A stretch of DNA of 46,979 nt from assembly GCA_003154425.1 (NCBI GenBank), contig PMDK01000185.1:1141-48119 (forward strand), given 5' to 3'. Source of the stretch: Ignavibacteriota bacterium (GTDB taxonomy: Bacteria > Bacteroidota > Ignavibacteria > UBA10030 > UBA6906). Both the position numbers and the translations under genes were made by a program. Shown here one piece after another: positions 1-46,979 of this stretch. The notes under the pieces are model-generated. The model was not told where the DNA came from, did no database searches, and saw only the letters and a program-made list of their open reading frames with translations. Every line of letters starts with the position of its first letter. The stretch's first letter is position 1.

Positions 1-2547
1 GTGATCGCCGGAAGCGACAGGCGGGGAACGATGTACGGCATGTTTGACATTTCCGGGCGGATCGGCGTGTCGCCATGGTACTGGTGGGGGGACGTCCCCG
101 TCAGGCATCACCCGGACATATTCATAGTTCCCGGGCGGCATACCGACGGTCCTCCCTCGGTGAAATACCGCGGGATATTCCTCAATGACGAGGCACCCGA
201 TCTGACAAACTGGGTGAGGGCAAAATACGGGAGCATCCCGGAGGGGAAAAATCCCCCCGTCCCGGCGGGCGTGGCGATGTACGGGCATGGTTTCTATGAG
301 CGGGTGTTCGAGCTGCTCCTCCGTTTGAAGGCGAATTACCTCTGGCCGGCGATGTGGAACAACGCGTTCAACGAAGACGACCCTGAAAACCCGGTTCTGG
401 CGGGCGAATACGGCATCGTCATGGGGACGTCTCACCAGGAACCGATGCTCAGGGCGCAGAAAGAATGGGACAGGCGATATCTCAGGACGCTCGGCTCATG
501 GAATTACGCCACGCACGCGGACGCCCTGGAATCGTTCTGGCGGGATGGGATCAGGCGGAACGGGGACTATGAGAGCATCATCACGCTGGGACTCCGTGGC
601 GCGAACGATACGCCCATGGCCCCCGGCGGCCCTGAGGCGAATATGGCCCTTCTGGAGCGGATCGTCGGTGTTCAGCGTGCCATACTCTCCGAAGAAATGA
701 ACCGGGACGTCACGCTGGTGCCTCAGGCCTGGTGTCTGTACAAGGAAGTGATCGAGTTCTATAATGCCGGGATGCGCGTCCCGGATGACGTGACGCTTCT
801 CTGGCCGGACGACAACTGGGGGAACATACGCCGTTTGCCGACTGCAAACGAGCGGAAGAGGAGCGGGGGCGCGGGAATCTACTATCACTTCGATTATCAT
901 GGAAGTCCCCGGAGCTACCAATGGATCAACGCGAATCCGATTCCGAAGGTCTGGGACCAGATGTCTCTTGCCAGGCAGTACGGCGCCGACAGGATCTGGA
1001 TCGTGAACGTCGGACACCTGAAAGGGTATGAATTTCCGATTGAGTACTTCATGTCTCTTGCATGGAATGCACGGAGGTGGACGGACGACAACTCGGGTGA
1101 GTTCACGCGCCTCTGGGCCGAAAGGGAATTCGGGCCCGCCTCAGCCCCGGCGATCGCCGATATCATGGCAAAGTACTCCATGTACAACGGCCGCAGGAAG
1201 CCGGAGCTGCTCGACCCTTCCACATACAGCCTGACGAACTACGACGAGGCCGGGAGAGTCGTGGCGGATTTCAACATCGTCGCCTCGCGCGCCGACTCGA
1301 TATACCGGACGCTCCCGGCGAAGGAGCGGGATGCGTTTTACGAGCTCGTCCTCTTTCCCGCCAGAGCGAGCGCACTTGTCAACGAGCTCTATGTGTGTGC
1401 CGGGAGGAACGCACTGTATGCGCGCCAGGGACGCTCGGCCGCAAACGAGATGGCGGCGAAAGTACGGTCACTCTTCACTGCCGACACGGCACTGATGGGG
1501 GAGTTCAACCGGAGGCTGGCAGGCGGGAAATGGGATCACTTCATGGACCAATCCCATCTGGGGTATACCGGCTGGCAGGATCCGCCGGCAAACAGCCTGA
1601 AGGCGATCCCCCTCCGTGAGATCGACGTTCCCGTCCCCGGAGCGATAGGCGTCGCGGTGGACGGCTCGGATTCGTCCTGGCCCGGGGCGGTCGCGGACCC
1701 GGCTCTCCCGCCGTTCGACCGGTTCAACAGACAATCCCGCACGGTCGAACTGTTCAACAGGGGGAGTTCCCCGTTTGAATTTGAGGCGCGCGCTGACAGG
1801 CCCTGGATCAATGTATCTGCGCAAGAAGGACACGTTCGGACGGAGAAGCGACTGCAGATCGCGATCGACTGGACCAGGATTCCGCGCGGGAGCGGCCGGG
1901 GGATCGTCCATATCAACGGCGCCGGCGGAACAGTCGACGTCCATGTCAGTGTCTCCGATCCCGGAAAGATCGATACGTCGGCGTTCTACGGATTTCTGGA
2001 AAGCGAAGGGGTGGTCTCGATGGAAGCCGGACACTACACGCGTAACAGTCCGCACGTGGTTTCGCGCTGGGTCGGAATCGAAGGGTACGGGCATACGCTC
2101 TCCGGGATGAGGGGGACATCGGCCGTCGACGCCCCGCCTTCAGTCCCCGGGAGCACATCCGCCTGCCTGGAATACCGGATGTATCTCTCAGACTCCGGCA
2201 GGGTTGATGTTGACGGGATATTCGGCCCCACGCTCAATTTCCTCCCCGGCAGGGGTCTTCGCTATGCGGTATCGCTCGACGATGAGCGCCCGCAGGTCGT
2301 CACACTCGTGCCGGAAGAGTACGCCGCCGGTGACCGGAACCAGGATTGGGCGCGGACGGTGGAGGACAACGCGCGCCACAGCCATACGTCGCACCTGGTG
2401 GCGGCTCCCGGTGTCCACACGCTGAAGTTCTGGATTGTGGACCCCGGCGTCGTCCTGGAAAAAATCGTCGTCGATTGCGGCGGGCTCAAACCAAGCTACC
2501 TTGGGCCGCCTGAGAGCTATCACAGGATTCGGCCGTACGGCATGTGA
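1..2547 (+). CDS. GH115 alpha-glucuronidase, 5' end truncated by window edge
   Basis: Resembles glycoside hydrolase family 115, which removes (4-O-methyl)-glucuronic acid side chains from glucuronoxylan. The first readable residues (IAGSDRRGTMYGMFDISGRI, then GVSPWYWW) match the early catalytic region of the family. The GTG at base 1 is therefore internal and the N-terminus lies outside the window. The catalytic region runs to about residue 540. A linker and a beta-sandwich C-terminal domain (about 650-848, with the SFYGFLESEGVVSMEA-like motif in the form FYGFLESEGVVSMEAGHYT) follow, as usual in GH115. Family members are about 950-1000 residues, so roughly 100 are missing. A 67-base gap separates it from the beta-helix gene on the same strand. 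With GH10 and UxuA downstream it fits a glucuronoxylan locus. No T9SS tail is visible at its C-terminus. Confidence 0.9.
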   Translation: MIAGSDRRGTMYGMFDISGRIGVSPWYWWGDVPVRHHPDIFIVPGRHTDGPPSVKYRGIFLNDEAPDLTNWVRAKYGSIPEGKNPPVPAGVAMYGHGFYERVFELLLRLKANYLWPAMWNNAFNEDDPENPVLAGEYGIVMGTSHQEPMLRAQKEWDRRYLRTLGSWNYATHADALESFWRDGIRRNGDYESIITLGLRGANDTPMAPGGPEANMALLERIVGVQRAILSEEMNRDVTLVPQAWCLYKEVIEFYNAGMRVPDDVTLLWPDDNWGNIRRLPTANERKRSGGAGIYYHFDYHGSPRSYQWINANPIPKVWDQMSLARQYGADRIWIVNVGHLKGYEFPIEYFMSLAWNARRWTDDNSGEFTRLWAEREFGPASAPAIADIMAKYSMYNGRRKPELLDPSTYSLTNYDEAGRVVADFNIVASRADSIYRTLPAKERDAFYELVLFPARASALVNELYVCAGRNALYARQGRSAANEMAAKVRSLFTADTALMGEFNRRLAGGKWDHFMDQSHLGYTGWQDPPANSLKAIPLREIDVPVPGAIGVAVDGSDSSWPGAVADPALPPFDRFNRQSRTVELFNRGSSPFEFEARADRPWINVSAQEGHVRTEKRLQIAIDWTRIPRGSGRGIVHINGAGGTVDVHVSVSDPGKIDTSAFYGFLESEGVVSMEAGHYTRNSPHVVSRWVGIEGYGHTLSGMRGTSAVDAPPSVPGSTSACLEYRMYLSDSGRVDVDGIFGPTLNFLPGRGLRYAVSLDDERPQVVTLVPEEYAAGDRNQDWARTVEDNARHSHTSHLVAAPGVHTLKFWIVDPGVVLEKIVVDCGGLKPSYLGPPESYHRIRPYGM

Positions 2548-2614
2548 CCGGCGATGAACCCGAAGGGATGCCGGCGTTTCTTCGGGAAATTACATCAACA
2601 GAAGTGAATGCGCT

Positions 2615-4495
2615 ATGAACATGATCGACTCCCGAGGCCGGGGACCGCTCACCTGCATTTGTCTCCCGTTTCTTCTCCTGGGCGCGATGGCACTGCACTG
2701 CATCGCCGCGGCACACCCCTCCGGCGGGCCGTACGGTCCCGTCCGCCGATCGTACGCACTTCCCCGCGGCGCGGAGACAATCTACTACGTTGCGCCGGAC
2801 GGCAGTCCCGACCGGCCGGGTGCGACGCCCGCGGAGCCCACGACGGTTGAATCGGCGATCGAGCGGGTGCGTACCGGCGATGCGATCGTGATGCGCGGCG
2901 GCACATACCGCACGGGGGACCTGCGCGTGAATCAGGGCGTCACGATCCAGCCCTACCTGGGAGAAGAGCCTGTGCTGAAAGGCACTCGCGTAGCAGCCGC
3001 GTGGGAGAGCCTGGGGAACGGACTCTGGAGCACGAAATGGCCCACCCTCTTCCCCTCGAAGCCTGCTGACTGGTGGCAGCGGAAGCGGGAAGGGAAATCC
3101 ACTCCACCCTGGCGTTTCAACAACGACATGGTGTTCGTTGACGGAAAACTCTTACACGCGGTCGGGTGGGAGGGGGAGGTGGATGAGAACACGTATCACA
3201 TCGATTACGACTCGGGCGTCGTCTATATCGGAACTGACCCGGCACACCGCCTGGTGGAGATCACGGCATTCGACGTTGCGCTTCTCAGAACGACCGCAGA
3301 GTGCCACGGGAAGAAATCGGACGGCAAGGGGTACACGCTGCGGGGGCTGACGCTGACACAGTATGCGTATCGCGCGCTTGAGATCGAGGGGAAGGATCCG
3401 GAGGGGATTTCCGATGAGTCGGCACACGGGACGGACGTTGTCGGCGCGACGCTCGAAGATTGCTCCATCTCATTCTGCTCGAGGGTTGCGGGGTATTTCC
3501 GGGGCGACAATCTCACGATCCGCCGTTGCAGGGTAAGCGATACGAGGACCGAGGGGGTCTATATCATCGGCTCGAACGACGCCCTGCTGGAGGGGAACAT
3601 ATTCACCCGGAACAACATCGAGAAGATCACCGGGTACTATCCGGCGGCCGTCAAGATATTCAATCAGTGCCACCGGGTGACGTGCCGGGACAACCTGGTG
3701 ATCGATTTGCCGTATTCCAACGGCATCTGGTACGACGTCGGCAACGTGGACGGCGTCTTCGTTGACAACTGGATCGAAGGGGTCGGGAGGACCGACACGC
3801 CGATGCGGACTGACCAGGTATGGCCGAGCCAGAACGGTTTCTTCTTCGAGATTTCGAAGGGAGCGGTCTGCGCCGGGAACGTCTTTGTCAATTGCGACCA
3901 CGGGCTGCTGGTTCTTAACAGCGCGAACGTCCGGATATACCAGAATACGTTTGTCAACAGCGTGGCCTGCATCGGACGGAACGGGCGAGTCGCCGCGGGG
4001 GACCATTTCGGCTGGCATGCGAGCACGGGACCCCCGCTCGAGGGACGGGACGGCCATGTGTTTGTCAACAATCTGCTTTCGGGCGATCGGAATTTCGGCA
4101 GGCCCCTGTTCTATGTCTGGCAGCCCGACTCTCTTTTTCAGCGGCTCCCACGGCCCGTGCTTAAGGAGTGCGACGGTAACGTCGCCGTCCGGGCCTCCAA
4201 CGGGTTGAGTTCTCCACTGATACTCTGGAGCCCTTCCCCGGGAGATCGGCGTCAGGCCGGATTTGACTCACTGGAGGATTTGCGGCGCGTGGATCCCCTG
4301 TTTTCCGTCCACAGCCGCTCGTTTGCCGGTTATGACAGCCCCCTGTTCAAGAGCGCGGATCTCGGGCATTATGAACTTCTGCCCGGGTTCCCCGGTTCGA
4401 AAACGGGATTGCCCCTGCCGCAGGGTATAGCCGGGCTTATCCGCCGGGACCGGGCCGCGGGTCCGTTTCCCGGGGCGTTCGCTCCGCTCCAGTGA
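2615..4495 (+). CDS. Secreted right-handed beta-helix (pectate-lyase-like) protein
   Basis: Encodes 626 residues. A hydrophobic signal segment lies near residues 12-32. A YYVAPDGSPDRPG motif follows, typical of the first strands of parallel beta-helix proteins (DUF1565/pectate-lyase-3 type). From about residue 240 to 480 there are repeated short strands ending in Asn/Asp-rich turns (for example LEDCSISFCSRVAGYF, RNNIEKITGYYPAAVKIF, NVRIYQNTFVNSV), which look like helix coils. Such proteins bind or cleave acidic polysaccharides, but no family-specific catalytic residues can be assigned. It sits between GH115 and GH10 on the same strand, which supports a role on xylan side chains or associated pectin. 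Ribosome-binding signal is weak; the ATG at 2615 is chosen because the signal peptide follows directly. Confidence 0.75.
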   Translation: MNMIDSRGRGPLTCICLPFLLLGAMALHCIAAAHPSGGPYGPVRRSYALPRGAETIYYVAPDGSPDRPGATPAEPTTVESAIERVRTGDAIVMRGGTYRTGDLRVNQGVTIQPYLGEEPVLKGTRVAAAWESLGNGLWSTKWPTLFPSKPADWWQRKREGKSTPPWRFNNDMVFVDGKLLHAVGWEGEVDENTYHIDYDSGVVYIGTDPAHRLVEITAFDVALLRTTAECHGKKSDGKGYTLRGLTLTQYAYRALEIEGKDPEGISDESAHGTDVVGATLEDCSISFCSRVAGYFRGDNLTIRRCRVSDTRTEGVYIIGSNDALLEGNIFTRNNIEKITGYYPAAVKIFNQCHRVTCRDNLVIDLPYSNGIWYDVGNVDGVFVDNWIEGVGRTDTPMRTDQVWPSQNGFFFEISKGAVCAGNVFVNCDHGLLVLNSANVRIYQNTFVNSVACIGRNGRVAAGDHFGWHASTGPPLEGRDGHVFVNNLLSGDRNFGRPLFYVWQPDSLFQRLPRPVLKECDGNVAVRASNGLSSPLILWSPSPGDRRQAGFDSLEDLRRVDPLFSVHSRSFAGYDSPLFKSADLGHYELLPGFPGSKTGLPLPQGIAGLIRRDRAAGPFPGAFAPLQ

Positions 4496-4556
4496 CGGCC
4501 GGACGCGCGATCGGCGTCGAGAAAATTGTTATCATGAAGAGAAGGGAGGAATTGCC

Positions 4557-6167
4557 ATGCGGGGACGATTGATCAGGCGCGATGCTCGCACCGGTAAGGG
4601 GCCCGGACGATTCACACTCCTTCGTCGCCCGATTGTTGTCATGATGCTTTTCCTGTGCGTGGTGCTCTCTCTCCCATCCGGGTCCAACGCACAACCCCTG
4701 GCGAAGGGGAAGAACAAGTTTCTGGGAAGCAGCATGACCTCGATGCGCCCTGATTTCACCACGTACTGGAATCAGGTCACGCCTGAGAATGCCGGGAAGT
4801 GGGGGAGCGTCGAAGGCTCACAGGGGAATTACAGCTGGACGGCACTTGACAACATCTACGACTTCGCCATATCGAACTCCTTCCCGTACAAACATCACAA
4901 CTTGATCTGGGGCAACCAGCAGCCTTCGTGGATCACATCGCTTGACTCGACCGGACAGAGAGCGGCGGTGGACCATTGGATAGATACGGTAGCCCAGAGG
5001 TACGGCTCGACATCGTTCGTTGACGTCGTGAATGAACCGTTCCACGCCCCCCCGTCGTATATGAACGCGCTGGGGGGGACGGGGAGGACCGGATGGGACT
5101 GGGTCGTCACCGCGTTTCAGATGGCGCGGAAATATTTCTTCCACGGGGTGAAGCTCCTCCTGAACGAGTATAACGTCCTTCAGGACAACGGCGTCACGAC
5201 GAATTATATTGCACTCATCGACACGCTCCAGGTGAGGGGATTGATCGATGGGATCGGCATACAGGGGCACTATTTTGAATTCAGGAGTCCGGCCGGTGCC
5301 GCATCCCCGTACATCTATTCGCCCGGAACGCTCAGATCGAACCTCGACAGGCTCGCCGCGACGGGGCTCCCTGTGTACATCTCGGAGTTTGACATCAACG
5401 AGCCGGCCGACAGCACGCAGCTTCAGAACTATCAGACCTATTTTTCTCTCTTCTGGGAAGATCCCGGCGTCCGGGGTATCACCCTCTGGGGGTATGTCCA
5501 GGGGCTCACGTGGCAGACAAACGCTTATCTCGTCCGCTCGAACGGTTCCGAACGACCTGCACTTCAGTGGCTGCGCAGGTACATGGCAACCCCCCAGGCC
5601 CCCCTTGCCGTCTCACCCGTCGGGACGTCCGGCGAGCCGAGGAATCCGCGCCTGGTGTGGCGCACGGCTGCGCTTGCGTCTTCGTACCGCCTCCAGGTGT
5701 CGGGAATCGCCAGGTTTGCCCCCACGCTCGTGGATTCGACGATCGCTGATACAACTCTTCTGTTGACTCCCCTGACGGCGAACACGACATATTACTGGCA
5801 TGTCAGTGCATCGAACGACAGCGGTGTGAGCTCGTACTCGGCCACGGCAAGCTTCACGACCGGTGATCAGATCCTTTCGGTCGACGAGCCCCGGAGAATT
5901 CCTGCAGTCTGTTTGCTCTCCCAGAACTACCCAAATCCCTTCAACCCGTCGACGACCATCGAATTCTCGCTCCCCTCGCGCAGAGACGTGCACCTCGTGC
6001 TTCTCAACACACTGGGCCAGGCTGTAAAGACGATCGCAGGCGGATCCTTCGACCCCGGCGTCCATGCGGTGACACTGGATGCCTCGTCCCTTGCGTCGGG
6101 AGTATACTTCTACAGACTTCAGGCGGGCGACTACACCAGTGCAAAGAAGCTCGTGATCCTGAGATGA
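4557..6167 (+). CDS. GH10 endo-1,4-beta-xylanase with T9SS sorting tail
   Basis: Cleaves the xylan backbone outside the cell. The start is set by a strong AGGGAGGA site a few bases upstream of ATG 4557. A signal peptide with a long basic front lies at about residues 1-46. The GH10 TIM barrel spans about 50-350. The acid/base Glu160 is in FVDVVNEPF and the nucleophile Glu277 is in VYISEFDINE. A fibronectin-III-like domain (about 355-435) follows, built around 'ASSYRLQVSG' and 'NTTYYWHVSA'. The last 80 residues are a type A T9SS sorting domain (LSQNYPNPFNPSTTIEF ... ASGVYFYRL ... KLVIL). This implies export through the type IX system and surface attachment or release. The stop overlaps the start of the next gene (ATGA). 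It is the only enzyme in the window with a recognisable T9SS tail. Confidence 0.95.
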   Translation: MRGRLIRRDARTGKGPGRFTLLRRPIVVMMLFLCVVLSLPSGSNAQPLAKGKNKFLGSSMTSMRPDFTTYWNQVTPENAGKWGSVEGSQGNYSWTALDNIYDFAISNSFPYKHHNLIWGNQQPSWITSLDSTGQRAAVDHWIDTVAQRYGSTSFVDVVNEPFHAPPSYMNALGGTGRTGWDWVVTAFQMARKYFFHGVKLLLNEYNVLQDNGVTTNYIALIDTLQVRGLIDGIGIQGHYFEFRSPAGAASPYIYSPGTLRSNLDRLAATGLPVYISEFDINEPADSTQLQNYQTYFSLFWEDPGVRGITLWGYVQGLTWQTNAYLVRSNGSERPALQWLRRYMATPQAPLAVSPVGTSGEPRNPRLVWRTAALASSYRLQVSGIARFAPTLVDSTIADTTLLLTPLTANTTYYWHVSASNDSGVSSYSATASFTTGDQILSVDEPRRIPAVCLLSQNYPNPFNPSTTIEFSLPSRRDVHLVLLNTLGQAVKTIAGGSFDPGVHAVTLDASSLASGVYFYRLQAGDYTSAKKLVILR

Positions 6168-6904
6168 GCATCATCCTTCAGCGATCGTCGAACAAGAGCA
6201 GACTGGCGCTCCCCGTGCAGCCATCCGGCCGGGCCACAGAGCCCGCCTACAGCGGCAATTTCGTCTTCAGGGATGAGTTTGCAGGTCCAGGGCTCCGGGG
6301 CGATTGGGTGTTTCTGCGAACCCCCAGGGAGAAGTGGTACAGTCTCACCGACCGAGCCGGGTGTGTTGCGATGCGATTGCGCCCCGAAACGTGCTCGCAG
6401 CCGGCGAACCCCAGCTTTATCGGTTGGCGCCAGCCGCATGCCCGGGGCGCTGCCAGCGCGTCGCTTGATTTCCTGCCGGTGACGGACCGCGAAAAAGCCG
6501 GACTGCTTGTATTTCAGAACGAACGCCACTTCTACTTTCTGTGCAAAGCCCTGAAAGACGGTGTGCCTGTCATTGAGCTCTACCGATCCGCGGCCGTTGA
6601 TGAAGCCGGGCACGGCATGGAGCTGATCACGTCGAGGAAATTGGCAGATGATCCGGGCGGGGGGCGGGTCCTTCTGAAAGTGGAAGCGCGGGGAGATACC
6701 TATGCATTCTTCTGCGGTTCTCGTCCGGACGGGTGGCATCTGCTCAGGGAAGACGTGCCTGCCGCATTCCTCAGCACAAAGGTCGCAGGAGGATTCGTCG
6801 GATGCATGTACGCGATGTACGCGACGTCCCTTGGCTCACCGAGTGCAAACACGGCATACTTTGACTGGTTCGAATACGCCGGCGATGACGAGGTGTACAG
6901 ATGA
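6164..6904 (+). CDS. Stand-alone GH43 C-terminal beta-sandwich-like protein (no catalytic domain)
   Basis: Encodes 246 residues. From about residue 30 it resembles the C-terminal beta-sandwich of GH43 beta-xylosidases: FRDEF near the start, SASLDFLP, AGLLVFQNERHFYF, and a final VGCMYAMYATS ... NTAYFDWFEY. In those enzymes this domain follows a five-bladed propeller carrying the catalytic acids, and it helps shape the active site. No propeller is encoded here, and the upstream DNA is intact GH10. No signal peptide is evident in the first 35 residues. The start overlaps the GH10 stop and the stop overlaps the GH105 start, both as ATGA, so translation is probably coupled. It could be a deletion remnant kept in frame or a separate non-catalytic subunit. 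Confidence 0.75.
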   Translation: MSIILQRSSNKSRLALPVQPSGRATEPAYSGNFVFRDEFAGPGLRGDWVFLRTPREKWYSLTDRAGCVAMRLRPETCSQPANPSFIGWRQPHARGAASASLDFLPVTDREKAGLLVFQNERHFYFLCKALKDGVPVIELYRSAAVDEAGHGMELITSRKLADDPGGGRVLLKVEARGDTYAFFCGSRPDGWHLLREDVPAAFLSTKVAGGFVGCMYAMYATSLGSPSANTAYFDWFEYAGDDEVYR

Positions 6905-8151
6905 TACAGACGATCAGGTCAAACCTCATTGTTCCGGTCCTGTCCCTCTTCATGGCCTGCTCCGGACGGGGATCGGCGCAGGATACGCTCCGCACCGAGG
7001 GTTCTCTCAGGGCAGTTGCCAATGTCGTTGTGCGGGATGCCGGCTTCCGGTTTGTGGATCAGAAGAACGGAAAATGGTTTGCGTCTCCCGACCAGGCCCC
7101 GGCCGGCGCACAGTTGGGACTGCAGAGCCGATACAATGATTGGCGCTACTGGAACGGCGTTCTCGTCATAGCGATGATGAGACTGGGAGAGGTGTTGAAC
7201 GACACGGGGTTCATCCGCTTTTCGCGCGAAGACATCGGCTTCAGCTTCGATTACTACCGGTACTTTGAAGAGCGGTACCGGGGTCAGGGGAAGTGGGAAT
7301 ATCCCTTCGCACAGCGGTTCCTGATGGAAGAGCTGGATGACTGCGGCGCAATGGGGGCGGGTGTGATCGAAGTCTACGGTTGTGATCCCCAGGAGCGCTA
7401 CCGGGCGTACATCGACAAGGCGGCGGAGTTCATGCTCACGAAACAGTACCGGCTCGAAGACCACACATTCGTCCGTCCTTTCCCTGAGAAGTGGACGCTG
7501 TGGGCGGACGATCTCTACATGAGCGTCTCGTTTCTGGCACGGATGGGGAAAATGTCGGGCGATCCCCGCTGTTTTGATGATGCCGCCCTGCAGGTCATTA
7601 ATTTCCACAGGTATCTCTTTGATGAAGAGAAAGGACTCATGCACCACTGCTGGTATTCAGATGTCCGGCAGGCGGGTGTCGCGTTCTGGGGACGCGCCAA
7701 CGGATGGGCCGTCCTGGCCCAGGTCGACCTGCTTGATCGTCTGCCGCAAAAGCATCCGCAGCGCGCCGCGCTGCTGGCGCTCCTGAGAAAGCATATCCTG
7801 GGGATCGCCGGTTATCAGGGGGGGGAAGGGCTCTGGCACCAGCTGCTTGATAAAGGAGATTCATACCTCGAGACATCGTGCAGCGCCATGTTCACGTACG
7901 CCGTGGCGCACGCCGTCAACAGGGGCTACATCGAGCCTCGTTTCGCGTCTATTGCGCGCCGCGGATGGGAAGGGGTGATGTCGAGGATCGGCGCCAACGG
8001 GGAAATCGAAGGTGTCTGCGCCGGCACCGGTGTCGGTGACGACCTGGTATTCTACTACCGCCGTCCGACACCGCCCAATGACCCTCACGGGACGGGAGCG
8101 GTCCTGCTGGCCGGGGCGGAGATTCTGCAGCTTGAACGAGGGGCGAAATAA
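6901..8151 (+). CDS. GH105/GH88-type unsaturated uronyl hydrolase
   Basis: Resembles the YteR/YesR group, which hydrolyses unsaturated uronic acid from the ends of oligosaccharides made by polysaccharide lyases. Encodes 416 residues in an (alpha/alpha)6 fold. Two Asp-containing motifs fit the family's catalytic positions: MEELDDCGAMG (Asp146/Asp147) and LWADDLYMS (Asp203/Asp204). The N-terminus is hydrophobic and ends at Cys20 (SLFMAC), so it may be a lipoprotein or periplasmic enzyme. The substrate cannot be fixed from sequence: rhamnogalacturonan, xylan-linked unsaturated glucuronate or another uronide are all possible. The ATGA overlap with the previous gene and the 20-base gap to uxuA place it in the same operon. 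Confidence 0.88.
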   Translation: MIQTIRSNLIVPVLSLFMACSGRGSAQDTLRTEGSLRAVANVVVRDAGFRFVDQKNGKWFASPDQAPAGAQLGLQSRYNDWRYWNGVLVIAMMRLGEVLNDTGFIRFSREDIGFSFDYYRYFEERYRGQGKWEYPFAQRFLMEELDDCGAMGAGVIEVYGCDPQERYRAYIDKAAEFMLTKQYRLEDHTFVRPFPEKWTLWADDLYMSVSFLARMGKMSGDPRCFDDAALQVINFHRYLFDEEKGLMHHCWYSDVRQAGVAFWGRANGWAVLAQVDLLDRLPQKHPQRAALLALLRKHILGIAGYQGGEGLWHQLLDKGDSYLETSCSAMFTYAVAHAVNRGYIEPRFASIARRGWEGVMSRIGANGEIEGVCAGTGVGDDLVFYYRRPTPPNDPHGTGAVLLAGAEILQLERGAK

Positions 8152-8171
8152 AGGATCGGGGAAGAGGCGGT

Positions 8172-9362
8172 ATGGCACTCGAACAGACATGGCGGTGGTT
8201 CGGTCCCGATGATCCGATCACGCTCAGCGAGATACGACAGACCGGGGCGAGCGGCATCGTCACAGCGCTGCATCACGTTCCTGCCGGCCAGGTATGGCCC
8301 GTCGATGAGATTCGGATCAGGAAAAAGGTGATCGAAGACAGCGGACTGACGTGGTCCGTGGCAGAGAGCATTCCCGTTCATGAAGACATCAAGAAGCGCA
8401 AAGGCCGCTACCGGCAATTCATAGAACGCTATAAGGAATCGATCAGAAATCTGGGGAAATGCGGTGTCGATACTGTCTGCTACAACTTCATGCCCGTGCT
8501 TGACTGGTCGCGAACTGACCTTCGGGTACAGTTCAGGGACAGTTCCATCACTACCAGGTTCGAAGCACGGGCGTTCGCGGCGTTTGATATATTTCTTCTG
8601 AAAAGGCCGGGCGCTGAAGGTGATTACAGCGAGGAACAGATCAGCGAAGCCAGAGACCACTATGAGCATCTGACGCATACGCAGAGGGAGCAACTCGCTG
8701 CAACGGTTCTCCTCGGCCAGCCGGGCTCACTGGAGGCCTATTCTCTGGAGGGATTGAGGTCCGCCCTGGACGAATACAGGGAGATCGGTGAGCGCGAGCT
8801 GCGTGCGCATCTGCATCAGTTCATAGGGGAGATCATCCCGGTGGCGGAAGAAGCGGGGGTGTTGATGGGCATTCATCCGGACGATCCCCCCCGGTCGCTG
8901 CTCGGTCTCCCGCGGGTGGTGCGCGATACGCCGGATGTCGAAGGACTGCTCCATGTGGTAGATTCACCGTCGAACGGGATAACGCTGTGTACCGGTTCGT
9001 TCGGGGCAGGGATCCAGAACGACGTCGCAGCCATGACGGAACGTTTTGCGGGCAGGATCAATTTCGTGCACCTGCGAAACGTCGCGCGAAACCCGGAAGG
9101 CGATTTTCTCGAGGAAGATCACCTGGAAGGTGATGTCGACATGTTTGCCGTCATGCGAACGCTCCTGAGAGAGCAGAAGCGAAGGGAGGATGAAGGGAGG
9201 AAAGACTTGCGCATGCCGATGCGTCCGGACCACGGCCATCTCATGCTGCCGGATGAACACAAAAAGAACATGTATCCCGGGTATTCCCTCTTCGGAAGAA
9301 TGAGAGGCCTGGCCGAGCTGCGGGGTCTGGAGCTTGGAATTCGGCGGGCGCTGGATCTGTGA
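8172..9362 (+). CDS. uxuA: Mannonate dehydratase UxuA
   Basis: Converts D-mannonate to 2-keto-3-deoxy-D-gluconate in cytoplasmic glucuronate breakdown. The 396-residue length and motifs are characteristic: MALEQTWRWFGPDDPI at the start, VCYNFMPVLDWSRTDL, IHPDDPPRSLLGLPRVV, and HGHLMLPDEHKKN near the end. A GGGGAAGAGG stretch precedes ATG 8172. As the last gene of the xylan operon it would receive uronate released by GH115 or the GH105-type enzyme. Uronate isomerase (UxaC), fructuronate reductase (UxuB) and KDG kinase are not in the window, so the rest of the pathway must be encoded elsewhere. Confidence 0.96.
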   Translation: MALEQTWRWFGPDDPITLSEIRQTGASGIVTALHHVPAGQVWPVDEIRIRKKVIEDSGLTWSVAESIPVHEDIKKRKGRYRQFIERYKESIRNLGKCGVDTVCYNFMPVLDWSRTDLRVQFRDSSITTRFEARAFAAFDIFLLKRPGAEGDYSEEQISEARDHYEHLTHTQREQLAATVLLGQPGSLEAYSLEGLRSALDEYREIGERELRAHLHQFIGEIIPVAEEAGVLMGIHPDDPPRSLLGLPRVVRDTPDVEGLLHVVDSPSNGITLCTGSFGAGIQNDVAAMTERFAGRINFVHLRNVARNPEGDFLEEDHLEGDVDMFAVMRTLLREQKRREDEGRKDLRMPMRPDHGHLMLPDEHKKNMYPGYSLFGRMRGLAELRGLELGIRRALDL

Positions 9363-9370
9363 CGTCGTCT

Positions 9371-9388
9371 CCGGGCGTTTGTGCCCGG
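9371..9388 (+). terminator. Hairpin after uxuA
   Basis: A perfect 6-bp GC stem (CCGGGC/GCCCGG) with a GTTTGT loop begins 9 bases after the uxuA stop. No T-run follows, so it is a weak terminator candidate or an mRNA-end stabiliser. Confidence 0.35.
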
Positions 9389-9471
9389 CGGACCCTGACG
9401 CTGCACATTGTGCTTGGAAATGAGAAACGGAACATCTATCTTTCAGCCGGCGATAGCGAAAGGAGGCCTCC

Positions 9472-9660
9472 GTGGAGAACGAAGCGAAGGAAAGGCTGAG
9501 GAGCATCGCAAGGAAACTTGTCGATGTCTCATTTGCCGAAGCCTGTGACGTTGCATCGACGGATGATGAATTTCAGAAAGCCATGGATGCGTTGGTGAAT
9601 CACCTCAAGAAAGTGCGTCGAAGGTCGAAGGAGCTGCACCTGGAAAGGCACATGGTATAG
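9472..9660 (+). CDS. Small protein of unknown function (62 aa)
   Basis: Starts at GTG 9472, preceded at 5-base spacing by a near-perfect Shine-Dalgarno sequence AAAGGAGG (9459-9466). That is the main reason to believe it is expressed. The product is charged and predicted helical (ENEAKERLRSIARKLVD ... VNHLKKVRRRSKELH), with no signal peptide or membrane segment. I recognise no family. It lies 109 bases after uxuA, beyond a hairpin, so it probably has its own promoter. Confidence 0.6.
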   Translation: MENEAKERLRSIARKLVDVSFAEACDVASTDDEFQKAMDALVNHLKKVRRRSKELHLERHMV

Positions 9661-9696
9661 CACGAGTCGCATGTGCGGATCCTTGACTGCCGCTTC

Positions 9697-9882
9697 CTAC
9701 AGTTTCGCGATCAGATCGCGCAATCCCTCTTTGGTTGTCCCGATTTTCTGCTGGATTTTCCCCATCACTTCATCTTCCTTGCCTTCCTTGAAAAGCAGGT
9801 CGTCGTCTGTCAGGTTGGCATACTTCTGTTTCAGCTTTCCTGTTATTTCCTTCCAGTTGCCTTTGGCGGTGAGTGTGTTCAT
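9697..9882 (-). CDS. CsbD family stress protein
   Basis: Encodes 61 residues: MNTLTAKGNWKEITGKLKQ at the start, then LTDDDLLF and GKIQQKIG. This is the CsbD/YjbJ pattern of a small, charged, general-stress protein whose biochemical role is unknown. A longer reading frame extends upstream, but the start is placed at 9882. There the family begins, and a GGAGG site lies about six bases before the ATG. The gene faces the metallopeptidase gene across a 317-base gap. Confidence 0.85.
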   Translation of the reverse strand: MNTLTAKGNWKEITGKLKQKYANLTDDDLLFKEGKEDEVMGKIQQKIGTTKEGLRDLIAKL

Positions 9883-10199
9883 GCGGTACCTCCGTGTGTG
9901 AGTGAAAAGGTGTGTTGTTGAGATAACGTAATTGTCGCTGACATCATCATCAGGATGTACGCAAACATACCAACATGCGTCCCGGGAAGTAATCACCCGG
10001 AGGGATGAAAAGATGGCTAATCCCTGCCGAAGGAGGAGCTTTCCAGAGAGGGAACGAGAGGGCCCTTCCCTTCGTGGTTGTTATAGACGCTCACCCCCGT
10101 CGTTAACCCGCACTCGCCTCCGGCCTTGATTTTACGCCCCCCGTACCATTTCTTATAGGAGTTTTCCATGAATCGTGCGACCCCACAGAGCGGACCGCC
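9883..10199. other. 317-base divergent intergenic region
   Basis: Separates csbD (minus) from the metallopeptidase (plus) and so must hold both promoters, though I could not place a convincing -35/-10 pair. It contains a short inverted repeat (AGGGAA ... TTCCCT, near 10045-10075). Close to the right end there is a strong AGGAG (10157-10161) ahead of ATG 10168, which opens a 40-codon frame overlapping the next gene in a different frame. Confidence 0.5.
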
Positions 10200-10290
10200 A
10201 TGCGCACATCCGTCGTCACCCCGCTCCTGGCACTCACAGTCCTGGCCGTCGGATTCTCCGTGGCGTACTCCGGCTCGGCCCCGGCTTTGA
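10168..10290 (+). other. Possible 40-codon upstream ORF overlapping the peptidase start
   Basis: ATG 10168 has the best Shine-Dalgarno in the region (AGGAG, 6-base spacing), while the peptidase start at 10200 has only a weak AGCGGA. The frame runs through the peptidase signal-peptide coding region and stops at 10288-10290. The product is Pro/Ser/Trp-rich and unlike a real protein. If translated it may couple or limit ribosome access to the 10200 start. It may equally be chance. Confidence 0.3.
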
Positions 10291-12194
10291 GCGACCGGGT
10301 TGTCCAGTATGCGATCGACGTCACGCTCGAGAGCAGGGAGAAAACTCTCTCCGGTTCTGAGCGGCTCACGTGGCGCAATCCCTCTTCCGGGGGGGTGCAG
10401 GAGCTCCAGTTTCATATGTACCTGAACGCCTTCAAGAACGCGGAATCAACGTTCATGCGTGAGTCGGGAGCGAGACGAAGCACGGCCGTCCGGGAGGGGA
10501 ACTGGGGATGGATCGATGTCCCCTCGCTCAGACTGGACGACGGCACCGAACTCCGGGAACGGTGCACGTTCATCAGTCCGGACGACGGCAACGGTCAGGA
10601 TCAGACGGTCCTGCGGGTGCCGCTCCCCTCGCCCGTTCCCCCCGGAGGGAAGATCTCGCTGACGGTCAAGTTCCGCGCGCAGCTTCCGCGTGTCATTGCG
10701 CGGACAGGATATTACGGGGATTTTTTCATGGTCGGGCAGTGGTTCCCGAAGGTCGGCGTCTACGAACCGGCGGGGGTACGCTTCGCGACCGCGGGGGGAT
10801 GGAATTGCCACCAGTTTCACGCCGTGACGGAATTCTATGCGGACTTCGGCGTCTATGATGTGGCAATGACAGTCCCCGACCGATTCATCGTCGGTGCCAC
10901 GGGGGAGCGCCGCGGTGAAAAGAGAAATCCGGACAGCACCGTCACGTATTCCTACCACGCAGGCGACGTCCACGATTTCGCGTGGACAGCGTCACCGCTC
11001 TACGTCGAAGTGACCGACACGTGGCGGCATGTGTCGCTCCGGGCCCTGATGCAGCCGTCGCATGCCGGCGAGGCCGGGCGGTATCTGCGTTCGGCCAGGG
11101 CGGCACTCGGGTACCTCAACGACTGCGTGGGAACGTACCCCTATTCCTGCCTGACGATCGTCGACCCGGCATGGGGGGCAGGGGAGGCGGGAGGGATGGA
11201 GTACCCGGAGCTCTTCACCATCGAGCCTCTCAGTCTCATGCCGGAAGGGGTCAGGTTGCCCGAGATTGTCACGATACACGAATTTACGCATCAGTATTTT
11301 TACGGGATGGTGGCGACCAACGAATTCGAAGAAGCGTGGATGGATGAGGGGTTCACGCAATACTATGAGACGAGGATCATGGATTCACTGTACGGCGCTA
11401 AGCGCTCCGCTTTGGATCTCTTCGGTTGTCATTTCGGCGATCTGGAATTCACCCGGATCGGGTTCACCGGCATGCATGATCCCGGCATCGCTCCGATCAC
11501 AACACCGGGGTGGAAGTTTCCGTTGGGCTCGTACGGTGCTCTCACATACAGCAAGACGGCCCTTGTCCTGTCAACGCTTGAAGGCCTGATCGGGAGGCCC
11601 GCGATGGACTCTGTCATGAAGACATATTTCCGCCGGTGGAAGTTCAGACACCCGTGCGGAAAGGACTTCGTCTCGGTGGTCAACAGCACGGTCCCGGCGA
11701 TCTGCGGGAGCAGATACGGAGGCGATATGAACTGGTTCTTTGACCAGGTTCTGTACGGCACGGGCGTCTGCGATTTTGAGCTGACGTCGATCGCCGTCAA
11801 TGCGGCGACTCCCGGGAGAGGAATCGCTGACCGGGACAGCGGTCAGGCGCATGCCGGTGAGCTGAAGGCCGGAGGCGCCCCTGAGATGTTCGAGTCCATT
11901 GTCACCGTGGGGAGGCCGGGGGACGTCCGCCTGCCTGTTGAGGTGGCCGTCTGGTTCGATGACGGGCGGGAAGTGAGGGAAGAATGGGACGGGATCGCCA
12001 AGACCACACAGTACCGCTATAGTGGAAGAGTTGTCCGGGCGGCCGTCGACCCCGGCCGGAAGATCATGCTGGATGTCAATCTGACGAACAACGTCAGGAG
12101 CACCAGGCCGCCCGGAGGCGCGATCTGGAAATACGCCGTAAAAGTCCTCTTCTGGGTTCAGAACATATTCCTTTTCGCCGCCACGATCGCCTGA
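10200..12194 (+). CDS. M1-family (gluzincin) zinc metallopeptidase, exported
   Basis: Encodes 664 residues. A signal peptide spans about 1-27. A beta-rich N-terminal domain (VVQYAIDVTLE, LSGSERLTW) resembles aminopeptidase N. The GGMEYPE motif near residue 332 fits the family's exopeptidase motif. The zinc site is H360-E361-F-T-H364, with the third ligand Glu383 in AWMDEG, 18 residues after the second His as in M1 enzymes. A final hydrophobic stretch (about 640-664) may anchor it in a membrane. It probably acts as a peptidase in the periplasm or at the inner membrane; substrates are unknown. ATG 10200 is chosen because the signal peptide starts there. The membrane protein gene follows after 15 bases, so they are likely co-transcribed. 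Confidence 0.9.
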   Translation: MRTSVVTPLLALTVLAVGFSVAYSGSAPALSDRVVQYAIDVTLESREKTLSGSERLTWRNPSSGGVQELQFHMYLNAFKNAESTFMRESGARRSTAVREGNWGWIDVPSLRLDDGTELRERCTFISPDDGNGQDQTVLRVPLPSPVPPGGKISLTVKFRAQLPRVIARTGYYGDFFMVGQWFPKVGVYEPAGVRFATAGGWNCHQFHAVTEFYADFGVYDVAMTVPDRFIVGATGERRGEKRNPDSTVTYSYHAGDVHDFAWTASPLYVEVTDTWRHVSLRALMQPSHAGEAGRYLRSARAALGYLNDCVGTYPYSCLTIVDPAWGAGEAGGMEYPELFTIEPLSLMPEGVRLPEIVTIHEFTHQYFYGMVATNEFEEAWMDEGFTQYYETRIMDSLYGAKRSALDLFGCHFGDLEFTRIGFTGMHDPGIAPITTPGWKFPLGSYGALTYSKTALVLSTLEGLIGRPAMDSVMKTYFRRWKFRHPCGKDFVSVVNSTVPAICGSRYGGDMNWFFDQVLYGTGVCDFELTSIAVNAATPGRGIADRDSGQAHAGELKAGGAPEMFESIVTVGRPGDVRLPVEVAVWFDDGREVREEWDGIAKTTQYRYSGRVVRAAVDPGRKIMLDVNLTNNVRSTRPPGGAIWKYAVKVLFWVQNIFLFAATIA

Positions 12195-12209
12195 CGCAGA
12201 GGCCTCATC

Positions 12210-13103
12210 ATGACCCTCATAGGTCTCTTCCGCGGCGCGTTCCGCGAAACAGCAGGAAACGTTCCTCTGGTTGCGGCGCTCTACGGGACGAATCTCGTGT
12301 TCGCATCCGTGGTCGCGCTTGCGTTCAGGGCGTTCGTCGCCGGCCTCCCCGGCGCCGGCTCGCTGGAACCTCTGCTGAAGGATTTTGACATGACGCTGTT
12401 CTTTGATTTTCTGCGCACTCGCGGCTATGCCATAGGGGCGCTCTGGCAGGTCGTTTTGTTCATGACGCTCCTCTCCGTCGCGGTCAATGCCGCAGGTTCC
12501 GGCGGCATTCTGGTGTCGCTCGGGAGCGGTTCATCGTTTTCGCTCCGTGAATTCCTCCTGGGGTGCGGGACATACGCTTTCAGGTTTCTGAGGCTGCTCG
12601 TGCTGACGGGCGTGATGACGGCCCTTGCGGGCTTTGCGCTCATCGCGATTGCGGGACTGCTCCTCGAAGCATTGTCCCGGAACGGCACATCCGAGATCCC
12701 CGTGATCGAAGGACTTGCCGCGGCGGCGGTCGTCTCGGGTGCGGTGCTCATGCTGGTCGTGATGGCCTCGGACTACGCACGGGTGCTGACGGTGAGCACG
12801 GGTTCCAGGTCGATGCTGAGGACTCTCGGGAGATCCATCGCTTTCCTCGCGAGAAACGCCTGGGGAGCGATCGCTCTCCAGGTCGTGATGGCCTCCCTCA
12901 CGCTCTGCCTGTTCGCCCTCTTCCTCCTCCTGGCGGAGGTTCTGGAAATGAATTCCAGCATGCGCGTCATCCTCGTGTTCATCGTGCAACAGGCGTTCAT
13001 CTGGTGCCGCTCGTTTCTCCGCGTAATGATGTTCTCGTGTGAACTCGCATTCACCCGGTCGCGTCTGCCCTCCGCCGGACATGCGGAAATCGGGGTCGCC
13101 TGA
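12210..13103 (+). CDS. Multi-pass membrane protein of unknown function
   Basis: Encodes 297 residues with about six hydrophobic segments (near 20-45, 75-105, 120-150, 170-195, 215-245 and 255-275). There are short charged loops and no recognised catalytic motif. An AGAGG site precedes ATG 12210. It lies 15 bases after the metallopeptidase and just before a lipoprotein and a TonB receptor, so a role in the same envelope process is possible. I do not recognise the family. Confidence 0.7.
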   Translation: MTLIGLFRGAFRETAGNVPLVAALYGTNLVFASVVALAFRAFVAGLPGAGSLEPLLKDFDMTLFFDFLRTRGYAIGALWQVVLFMTLLSVAVNAAGSGGILVSLGSGSSFSLREFLLGCGTYAFRFLRLLVLTGVMTALAGFALIAIAGLLLEALSRNGTSEIPVIEGLAAAAVVSGAVLMLVVMASDYARVLTVSTGSRSMLRTLGRSIAFLARNAWGAIALQVVMASLTLCLFALFLLLAEVLEMNSSMRVILVFIVQQAFIWCRSFLRVMMFSCELAFTRSRLPSAGHAEIGVA

Positions 13104-13129
13104 GAGTGCCGCGAACGGGTCGAGGGAGA

Positions 13130-13630
13130 ATGAAGAGAGTCCTTGCCGGAGCACTGCTCCTGATATGTGCGGGATGTGATTCCGAGCTCGGGCCGCTTGC
13201 AGGAGCCTCGGGCTTCAGCGGCATGATCCGCTTCAAGAATTGGCCTTCGGCTGACAGCGTTCACGACATGCGCATCGTTGTCTTCGAGGCCTACCCGAGC
13301 GACAGTGCGGGAATTCTCGCCACTCTCCTGGCGGGGCACGGTGCGGTCTGGCCCGCGATAGGGACGAAATTCCCGGCATTCGTCGACAGCCTGCCGTACG
13401 CCTTCACCACTTCCGACGGGACGAACCTCCAGGTCAGGAACTACGACTACGTCATTGTCGCCCAGCAATTCGGGCCGAACGTCCTGGCCGACTGGAGGCC
13501 GGTCGGTGTGTACCCGGCGGTCTCCGGCTCATTCATCCCTGCCCCCGTACGCGTCATCCTTCATCACGTCATCCCGGGGATCGATTTCCGGGTGGATTTC
13601 CACAACCCACCCCCGAAGCCATGGCGATGA
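13130..13630 (+). CDS. Small exported lipoprotein, possible TonB-receptor partner
   Basis: Encodes about 166 residues from ATG 13130, which directly follows a CGAGGGAGA purine-rich site. An upstream GTG (13106) in the same frame would add eight charged residues ahead of the signal peptide and is less likely. The signal sequence MKRVLAGALLLICAGC ends in a lipobox-like ICAGC. The rest is beta-strand-rich (FSGMIRFKNWPS, MRIVVFEAYPSD). Its last ten bases overlap the start of the TonB receptor gene, so translation is probably coupled. It may capture a ligand for that receptor. No family is assigned. Confidence 0.75.
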   Translation: MKRVLAGALLLICAGCDSELGPLAGASGFSGMIRFKNWPSADSVHDMRIVVFEAYPSDSAGILATLLAGHGAVWPAIGTKFPAFVDSLPYAFTTSDGTNLQVRNYDYVIVAQQFGPNVLADWRPVGVYPAVSGSFIPAPVRVILHHVIPGIDFRVDFHNPPPKPWR

Positions 13631-15819
13631 GACCCGGCGTCATACTCCTCCTGTCTCTTCTTGCCTTCTGCTCGTCCGCATCCGGGACAGGGGGCTCCCT
13701 CGCGGGGCGGGTGACCGCCCGGGGCGAAGGGGGAGCTCTTTCCGGCGTGAATGTCCGGCTTCAGGGGACGGTGCGAGGCACGACGACCAATGTGCGCGGC
13801 GAGTACCGCATCGGTGACGTCCCCGCCGGGAGGAGAACTCTCGTCTTTTCGATCGTTGGATACCTCCGGGAGATCCGGCCGGACGTGAGTGTGGAAGAGG
13901 GGAAGGAGACGGTGCTCGATGTGGCGATGACACAGAGTGCAATTCAGTCTGAACAGGTTGTGGTTACGGCAGGGAAGAGGGAACAATCGCTTCAGGATGT
14001 TCCCGTGAGCATCTCTGTGCTCGACGCGGCGGAGATCAGGGAGCGGAACTCGACCTCGCTCGAAGATGCACTCCGCTACATCCCCGGGGTGAACATGACG
14101 GGGACGCAGGTGAACATCCGCGGGTCCAGCGGGTACAGTCTGGGCGCCGGGAGCCGCGTGCTCATGCTCCTTGACGGCATCCCGTTCCTCGCCGGCGACA
14201 CGGGAGAGCTGAATTTCGAATCGATCCCGATGGGGCAGGTAGACCGGATCGAGGTGGTCAAAGGAGCCAGCTCGGCTCTGTACGGGTCGAACGCACTGGG
14301 GGGGGTGGTCAACATCATCACCAGGCCGATTCCGGAGATCCCGGAAACAACCGTGAGGACATACGGAGGGATGTACAACTCACCAGCCTACGGGCAATGG
14401 GACTGGTCGGACAAATCCCGCTTCTTCAACGGCCAGTCATTCAGCCACATGCGCAGGGTGGGGGACCTCGGCGTGTCGGTGTTCTTTTCGCGGCAGACGG
14501 ACGACGGCTACCGCCAGAACGACTACCGGAGGCGGTACAATTTCCTCATGAAGACGCGGGAGGACTTTTCCTCGTCCGGCTCCGTGACGCTTAATTTCGG
14601 TCTGGCGTACCAGCTCATGGGGCAATTCCTGTTCTGGCGGAACGTCGATTCGGCGCTCATCACCCCGCTGAACCATCAGAGCGACAATATCAAGTCCACG
14701 CGATACTTCCTGAGCGGGCTCTACAACACCCCGTTTTCGGATCATCTCCTGTTTACCGTCAAAGCGATGTGGTACCACAATGACTGGGGTTTCCAGCAGA
14801 GCGGCGATCCGGAACGGACTGAGTCGCTCTCGGACGGGGCCCGTGTCGAAGCCCTCTCAACTCTCCTGCTTGGCGCATCCCAGACGCTGACGTGCGGGGT
14901 GGACGGCAACATCGACCTGATCGGCGGGGACATGTTCGGCGACCGCCGGATCGGCGGACTGGCACTCTTCGCGCAGGACGAGCTGAAGCCCCTCGACGAC
15001 CTCACGCTGACGCTCGGTGCGCGGTTCGACCTTCAGACCGTCGGGCTCACGGGGGAGGGGGGTCAAATCAACCCGAAGGTTGCGCTCCTGTACAAGCCGG
15101 CAGCCGGGACGGCCCTTCGTGCTTCCTTCGGGGAAGGATTCAGAGTTCCCTCTCTGCCCGAGGCGTTCGTGGAGGCGGGGTCGACGGGGCTGCTCGCCGT
15201 CCCGAACAAAGATCTGAAGCCCGAACGGAGCAAATCATACGAAGCGGGGGTATCGCAATCACTGGGCGACTTCGGATCGATCGACGTCGCGGTGTTCCGT
15301 TCGGATATCGACAACCTTATCGAACCCGGGTTGTTTGTCGTGGGCTCCGATCTCCAGATCCAGTGGAGAAATGTGACGAGGGCAAGCGTCCAGGGTTTTG
15401 AAACTTCCTTCCAGGCCAGTTTCTTCGACGACGGCGTCCTGTGCAATCTCGGGTACACGTATGTGTACCCCCGGGACCTTACAGAGAACGATATTCTGAA
15501 ATACCGCCCGCGGCACATCTTCCACTGCGATGTCCGGGGAAAGATCGGGTGGCTGAGCGCATCGGCCGATTTCAGATTCGTCAGCAGGATCGAACGGATC
15601 GACGATGAGCTCGTGGATGCGGGCGTCATACCGGACGGAGATCAGCGGGTGCCGATCTACGTGACGGACGTCAGGCTCGGCGCCGATTTCTCCATCACAG
15701 GAATCCCCCTTTCGGCCTCATTGATTGTCAACAACCTCTTTCAGCACAATTACGTTGAACTGATCGGGAATGTCATGCCTCCCAGGACATATGTCCTTGT
15801 CCTGGAGTCCCGGTTCTAG
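13621..15819 (+). CDS. TonB-dependent outer-membrane receptor with carboxypeptidase-like N-terminal domain
   Basis: Encodes 732 residues. A signal peptide spans about 1-22. A carboxypeptidase-regulatory-like beta domain spans about 25-105 (LAGRVTARGEGGALSGVNV). The plug domain spans about 120-240 (VTAGKREQSLQDVPVSISVL, IRGSSGYSLGAGSR, GASSALYGSNALGGVVNI). A 22-strand-type barrel follows and ends in a terminal Phe (LVLESRF), as expected for BamA recognition. It imports a ligand using TonB energy. No SusD-like partner is present, so this is not a classic SusCD glycan pair. Its plug resembles cobalamin/siderophore-type receptors, but the substrate is not predictable. Either ATG 13621 or ATG 13627 may be the start. 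Confidence 0.92.
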   Translation: MAMRPGVILLLSLLAFCSSASGTGGSLAGRVTARGEGGALSGVNVRLQGTVRGTTTNVRGEYRIGDVPAGRRTLVFSIVGYLREIRPDVSVEEGKETVLDVAMTQSAIQSEQVVVTAGKREQSLQDVPVSISVLDAAEIRERNSTSLEDALRYIPGVNMTGTQVNIRGSSGYSLGAGSRVLMLLDGIPFLAGDTGELNFESIPMGQVDRIEVVKGASSALYGSNALGGVVNIITRPIPEIPETTVRTYGGMYNSPAYGQWDWSDKSRFFNGQSFSHMRRVGDLGVSVFFSRQTDDGYRQNDYRRRYNFLMKTREDFSSSGSVTLNFGLAYQLMGQFLFWRNVDSALITPLNHQSDNIKSTRYFLSGLYNTPFSDHLLFTVKAMWYHNDWGFQQSGDPERTESLSDGARVEALSTLLLGASQTLTCGVDGNIDLIGGDMFGDRRIGGLALFAQDELKPLDDLTLTLGARFDLQTVGLTGEGGQINPKVALLYKPAAGTALRASFGEGFRVPSLPEAFVEAGSTGLLAVPNKDLKPERSKSYEAGVSQSLGDFGSIDVAVFRSDIDNLIEPGLFVVGSDLQIQWRNVTRASVQGFETSFQASFFDDGVLCNLGYTYVYPRDLTENDILKYRPRHIFHCDVRGKIGWLSASADFRFVSRIERIDDELVDAGVIPDGDQRVPIYVTDVRLGADFSITGIPLSASLIVNNLFQHNYVELIGNVMPPRTYVLVLESRF

Positions 15820-15847
15820 CCGCAACGGCGGCCGGCCTTTCTTTCTT
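15819..15847 (+). terminator. Possible terminator after TonB receptor gene
   Basis: A 5-bp GC stem (GCCGC/GCGGC, loop AACG) begins at the stop codon of the receptor gene. After five further bases comes a T-rich tract (TTTCTTTCTT). The gap between stem and T-tract makes it imperfect. Confidence 0.35.
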
Positions 15848-15880
15848 GACCTCCCTCTGGCTTTTGTGGTGAAAATCCTG

Positions 15881-15888
15881 TAAGTTTG
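15881..15888 (+). promoter_or_regulatory. TAAGTTTG, Bacteroidota-type -7 element upstream of kinase gene
   Basis: Matches the TAnnTTTG -7 consensus known from Bacteroides promoters exactly and sits 42 bases before the kinase start. A TTTG occurs upstream at 15863-15866, but its spacing (14 bases) is shorter than the usual 19-20. Only the -7 match is good. Confidence 0.35.
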
Positions 15889-15929
15889 CACGATTTTCTG
15901 TGTGCTGCGAGAGTCTCAGATAGGAACCG

Positions 15930-17510
15930 GTGAAGGAACACATGGACCGCATGATCGGCAAGGTCATCAACGAATACGAGATACTGGAAATGCTCGGGCG
16001 CGGGGGGATGGGGGTCGTGTACCGTGCACATGATACCGTGCTTGACCGCGATGTGGCCCTCAAGACTATGGATATGGTGACGGCGTCGGACCCGAAATTC
16101 CTCCGGCGCTTTCAATCCGAGGCACGGGCGCTCGCAAAGCTCAACGATCCGAATATCGTCTCTGTGTTCAGCCTGCTCGAGACGCCGGACGGAGTCTGCA
16201 TCGTGATGGAGCTTGTGAAAGGGAGGACTCTGGGTGATCTGCTCGACGAAACTCCCCTCTTGCCGGTTCCGCGTGTCATCCGGATCTTCCGGCAGGTGTT
16301 CGCCGCGCTCGACCACGCGCACAAAGAGGGGGTGATTCACCGGGACATCAAGCCGGCGAACATCATGCTCGCCGGTGACGATGTCGTCAAGATCACGGAT
16401 TTCGGCCTCGCGAAAATTCAGTCGGCGGACGGGATGACTCTGACCAAGGAGACCGCCGGCACCCTCTTCTACATGTCGCCGGAACAGATCCGGGGCCTGG
16501 GGCAGGTCGATCACCGGGGGGATGTCTATTCCGCAGGCATGGCGCTGTACGAATGTCTTGCGGGGGACCTCCCGTTCAACAACGACTCGTCGGAATATAC
16601 GATTGCGAACATGATCGTGGAGGGGCTCATACCGCATCCCGACAGGATCAACGCGGCGCTCCCGGGAGATCTTGCGAGGATCGTCATGAAGGCGATTGAG
16701 AAGGACGTCGCCCGGCGATACCAGAGCGCCGGCGAAGTCCTCTCCGCCCTGCAGCGGTTTTCAGAAGGAGGGACCGGCGCGGCAGGTTTCGATCTGCAGG
16801 AGATGACCACGACGCAGGGGACGGGGCACCTCCCGCCCCCCCGCGCCGACGACATGATCAGGCGCTCCGGCTGGAAGCTCTCATCGGCTATTCTCGGGGG
16901 GATGTTCCTTCTCGGGACTCTCGTTATTGTTTTACGCCCCTTCGCTCATCCCCTGGCCGGGAAACCGGACACGGAGACGGACAGGGCAGGGGCGCAGAGT
17001 GTCGCAGACCGGGGGGATGTCGCGGCCGCGCACGGTCCGGGAGAGTCCGCGAAGGCGGCCGGGGAATCGCAACTGAGGCTCATCGCCATCCCCGAAGGGG
17101 AAGCAGCGGTCGACAACGGGCCATTTCAGGTCGCGCGCGCGGCGGTGACCTTCGGCGTCTCCGCCGGGAGGAGGACGGTGAGATTCCGGAGCAGCAAAGG
17201 AGTCGTGAGGGATTGCCCGGTGGAGGTGCGCCCCGGGGAGGTGAGCACGATCCGGTGTTATTTCCAGGGAGTGGTCCGGATCGAGGCGACACTCGACCAC
17301 ATTTCTGCACCCGCCGCAATCGTCGTGGACGGCGTCATGCGCCGCGAGATGGCCCCGGGGAAGATCACCGTGGCGGCGGGGAAACACAGGATCGGGGTCA
17401 GGATGGAAAACTACGTGTCGGTCCCGGCGGAGGAAACAGTGACCGTGGAGCCATCGTTCGAATCCCCGAAGGACTACAACGTCACGTTCAGGATGAAGAG
17501 AGAGCAATGA
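15930..17510 (+). CDS. Ser/Thr protein kinase with transmembrane segment and PEGA-like C-terminus
   Basis: A Hanks-type kinase fills about residues 15-275. It has the glycine loop GRGGMGVVY, the ATP-anchoring Lys45 in VALKTMD, H137-R-D139-IKPANIM, D157-FG and an APE-like SPEQIRG, so it should be active. A transmembrane helix follows (about 311-333, SSAILGGMFLLGTLVIVL). The distal part has short beta repeats resembling PEGA domains (about 370-525), likely outside the cytoplasm. Such kinases sense envelope signals and phosphorylate cytoplasmic targets. The start may be GTG 15930 or ATG 15942/15951. The small ORF downstream shares the same frame beyond the stop codon. Confidence 0.92.
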   Translation: MKEHMDRMIGKVINEYEILEMLGRGGMGVVYRAHDTVLDRDVALKTMDMVTASDPKFLRRFQSEARALAKLNDPNIVSVFSLLETPDGVCIVMELVKGRTLGDLLDETPLLPVPRVIRIFRQVFAALDHAHKEGVIHRDIKPANIMLAGDDVVKITDFGLAKIQSADGMTLTKETAGTLFYMSPEQIRGLGQVDHRGDVYSAGMALYECLAGDLPFNNDSSEYTIANMIVEGLIPHPDRINAALPGDLARIVMKAIEKDVARRYQSAGEVLSALQRFSEGGTGAAGFDLQEMTTTQGTGHLPPPRADDMIRRSGWKLSSAILGGMFLLGTLVIVLRPFAHPLAGKPDTETDRAGAQSVADRGDVAAAHGPGESAKAAGESQLRLIAIPEGEAAVDNGPFQVARAAVTFGVSAGRRTVRFRSSKGVVRDCPVEVRPGEVSTIRCYFQGVVRIEATLDHISAPAAIVVDGVMRREMAPGKITVAAGKHRIGVRMENYVSVPAEETVTVEPSFESPKDYNVTFRMKREQ

Positions 17511-17522
17511 GGTGACCCGCGT

Positions 17523-17660
17523 ATGCACGACCTCACGCTGACATTCAATGACAGGGATCACTTCAGCCAGGGATGGTTTCTCCGGATCGACGGGAAGCAT
17601 AACAGAACGGTGTTCGAGTTCGAGCGGGTGAAAGGCGCAGGGCAGCCGTCGGGCTGGTGA
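17523..17660 (+). pseudogene. 45-aa remnant resembling the C-terminus of a DUF1579-like protein
   Basis: A short open frame 12 bases after the kinase stop encodes MHDLTLTFNDRDHFSQGWF and then TVFEFERVK. This looks like the last beta strands of small lipocalin-like proteins (pattern 'L-F-D-x-DHFxQxW ... FxFxR'). The preceding part of that domain is absent, as kinase coding DNA lies directly upstream. It is probably the tail of a deleted gene, but a true micro-protein cannot be excluded. Confidence 0.4.
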
Positions 17661-17724
17661 GGCCGGAACGGGCCCCGGCCTGTTCCTCTGTCATCCGATT
17701 CGCGCCGACGATGCGCCGTCTCTC

Positions 17725-19494
17725 TCAGTTCCCGTTTCCGCGTGCCTCCATCACGATCCCTTCCCCCCGCGTATAGCGTCCGGGGACTGTCACCGGCGAC
17801 CTCCCCGCGATCCTGATCCGCCCCGTGATCGCGCCGGCGACAGATCGCTCGGCGAGAATCGTCCCGTTGAAGGGGGTCATCACCACCTGCGTGACGGGGA
17901 GTTTCCCCAGAACATAGGGATCCCCGAATGCCACGGCGATGACCGGCACGGGGAACCGGCCGAGAGAACCCAGGAAATCCTGCAGCGGCTTCGAGAAACT
18001 GCGGTCTCCTTTCCATGCAACGACGGAGAGATAGACGCCGACAAGGAGCACGTCGGATTTCCCGGCGGAGGCGCTGATCTCCCTGAACCGTTCACTCCCG
18101 GTCTCATTGGACACACGGAGGAGCGACGCGGACCGGACGAAAGGCTCCACTCCCTCCAGAAGATCGACCCCGAGGCCCGGTTGCGGGTCCTCCGACACTG
18201 TGACGAGCGTGACGGACGCGGTCGGCTTGAGGGGGATGACATTTCCCGCGTTCCTGAAGAGCGTTACAGAGGCATTGGAGATCTCCTCGGCTTTGAGCCG
18301 GAATCTCTCCGCACCCACGACGCTGAAGATCGAATCGACCGCCACGGTCCGCTTGAGGGCGAGTCCCGCCCACTCTTTGGCTGCGAGTATCCTTCTCACG
18401 GATATGTTGACGCGTTCTTCGGAAATGCGTCCCGCACGAACAGCGGCGACGACTCCCCTGAACGCGCTGTCGATGTCGGCGATGGCAAGTATCGCGTCCG
18501 CCCCCGCTTCGATCGCATTGATTGCGGCCTCCGCCGAAGAGAAATGATCGGTAATTCCCTGCATGCGCATCCCGTCGGTTATCACGATCCCGTCGAAGGC
18601 GAGCCGCGTCCTGAGTATCCCGGTGATGACCGGGCGTGAAAGGGTCGCGGGGCGACCCGTAGGATCGATCTGCGGGAGCGCGAGGTGGGAGGTCATGACC
18701 GCTCTGGCGCCGGAGGCGATCCCGGCCCGGAAGGGGACCAGCTCGACGGAATCGAGACGCCCGAGAGTGAACGGGAGGGAGGGGAGTCCCATGTGCGAAT
18801 CCTCCCGTGTATCCCCGTGCCCGGGGAAATGCTTCAATGTCGCGATCATCCGCTCGGACTGTGCTCCCCGGACATAGGCCTCCACCATCGATGCGACAAG
18901 CGCCGGGTCTTCGCCGTACGAGCGGGTATTGATGATGGGATTGTCAGCGTTGTTGTTGACGTCGGCCACCGGTGAATTGCTCCAGTGGATCCCGATCGCG
19001 CCCGCCTCCAATGCGGTGATCCGGCCGAGCTCGTGGGCGTAGGCCGGATCGCCGGTCGCCCCGATCGCCATCTGCGAGGGGAACTGCGTGCCTCCGCCGG
19101 CGATATACCGGGGAAGCCGCTCCGTCCACCCGCGGGACAACCGCCAGGGATGCGTGTAGGTCATTCCCGCTTCAAGATCGGCGTTGATGAGAAGGGGCAC
19201 GCGGGAGGCGTTCTGAAGTTTGTTCGTGATTATCGGTATGTCGAGAACACTCCCCCCTCCCAGTATGAATGTGCCGACATGATATTGTCGTACCATGTCC
19301 AGCGCATAGCGGTACGCCGGGTGATCCTCGTTTGTGTACAGAGGGACGAGTTCGGCCACGAAGAGCTGTCCGACTTTCTCCTCGAGACTCAGCGATGAAA
19401 GCGTTGAGTCCACCCAGCGGGACGTCTGAGCGGCGCCGTAACCCCAGGGGACGAGAAGGAGGGCCAGCATCAGATTGTTGCGGGCTGTCGGCAT
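17725..19494 (-). CDS. GH3 glycosidase, NagZ-like (beta-N-acetylhexosaminidase type)
   Basis: Encodes about 589 residues from ATG 19494. An in-frame upstream extension to 19641 lacks family similarity and overlaps the opposing gene, so it is rejected. A signal peptide spans about 1-22. The GH3 barrel carries the NagZ-type motif K221-HFPGHGDTREDSH, which supplies the His/Asp acid-base pair of this subgroup. It also has ITDGMRMQGI, where Asp307 is the likely nucleophile. A GH3 C-terminal alpha/beta domain spans about 380-589. Expected substrates are beta-N-acetylglucosaminides such as peptidoglycan or chitin fragments in the periplasm. Some NagZ-like GH3 enzymes act on other beta-glycosides. 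It is divergent from the next gene across about 146 bases. Confidence 0.88.
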   Translation of the reverse strand: MPTARNNLMLALLLVPWGYGAAQTSRWVDSTLSSLSLEEKVGQLFVAELVPLYTNEDHPAYRYALDMVRQYHVGTFILGGGSVLDIPIITNKLQNASRVPLLINADLEAGMTYTHPWRLSRGWTERLPRYIAGGGTQFPSQMAIGATGDPAYAHELGRITALEAGAIGIHWSNSPVADVNNNADNPIINTRSYGEDPALVASMVEAYVRGAQSERMIATLKHFPGHGDTREDSHMGLPSLPFTLGRLDSVELVPFRAGIASGARAVMTSHLALPQIDPTGRPATLSRPVITGILRTRLAFDGIVITDGMRMQGITDHFSSAEAAINAIEAGADAILAIADIDSAFRGVVAAVRAGRISEERVNISVRRILAAKEWAGLALKRTVAVDSIFSVVGAERFRLKAEEISNASVTLFRNAGNVIPLKPTASVTLVTVSEDPQPGLGVDLLEGVEPFVRSASLLRVSNETGSERFREISASAGKSDVLLVGVYLSVVAWKGDRSFSKPLQDFLGSLGRFPVPVIAVAFGDPYVLGKLPVTQVVMTPFNGTILAERSVAGAITGRIRIAGRSPVTVPGRYTRGEGIVMEARGNGN

Positions 19495-19640
19495 GGATGC
19501 ACGTTGCGTTGTGGGAAGAGAGTGTGCCAATATACGGATTTCGTCCGACAGTCTCGTTGCCCCGGTGAGTCTCCATTGGAACGACAGTTTGCATCTGACG
19601 GGAATCTTCAGCAGATTTGAAGCCTTGTAAAGGTACGACA

Positions 19641-21623
19641 ATGACCACTCAGTTTGCCGCCCCTCCTGATTCCTGCCGCCTCATCCAGACCATCCCATCC
19701 TTCGAGCAATGGTGCGGGCCGAGCGAAGAGGCCATACGCGCAAAGATCCGGTATCTCCTTGATGCGGGTGCGGGGGGGCTCATGACGAACGTCAGCCTGA
19801 AGGACTATCTGCGCGATGAGAAAGCGTGGGAGGTTCTCCGCCGCGGTGTCCGGATCGCGCACGAGATGGGACTTCGCGTGTGGATATATGACGAAGAAGG
19901 CTACCCGAGCGGCACGGCGGGTGGGCTGGTGCTGGAGGAGGCTCCGGCTGCAGAAGCACAGGGTCTCATTCGCCTGAAAGAGAAACAGGGGAGCGGGCGA
20001 TACTCTGTCACGCCGTTGTACGAGGCCACGCATGCCACGGAGAACTTCTACAAGAAGCGCCATTACGTCAATATTCTGGAACCGGCCGCCGCTTCGACGT
20101 TCATCGCTGCAACGCATGAACGGTATGAACGCGCCCTCCACCCGATAGGAGAGTACGTGGAGGCCTTTTTCACGGATGAGCCCTCCCTGATCTCCGCGTA
20201 TATTCCCAAAGGAAGGAAATATCCGGAGACGCTTCCCTGGCATCCGGATCTCCCGGAGATCTTCAAGTCCCGGAAAGGGTACGACCTGATGGCCTTCAGG
20301 GAGAGCCTCTTTGCCGACACCGGGGAAATCGACAGGAAGATCCGGTGCGACTTCTACGAGGTGATTGCGGATCTCTGTGCTGAAAACTATTTCGGTCAGA
20401 TACAGTCATGGTGCCGCGCCCACGGGGTGTCCTCCAGCGGCCATCTCCTGGGGGAGGAGACGCTCGTGTGGCAGACGGTTTTTGACGGCGATCCTTATTC
20501 CTGCTACCGGAAATTCGACATCCCCGGGATCGACATGATCCTCTCCGATCCGGGGAAGATCATGAAACAGCTCTATTTCCTCGTGCCCACCGTCGCCGGC
20601 TCAGCGGCCCGGCTCCAGGGAAAGCGCCGGGTGATGTGCGAGATCAGCGACTTCTTCGGCCAGATGGAACACCAGCCGGCCACGATCGCCCAGATGCAGA
20701 GCACCGCCGGCATCCTTTACGCGCTCGGAGTCACCGACCTCGTCTCCATGTATCCCGCCGCGGCAGGCACCGAGAAGGAAGCCGGTCCCGGGGAATTCTC
20801 CCCTGCACACTTCCGGAGATACGCGGACTATGCGGCCCGCTTGAACTACATGTTCAGCGGGGGAACCATCGGGTCGCGCGTTGCGGTGCTCCATCCCATG
20901 TGCTCCGTCTGGGCCCATTTTACCCCGTCGAACCGGTCGATGTACGAACCTCACCCGAATCCGGATGTCCGGTTCATCGACGCCGCCTTCACGGATCTCT
21001 GCCGCACGCTCCTCCAGCATCAGATCGATTTCGACATCGTCGATGAGCGGAGCTTTTCGGGAGCCCGCATCGACGGGACCACGCTCGTCCTGGAGGCGCG
21101 GCGCTACCAGGTCCTCATTCTCCCGCCCATGGATACGCTGCGTGTCGGGACGATGGAGACGATCGCGCGGTTCGCCGAGAAGGGAGGTGGGGTATTCGCT
21201 CACGCGCTCCTGCCGAAATATGCTGCGGAAGGACCGGAGAACGACGCCAGGATCCGCTCGATGACGGAGAAGATGCGGGCCGACGGTTCGCTCGGGGGCT
21301 CCACGCCGGACGCACCCCCTCTGGTCTACCTTGTGAAATCCCGCGTCCCCCCGGAGTGTCATCTCGCCCCCGCCACCCCCGACATCCTCTGTGCGAGGAT
21401 CGAGGGGAAGAACGAGACCGCGTTTTTCCTTGTCAACACCTCATCACGGGAATACGAGGGGATGGGGACGTTCCGGGAAGCCGGTCAGCCCGTCCTGCTG
21501 GATCCCGTCACGGGAGCGGAACATGCCGTCGACCGGGAAAAGGGGGGCGACGCAGGCGTCCGCGTCCGGCTTTCGCTGAAATCGTTCGCTTCGATATTTG
21601 TCGTCTTCGGGGGAAAGGGTTGA
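19641..21623 (+). CDS. GH106-like / TIM-barrel glycoside hydrolase-related protein
   Basis: Encodes about 660 residues with no signal peptide, so it is likely cytoplasmic. Motifs such as WIYDEEGYPSGTAGG (about residue 90) and EAFFTDEPSL (about 180) occur in large GH-A-type proteins related to GH106 alpha-L-rhamnosidases. The acidic residues there are plausible catalytic Glu/Asp. An alpha/beta subdomain (about 415-560, LILPPMDTLRVGTMETIARF) and a beta C-terminus (FFLVNTSSREYEG) follow. It is shorter than typical GH106 enzymes and lacks the usual galactose-binding C-terminal domains, so assignment is uncertain. ATG 19641 has an AAAGG about ten bases upstream; a TTG 24 bases earlier is the alternative. 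It ends three bases from the convergent haem-protein gene. Confidence 0.65.
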   Translation: MTTQFAAPPDSCRLIQTIPSFEQWCGPSEEAIRAKIRYLLDAGAGGLMTNVSLKDYLRDEKAWEVLRRGVRIAHEMGLRVWIYDEEGYPSGTAGGLVLEEAPAAEAQGLIRLKEKQGSGRYSVTPLYEATHATENFYKKRHYVNILEPAAASTFIAATHERYERALHPIGEYVEAFFTDEPSLISAYIPKGRKYPETLPWHPDLPEIFKSRKGYDLMAFRESLFADTGEIDRKIRCDFYEVIADLCAENYFGQIQSWCRAHGVSSSGHLLGEETLVWQTVFDGDPYSCYRKFDIPGIDMILSDPGKIMKQLYFLVPTVAGSAARLQGKRRVMCEISDFFGQMEHQPATIAQMQSTAGILYALGVTDLVSMYPAAAGTEKEAGPGEFSPAHFRRYADYAARLNYMFSGGTIGSRVAVLHPMCSVWAHFTPSNRSMYEPHPNPDVRFIDAAFTDLCRTLLQHQIDFDIVDERSFSGARIDGTTLVLEARRYQVLILPPMDTLRVGTMETIARFAEKGGGVFAHALLPKYAAEGPENDARIRSMTEKMRADGSLGGSTPDAPPLVYLVKSRVPPECHLAPATPDILCARIEGKNETAFFLVNTSSREYEGMGTFREAGQPVLLDPVTGAEHAVDREKGGDAGVRVRLSLKSFASIFVVFGGKG

Positions 21624-21626
21624 CCC

Positions 21627-22139
21627 TCATCTGCTGCTGCGGGGGTCGGTCCTGTTCCTTTCCAGGCTGTCGATCGGGTAATGTGCCCGCATCGAATCCA
21701 TCATCGTACCGCTCCAGCGGATCACCTCTTCCTTCTCATCCGGAGTGAGCCGGGCATACCTGTGTATGAAAAGGTATGATCCGAGCGGCATCTCGTCCTG
21801 CCGGAGCTGTTCTATGATATCCTTGAATCTCCTGTATTGCCGCATCGGCCGGTACGTGGCATACCGGTCAAAGTCGAGCCGGCGCTTCCCCCCCTCAATA
21901 TGCGAATTGAGCCACCACCCGACGGGCTGGATTTCCGCATACCAGGGATACACCGTGCTGTCGCTGTGGCAATCGTAGCATGACCGCCTGAATGTCTGCA
22001 GGACATGCCCCGGGACCGGGAAGGCGGACTGTATGCCGCTCCCGGGAGGCTCTTGAGAATGGTTTTTCGCAGGGCGGATGAACTGTACGGCGAGAAGAGC
22101 AACGCCGGCGAACGCAAAGAAAATCCTGACGTATTTCAT
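21627..22139 (-). CDS. Haem-binding domain protein (CxxCH, cytochrome-c-like)
   Basis: Encodes 170 residues: an N-terminal hydrophobic anchor (about 5-22) followed by a domain with a single CYDCHS haem-attachment motif near residue 54. Its surroundings (SCYDCHSDSTVYPWY, then MPLGSYLFIHRYARLTPDEKE) are typical of the Haem_bd family. It is probably anchored facing the periplasm; the electron-transfer partner is unknown. It ends three bases from the preceding convergent gene and starts about ten bases after the GH29 stop, so it is likely co-transcribed with GH29. Confidence 0.88.
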   Translation of the reverse strand: MKYVRIFFAFAGVALLAVQFIRPAKNHSQEPPGSGIQSAFPVPGHVLQTFRRSCYDCHSDSTVYPWYAEIQPVGWWLNSHIEGGKRRLDFDRYATYRPMRQYRRFKDIIEQLRQDEMPLGSYLFIHRYARLTPDEKEEVIRWSGTMMDSMRAHYPIDSLERNRTDPRSSR

Positions 22140-22149
22140 CGTGTCTTTC

Positions 22150-23529
22150 TCAGTTGGCGAAATATGCGGAGAACTCCTTCAGACGCGGTTCCCCGCCTGA
22201 TGCTGTGATCCGAACCCGGAGGGATGAGGCCTCCACCTCGTCGAATTTGCCGATGAATTTGTGTCCCACCGACGTGCCGGCACAGACGGCGAGCCACTCT
22301 CCTTTCACAAGCGCCTGGACTTCAAAACTCCTGATTCGCTCTCCCCGGGCAATCTCCTCGCAGAGGACCACATGATTAACGCTGACGGGAAGCGATGCCA
22401 GACTCAGGTTCAGCACTGCTCCTGACCCGCTCCTGCGGGCCAGAGGGCGTTCGAATATCCGTCTGACCCGGCTCCCGAATCCGGCGAACGCGATGGAATC
22501 GGGCGCGGGGAAAAGCCCCGATGTATCGATCACCATCCCGATCAGCATGTTCGCGTTCCGCCCCACGCTTGTATAGTACCGGTCCAGCAGCTCCGGGGCA
22601 AGGAAGACCTGAGTCTCTTCCCCCCCCTTCCAGAGCCAGCCCCCGTTCCACGCCGATTGCCTCCTCCCGGGGAAGTCCGCCTCGGCGGGGCACCAGACTT
22701 TCCCTTCAGGATTCCCGTGCGTATCAGTGACACTGAATGCGCCGGTAGAAGAAGCCACGAGATCGGCACGGCTCCAGTGGGGATAGGGGGCTCTCCCGTC
22801 TTCATTCCCCACCCAGCGGATCAGGTTGCCTGAGCCGGGGGGGCCCTGGAAGAGAATTGCGCCGGGCTGGTACTCTCGTATCATTCGCCGGACCTCCTCT
22901 GCGATCCCCCCGCATGAATCTGCAACGACCCCCCCGTCAAACCATATCTCGGACAGACTCCCATAATGTGTCCAGAGCTCCGTGAGCTGGTCGATGACGA
23001 TTCTGTTGTATGCCTCCCGCTTCCCTGCGCCGGGGAGCCCCCCGGGCCCTGCTCCCAGGTACGTGTTGAGATTGGTGTTGTAATAGAGGCCCGGTCTGAT
23101 CCCGTATTTCCTGCACGATGAGATAAAATCGCGGACAACATCCCCCGTTCCACTCCGCCAGGGCGTCTTTCCAACATGGTAACCGTGCGAGCGTGTGGGC
23201 CAGAGACAGAACCCTGTTCCGTGTTTTGCCACAAGAACCGCGTAGGTCGCGCCCGCATTCCTGGCCGAGACGAGCCACTGGTCGGTGTTCAGCTTCGAGG
23301 GATTGAAAAGTGCGAGGGGAGGAAGGGTTTCACTGCGGGCATAGTCGAATGACCCGGGAGCGAACACGTTGATGTCGAGGTGGATGATGACACCCACCTC
23401 GGCGTCAGCCCAGCGGACCTGCTGCTCCGTGGGGAGTACCGGCCTGGCTTCCTGGGCCATCCCGCGCGCGGAAAGGAACAGTGAAGCAATCGTGAAGGAA
23501 ACGCCCGGGAACGCCATTGTCCGGCGCAT
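22150..23529 (-). CDS. GH29 alpha-L-fucosidase, exported
   Basis: Encodes about 459 residues from ATG 23529, which has a GGAG site five bases upstream and is followed by a signal peptide (MRRTMAFPGVSFTIASLF ... GMAQ). Longer in-frame starts at 23571 and 23583 lack a ribosome site. The GH29 barrel begins with VRWADAEVGVIIHLDINVF. It contains YAVLVAKHGTGFCLWPT, and EIWFDGG near residue 198 supplies the nucleophile Asp198. A galactose-binding-like C-terminal domain starts near residue 370. The enzyme releases alpha-L-fucose from plant glycans in the periplasm or outside. Close to the GH141-like gene, it suggests fucosylated substrates. Confidence 0.92.
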   Translation of the reverse strand: MRRTMAFPGVSFTIASLFLSARGMAQEARPVLPTEQQVRWADAEVGVIIHLDINVFAPGSFDYARSETLPPLALFNPSKLNTDQWLVSARNAGATYAVLVAKHGTGFCLWPTRSHGYHVGKTPWRSGTGDVVRDFISSCRKYGIRPGLYYNTNLNTYLGAGPGGLPGAGKREAYNRIVIDQLTELWTHYGSLSEIWFDGGVVADSCGGIAEEVRRMIREYQPGAILFQGPPGSGNLIRWVGNEDGRAPYPHWSRADLVASSTGAFSVTDTHGNPEGKVWCPAEADFPGRRQSAWNGGWLWKGGEETQVFLAPELLDRYYTSVGRNANMLIGMVIDTSGLFPAPDSIAFAGFGSRVRRIFERPLARRSGSGAVLNLSLASLPVSVNHVVLCEEIARGERIRSFEVQALVKGEWLAVCAGTSVGHKFIGKFDEVEASSLRVRITASGGEPRLKEFSAYFAN

Positions 23530-23618
23530 GCGGACTCCATACTGATCGGGAATCGGTGGAGCGTGCTTCATCCAATGAAGCACTTTGGCGGGAGAACCTC
23601 AAATCGGGCCCCGGATTG

Positions 23619-23650
23619 TTTGATCTTCCCTGCCCGGTTCAGTACATTGG
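23619..23650 (+). promoter_or_regulatory. Bacteroidota-like promoter upstream of UroD-fold gene
   Basis: TTTG (23619-23622), a 20-base spacer, then TACATTGG (23643-23650). This fits the TTTG-N19/20-TAnnTTTG layout with one mismatch in the -7 box. It lies 45 bases before the start codon in the divergent gap between GH29 and the UroD-fold gene. Confidence 0.35.
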
Positions 23651-23695
23651 GGTGAATCGTCCACACCCGGTCACCCACACTTCGACAGAACTACA

Positions 23696-24922
23696 ATGAC
23701 ACATAGAGAACGCGTTCTCGCTGCGCTTGATCACAGAGAAGGGGACCGTGTGCCGATCGATTTCGCCGGACACCATTCCTCGGGAATTGCGGGGATCGCG
23801 TACGCGAAGCTCAGATCGTTCCTCGGACTCCCCCTGCGTCCCATCCGCCTTCACGAGCCCATACAACAGATTGCAATCGTCGATGAGGACGTGCTCGATC
23901 TCTTCTCGGTTGACACCACGGAGCTTGGCCGCGCGTTCGCGCTCGAAGAGAAAGACTGGGCTGACTGGGTCCTCCCCGATGGGACCCCCTGCAAGATCCC
24001 GGTCTGGGTAAAGCCTGAACGGGACGGGACGCGCTGGATTATTCGATCAGGGACCGGCCGGATCATCGCACAGATGCCTGACGGGGCGCTCTACTTTGAG
24101 CAGACATACTATCCTTTTGCCCAGGGGGTACCGGATCACCGGAGAATCGAAGAGGCCTTCGGTGAATGCATGTGGGGGATGATAAAATCGCCTCCCGGCC
24201 CGCTGGCATCAGGCCCAAAGAGGAAGGAGATACTCGCGGAAGGGGCCAGGCGACTCCGCGGAAGCACTACGCGGGCGATCGTCGGCCTGTTCGGTGGCAA
24301 CCTCCTCGAGACGGGGCAATTTCTTTACCGGAATGACAATTTCTTCCTGCTCATGGCGGAAAATCCGGCCGCCACGCATGACTTCCTCGACAACCTCGTT
24401 GAGATCCATCTCAGGAACCTCGAAGAGTTCCTGAGTGCGGTCGGACCTTACATCGATGTCGTGAACTTCGGCGATGACCTGGGGATGCAGACCGGCCCGC
24501 AGATGTCACCGGCGATGTACCGCACATACTTCAAGAGCCGGCATGAACGCCTCTGGAAACGGGCCAAGGAACTTGCCGACGTCAAAGTCATGCTCCATTG
24601 CTGCGGAGGCGTCCGGGAGCTCCTCCCCGACCTGATCGACGCAGGGCTGGACATAATCAATCCCGTTCAGATCTCATGCCGCGGGATGGAAGCCGCGGGA
24701 CTGAAAAGAGACTTCGGCGATGCGCTGGTGTTCTGGGGAGGCGGTTGTGACACGCAGACCGTTCTTTCCGGCGGGACGCCCGACTCTGTGCGCCGGCATG
24801 TCCGGGAGCAGATCCGTGTCCTCTCGCCGGGGGGAGGATTCGTGTTCCAGCAGGTTCACAACATACTTGCGGATATTCCCCCGGCGAATATCCGAGCGAT
24901 GTTCGAGGCCGTGCTGGAATGA
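23696..24922 (+). CDS. UroD-fold protein, zinc-methyltransferase signature (copy 1)
   Basis: Encodes 408 residues with a uroporphyrinogen-decarboxylase TIM barrel (MTHRERVLAALDHREGDRVP at the start). The barrel carries H301-C-C303 (MLHCCGG) and Cys351 (GGGCDTQT). This H-x-C...C set binds zinc in MtaA/MtbA-type methylcobalamin methyltransferases and is not a feature of haem-pathway HemE. The product is probably a cytoplasmic methyltransferase acting on an unknown methyl donor with a corrinoid protein encoded elsewhere. It lies divergent from GH29 and 25 bases ahead of the beta-helix fusion gene, so it is probably co-expressed with the latter. Decarboxylase function is unlikely. Confidence 0.85.
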   Translation: MTHRERVLAALDHREGDRVPIDFAGHHSSGIAGIAYAKLRSFLGLPLRPIRLHEPIQQIAIVDEDVLDLFSVDTTELGRAFALEEKDWADWVLPDGTPCKIPVWVKPERDGTRWIIRSGTGRIIAQMPDGALYFEQTYYPFAQGVPDHRRIEEAFGECMWGMIKSPPGPLASGPKRKEILAEGARRLRGSTTRAIVGLFGGNLLETGQFLYRNDNFFLLMAENPAATHDFLDNLVEIHLRNLEEFLSAVGPYIDVVNFGDDLGMQTGPQMSPAMYRTYFKSRHERLWKRAKELADVKVMLHCCGGVRELLPDLIDAGLDIINPVQISCRGMEAAGLKRDFGDALVFWGGGCDTQTVLSGGTPDSVRRHVREQIRVLSPGGGFVFQQVHNILADIPPANIRAMFEAVLE

Positions 24923-24947
24923 ACCGCACACGGGGGAGCAGAGACCA

Positions 24948-27900
24948 ATGAGCACCCGATCCTTAATCCTTGTTCTCCTTCTAGCCCGGGGAGTTTCTGG
25001 TGCGACCGGGGGAGATGGCGTCATCGTGTACGTGTCTCCGTCCGGAGACGACGGGAACCGGGGCACGCGTGAACAACCCTTCCGAACCCTCGAAAGGGCC
25101 CGGGAAGCTGTGCGGAGCATCAGGTCCGGACCGGGGGGTGAGGCGAAGGACATCGCGGTTCACCTGCGCGGCGGCTTGTACATCATGGAGCGGCCTTTCG
25201 TCCTCCGCCCGGATGACGGAGGGACTGCCGCGCACACTGTCACCTACGCTGCCGAGGAGGGGGAAACACCCGTCCTGAGCGGGGGGGCGCTGATTCGCGA
25301 CTGGAAAGAGACCGACCTGAACGGACGCCGCGTGTGGAGAGGGGTGATTCCTCCAGGGGGAAAAGGGGGAGCCGGCATACACGAACTCTGGGTGAACGGC
25401 CGGCGATCCCTGCAGTCGCGGTATCCCCGGAAAGGATACCTGGCCGTGGAATCCGTCCCGGGAGTGACGGTGCAGACAGATTGGCTCGAAGGGGAGACCG
25501 AGTTCCGTGCGGCGGGGCGTGACCTCCCGTCGGGGGAGAGATTTCTGAACTCCGAGGGAGTGGTGATGAACCGCTGGGTGGAATCGAGGCTCCCTGTTGC
25601 CGGGTTCGACCCCGATTCGAGCCTCTTCAGGTTCGGCAGGAGGAGCATGTTCAGGCTCGAGAAGGGGGATCTCTTCTACTTCGTCAATGTGAGGAGTGCT
25701 CTCGCGGAACCGGGTGACTGGCTCGCCGAGAGTGCCGGGGGAGTGATCTACTATGTCCCCCGGGAGGGGGAATCGGCCGGATCGGTCGAATCTGTCGTGT
25801 CCGGCCTCTCGACGATACTCCGCATCGAAGGAAGTCCGGATTCGGGGAAGTTTGTTTCACACGTGACCTTCCGCGGGATAACATTTTCGCATGCCGGCTG
25901 GTATTTCCCCCCCGCTCCGGATGCCCACCGCGTCGAACCTGGAGGGTTTCCCCAGGCAGCCACGGGGGTTTCGGCCGCTGTCGTTGCACGGGGAGCACGT
26001 TCCTGTGTGTTCGAAGAGTGCTCGTTCTCCCATATGGGGACATACGGAATCGAATTCGGAGAAGGATGCAGGGAGGACATCGTCCGCCGGTGCGATCTTT
26101 TTGATCTGGGTGCCGGGGGGATCAGGATCGGCGAAACCGTGATCAGAGAGAGGGCGGAACAGCGGACATCGGGGATCACGGTCGTCGACAGCCGGATTCA
26201 TGACGGCGGTCGCATATTCCACAGCGCCGTCGGCGTCTGGATCGGGCAGAGCGGAATGAACCGCATTCTTCATAACCAGATTCACGATTTCTACTACTCG
26301 GGGATCTCCATCGGCTGGACCTGGGGCTACGGGCCGGCGCTTGCCCAGGCGAACATCGTGGCGATGAACCATGTCCATCACATCGGGGTCCTCTCGGACG
26401 GAGACGGCCCGATCCTCAGCGACATGGGGGGGATCTACACCCTCGGGAACCAGGAAGGGACCGTCATCCGGAACAACATATTCCACGACATTGCAGGGTA
26501 CCGCTACGGCGGCTGGGGGATCTACTTCGACGAAGGAACAACGCACATCACGGCCGAGGGAAACCTGGTGTACAGAACGACCCACGGGGGGTTTCATCAG
26601 CACTACGGCAGGGAGAACAAATTCTGCAACAACGTACTCGCATTCGGACGCGATCTCCAGGTCCTGCGCTCGCGCTATGAAAATCATACAAGCTTCGCCT
26701 TTGAACACAACATCGTTCTCTGGGACGGGGGACAGTTCCTGGGGGGGAACGCGGGGGGAGGGAACATGGTTTTCGATCACAATCTCTACTGGTACCGGGG
26801 AAGTGACTCACTCCGGTTCGACACTCTCTCATTCGCCGCATGGCAGTCAAAGGGGAACGACGCTCATTCGCGCATCGCCGACCCCGGATTCCAGGATGCC
26901 TCCGGCGGAGATTTCCGGTTCCGCCCCGGATCGACCGCCGCCATGGGATTCGTGCCGATCCCCTTCGAGAAAATCCTGGACGTTGCCCCCCTCGGTGAAG
27001 GCGCAGGGGCCCCGCCCCCGCCCCTCCGGAGGCGCACATTGTATAACAGCGACGGGTCGAACATCTTCTGGCGGCGGACCCTCTCGCCGGACGATGTCTA
27101 CGGTTGTGTCGACGAGGTTGCCGCCGCCGGGGTGACGACGTTTCTTTTCAATCCCAACCCGTGCCAGAACGTGGTGTACCCGGGGACGGAGGCGGGGATG
27201 TTCTCCTACGACTTCCCCCGGAGTCCGGGCTCCATTCCGACGGAACGGGACTCGATGGAGAAGCATTTCAGCGACAACCTCCGGGCGCTGCTGAAAGACA
27301 CGCTCGACCCGGCCGGCATGATTGTGGACCGGGCGAGGCTCCGGGGCATGGAAGCGTTCCTGAGCGTCCGCATGAATGAGCTCCACGACGTCGACAAGCC
27401 GGGCAGTCCTCTCCTCGGTGACTTCTGGAGGAGTCACCCGGAGTACCGTGTCGGAGGGTATGCCGGCTGGGGAGCTTTCGCACTCAACTACGCGGAGCCT
27501 TCGGTCAGGGAGTACTACTTCGCGCTCCTCCGTGAGCTCTGTGAACGCTATCCGATCGACGGGCTCGAGCTCGATTTCATGAGGTTCCCGTACTACTTTC
27601 CCGGTGATTCCGCGAAGATGGAGTCGTATGCCGGTATCATGACCAAGTTTGTCGAACGGGTCCGGACGATGACGCGGGAAACAGGACTCCGGAGGGGGAT
27701 ACCCATCATGCTTGCCGTCCGTGTCCCCTCGTCGCTCGCGGCCTGCGCGTACGTCGGCCTGGATCCGGCTGCCTGGTGCGGCCGGGGGCTTGTCGATTTC
27801 GTGACTGTCGCGCCGTTCCTATCCACGGAACCTGACATGCATCTGGGGGAGTTCAGAAAATCGTGCGGGCTCATCCCCCTGTACGCGTGTTTTGAGTTCA

Positions 27901-28475
27901 CAAGCGGGGAGAGGATGATGACCGTGGAGGAGATCCGTGCCGCATCGGCGATCTTCTTCGGGCACGGAGCGGACGGAATGTATTCGTTTAACTATTTCTG
28001 CGCGCGCGAGGGGGGGCAGGAACCCGCGTTCTCGGTCTTCCACGACATCGCGGATCCTTCCGCACTCAGCCGGATGGACAAGGTGTATACGCTGTCGGCG
28101 GCGAAATATCCGGTCCCCCGCGTGAGCCTTCCCGCCCCGCTTCCGCTGCGGATCCGGAAGGGGAGGCCGGCAACGGTGACGCTCGATACACGAGAGCCGG
28201 TCCTCCCGGCGGGGATCCGGCTGCGCATCGAATGCGCCTGGAGCACGGCGGAGGGGAGCCTGGATGTGACATTCAACGGCGTGAGGCTCGGGCGCGGAGT
28301 GCATCCTTCCAGTCCGCTCGTCGTGCCGCGCAAAGTGCTGTACGTGCCTCCGCCGGTTTCGCATGCCCTGGAATTTGACGTCGATCCGCGGTCCCTGCGG
28401 GACGTCAACAGGATCACGCTTTCAACGGGAGCGGATGTGAGCGCCGAATGGATCTACCTGATCGTGAAACATTGA
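24948..28475 (+). CDS. Secreted fusion: GH141-like beta-helix + GH10-like putative glycosidase domain
   Basis: Encodes about 1175 residues. The start is placed at ATG 24948 because a signal peptide follows (MSTRSLILVLLLARGVSGA). An open frame further upstream overlaps the UroD gene and is rejected. The N-terminal part (about 25-670) resembles GH141 right-handed beta-helix enzymes: YVSPSGDDGNRGTREQPFRT at the start, LSGGALIRDW, then coils with FRGITFSHAGW and IYFDEGTTHI. The second part (about 690-1055) resembles putative TIM-barrel glycoside hydrolases of the DUF4015 type, with YPIDGLELDFMRFPYYF holding likely catalytic acids. A beta-sandwich tail (about 1070-1175) follows. GH141 includes an alpha-fucosidase and a xylanase, so a fucosylated or xylan-type substrate is plausible. 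Confidence 0.8.
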   Translation: MSTRSLILVLLLARGVSGATGGDGVIVYVSPSGDDGNRGTREQPFRTLERAREAVRSIRSGPGGEAKDIAVHLRGGLYIMERPFVLRPDDGGTAAHTVTYAAEEGETPVLSGGALIRDWKETDLNGRRVWRGVIPPGGKGGAGIHELWVNGRRSLQSRYPRKGYLAVESVPGVTVQTDWLEGETEFRAAGRDLPSGERFLNSEGVVMNRWVESRLPVAGFDPDSSLFRFGRRSMFRLEKGDLFYFVNVRSALAEPGDWLAESAGGVIYYVPREGESAGSVESVVSGLSTILRIEGSPDSGKFVSHVTFRGITFSHAGWYFPPAPDAHRVEPGGFPQAATGVSAAVVARGARSCVFEECSFSHMGTYGIEFGEGCREDIVRRCDLFDLGAGGIRIGETVIRERAEQRTSGITVVDSRIHDGGRIFHSAVGVWIGQSGMNRILHNQIHDFYYSGISIGWTWGYGPALAQANIVAMNHVHHIGVLSDGDGPILSDMGGIYTLGNQEGTVIRNNIFHDIAGYRYGGWGIYFDEGTTHITAEGNLVYRTTHGGFHQHYGRENKFCNNVLAFGRDLQVLRSRYENHTSFAFEHNIVLWDGGQFLGGNAGGGNMVFDHNLYWYRGSDSLRFDTLSFAAWQSKGNDAHSRIADPGFQDASGGDFRFRPGSTAAMGFVPIPFEKILDVAPLGEGAGAPPPPLRRRTLYNSDGSNIFWRRTLSPDDVYGCVDEVAAAGVTTFLFNPNPCQNVVYPGTEAGMFSYDFPRSPGSIPTERDSMEKHFSDNLRALLKDTLDPAGMIVDRARLRGMEAFLSVRMNELHDVDKPGSPLLGDFWRSHPEYRVGGYAGWGAFALNYAEPSVREYYFALLRELCERYPIDGLELDFMRFPYYFPGDSAKMESYAGIMTKFVERVRTMTRETGLRRGIPIMLAVRVPSSLAACAYVGLDPAAWCGRGLVDFVTVAPFLSTEPDMHLGEFRKSCGLIPLYACFEFTSGERMMTVEEIRAASAIFFGHGADGMYSFNYFCAREGGQEPAFSVFHDIADPSALSRMDKVYTLSAAKYPVPRVSLPAPLPLRIRKGRPATVTLDTREPVLPAGIRLRIECAWSTAEGSLDVTFNGVRLGRGVHPSSPLVVPRKVLYVPPPVSHALEFDVDPRSLRDVNRITLSTGADVSAEWIYLIVKH

Positions 28476-28506
28476 ATGAGCCGGACGTACGGCAGGGGCC
28501 GCGCGA

Positions 28507-30576
28507 TCACTCCGTCCGGAAGCGCTCTTCAAATGTCGGCGACCGTCCCGCAAGCTCTACAAACACGTCGAGGGGAACGACCTCGAAACCGCGCCCGAGC
28601 CTGTCGAGTATCTTCTTTGTCCGCTGGAGGTCGCTGTATTCGCGGATGTGGACCAGAAGGAAATACGGGCGCTTCGGGTTCACAGAGGCAAGTTCTTTGA
28701 GGTCTGCTGCGGCGTCCGCTTCGGGGCGGGATTCGGACAGGTAGTAATCGTATGATACGAGCGGTTTCCCGTCCCGCACGGCGAACGTGTACGAGGGGGC
28801 GTAGCCGTTGATGAACCCTGTCGCCTCGGGCATCCCCGCATAGTAGGCGTCGACGATCTCCTTTGTCAGGTCGCTGTTCCCTTCGACAGTCGCACCCTCA
28901 GAGTAGTCCATGAATTCAAACACGGGGAGATCGAGGTCCCGCGTCATCCGGCGCGTCATCGCCACCACCTCCGGAAGGGCGGAAGGGGGGATCGCTTTCG
29001 GATACATGTATCCGGGACCGGAAAGCCCGCCGACGAAATAATCGTTCGGGGTTGCCATCCCGTAGAAGTACTCGAGCATCGCCGGAGCCAGCCACTCCCA
29101 GTTCATGGTCACCTCCCAGGCACACGGGATTACGCCCCTCCCGGGCTTGAACCAGGCTCCGAGCCCCATCCCGTCGGTCTGCACGAGAGCGATGTACGTC
29201 TTGTTTTCGGGGATGTACTTCCTTCCGGCGACGACGTTGTGGTTGTTCTTCCAGACGAAGCCTTTCGATGCCGGCGTGAGCGAGGAGAAACTCATATTGG
29301 GAAGCGTGTGAAGGCCCTCCACACGGAGCACATGGTGCGATGCAAGGCGGACGAAATCCCGCTCCTTGTCCTTGGCATACGAGTGCCAGCCCATCACAAG
29401 TGAGAGCGGTTTCATCCCCCCCATGATCCTGTCCGCCAGCGTGAATTCGGCCGTGTCGGCCGGCAGCGTTGAGAGATCCGTGAAGAAGGCCTCGCGGGCT
29501 ATCCCGAAATCCGCGACGCCCGGTTTCATGATCTTCCCCGACTCTCCTCCCATCCACACGACATAATCGCGTGAGCACCTCTTCCAGTACTCGTCGTACG
29601 CCCAGGCATGGATTGCGACATCATTCATCCCGGTGAACTTCCCCCTGAAATCGGCCAGGCACTTCAGTCCTTCGCGCTCCGCCAGGGGGATCTGTTCGGC
29701 GGTGACGACGACAGCCTTCTCCAGGCCTGCAGCCGTAAAGGCGACGATGAGCGATGTGCGGACAGCTCTGTCCCACACCACGTACCCCTTCACCGATCCC
29801 CGGAACGTCCTGAGCGCGGCTTCGGGTGTCTTCAGCTCCGTGAACGTGTAGTTCCGCTTTTCCCTGTAGTAGTCGAGGACCGTCGGTGTGTAGAGGAAAT
29901 CCCATTTTTCGGGGTAGACGAAATAGAGGCGCGGGGCGGATCTGTTCGCAAGCCCCTGCAGGCTGATCAGGAACGCGTTGACGGGGAGGTTTCCATCGAT
30001 AGCCCAGTCGTCGTCGAGCTTCATCACCCAGGCAGCGGCGGACCCTTCCCGTTTCAGGACGAATCGGACGGGAGGGCCGCTCCTGCGCGTGGAACGTGAG
30101 AGCGTGTACGTGACCGTCTCGCCGTCCTTCGACAGGGCGTAGATGCGCCGGGAGATCACCGGTGTCTCTCCCTGCGAGCCGCGGAGTCTGTACCGTTCGT
30201 CTATCCTGAGGGTTCTACCGGAGTCCTGCCAGGACGCGCTCACGACCTTCTCGGTCCCGCGCCGCATCATCAGTCCCATGAACACGTTGGAAGGGAACAC
30301 GCGGGCCGTGACGGGAAGGCGGGTTGCGGTGCCGTCCGGGCGGAGCGTGAGGGAGTCCCGGAAGCTCCGTGTCTTCCCCCAGGTGTCGATGACTGTCACG
30401 GAAGAACCCGTCTGCCGTATCTCCACCCCCACGGCCCCGAAGAGATCGATGTCGCTGCTCTTTTGCGGTATCATCTCCCACCTCCCCGCGATGGGAGGAT
30501 CCCCTTCGGCAAAGGAAGGGACGGCCCTCAGGAGGGTGAGGATCGTGAGAACTGCGGCACTGAACAAGCGGGGCAT
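28507..30576 (-). CDS. GxGYxYP-family putative glycoside hydrolase with N-terminal lipocalin-like domain
   Basis: Encodes about 689 residues from ATG 30576, which has a GAGGAG site about eight bases upstream; an in-frame ATG ten codons earlier is less likely. A signal peptide spans about 1-24. A beta-rich domain at about 25-180 (IAGRWEMIPQKSSDI ... TVTYTLSRS) looks like a lipocalin-type barrel. The rest is the GxGYxYP family, named for the motif seen here as GPGYMYP (about residue 520), with upstream DDDWAIDGNLPVNAFLISLQ. The family is predicted to hydrolyse glycans but the reaction is undefined. It is convergent with the fusion gene, with a 31-base gap. Confidence 0.82.
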   Translation of the reverse strand: MPRLFSAAVLTILTLLRAVPSFAEGDPPIAGRWEMIPQKSSDIDLFGAVGVEIRQTGSSVTVIDTWGKTRSFRDSLTLRPDGTATRLPVTARVFPSNVFMGLMMRRGTEKVVSASWQDSGRTLRIDERYRLRGSQGETPVISRRIYALSKDGETVTYTLSRSTRRSGPPVRFVLKREGSAAAWVMKLDDDWAIDGNLPVNAFLISLQGLANRSAPRLYFVYPEKWDFLYTPTVLDYYREKRNYTFTELKTPEAALRTFRGSVKGYVVWDRAVRTSLIVAFTAAGLEKAVVVTAEQIPLAEREGLKCLADFRGKFTGMNDVAIHAWAYDEYWKRCSRDYVVWMGGESGKIMKPGVADFGIAREAFFTDLSTLPADTAEFTLADRIMGGMKPLSLVMGWHSYAKDKERDFVRLASHHVLRVEGLHTLPNMSFSSLTPASKGFVWKNNHNVVAGRKYIPENKTYIALVQTDGMGLGAWFKPGRGVIPCAWEVTMNWEWLAPAMLEYFYGMATPNDYFVGGLSGPGYMYPKAIPPSALPEVVAMTRRMTRDLDLPVFEFMDYSEGATVEGNSDLTKEIVDAYYAGMPEATGFINGYAPSYTFAVRDGKPLVSYDYYLSESRPEADAAADLKELASVNPKRPYFLLVHIREYSDLQRTKKILDRLGRGFEVVPLDVFVELAGRSPTFEERFRTE

Positions 30577-30908
30577 GGGTGTCTCCTCAGAGTTCGTTCG
30601 TTTCATATGCTAAACAGAGTTCCCCTGGTGGAGTGAAGAATACGCACAAATCGCCGGAGGCGCAAGATCGGGTCGTGTTTCAGCCCGGTGAATCGGGCAC
30701 GATAATGCGTGCTGACAAATAGGGGGGCAGGATTTGACAATCCGCATGTAGATGCGTAGGTTCACATAGTGCAGTTCTCACCACAGGAACCGGAAACCGC
30801 ACTTGAAATTAAGCGTGCAGAGAATTACCTTTGATGCATCATCCCAGCCCAGCGATGGGCTGAATCCGCTAACGCCGGTAGGCCGGCAGACCCTGTGCGC
30901 GCGAGCGC
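30577..30908. other. 332-base intergenic region with promoter and structured leader
   Basis: Divergent spacer between the GxGYxYP gene (minus) and the NYN gene (plus). The left 150 bases show nothing I can name. From 30734 onward it carries a promoter-like pair, palindromes and a series of hairpins ending in an intrinsic terminator; these are listed separately. Confidence 0.7.
30734..30762 (+). promoter_or_regulatory. Promoter candidate with palindrome in spacer (leader RNA / NYN gene)
   Basis: TTGACA (30734-30739) is followed by a 17-base spacer and TAGGTT (30757-30762). It also reads as TTTG-N20-TAnnTT of the Bacteroidota type. The spacer contains CGCAT-gtag-ATGCG (30743-30756), an inverted repeat ending one base before the -10 box, where a repressor could sit. 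Transcription would begin near 30769. Confidence 0.4.
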
Positions 30909-30921
30909 ATGGGGTTTTTTT
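30768..30921 (+). ncRNA. Structured leader RNA ending in an intrinsic terminator (candidate ncRNA or attenuator)
   Basis: Successive pairings are visible. AGTG/CACT (30768-30771 with 30800-30803) encloses GTTC/GAAC and CGG-AAA-CCG, forming a possible three-way junction. TGATGCATCA (30832-30841) is a palindrome. CAGCCCA-gcga-TGGGCTG (30845-30862) is a perfect 7-bp stem with a GNRA loop. GCCGG/CCGGC spans 30874-30887. Last comes the terminator stem at 30891-30914 followed by seven T. It matches no riboswitch or housekeeping RNA I recognise. The NYN gene start codon lies inside the final stem. The product would be about 150 nt if transcription stops there. Confidence 0.45.
30891..30921 (+). terminator. 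Intrinsic terminator overlapping the NYN start codon
   Basis: CCCTGTGCGC (30891-30900), loop GCGA, GCGCATGGGG (30905-30914) form a 10-bp stem with two G-U pairs, followed by TTTTTTT (30915-30921). The ATG at 30909 is within the 3' arm, and the T-run encodes the first Phe codons of the NYN protein. Confidence 0.75.
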
Positions 30922-31568
30922 CTACGGAGAAGAATATCGAAACTGTCGCATTCATACTTGACGGTGATTTCACCCGCAGGGTGGTCCATGACCTGGTTGG
31001 CTGCCATCCAACTCCGGCTCATATCGAACGTTTCTGCAAGTCTGCAATCACGGACGACGAAATGATCAGAGGGGCCGCCTACTATGATTGTCCCCCCTTT
31101 GAGGAAACCCGGCCGCTGCCGATCTCCGGCGAGCCGTACCGCTTCAAATCCCAGCCGACGTACTGGAAGGCATTCAAATTCCAGGAGGCGTTGTTGAAGA
31201 ACAACTTCTTCTCGTACCGACTGGGGAAGCTCTCCTTCGACGGATGGAAGCTGAAGCGGGACGCAACACGAGAGCTCATGGCGGGGCCGAGGCCGCTATC
31301 CGACAACGACTTCGAACCGATCCTGGTGCAGAGACAGGTGGACATGATGATAGGTCTGGATATTGCCAAGCTGTCAAATACACGATTTGTCAACAGGCTG
31401 ATTCTCATTACGTCAGATTCTGATCTCATCCCCGCCATACGAGTAGCGCGAGCCAACGGGACAAAGGTCACCATAATTACAGGCAAACGGAAACTCGTCA
31501 GGAGGCGGCTTATCAGAACCTGCGACGAACATCGGGATGTTTCTCATCCAGGAAGTTTCCCTCCGTAA
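30909..31568 (+). CDS. NYN-domain (PIN-like) putative ribonuclease
   Basis: Encodes 219 residues. NYN-domain acidic residues are in place: Asp18 in VAFILDGDF, Asp145 and Asp151 in QVDMMIGLD, and Asp170/Asp172 in ITSDSDLIPAI. Family members are metal-dependent RNases, so catalytic activity is likely. The only possible start is ATG 30909: an in-frame stop lies at 30879-30881, no other start codon lies between, and none follows before the core domain. No Shine-Dalgarno precedes it, and the codon sits inside the 3' arm of an intrinsic terminator. Expression would thus need terminator read-through and unfolding. Upstream is a structured leader; downstream, after 57 bases, comes the sugar ABC operon. 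It may be a toxin or an RNA-processing enzyme. Confidence 0.8.
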   Translation: MGFFSTEKNIETVAFILDGDFTRRVVHDLVGCHPTPAHIERFCKSAITDDEMIRGAAYYDCPPFEETRPLPISGEPYRFKSQPTYWKAFKFQEALLKNNFFSYRLGKLSFDGWKLKRDATRELMAGPRPLSDNDFEPILVQRQVDMMIGLDIAKLSNTRFVNRLILITSDSDLIPAIRVARANGTKVTIITGKRKLVRRRLIRTCDEHRDVSHPGSFPP

Positions 31569-31625
31569 GATTCGCGGCATTCGTCCATCGCCAATCCATT
31601 CTCTTCCCCTCAATCCGGTCTAGGT

Positions 31626-32606
31626 ATGAATCCGATCCTCCGGGCCTTTGCCGTCATAGTGCTCATCCTCTTCTCCCTCACTCTTCAGGACTGCTCCAGA
31701 AAGCCCGGTTCCACCGGGCGCCGGAAGATCGCCGGGATCGTCTTCCAGGAAGATCAGTTCTTCCGCCTTGTCATTTTCGGCATGCGCGATGCCGCCGCGA
31801 GGAACGGGGCGGATCTGCTGGAGGCCAACAGTGCAGGAAAACCCGACAAGGAAATTCAACTCATCACGACATACATCGCCAGCGGCGTGGATGCGATCGT
31901 GGTTTCCCCTCTGAGCGCGAAGGCCTCGGTCATCGCGCTCGGGCGCGCCCGGGCGAAAGGGATCGCGATCATCACGTACAACACGAACGTGGAAGGGGAT
32001 ATCGCCGCATCGTATCTCGAAAGCGATCAGGCCGGTCTCGGGAGAGCGACAGGAGCGGCGGCGCGCGGGTACATCGAGAAGCACCTGGGGGGGAGGGCGA
32101 ACGTGGCGCTTCTTGCTTTCCGCTCACAGGCCCCCGAGCAGAGTACCATGAGGGTGAACGGGTTCAGGGAGGAGATCTCGAAGCTTCCCGGCGTGAGGAT
32201 TGTCGCGGAACAGGACGCATGGCTTGCGGAGCAGGCAGTGAGGAAAGGGGGCGACATCCTTACCGCCCACCCTGACCTGGACATACTCTGGGGCGCGAAT
32301 GAGGGGGCGACGGTGGGCGCCGTCATGGCCGTGAAAAACGCCGGGAAGGCGGGGCGCGTGGCGGTATTCGGAACGGACACCGGGGAGCAGATCGCCGGAT
32401 TCCTCCTGAGCGAGGACGGCGTACTTCAGGCGGTGACGGGCCAGCAGCCGTTCGAGCTCGGATCACGTGCCGTTGAGTCTGCCCTCAGCGTCCTCAAAGG
32501 GGAGAACGTCCCGGCGAAGCAGTCGCTCCCCGGCGTGCTCCTTTCCCGCAGCGACCCGGAAGGAGTGAGGAAATTCCTGGCCCGTCTCAAAGAACAGAGC
32601 AGGTGA
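31626..32606 (+). CDS. Sugar ABC transporter substrate-binding lipoprotein (RbsB-like)
   Basis: Encodes 326 residues of the periplasmic-binding-protein type 1 fold used for ribose, xylose and other sugars: IAGIVFQEDQFFRLVIFGM, DAIVVSPLSAKASV, VAVFGTDTGEQIAGF. The signal segment ends at Cys23 in LTLQDC; Asp at -1 is unusual for a lipobox, so lipidation is probable but not certain. It captures the sugar for the RbsA/RbsC-type genes that follow with a one-base gap. The ligand cannot be read from sequence. Confidence 0.92.
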   Translation: MNPILRAFAVIVLILFSLTLQDCSRKPGSTGRRKIAGIVFQEDQFFRLVIFGMRDAAARNGADLLEANSAGKPDKEIQLITTYIASGVDAIVVSPLSAKASVIALGRARAKGIAIITYNTNVEGDIAASYLESDQAGLGRATGAAARGYIEKHLGGRANVALLAFRSQAPEQSTMRVNGFREEISKLPGVRIVAEQDAWLAEQAVRKGGDILTAHPDLDILWGANEGATVGAVMAVKNAGKAGRVAVFGTDTGEQIAGFLLSEDGVLQAVTGQQPFELGSRAVESALSVLKGENVPAKQSLPGVLLSRSDPEGVRKFLARLKEQSR

Positions 32607-32607
32607 A

Positions 32608-34095
32608 GTGGACTCCCGGCGTCATACGCTCGAGACCGTCTCGCTCCGGAAGGAGTATCCGGGGACCGTCGCACTCAGGGACGTCTCGCTGCGATGCGAA
32701 GGGGGGGAGATCAGGGCGCTCCTGGGAAAAAACGGGGCGGGGAAAAGCACGCTTGTCAGACTCCTGGGGGGGGCGGTGCAGCCGACATCGGGCGCCATAC
32801 TCGTTGACGGGCACACGGTCCGTTTTCGTTCGCCCCGGGAGGCCTCCCGCAGGGGGATCGCCACCGTCCATCAGGAACTCAGCCTCATACCGGGACTCTC
32901 GATCGCGGAGAACATATTCCTCGGCCGTCTCCCCCGTCGGCACGGGCTGATCGACTGGCGGACTGCCTGCCGGATGGCGGAGGCCCTGCTCGCCGAACTC
33001 GGACTTGCACTTGATGTGCGATCGCCTGCGGGGAAACTCGGCGTGGCACAGCAACAGATGATTGAGATCGCCAAGGCGATGTCGCTCGCCCCCTCGGTCC
33101 TGATGATGGATGAACCGACGTCGGCTCTTGCCCACCGTGAGACCGACCGGCTCTTCACGCTGTTGAAGAGACTCGCGGCCAAGGGGGTTGTGGTTCTGTA
33201 TATCACGCACAGGCTCGAGGAGATCCACCGGGTCGCGGATGCGGTGACGGTTCTGCGGAACGGCGAGCTCGTCCGCACCATCCCGATCGCCGATGCAAAC
33301 GCCGGGACGATCGTCGGCATGATGTTCGGGGCAACAGTCAGGAAGGAACGTCCTCCTGAGCCTCCTCCTTCCAGTGCGCCGGTCATGGAGGTCAGGAGTT
33401 TTTCGCGCGGGGAAGCCTACAGCGGCATCTCGTTCACGCTCCACGAGGGGGAGATTCTCGGTATCGCCGGGGTGCTCGGGGCGGGGCGGACGGAGCTTCT
33501 CAGGGGTCTGTTCGGCGCGGACCCGCATGACGCGGGGAGCGTCACCGTCGGCGGGAGGACGGTCTTCCCTTCCTTCCCCGCGCAGATGAAACGACTGGGG
33601 GTGGCTCTGGCCCCGGAGGACCGGAAGGCGGAGGGTCTCGTTCAGATCCTGAGTACCCGCGTCAACATCAACCTCGCTTCCTTCTGGCCCCCGTCTCTCC
33701 ACTGGATCACCACCGCGCGGCGGGAACGGTCCGTCGCCCGGCGTTACGTCCACGAGATGGACATCGCGGTACAGTCTCTCGATTCCCCCGCCTCGAATCT
33801 GAGCGGGGGAAATCAGCAGAAGGTCGTTCTTGCGAAATGGCTCGACACGGGGCCGCGCGTGCTGCTGCTCGACGAACCGACACGGGGAATCGACGTACAG
33901 GCGAAGCAGCAGGTCTTCGATATCGTACGGGGGTTGAGCGCTCAGGGGATCGCATTCCTCGTCGTATCCAGCGAGCTGGAAGAGCTGATGGACGTCTGCC
34001 ATAGAATTCTGATACTGAAGAAGGGGAGGACGGCCGGAGAGCTTCTCCCGCACGACGGGACGCTGGAAAACCTGATACGCCTATGCATGGAATAG
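32608..34095 (+). CDS. Sugar ABC transporter ATP-binding protein (RbsA/MglA-like, two ABC domains)
   Basis: Encodes 495 residues starting at GTG 32608, two bases after the previous stop. The first ABC domain has Walker A GKNGAGKST, a variant signature LGVAQQQMIEIAKAM and Walker B VLMMDEPTSAL. The second has the degenerate Walker A (GVLGAGRTELLRG) usual in this family, a full signature LSGGNQQKVVLAKWL and Walker B VLLLDEPTRGIDV. The protein powers sugar import at the inner membrane. Its end overlaps the permease start by 13 bases. Confidence 0.95.
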   Translation: MDSRRHTLETVSLRKEYPGTVALRDVSLRCEGGEIRALLGKNGAGKSTLVRLLGGAVQPTSGAILVDGHTVRFRSPREASRRGIATVHQELSLIPGLSIAENIFLGRLPRRHGLIDWRTACRMAEALLAELGLALDVRSPAGKLGVAQQQMIEIAKAMSLAPSVLMMDEPTSALAHRETDRLFTLLKRLAAKGVVVLYITHRLEEIHRVADAVTVLRNGELVRTIPIADANAGTIVGMMFGATVRKERPPEPPPSSAPVMEVRSFSRGEAYSGISFTLHEGEILGIAGVLGAGRTELLRGLFGADPHDAGSVTVGGRTVFPSFPAQMKRLGVALAPEDRKAEGLVQILSTRVNINLASFWPPSLHWITTARRERSVARRYVHEMDIAVQSLDSPASNLSGGNQQKVVLAKWLDTGPRVLLLDEPTRGIDVQAKQQVFDIVRGLSAQGIAFLVVSSELEELMDVCHRILILKKGRTAGELLPHDGTLENLIRLCME

Positions 34096-35057
34096 CACGC
34101 TTCCGTCCCCTGGTCGGCTCCGCGGTCCTCGAGATCGTCCTCGTCGTCCTCTGCCTGTTCCTGGCCGCCGTCGCTCCCTATTTCCTCACCGCCGAAAACC
34201 TGCTGAATGTTCTGCGGAACGTTTCCATGCAGGGATTGATCGCACTCGGCATGACGCTCGTCATCATCGCGGGGGAAATCGACCTCAGCGTCGGCTCCAT
34301 GGTCGCCTTCGCCGGATGCCTCACGGCGTGGCTGACCGGGGCACTCGGCTCCTCGGGATGGGGCCTTCCCGCGCCTCTGGCGGTCGGTGCGGCGATTCTC
34401 TCGTCGCTTGCCGTCGGCTTCATGTCAGGCGCGCTGGCCGGAGTGCTTCGGAACAGGTTCGGCGTCCCCTCGTTCATAAGCACGCTCGCCCTTCTGACGG
34501 CGCTCAGCGGGGCGGCGGAGCTCATCACCAACGGATTTCCCCTGACCCCGTTTCCCGCCTGGTACAATTTCATCGGCGGGGGATACGTGCTGGGTGTTCC
34601 CTTCCCGGCGATGGTGTTCATCCTCGCGTTCGCCGGAACACATGTTCTGATGAACTACACGTCGTTTGGCAGGGCGGTCTATGCCGTGGGGGGAAACGCC
34701 GAGGCCGCGCGATTGAGTGCAATCAATATCCATGCGGTGAGGACCGCCGTCCTTGCGCTGACGGCGACACTCGCTGCGGCGAGCGGGGTGATGCAGTCAT
34801 CAGAGATCATGTCGGGGACAGCCACGACGGCAAAAGGGTGGGAGCTCGACGTCATCGCCGCCGTGATCATCGGCGGGACGAGCCTGGCGGGCGGAGTGGG
34901 GCGCGTGTGGGGGACAATGATCGGCGTTGTCTTCCTTGGGATTATCATGAACGGCATGACGCTCCTGAACGTCAGCGAATACTGGCAGCACGTCGTCCGC
35001 GGGGGATTGATACTGCTTGCGGTGCTCATCAACAGAATGGAGCGACGGGGAAGGTGA
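34083..35057 (+). CDS. Sugar ABC transporter permease (RbsC-like)
   Basis: Encodes 324 residues with about eight to ten membrane segments and the GEIDLSVG motif (about 61-68) of carbohydrate-uptake type 2 permeases. GGTSLAGGVGRVWGT near residue 265 is the typical cytoplasmic coupling loop. It forms the import channel with the ATPase whose gene it overlaps. The UroD-fold gene follows 58 bases later on the same strand, so the transported sugar is probably a substrate or inducer for it. Confidence 0.94.
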   Translation: MHGIARFRPLVGSAVLEIVLVVLCLFLAAVAPYFLTAENLLNVLRNVSMQGLIALGMTLVIIAGEIDLSVGSMVAFAGCLTAWLTGALGSSGWGLPAPLAVGAAILSSLAVGFMSGALAGVLRNRFGVPSFISTLALLTALSGAAELITNGFPLTPFPAWYNFIGGGYVLGVPFPAMVFILAFAGTHVLMNYTSFGRAVYAVGGNAEAARLSAINIHAVRTAVLALTATLAAASGVMQSSEIMSGTATTAKGWELDVIAAVIIGGTSLAGGVGRVWGTMIGVVFLGIIMNGMTLLNVSEYWQHVVRGGLILLAVLINRMERRGR

Positions 35058-35115
35058 GAAGAACAGGCAATCGCCCGTCCGGGGGGGGAAGAAATCCGGC
35101 GACAGGGGGCATGTC

Positions 35116-36144
35116 ATGAACGGCCGGGAGCGGATCGCGCAAGCACTCCGGGGAGAGCGGCCCGACATGGTTCCGATCATGCTGCACAACTTCATGATGG
35201 CGGCACGCGAAGCCGGAATCACCATGGGCCAGTTCAGGAGCGATCCGGAGGCTCTTGCACGGTCGTTCACAATCGCGGTGGAATTGTACGGATACGACGG
35301 GATACTGATCGACGTGGACACGGTGACGCTGGCGGGCGCCGTGGGGGTCCCCGTGGATTATCCGGAGGATGAGCCGGCGCGGGTAAGGGGAGGATTGCTT
35401 GCAGCGCTGGAGCAGGTTTCCGATCTCCCCGCCGTCGACGTGCTGGACTCTCCCGGCGTGCAAGTCTGGCTGGAAGGGGTCCGGCTGCTGAAACGGCACT
35501 TCGGTGACGAGGTCTTCATCAGGGGAAACTGCGACCAGTGCCCGTTCACTCTGGCCAGCCTCATCCGGGGGATGGATGCCTGGATGATGGATCTCCTCGA
35601 TCCGGAAAAAGAAGAGCTGGTCTTTGCGCTCCTGGAGTACTGCACGTCCGTGACACTGCAGTTCGTACGTCAGATGGGGATGACGGGGGCGGATATGACG
35701 TCCAACGGGGACAGCGTCGCCGGCCCGGACCTGGTTTCCCCTTCGATATTCCGCAGGTACGCGCTCCCGTATGACCGCCGCATCGCTGCGGCCTCCCACG
35801 CGCTCGGATTGCCGTACATACTCCATATCTGCGGGAACACAACGACGATACTTGACGACATGATCGCCACGGGAGCCGACGGGATCGAGATCGACTATAA
35901 GACCGATGCCCGGCGTGCACACGACAAGACAAAAGACCGGATTGTCTTCGTTGGGAATATCGATCCGAGCGGTGTGCTGGCGCTTGGCACACCACGCCTC
36001 GTGGAGGAGAAAACACTCGAACTGCTCCGGATCTTTGCAGATACGCCGCGCTTCATACTGAATGCGGGGTGCGCAATTCCGCCGGAGACCCCCCCCGAGA
36101 ACATCCGCACGATGATCCGGACTGCGCGGAGCTTCGGGGGCTGA
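35116..36144 (+). CDS. UroD-fold protein, zinc-methyltransferase signature (copy 2)
   Basis: Encodes about 342 residues from ATG 35116; an open frame running back into the permease gene is not used because family similarity begins at MNGRERIAQALRGERPD. Zinc-site residues are H237-I-C239 (LHICGNT) and Cys319 (LNAGCAIPPETPPENI). That last motif is very close to the C-terminal zinc motif of MtaA/MtbA methyltransferases. Fourth gene of the ABC transporter operon. The product is probably a cytoplasmic methyltransferase processing a transported methylated compound. No corrinoid protein is adjacent. Confidence 0.85.
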   Translation: MNGRERIAQALRGERPDMVPIMLHNFMMAAREAGITMGQFRSDPEALARSFTIAVELYGYDGILIDVDTVTLAGAVGVPVDYPEDEPARVRGGLLAALEQVSDLPAVDVLDSPGVQVWLEGVRLLKRHFGDEVFIRGNCDQCPFTLASLIRGMDAWMMDLLDPEKEELVFALLEYCTSVTLQFVRQMGMTGADMTSNGDSVAGPDLVSPSIFRRYALPYDRRIAAASHALGLPYILHICGNTTTILDDMIATGADGIEIDYKTDARRAHDKTKDRIVFVGNIDPSGVLALGTPRLVEEKTLELLRIFADTPRFILNAGCAIPPETPPENIRTMIRTARSFGG

Positions 36145-36377
36145 GCGATGTATTCACGGGAGGGAAGGGAAGAGGATTATTGAGTCAATCTGCAGATTTT
36201 TCGTCACGATCTTCTCCCCCCTGGCGTTGATTATGCCCTCTTTTCTTCTTAACCTGCCGTAGTTCCTCTCCCCCGGTCCGAGCGCATTTCTTCCGGACGC
36301 CGTTCATTGACCCTTCAGCCCTCCCACTCATTTCACTGAAGAGAATTCATTATCCATTACCATGGAGGATTCCTGTT

Positions 36378-37508
36378 ATGGCAGACAAACGAGCAGACCT
36401 TGCCGGTCCCGGTATCGGTAACTATGACGAACTCGAGAAGATCCTTCCGGCGGACTACCGTTCCCTTCTCACCCCACGGGAGACACAGAAAGCAATATTC
36501 GAAGCCAAGGAGTATATCGAAGACCACCTCTGCAAAGAGCTGAACCTGATGATGGTGCAGGTTCCCCTGATCGTAGACGTCGAGAGCGGCGTCAACGACC
36601 TTCTTGACAGAGACGGGTCGCGGACCCCGATCCAGTTTCATATCTCGAACGATTACGAGAAGCATCCGATAGACGCGCAGGTCGTTCAGGCGGCGACGAA
36701 ATGGAAGCGGATCGCGTTGAAGCAGTTTTCCATGAAGCCCGGCGAAGGGATCTGCACGGACATGCGGGCGGTGCGGAAGGATTACTTCCTGGACCACGAC
36801 CACAGCTGCTATGTCGACCAGTGGGACTGGGAGCGGGTGATCAAACCGAACCAGCGGAACATCAAGTTCCTCAAGGAGGTGGTGGGGAAGATCTGGAAAG
36901 TCCTGAAGGGGGCCGAACGGCATGTCCAGAAGACGTATCCGAAGCTGAAGAACAAGAAGTACCCGAATCTCCCCGACGAACTCAAGTTCCTTCATGCCGA
37001 GGAGATTCTCGAAATGTACCCGGACCTCCCCCGGAAGGCCCGGGAGACCGAGATACTCCAGAAATACCCGGCCGTGTTCATCATCGGCATAGGCTGGCCT
37101 CTGAAGGACGGGTATCCTCATGAAAACCGGGCGGCCGATTACGACGACTGGGTGACCGAGACTTCGTCGAAGGGGGGGAAGACGCTGCACGGGTTGAACG
37201 GCGACATACTCGTCTGGAACCCGGTGACGCGCCGCCGGCACGAGCTCACCTCCATGGGGATACGGGTCAATGCCGAGACGCTCAAGCTGCAGCTCGAAAT
37301 GTCCGGGCAGTCGCATTTCCTGAACCAGCCGTACCACAGGGGGATCGTGACGAACGAACTTCCGCTCAGCATCGGCGGCGGGATCGGACAGTCCAGGACG
37401 TACATGCTCCTGTTGAAGAAGGCACACCTCGGAGAAGTGAGCGTCACCGTCTGGCCGAAGGTCCTGAAAGAGATGTGCGCGAGCAAGAAGATATTCGTGC
37501 TTGAATAA
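36378..37508 (+). CDS. asnA: Aspartate-ammonia ligase (asparagine synthetase A)
   Basis: Forms asparagine from aspartate, ammonia and ATP in the cytoplasm. Strong match throughout: SLLTPRETQKAIFEAK, GVNDLLDRDGSRTPIQF, FSMKPGEGICTDMRAVRKD, GLNGDILVWNPVTRR and IGGGIGQSRTYMLLL. The fold is that of class II tRNA synthetases. At 376 residues it is longer than E. coli AsnA (330); the extra length is at the N-terminus and in a lysine-rich stretch near residues 180-195. GGAGG (36364-36368) lies nine bases before the start. It is transcribed alone and ends at a strong terminator. Confidence 0.97.
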   Translation: MADKRADLAGPGIGNYDELEKILPADYRSLLTPRETQKAIFEAKEYIEDHLCKELNLMMVQVPLIVDVESGVNDLLDRDGSRTPIQFHISNDYEKHPIDAQVVQAATKWKRIALKQFSMKPGEGICTDMRAVRKDYFLDHDHSCYVDQWDWERVIKPNQRNIKFLKEVVGKIWKVLKGAERHVQKTYPKLKNKKYPNLPDELKFLHAEEILEMYPDLPRKARETEILQKYPAVFIIGIGWPLKDGYPHENRAADYDDWVTETSSKGGKTLHGLNGDILVWNPVTRRRHELTSMGIRVNAETLKLQLEMSGQSHFLNQPYHRGIVTNELPLSIGGGIGQSRTYMLLLKKAHLGEVSVTVWPKVLKEMCASKKIFVLE

Positions 37509-37569
37509 GGGGGGAATCCCGCGGCACATATCGCGCGTACCCTCATCCCGCCCCGGTGTGCGTTCTCCG

Positions 37570-37606
37570 CCCCGGGGGGCGCGTAAGCGCGCGCCCTCCG
37601 GGGTTT
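37570..37606 (+). terminator. Strong intrinsic terminator after asnA
   Basis: A 14-bp GC-rich stem (37570-37583 with 37590-37603, one G-T pair) with a TAAGCG loop, followed by TTT. It lies 62 bases beyond the asnA stop. Confidence 0.75.
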
Positions 37607-37682
37607 GTGAATGTCACGGAAAATCCCGAGATTGGCGAAATTCAATTGCCAATTCCCTCCCCAACAAGGTCTGCTACCCGCC

Positions 37683-38849
37683 ATGTCCCCTGAAGCCGAT
37701 CACGGGAAAACATTCATCAAAGGTCTGCACCAGGCGTGGCTCGATGAGATGAGGAGCGCACGGAACTACCACGCACTTGCATCACGTGAGGCGAATCCGG
37801 ACCGTCGCGCGATACTGGAGCGCATGGCGGAAGCGGAAGAGCGCCATGCGGAGCGCTGGGCAAAGCGCCTGCGCTCGCTCGGAGCGGACCCGGGGACCTA
37901 CAGGGAGTCTCTCATCGACAGGATGAAAAGAGCGGTGCTGCTCAGGAGCGATACGGCCTCGGCCGCCGGGATACTGGAGGCCGGAGAGGCGCAGGCGGAC
38001 CGGCTTTACGAGACGCTGATGACGTCCGCTCCATCCGATACCGACCGCACGGACCTGACACATGCGGCGCGCGAAGAGCGCGCGCACTCGCGGGCTCTCG
38101 GAGAGTTTGAGTCCGGCTCCGCAGGAGTTCAGGGGAGACTGCAGCGTATTCTGGGACGGGAACGCTGGCATGTCAGGGGCGGGGGATGGATAGGACAGGC
38201 GATATACGGCGTGAACGACGGCCTCGGAGCCGCATTCGGCGTCGTCAGCGGCGTCGCGGGCGCCACACACGCAAACAGCGAGTTTGTTCTCCTCAGCGGG
38301 CTTGCGACTGCGATCGCTTCAGCCCTTTCGATGGGGAGCGGGGCGTACCTGGCGACGAAATCCGAACGTGAAGTGTACGAAGCGGAGATCGACAAGGAGC
38401 GGGGGGAGATTGCCGCCAACCCGGAAGAGGAGAAGGATGAGCTGGAGCTGTTCTACCAGCTGAAGGGATTCACCCCCGCGGAGGCGAAGACCATGGTGGA
38501 CCGTCTGGCGGAACAGCCGGGACAGCTCCTGAAATCTCTCGCCCACGAGGAGCTGGGACTCTCCGAGCAGACATTTCCCAACCAGTGGGTGGCCGCATCG
38601 AGCGCCAGCCTCAGTACAGCGGTCGGTGCCGTCGTTCCCGTCATCCCCTTTTTCTTTGCATCGGGAATGACTGCGCTGACGATATCGTTCATCGTCAGCA
38701 CACTCGCGCACTTCATCGTCGGCTCATCGAAAGTGCTCGTCACCGGAAGGTCCTGGCTCACGAGCGGAACCGAGATGACGCTGATCGGGCTCGGGGAAGC
38801 CGCCGCGACATATCTGCTCGGGATGCTTCTCTCTCCCCTGATAGGGTAG
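37683..38849 (+). CDS. Ferritin-like/VIT1 fusion protein (MbfA-like iron/manganese exporter)
   Basis: Encodes about 389 residues from ATG 37683; the in-frame extension to 37611 runs toward the terminator and lacks similarity. The N-terminal part (about 1-150) is a ferritin-like helical bundle with Glu/His ligands (WLDEMRSARNYHAL, RMAEAEERHAERW, AREERAHSRALGEFE). The C-terminal part (about 165-389) is a VIT1/CCC1 transporter domain: GGWIGQAIYGVNDGLGAAFG, SMGSGAYLATKSERE, five membrane helices and the cytoplasmic metal-binding helix hairpin. This fusion matches membrane-bound ferritin A, which exports iron under oxidative stress. No operon partner is present. Confidence 0.92.
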   Translation: MSPEADHGKTFIKGLHQAWLDEMRSARNYHALASREANPDRRAILERMAEAEERHAERWAKRLRSLGADPGTYRESLIDRMKRAVLLRSDTASAAGILEAGEAQADRLYETLMTSAPSDTDRTDLTHAAREERAHSRALGEFESGSAGVQGRLQRILGRERWHVRGGGWIGQAIYGVNDGLGAAFGVVSGVAGATHANSEFVLLSGLATAIASALSMGSGAYLATKSEREVYEAEIDKERGEIAANPEEEKDELELFYQLKGFTPAEAKTMVDRLAEQPGQLLKSLAHEELGLSEQTFPNQWVAASSASLSTAVGAVVPVIPFFFASGMTALTISFIVSTLAHFIVGSSKVLVTGRSWLTSGTEMTLIGLGEAAATYLLGMLLSPLIG

Positions 38850-38871
38850 AGTTCCACCGCTCCACGGGAAA

Positions 38872-41427
38872 TCATCTGTACGAGATGCGTACCGCATGGA
38901 CCTTCGGCAGTGTCAGGTCGAAATCGACATACACCGAGCGTTCGATGTTCGAGATCCGGAAACCGGCCGGTACGCCGTCAATGGTGACACGGTCGGCAGT
39001 CGAAGCGCCCCGGGGGAGCAGAACGTGTCCATGGACGTCATTCCCGCTCCCGGTGAGAGTCATGTCGATCAACTTTCCGCCGGCATGATGCCGGTACCGG
39101 TATGCAACGTAGCCGTTCGACGACGGTAGTGCCACACTGACGCTGACAGAATCAGTGGCTGCGGAGGTCCACCGGGGGGAGAGCGCGGCCGTTCTGAAGG
39201 CCAGTCCTTCATTCCTGACTCCGGCAAGTCCTTCAATGAGCGCAGCCATCGCGGTGGCAGCGGCCCAGTTGTCGGGACCGCCAAAGGACTCACCTTTCGG
39301 CGGAACGTAGTGCGGTCGGTCCGCCAGCGTCACACCGATCACCGCGTAGATCCCGCCTTCCAGAGGGGCGTGAAATATCAACGACCCGATCTTCTTCCGG
39401 GGGTACGGATTGTCTATGGCAGCCCAGCAGACTCCCACCTTCGTGCTCCGGGGATTGGGCCCCGACCACGCCACACCGGCTCTCTCATTTCGTAACGACG
39501 AGAACCACCAGTTGGTCACCTCCTGTCCTTTGAACAGGTACTGTGACGCTTCTGTTCCATCGCTGTACGCAAACGTGATGGCGCCCGCGACGCGGCTGGG
39601 AATATTGTCGGACGAGGAATGGAGCAGATACACGGCCGACGCGGTGTCATGCACGGGCACAGCCGCCTCCATGGGAAAACCCTTTTTCGTTGACACTGCC
39701 ACGACAGCCCGGCGCTGGTTCTTCTCAGGATTGATGACGCTGAATTGAATTCCGTGAAACACCTGGCTCCCGGTGGGGAGTCCCCGCATGTCGTTGCCCG
39801 ACGATTGCCCGGCGTCCATCCACGTCAGGGCGCCGGCATCTCCCCTGTCCCAGAGATCCATGTTGGCCTCGGCCGAGATATCTACAGGCCTGTACTCCGG
39901 AGCCGGCGGGGGGGGAGGGATGGATCCGGTGTAGGCGAACCAGAGACGGTCCCCGTATCTCTTCATAAGATCAAGCATCCGCTCCATGATATCAGAAGCA
40001 TAATCTTCGAACCCGTTCTCGTACGCGCCTCTCGCCAGTTCTCCCATGGCATGCCCTGCCACGCCGCCGTTCATGTACTGCCACTCGGCATCATGAGCTC
40101 CGAATCCTCTCGTGAACGGCGGATAGATAGCATACCATTCTCCGGGGGACCCGGGGGGAAGATGTTTTCTCAGATCCATGTACGTGTCGATGATGGCCTT
40201 GTTCATTGAATGCGGGAGTCCGCGGTTGATCGAATACATGTTCCCCTGAGCGATCTGGGATTTCTCTTCCACGCCGAGGTGTCGCTTCACGTCCGGATCT
40301 TCATCGATGAAATGAGTGAAGAACCTCCCGTTCCACGAGAGCGCGACAAGTCGTTCCAGTATCCCCCTCCCCCTGTCCTTGTACACGGCTGCCAGTGCAG
40401 CGTGCCCCGCATGATCGGACATCTCTGCCAGCTGATTGCACGCCTCGTAATACCCGGTGTTGTCGCCGAAAAAAATGCCGAACTTCGTTTTGCCGGGGAC
40501 AAGGACCATGGTGGGACTCAGGGGAGCGGAAGGAGTGTATTCATCGTCCACCTGGAAATCCCACGAATCAATGCAGTACGGGCGCTTCAACAGTCGAAAG
40601 CGACGTGACCAGCGAAGGGAATCGGTCACGCTGTAGTCAAGCGCCCGGACGGCACAGTCGAGGTTCCTCTTCATCCAGTCATCGTCACCGCTGGCCTTCC
40701 AGTACTGATACATCATGTTCACGAAATTGTACTCAACGTGATTCTCAACGGGTTGCCGGACGAACCACGCGTCACTGTCACGCCGGAAGTACCCCAGCGA
40801 TGAGTATGCGGTTTCATAGTAGTGATAGTCGGCATCGTCTGTGTTGACAAAACTCCAGATCATGCCGTCGGGTTTCTGTGTCTGCCGGAACAAATCCACA
40901 AGATCGCCGCCGTACGGGCTGAAGTACTGCATGCCTTTCATCGTGTTGTTATTGTCGAGCACCCAGTTGACACAGTACCTGTACGCGGTGCCGTTCCAGG
41001 TGATCTCCTGAACGCCCCCCGGGGCGTCTGCATTCATGCCCTTCCAGAGCATTCTGAACAGCTCGTTGATTCTGCCGCTGTCTTGAATGTCGGTGCCGGC
41101 CTCCATGCGGAAAGAAGCGCGTCCGGATGTGTCCCCGTCCCTGCCGAGCAAGGTGACGGTATGCGTTCCGGCTGCGCCCCCCGCACGGATTGTCACCTCC
41201 GGGGCGGACGGCATTCTGACATATGGACGCCCCCGGCCGTCATTCACGATCAGTGTGCCGCCGGCCTTGCTCAGGACGGTGACCCAATCCAGCGGCCGGA
41301 CCGGGGATGCCGGCCGCACGACGGATATCCTTGATGTCGATTGTGAATGAGCTCCGTGTGAAATCGCACTGAGCATGAGGAGGAGGAACATCCTCTTCAG
41401 GACGGAATTGCCGGAATTGTTTTTCAT
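38872..41427 (-). CDS. Putative (alpha/alpha)6-barrel glycoside hydrolase, exported
   Basis: Encodes about 851 residues from ATG 41427, followed by a signal peptide (LKRMFLLLMLSAISHG ... HSQ). An in-frame ATG at 41460 is an alternative; neither has a clear ribosome site. An N-terminal beta domain (about 25-120) precedes a helical region with motifs typical of six-hairpin glycosidases (FSPYGGDLVDLFRQTQKPDG, YCIDSWDFQVDDEY, FGIFFGDNTGYYEACNQLAEM, EWQYMNGGVAGHAMGELA). A beta-sandwich C-terminus (about 560-851) follows. Asp/Glu in the DDEYTP and HDAEWQYMNGG regions are plausible catalytic residues. I could not assign a CAZy family. Divergent from the Gfo/Idh operon across a 549-base gap, which suggests shared regulation. 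Confidence 0.7.
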   Translation of the reverse strand: MKNNSGNSVLKRMFLLLMLSAISHGAHSQSTSRISVVRPASPVRPLDWVTVLSKAGGTLIVNDGRGRPYVRMPSAPEVTIRAGGAAGTHTVTLLGRDGDTSGRASFRMEAGTDIQDSGRINELFRMLWKGMNADAPGGVQEITWNGTAYRYCVNWVLDNNNTMKGMQYFSPYGGDLVDLFRQTQKPDGMIWSFVNTDDADYHYYETAYSSLGYFRRDSDAWFVRQPVENHVEYNFVNMMYQYWKASGDDDWMKRNLDCAVRALDYSVTDSLRWSRRFRLLKRPYCIDSWDFQVDDEYTPSAPLSPTMVLVPGKTKFGIFFGDNTGYYEACNQLAEMSDHAGHAALAAVYKDRGRGILERLVALSWNGRFFTHFIDEDPDVKRHLGVEEKSQIAQGNMYSINRGLPHSMNKAIIDTYMDLRKHLPPGSPGEWYAIYPPFTRGFGAHDAEWQYMNGGVAGHAMGELARGAYENGFEDYASDIMERMLDLMKRYGDRLWFAYTGSIPPPPPAPEYRPVDISAEANMDLWDRGDAGALTWMDAGQSSGNDMRGLPTGSQVFHGIQFSVINPEKNQRRAVVAVSTKKGFPMEAAVPVHDTASAVYLLHSSSDNIPSRVAGAITFAYSDGTEASQYLFKGQEVTNWWFSSLRNERAGVAWSGPNPRSTKVGVCWAAIDNPYPRKKIGSLIFHAPLEGGIYAVIGVTLADRPHYVPPKGESFGGPDNWAAATAMAALIEGLAGVRNEGLAFRTAALSPRWTSAATDSVSVSVALPSSNGYVAYRYRHHAGGKLIDMTLTGSGNDVHGHVLLPRGASTADRVTIDGVPAGFRISNIERSVYVDFDLTLPKVHAVRISYR

Positions 41428-41660
41428 CGATGCCTGACGGTGAATCTCACTTTTCCCCATGTGACCACTCGTTCAATCGGGTTGTAGGATTTTGTTTCAT
41501 AGCTGGCAGGACAATCGCATTCATGACCGTCCGGCGGGTTCTGGTATCGCTGCCGGGAGGAGGAGGAGAGTTCCGGTGGTGGCGACGCTTGCGCGGCTGG
41601 TGGAGTGCGGTATGGCAATGTTCATTCGATGTGCAGCGCCTGGGGATGACCAATGGAGCC

Positions 41661-41671
41661 TTACGACGTAA
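41661..41671. promoter_or_regulatory. Palindrome TTACG-a-CGTAA, operator candidate
   Basis: Perfect 11-base inverted repeat in the divergent gap between the six-hairpin glycosidase and the Gfo/Idh operon. Its half-sites recur in reversed order 100 bases downstream. Confidence 0.3.
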
Positions 41672-41762
41672 AATACCATGCCTAACGTCCAGAAGCAACG
41701 CGGCGGACCTTCCGACCGGCCATCCCGGGGGAAAACCGCGACAGGCATTTGCGATTATTCCC

Positions 41763-41780
41763 ACGTCGACGTAACTTACG
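41763..41780. promoter_or_regulatory. Overlapping palindromes ACGTCGACGT and CGTAA-c-TTACG, operator candidate
   Basis: A perfect 10-base palindrome overlaps a perfect 11-base one. The second uses the same CGTAA/TTACG half-sites as the upstream palindrome. Confidence 0.3.
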
Positions 41781-41976
41781 GGATCAACGCTCTCTCGAGC
41801 ACCATCGTCTTTCCGATAGCTCCACGGAAGTCCGCCGGGGGGGACTGTACTGCCGGCCGGCTGAACGCTCTTTAGGTCAAAACAGAACAGGCTCGCGTGG
41901 TCCCGGCGGTGAGCCCGGACGCCGGGCGGAGAACAGATCAGATCCGACGGGGAACAACGTCAGCCAGGGTGAACCA

Positions 41977-42981
41977 ATGGAGAAGAGAATCAACTGGGGG
42001 ATCATCGGCACGGGGTGGATAGCCGGGAAGATGGCGGAGGCCCTTGCCGGTGTCGAAGGCGCGACGCTCGCGGCCGTTGCCTCCAGGACACAAGAGAAGG
42101 CAAACGGATTTGCCCGCATGCATCGGGTCGGGACCGCGTACGGCTCATACGAGGAAATAGCCGTTGATCCGGCGATCGATGTCGTGTACGTCGCGACGCC
42201 CCACCCGCTGCACTGCGAGAACACTCTTTTGTGTCTCCGCAGCGGCAAGGCGGTCCTGTGTGAGAAGCCGTTCGCCATGAATGAGATGGAAGTTGTGCAG
42301 ATGATCTCCGCGGCCAGGGAACACGGCGTGTTTCTGATGGAGGCATTCTGGACACGGTTCCTCCCCTCCATCGACAGAGTACTCGAACTTGTCGCGTCCG
42401 GCGTCCTGGGCGACGTACGCCACATCAATTCCGACTTCGGCGCCATTACCAGATTCGATCCGGACCACCGGGCGTTCAACAAAAAGCTGGGTGGAGGCTC
42501 GCTCCTCGACATCGGCATCTACCCCGTGTTCCTGACCCTTCTCCTCTGGGGAGAGCCCGACCTGATCGCCGGTGTCCCCCATATCGGTCCTACCGGTGTG
42601 GATGAAAGCCTGGCGCTGGTGTTCAAGTACGACGACGGACGGATAGCGACTCTCTTTTCGAGTTTTACCGTCAATTCAACAGTCGAGACTCATATTTGCG
42701 GGACGAAGGGGAGGGTGAAACTGAACCGCATGTGGTTCTGTCCGGTGCCGCTTGAATTGACGATAGGGGATAAGCCTTCACAAACGATTCAATTCGACTA
42801 CGCCGGCAACGGGTACAACTATGAAGCTGAGGAGGTGTCACGATGCCTGCGATCGGGAAGAAAGGAGAGCGACCTTCTGCCGCTCGATTTCAGCCTCCGC
42901 CTCATCAGGTTGCTCGACAGGATCAGAAAAGAGACGGGGCTAGTATACGAAGCAGATGAGAGGGGCAATGTGCGCCGGTAA
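41977..42981 (+). CDS. Gfo/Idh/MocA family sugar dehydrogenase
   Basis: Encodes about 334 residues from ATG 41977; an open frame reaching further upstream has no similarity. The N-terminal Rossmann fold has GIIGTGWIAGKMAEAL, and the conserved Lys lies in VLCEKPFAMNEMEV near residue 95. The C-terminal alpha/beta domain carries GGGSLLDIGIYPV, whose Asp is the usual catalytic-region residue. Members oxidise sugars or inositols with NAD(P); the substrate is not predictable. First gene of an operon with a UroD-fold methyltransferase-like protein (51-base gap) and a sugar porter. Confidence 0.9.
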   Translation: MEKRINWGIIGTGWIAGKMAEALAGVEGATLAAVASRTQEKANGFARMHRVGTAYGSYEEIAVDPAIDVVYVATPHPLHCENTLLCLRSGKAVLCEKPFAMNEMEVVQMISAAREHGVFLMEAFWTRFLPSIDRVLELVASGVLGDVRHINSDFGAITRFDPDHRAFNKKLGGGSLLDIGIYPVFLTLLLWGEPDLIAGVPHIGPTGVDESLALVFKYDDGRIATLFSSFTVNSTVETHICGTKGRVKLNRMWFCPVPLELTIGDKPSQTIQFDYAGNGYNYEAEEVSRCLRSGRKESDLLPLDFSLRLIRLLDRIRKETGLVYEADERGNVRR

Positions 42982-43032
42982 ACCCTCAGACGTTTTCGGA
43001 ATCGGGGGCAAACAGCTTTTGGGGCAGCCGTC

Positions 43033-44064
43033 ATGACAAAGAAGGAGAAATTCAACCGATTATGCAGTGGTCAGCACACGGCGTCGTCGGCCCTCTTCCA
43101 GCCCATTTTGATGCACTTTGCGGCAAGGTTCAGCAACAGAACCTACGCAGAATTCGCTTCAGACCACCGCGTCCTGGTCGAAAGCAATCTCAGGGCGCTG
43201 GAGTATTTTGACACGGATATGGTCGGATTGATATCGGACCCGTACCGGGAGACCTCCGCCTTCGGCGCGAGAATCGACTATGTCGATGAAGGCGTTCCAC
43301 GATGCCTCGAGGCCATCGTCAGGACGATGGATGATGTAAAGGCTCTCCCGCGGCCGGACGTCCGTAAAGCCCGGCGAACACGTGACCGGATTCAGGGTGC
43401 GGCGCTGTACCAGGAGCGGCTGAAGGGGACCGTCCCCGTCTATGGCTGGATCGAAGGTCCCCTGGCCGAGGCGTGCGATCTGGCCGGCATAAGCGACATG
43501 CTGGCAAACCTGGCGATCGATCCGGATTTTTGTCACGCGCTCATGGACAAGTGCGTGATGACCGCGAAGGATTTCGCGGAAGCCCAGATTGAGGCGGGCT
43601 GCGATATCATCGGCATGGGAGACGCCGTTTGCTCACAAATCAGCCGCCGTACCTACGACGCATTTGTCAAGGAACGGCACCGGGACATCATCGAGTTCAT
43701 CCATTCGCGGAATGCCCTGGTGAAACTGCACATCTGCGGGGATATCACACACCTGCTTCAATCGCTCGTCGATCTCGATATTGATATTCTGGACCTTGAT
43801 TGGAAAGTCGACATGGACGCCGCTCATCGGGTTCTGGGGGAGGGCGTGATCCGCTGCGGCAACATCAACCCCGTCGATATACAGAACAACACCCCGGGGG
43901 AGCTCCGCGCTCTTGCGGGCGACCTGGTGCGACGGGAGGAAGGGAGACGGTTCATCCTTTCGGGCGGATGCGAGATTACAGTTGACACGCCGGCGGGAAA
44001 TCTGCTGGCCCTTCTTGAAGCATCACAACAGCCTCCCGAAGACCGGGACGGCACTGCTGTATGA
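43033..44064 (+). CDS. UroD-fold protein, zinc-methyltransferase signature (copy 3)
   Basis: Encodes 343 residues. The barrel carries H233-I-C235 (KLHICGDIT) and Cys313 (LSGGCEITVDTPAGNL), the same zinc pattern as the other two copies. The order of motifs matches methylcobalamin methyltransferases and differs from haem-pathway HemE. It lies between a sugar dehydrogenase and a sugar porter; its stop overlaps the porter start (ATGA). It probably acts on the sugar brought in by that porter, for example removing a methyl group. This is inferred from context and residues only. Confidence 0.85.
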   Translation: MTKKEKFNRLCSGQHTASSALFQPILMHFAARFSNRTYAEFASDHRVLVESNLRALEYFDTDMVGLISDPYRETSAFGARIDYVDEGVPRCLEAIVRTMDDVKALPRPDVRKARRTRDRIQGAALYQERLKGTVPVYGWIEGPLAEACDLAGISDMLANLAIDPDFCHALMDKCVMTAKDFAEAQIEAGCDIIGMGDAVCSQISRRTYDAFVKERHRDIIEFIHSRNALVKLHICGDITHLLQSLVDLDIDILDLDWKVDMDAAHRVLGEGVIRCGNINPVDIQNNTPGELRALAGDLVRREEGRRFILSGGCEITVDTPAGNLLALLEASQQPPEDRDGTAV

Positions 44065-45542
44065 CAACATCAACGCTGACACCCCCACGGAAGAGTCCCG
44101 CGCGTTCAACTGCGCACAACCGTCTCCTTGTCGTGTTCATCGCGACAATCGCATCCACGGGGGGCTTGTTGTTCGGGTTCGATACGGGCGTGATTTCAGG
44201 TGCCATACCATACTTCCAGCAACGCTTTCAACTCGGCAACGATTGGATCGAATTGATCACTACGGCCGGCTTGCTGGGAGCCGTGGCCGGTGCTCTGTCG
44301 TGCGGCAGAATTGCCGATGTGATAGGACGGAGAAGAGTCATTCTCGCCGCAGCGCTCGTCTTTTCCATCGGCGCGATATGGTCGGGGATGGCTCCGGACG
44401 CGCGATCGCTGGTTGCGGCGCGATTCTTCCTTGGCATCGCAATCGGGGTTTCCTCGTTCACCGTTCCTCTCTACATCTCGGAGATTTCTCCCGCCCGCAC
44501 GCGGGGGACCCTGGTATCGCTCTTTCAATTGCTGATTACAATCGGGATCATGGTCTCCTATTTCAGCGATTCTGCCTTTGCCCTCCCGGAGGGAGCTCCC
44601 GGATACGTCGAGTGCTGGCGGCCGATGTTTTACGTGGGCGTGATCCCCGCTCTGATCATGTTTACAGGAATGATGTTCCTTCCGGAAACGCCGCGATGGC
44701 TGATGAGCAAAGGGCGCGAGGAGGAATGCCGTAGCGTACTCATGAAGGTGGAAGATCCGGTATTGATCAGCGGGGTGATGGCCAACATGAAGGAGGAAAT
44801 CGCGCTGGACAGGGAGGACAATGTCCGGTGGAGCGAGATCTTCCGACCCTGGTTACGAGCGCCATTGATCATCGCCGTCGGGATCATGTTTGTCCAGCAA
44901 TTCACGGGCATCAATACGATCATCTACTATAGCCCGAAGATTTTTCTTATGGCGGGTTTTGACGGGGCGCGGTCAGCCATCCTGGCATCACTGAGCGTCG
45001 GCGTGGTGAACGTGCTGTTCACGGTCCTCTCGCTCTTTCTGGTGGACAGGATCGGCCGGCGCAGGCTCTACGTAACGGGTGTGAGCGGCATGGTGGTTGC
45101 TCTTGTCGCCTTGAGCTCGTGCTTTGTGCTCCAGGCCGAACTGGGCCATGCCGTGAGGCAGATTACCATAGCGCTGGTGTGGATCTATTGCGCCTTCTTT
45201 TCGATGAGTCTCGGCCCGCTGGGCTGGTTGATCATTTCGGAGGTGTTCCCCCTGAAGGTGCGAGGCATCGGCACAAGCATCGGGTCACTTTCGTGCTGGC
45301 TGTTCAACGGTGTGGTTGCATTCACGTTTTTCAAGATCGTGCGTGCGCTTACCTTTCAGGGTACCGATATCGTCGTCAGGGGTGAGAATCTGGGTAATCC
45401 CGCGGGCGCCTTTGCGCTGTACGCTCTGGTCGGAGTTGCGGGGTTGCTCTGGGGCTATTTCTATATTCCGGAGACGAGGGGGAGATCGCTCGAACATATT
45501 GAAGAACACTGGAGGGATGGGAAGTCTCCGAGACAGCTTTAG
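44061..45542 (+). CDS. Sugar porter, MFS superfamily (XylE/GLUT-like)
   Basis: Encodes 493 residues with twelve membrane segments. Family signatures are present: LLFGFDTGVISGAIPY in TM1, GRIADVIGRRR between TM2 and TM3, PETPRWL after TM6, QQFTGINTIIYYSPKIF in TM7 and PETRGRSLEHIEEHW at the end. The QQ-TGIN-IIYYSP region lines the sugar site in XylE, so a monosaccharide such as xylose, glucose or a derivative is likely, driven by protons. The ATGA overlap couples it to the UroD-fold gene. A long hairpin begins at its stop codon. Confidence 0.94.
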   Translation: MTTSTLTPPRKSPARSTAHNRLLVVFIATIASTGGLLFGFDTGVISGAIPYFQQRFQLGNDWIELITTAGLLGAVAGALSCGRIADVIGRRRVILAAALVFSIGAIWSGMAPDARSLVAARFFLGIAIGVSSFTVPLYISEISPARTRGTLVSLFQLLITIGIMVSYFSDSAFALPEGAPGYVECWRPMFYVGVIPALIMFTGMMFLPETPRWLMSKGREEECRSVLMKVEDPVLISGVMANMKEEIALDREDNVRWSEIFRPWLRAPLIIAVGIMFVQQFTGINTIIYYSPKIFLMAGFDGARSAILASLSVGVVNVLFTVLSLFLVDRIGRRRLYVTGVSGMVVALVALSSCFVLQAELGHAVRQITIALVWIYCAFFSMSLGPLGWLIISEVFPLKVRGIGTSIGSLSCWLFNGVVAFTFFKIVRALTFQGTDIVVRGENLGNPAGAFALYALVGVAGLLWGYFYIPETRGRSLEHIEEHWRDGKSPRQL

Positions 45543-45577
45543 TCGGACATCGCAAAAGATTGCGATAGGGTCCGACT
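45541..45577 (+). terminator. 15-bp hairpin starting in the porter stop codon
   Basis: AGTCGGAC and ATCGCAA (45541-45555) pair perfectly with TTGCGAT and GTCCGACT (45560-45577), with loop AAGA and a 3-base bulge (AGG). It follows the operon end but lacks a T-run, so it may protect the 3' end or act with another factor rather than terminate by itself. Confidence 0.5.
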
Positions 45578-45609
45578 CATCTGCGCGCTCCGTTGCTGCC
45601 GCCGGGATG

Positions 45610-45625
45610 TGTGAACACCGTCACC
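45610..45625. promoter_or_regulatory. CRP/FNR-like site TGTGA-N6-TCACC
   Basis: Matches the CRP consensus TGTGA-N6-TCACA at nine of ten positions, about 90 bases upstream of the next gene. No CRP-family gene is in the window. Confidence 0.3.
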
Positions 45626-45712
45626 ATGTGACGCATGTCTCTACTTCCTCCCCGGGGGGTTTTTACAATGGTGCATCCTGGTACAACGGAATCAACATGA
45701 AGGGGGGAACAA

Positions 45713-46315
45713 ATGCGGACGCTGCTCATTGCTGGAATTGTGATTGCACTTGGCGCGATCATGGCTTCCCGTCTGGATGGGCAGGTGAGGAAATACGACC
45801 TCAAGTCGGGAATCATCACGTACGAGACTACCACGCTGGAAGGGCGCCTGGAGATCGCAGGCAGGATCATTCTCTATTTTGACCAGTACGGCCGGCTGGA
45901 GTGCAAAGACACGTACGTCAACGGGATGCTGAAGGAATCCGTCCTGTGTGACGGCAGAACCGTCTACACACTCTGGCATGACCAGCGGATCGTGTTCAAG
46001 AAGGGTCCCTCGAGCCGCGGGACCGAAGTGAGGTTCGACTGGGAAGCTCTTCCCCCGAGCGAGAAAGCGGAGGGACTCGTCAAGAAGCTCCCTGCGATGA
46101 CGATTGCGGGAAAGGTCTGTGAAGCGTTCGAGCGTATCACCTCCGGTGGAGTCATACGGTACGCGGGAGTGGATCACATACTCCTGTACTGCGAAAGGAA
46201 CCTGAAAGGGGAGAACTGGGTGATGAAAGCGGTTTCCTTTGATGAGACGACGGCCGTTCCCCCATGGAAATTCGCTCCGCCGGCGGGCTATGTCGAGCGG
46301 AAGACACATTTCTGA
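45713..46315 (+). CDS. Exported protein of unknown function (200 aa)
   Basis: Has a signal peptide (MRTLLIAGIVIALGAIMAS) and a mature part of alternating beta strands (YDLKSGIITYETTTLEG, IAGRIILYFDQYGRLE, VFKKGPSSRG). It is probably a periplasmic beta-sandwich similar in style to DUF4412 proteins, but I do not recognise the family with confidence. AGGGGGG (45701-45707) precedes ATG 45713. It has its own regulatory gap with a CRP-like site upstream. Confidence 0.65.
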   Translation: MRTLLIAGIVIALGAIMASRLDGQVRKYDLKSGIITYETTTLEGRLEIAGRIILYFDQYGRLECKDTYVNGMLKESVLCDGRTVYTLWHDQRIVFKKGPSSRGTEVRFDWEALPPSEKAEGLVKKLPAMTIAGKVCEAFERITSGGVIRYAGVDHILLYCERNLKGENWVMKAVSFDETTAVPPWKFAPPAGYVERKTHF

Positions 46316-46374
46316 TCCCCGTGCCGCTCGGGCGGGCCGGACACCTCAACGTGCCGGGCGCCGGAGAGTCCTCT

Positions 46375-46979
46375 TCACCCCGAGGCCTTCAACCTGCTGA
46401 TCTCTTTCCTCGCTTTCTCTTCGAGCGATTTCTGGAAATCATAGTCGTCGTACTCCAGGACTTTTTCGTATGCCGTGCGCGCATCCTTCATACGCCCGAG
46501 TTTCTCGAGCGTTGCGCCGAGCTGCAGCAGCCCCTGGGGAACGAGCCACGTCTCTTTGTCAGGTTTCAGCCCCGTCAGCACTTCTCCGACCCGCAGGGCA
46601 GAGGGGTAGTCCTCCCTCGCGATGTAGAGCTGCTGGAGCCCGATGAGGGCCCGGCCGCGGATGTCCGCGTCAGTGCCCCCAGGCTCGAGGACCTGCCTGT
46701 AGAGTGTCTCCGCGCTGTCGTAGGCTTTTCTTCCGAGGTCGTTCCCCCCCCGGATGAGAAGCGCCTCGGCCGGGGTGATCGGCTCACGCACACGGCGCAG
46801 CGCGATCCGGTACAGGTACGACTCGTTCGCCCGGTCCCTGTCGTTGACAGATTTCAGACGCCGGTATGTCCCCAGCGCTGCGGCCCGGTCGCCGGACATC
46901 TCCTGAGCAACGGCCAGACGGTAGTAGGTCCAGTTGGTGAGATAGTCCTCCGAGGCGACCCGCCGGACATACTCTTCGA
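46375..46979 (-). CDS. TPR-repeat protein, N-terminus beyond window edge
   Basis: The frame is open to the right window edge (upstream codons read EEYVRRVASEDYLTNWTYY before the first in-window Met at 46899), so the gene is truncated. About 200 residues form helical pairs of the tetratricopeptide type: YLYRIALRRVREP, AYDSAETLYRQVLEP, ALIGLQQLYIAREDYPSAL, GATLEKLGRMKDARTAYEKV. TPRs mediate protein-protein binding. No partner is evident; it is convergent with the preceding gene. Confidence 0.8.
   Translation of the reverse strand, partial: EEYVRRVASEDYLTNWTYYRLAVAQEMSGDRAAALGTYRRLKSVNDRDRANESYLYRIALRRVREPITPAEALLIRGGNDLGRKAYDSAETLYRQVLEPGGTDADIRGRALIGLQQLYIAREDYPSALRVGEVLTGLKPDKETWLVPQGLLQLGATLEKLGRMKDARTAYEKVLEYDDYDFQKSLEEKARKEISRLKASG

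Follow-up and report, generated by a model that had tools for sequence, protein, structure and literature searches.

What does a protein of the URO-D superfamily do between a sugar dehydrogenase and a sugar porter? In the window, the whole stretch of 46,979 nucleotides that was analyzed, three contiguous open reading frames on the + strand encode a Gfo/Idh dehydrogenase, the URO-D protein, here termed UroD-A, and an MFS sugar porter (Table 1). The first-pass annotation had described the three genes as contiguous, with the last two joined by an ATGA, and ORF coordinates and sequence confirm this. As listed, the dehydrogenase ORF opens at a TTG at position 41749, but the start at 41977 was preferred because the proteins of relatives align from its residue 1. 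A pattern scan of the 51 bp between dehydrogenase and UroD-A found no terminator-like pattern, and the third-position G+C is 0.69 for the dehydrogenase (longer ORF), 0.69 for UroD-A and 0.71 for the porter. On the + strand 3' of the porter such a pattern is present at 45645-45659, but as evidence for a terminator it is weak, since ten of these patterns were found in the region against a shuffle mean of 3.5. The genes may be read as a single transcript. Note that the window holds three URO-D genes and opens with a GH115/GH10/GH43_C2/GH88/UxuA locus.

Table 1. Positions of the operon, its predicted ligand codons and context genes within the window.
Feature	Position	Strand	Remarks
Gfo/Idh/MocA dehydrogenase	41977..42981	+	334 aa; optional partner; PF01408
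UroD-A, URO-D superfamily, probable zinc corrinoid methyltransferase	43033..44064	+	343 aa; PF01208, MtaA 4ay7 match
Codons of His233 and Cys235, predicted zinc ligands	43729..43737	+	aligned to MtaA ligand columns
Codon of Cys313, predicted third zinc ligand	43969..43971	+	aligned to MtaA ligand column
MFS sugar porter	44061..45542	+	493 aa; Sugar_tr, TIGR00879
ATGA overlap, UroD-A stop / porter start	44061..44064	+	sequence; G016 equivalent reads CTGA
Glycosidase-like protein facing the operon	38872..41460	-	862 aa; linkage in G016, weak GH matches in relatives
Second URO-D protein in the window, with His-Cys-Cys; follows a ribose-type ABC transporter	35119..36144	+	context, outside operon
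Third URO-D protein, long, His-Cys-His	23696..24922	+	context

With 191.5 bits against PF01208 (cut-off 23.9) UroD-A is a member of the URO-D superfamily, and its best match of solved structure is MtaA (4ay7, E 7.7e-18). It stays below every NCBIfam cut-off, including those of the MtaA/CmuA family TIGR01463 (116.4 bits, cut-off 235.4) and of HemE, TIGR01464 (87.6 bits, cut-off 302.95). A function as the heme enzyme of the genome was rejected, as a separate HemE on contig C194 scores 436.7 bits for TIGR01464. Heme-pathway neighbours were also recognized by eye in this genome. UroD-A falls into a clade of 16 sequences with a tree support of 100/98, and as evidenced by the alignment to the MtaA columns all 16 possess the MtaA-type zinc ligands His-Cys-Cys, which HemE lacks. 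Note that the same ligands are also present in URO-D proteins outside the clade. An AlphaFold model from a three-sequence input was weak (mean pLDDT 57.8); its best 25 Foldseek matches were all of URO-D fold, with HemE first, MtaA (4ay8) seventh and TM-scores of 0.42-0.49, so that the model supports the predicted fold without separating a methyltransferase from a decarboxylase. The third URO-D protein of the window matches long URO-D proteins from clusters in G343 and G427 at 29-32%.

The porter is a member of the MFS sugar porter family TIGR00879 (370.8 bits, cut-off 237.8) and scores 374.2 bits against Sugar_tr of Pfam (cut-off 22.3). It belongs to the same family as the solved porters GlcP (4lds, E 2e-78) and XylE (4gby, E 1e-58) and matches over its full length, but remains under the equivalog cut-offs of both. 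Most of the residues that we take to be the sugar contacts of XylE look kept in the alignment, and what is presumably Gln415 of XylE is a cysteine in the porter. The dehydrogenase is a Gfo/Idh/MocA protein (PF01408, 81.5 bits, cut-off 24) whose nearest solved relative is the dimeric dihydrodiol dehydrogenase 2o48 (E 3.6e-62), and it scores under the equivalog cut-offs for the D-xylose 1-dehydrogenase Gfo6 (106.8 vs 350) and the inositol 2-dehydrogenase IolG (82.9 vs 355). In this genome its substrate is probably the imported aldose or a compound derived from it, which it would oxidize or reduce. A porter of glucose/xylose type and an enzyme resembling aldose-type dehydrogenases are both ordinary, as would be expected if no methyl chemistry were involved, UroD-A catalyzed another reaction in ordinary sugar breakdown and the operon served plain sugar uptake and oxidation. 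In line with this, the accessible text of the literature matches listed names no URO-D-type methyltransferase for which a role linked to sugars is proven.

The three genes had also been proposed to act as one unit, and in a conserved-neighbourhood search of relatives this trio was not kept and had to be rejected. Close Gfo/Idh orthologs (73-82%) are found in G001, G002, G005 and G063, each with other neighbours and with UroD-A absent at E<=1e-40. In G016, from a second genus, UroD-A (82% identical) and the same porter (89%) are kept together; a Gfo/Idh match is absent there at E<=1e-50, and the dehydrogenase is missing from the group, in which the same 862-aa glycosidase-like gene directly precedes UroD-A on the same strand. 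Judging by gene order, the conserved core is UroD-A plus sugar porter, with the glycosidase-like gene alongside. A sugar-type transporter lies adjacent to UroD-A or one gene off in eight of the 16 genomes (raw count; the window, G016, G633, G343, G006, G757, G749 and G753). These transporters are not all orthologous, and as those of the window and G343 are only 31% identical, the pairing with UroD-A arose more than once. In L011 and L012 no transporter or corrinoid gene adjoins UroD-A. Note that contigs end near UroD-A in several relatives (G016, 3976 bp; G613, 4063 bp; G633, 3414 bp), and that ORF picking skipped genes under longer overlapping frames (the C89 homocysteine methyltransferase and, in G536, both UroD-A and the corrinoid protein), which BLAST recovered. 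If the genes were accidental neighbours that share a strand and no common process, the loose attachment of the dehydrogenase and the fact that only few relatives carry UroD-A at all would be accounted for, but the persistence of the UroD-A and porter pair in G016 and the like pairings with other transporters, taken as raw counts, make this very improbable. The earlier interpretation as a three-gene module is thus partly supported: a link between import and a putative methyl enzyme stands, with the pair in G016 and, in a further six genomes, different transporters of sugar type near UroD-A, but sugar demethylation by UroD-A itself is putative.

The gene facing the operon had been taken for a six-hairpin glycosidase that could release the sugar. 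It does face the operon and is linked in G016, but the glycosidase label rests on weak matches in relatives: the 862-aa window protein has no Pfam match, and of six alignment members of its family three match GH127, two GH116 (DUF608) and one an MGH1-like domain, with best E values of 0.001-0.004. The family profile finds an exo-beta-D-arabinofuranosidase chain weakly (E 9e-4, best stretch 46 positions), and the AlphaFold single-sequence model, with a mean pLDDT of 33.8, is unusable for GH assignment.

Corrinoid methyltransferases require a corrinoid protein and a reactivase. No corrinoid protein is found among the annotated genes of the window, including the UroD-A operon, and in the same genome a cassette on contig C89 combines two URO-D proteins with a corrinoid protein, a homocysteine methyltransferase and RACo. 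As this cassette sits on another contig, the operon alone is incomplete, and the claim of a complete uptake-and-processing module, self-sufficient for corrinoid chemistry, was abandoned. A 509-aa C89 protein considered as GH88-like was dropped, as it has no Pfam match. Within two genes of UroD-A, corrinoid-system genes occur in six of 16 genomes (raw count), as a corrinoid protein in G226, G343, G545, G536 and G541 and as MtaB, the methanol-specific MT1, directly behind UroD-A in G613. A search of 13 of the 16 UroD-A genomes, leaving out G545, G536 and G749, yielded a corrinoid protein match in all 13 and a stand-alone long-N type in nine; in our genome and G016, the two with this operon, the long-N type was not found and only a shorter type was present (44-45%). 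Corrinoid proteins occur also in G002, a relative without UroD-A. The corrinoid-system neighbours, together with the invariant His-Cys-Cys, render an ordinary sugar pathway free of methyl chemistry distinctly unlikely.

The reading we favor, with a confidence just short of an even chance, is that UroD-A is a corrinoid-linked methyltransferase of the MtaA kind that acts in methyl-group salvage alongside sugar uptake. It would be zinc-dependent and would move a methyl group, in a direction that stays putative, between a sulfur partner and a corrinoid (B12) protein whose gene lies in another part of the genome, possibly the one on C89; the groups salvaged would be those arriving with the glycan that supplies the porter's sugar. 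In its favor count the ligands in 16/16 sequences, MtaA as best solved match, the transporters (8/16), the corrinoid neighbours (6/16) and the C89 cassette. Against it count the operon without a corrinoid protein, the long-N type not found in our genome and G016, the corrinoid proteins of G002, the bare contexts of L011 and L012, the sub-cut-off scores and the His-Cys-Cys outside the clade. In addition, identity to the window protein drops to 32-34% for the UroD-A proteins of G545, G536, G541, G757, G749 and G753, so that their gene context may not carry over, and the thiol side is already served by a homocysteine methyltransferase in G545, G536 and G541.

In these last three genomes the cassette next to UroD-A consists of corrinoid protein, homocysteine methyltransferase, RACo and reactivation domain (in G541 the latter is a 24% similarity with no Pfam match, and no RACo was seen up to the contig end), and no other URO-D protein was seen with it, which makes UroD-A the obvious donor-side enzyme there. 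This would suit UroD-A as an MT1 that itself strips the methyl from a methylated sugar after its import, or from an S-methyl compound, and passes it to a corrinoid protein and then to homocysteine or folate, as would a sister URO-D protein with the same kind of cassette in the xylan-type locus of G757 and the existence of URO-D-type O-demethylases (PMC13222342, in part). According to the accessible part of PMC10418091, however, His-Cys-Cys is described for S-type enzymes and carboxylates for O-type ones, a carboxylate or other non-Cys residue replacing at least one Cys ligand in URO-D-type O-demethylases (MT1). UroD-A is without such a replacement, with His-Cys-Cys at all three positions, although zinc-free members reported in the portion of PMC13222342 seen indicate that the rule is not absolute. 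MtaB being the MT1 in G613, UroD-A looks like the second enzyme there; we regard the MT1 assignment, with its putative methylated sugar, as rather unlikely. As His-Cys-Cys favors a thiol partner, direct sugar-methyl removal by UroD-A is putative.

With the methylcobamide:coenzyme M methyltransferases MtaA/MtbA (4ay7/4ay8) UroD-A shares the URO-D fold, the ligands, the best solved match and an adjoining MtaB in G613, but it scores under the NCBIfam cut-offs, lies beside a sugar porter and has no known coenzyme M role. The Mlp proteins of type 1 mlp gene clusters are likewise URO-D superfamily corrinoid methyltransferases with His-Cys-Cys, but their clusters, as far as the accessible text describes them, carry sulfur/selenium genes and their own corrinoid protein, where the UroD-A locus has a sugar porter and a glycosidase-like gene (Kountz and Balskus, PMC10418091). 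Three-component O-demethylases (MtvB, OdmB, VdmB, MtoB) and the Cdm system also employ a URO-D superfamily enzyme, and the Mto operon codes for an MFS protein for substrate uptake near the methyltransferase (PMC8630106, PMC13222342, both in part). In substrates and gene content they differ from the UroD-A locus, with aromatic or halogenated substrates and a corrinoid protein within the cluster.

In marine bacteria 6-O-methyl-D-galactose is demethylated by a P450 in an oxygen-dependent reaction that forms formaldehyde, the sugar demethylation route described in the papers considered (PMC10033563); it likewise places a demethylation step among glycan-use genes, but differs in its oxygen dependence, its formaldehyde and its independence of B12. 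Among the matches listed from open-licence literature, no paper concerned corrinoid-dependent sugar demethylation.

In G757 a corrinoid protein, a homocysteine methyltransferase, a B12 reactivation domain and a URO-D protein lie inside a GH88/GH43/GH30/GH10 locus. The first two zinc positions of this URO-D protein are occupied by His-Asp, and its relative in our genome (74%) belongs to a LacI/GH3/MFS_2 operon, where an SDR and a xylose isomerase flank it. G343 combines a sugar porter, UroD-A, a B12 cassette, a ManA-like protein and GH42 in one gene run. O-methyl groups are common on plant and algal glycans, and it is conceivable, if doubtful, that the glycan degraders of this group have B12-dependent methyl transfer built into their sugar-use loci, with several URO-D enzymes per genome removing or relaying O-methyl groups of sugars via a corrinoid protein to homocysteine. 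An example substrate, named with the same reserve, might be the 4-O-methyl-glucuronate of xylan, in an oxygen-free counterpart of the P450 route. The recurring pairing of a corrinoid-type methyltransferase with a sugar transporter supplies concrete genes for testing B12-linked sugar demethylation, and that of UroD-A with a porter hints that some bacteria may salvage the methyl groups accompanying the sugars they eat.

The three contiguous genes of the first-pass annotation, the last two joined at an ATGA, are present as described (see table), with a spacing of 51 bp between the Gfo/Idh dehydrogenase and the URO-D protein and an overlap of 4 bases between the latter and the MFS sugar porter. 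They originate from bases 1141-48119 of contig C241, part of a draft genome of 3.84 Mb and 85.5% completeness. NCBIfam names the three proteins at family level only: the dehydrogenase stayed under the cut-off of all eight models matched, the URO-D protein scored below those for MtaA/CmuA (116 bits, cut-off 235) and HemE (88 bits, cut-off 303), and the porter exceeded that of the sugar porter family (371 versus 238) but reached neither that of GlcP nor that of XylE.

Coordinates of the operon and of further features (G, genome; L, locus; C, contig)
Feature	Location	Strand	Basis
Gfo/Idh dehydrogenase	window 41977-42981	+	ORF
URO-D protein (UroD-A)	window 43033-44064	+	ORF
MFS sugar porter	window 44061-45542	+	ORF
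862-aa glycosidase-like gene	window 38872-41460	-	
Glucuronoxylan-type locus	window 1-9362	+	
ABC transporter, second URO-D	window 31626-36144		
VIT1/ferritin-like fusion	window 37611-38849		
Interrupted UroD-A frame	G633, L145 559-1560		
C181 URO-D locus	own genome, L120 4050-11999		
Xylan-type locus	G757 contig C2, L172 1460-14518		

UroD-A, the URO-D protein together with its clade of 16 sequences, was found at E<=1e-40 in 3 of 100 relatives (own genome, G016 at 81% and G006 at 41%), in two Bacteroidales MAGs by a scan of genome contigs (loci L011 and L012, 60%), and at E<=1e-60 in 4 of 395 phylum-wide, own counted. Profile searches at E<=1e-80 gave 5 of 244 genomes in the class of G226, 2 of 164 in the order of G427 and 4 of 20 in the order of G343, those already known included. 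In G633 the frame is interrupted by one TAA, beside a sugar porter and a contig end, as a pseudogene or through an assembly error. Phylogenetic analysis of 35 URO-D proteins placed the 16 sequences in a single group (support 100/98), separate from HemE, from the window's two other URO-D proteins and from the remaining own-genome copies that the tree contains. The closest solved match is MtaA, the methylcobamide:coenzyme M methyltransferase, followed by HemE entries. All 16 carry His, Cys and Cys at the MtaA zinc columns, a triad that HemE lacks and that several URO-D proteins outside the clade share.

UroD-A is probably a corrinoid methyltransferase. Corrinoid-system genes lie within two genes of it in 6 of the 16 genomes: a corrinoid protein and reactivation domain in G226, MtaB in G613, a homocysteine methyltransferase, reactivation domain, another URO-D and corrinoid protein in G343 (where the run continues with a long URO-D, a ManA-like protein below cut-off and a GH42), and a corrinoid protein with homocysteine methyltransferase in G545, G536 and G541. 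The last three also hold a reactivation-like domain by similarity (24-28%; the G541 copy without Pfam match), and the reactivase RACo occurs farther along in G545 and G536. His-Cys-Cys, the kinship to MtaA and the downstream neighbour MtaB in G613 point to a role on the thiol side, between corrinoid and sulfur partner. The G545, G536 and G541 cassettes, in which homocysteine is served by another enzyme and no URO-D protein besides UroD-A was seen, point instead to the donor side; their UroD-A share only 32-33% identity with the window protein, so this pointer may not carry over. According to Kountz and Balskus (PMC10418091), His-Cys-Cys marks S-methyltransferases, and carboxylates or other residues replace Cys ligands in O-methyltransferases; since a 2026 paper (PMC13222342) reports zinc-free URO-D-type methyltransferases, this rule serves as a lead rather than as a test.

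A corrinoid protein was matched at E<=1e-15 in all 13 UroD-A genomes searched of the 16 (G545, G536 and G749 were left out). Nine of the 13, the query's genome counted, encode a stand-alone long-N type (at least 53% over ~220 residues), the own genome, G016 and G753 only a shorter type (41-45%), and the sole match in G633 is a 963-aa frame. A corrinoid protein with MtaB beside it was seen in G613, G757, G753 and the two MAGs that contain L011 and L012. Contig C89 of the own genome carries a URO-D (His-Asp-His), a corrinoid protein (214.6 against the cognate corrinoid family, cut-off 215.3), homocysteine methyltransferase, RACo and a second URO-D (His-Cys-Cys); genes for an SSF transporter and a GH2 lie farther along. 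This corrinoid protein has a 94% relative in G002, a genome without UroD-A match, so that the presence of corrinoid proteins is not specific to UroD-A genomes.

A sugar-type transporter is adjacent to UroD-A or one gene off in 8 of the 16 genomes, G343 being counted both here and among the six above. G016 has the same porter as the window (89%), and there the 862-aa gene lies immediately upstream of UroD-A on the same strand; G633 has a porter fragment (72% to the G343 porter), a single gene separates porter and UroD-A in G343, and G006 has an SSF fragment at a contig end. In G757, G749 and G753 an SSF transporter follows immediately, and a relative of the 862-aa protein (33-34% over ~350 residues) is encoded a few genes upstream. 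These three loci (L146, L147, L148) hold a short MetE-like protein (Meth_synt_2), the 862-aa-related protein, UroD-A and SSF; L146 additionally has an FAA hydrolase and an enolase-superfamily enzyme (Pfam), and L148 begins with a corrinoid protein and MtaB. G427, with a long URO-D and GH3 downstream of UroD-A, is on neither list, and neither gene type was seen beside UroD-A in L011 and L012; formate-tetrahydrofolate ligase and MeaB genes lie in its vicinity in L011.

The own genome has nine URO-D matches: three in the window, HemE on C194 and copies on C89, C181, C82, C192 and C39. The C181 URO-D is preceded by genes for a LacI regulator and an SDR and followed by those for xylose isomerase, GH3 and an MFS_2 transporter. 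A 74% relative of this URO-D in G757, with His-Asp at zinc columns 1-2, follows a corrinoid protein, homocysteine methyltransferase and reactivation domain within a GH88/GH43/GH30/GH10 locus. As glucuronoxylan bears 4-O-methyl-glucuronate as a substituent, this cassette hints at sugar demethylation and is the strongest single sign of it, albeit for a sister protein and not for the UroD-A of the window. The window itself opens with consecutive genes for GH115, a beta-helix protein, GH10, GH43_C2, GH88 and UxuA; GH115 enzymes release (4-O-methyl-)glucuronate. Farther on, the binding protein, ATPase and permease of a ribose-type ABC transporter precede the second URO-D (His-Cys-Cys), of which the L011 genome has a 55% relative close to a cluster of MtaB, corrinoid protein and RACo; a further gene fuses a VIT1-type membrane domain with a ferritin-like (rubrerythrin) domain.

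Among solved structures the dehydrogenase comes closest to dimeric dihydrodiol dehydrogenase (2o48, E 3.6e-62), ahead of more Gfo/Idh/MocA structures including aldose-aldose oxidoreductase 5a02. It was matched at E<=1e-50 in 10 of 100 relatives, own genome counted; close orthologues (73-82%) occur in G001, G005, G002 and G063, all four without UroD-A at E<=1e-40, and five more at 46-47%. The orthologue is accompanied by an apiosidase-like protein and then a homologue of the 862-aa protein in G001, by an MFS_2 symporter in G005, and by a GH31 and a 396-aa protein without family name in G002. The proposed sugar uptake-and-processing module is supported in part: porter and methyltransferase-type protein belong together, the dehydrogenase, with its other neighbours in relatives, is optional, and methyl removal from a sugar by UroD-A is a putative step. 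Rather than being complete in itself, the module would need a corrinoid system from another part of the genome.
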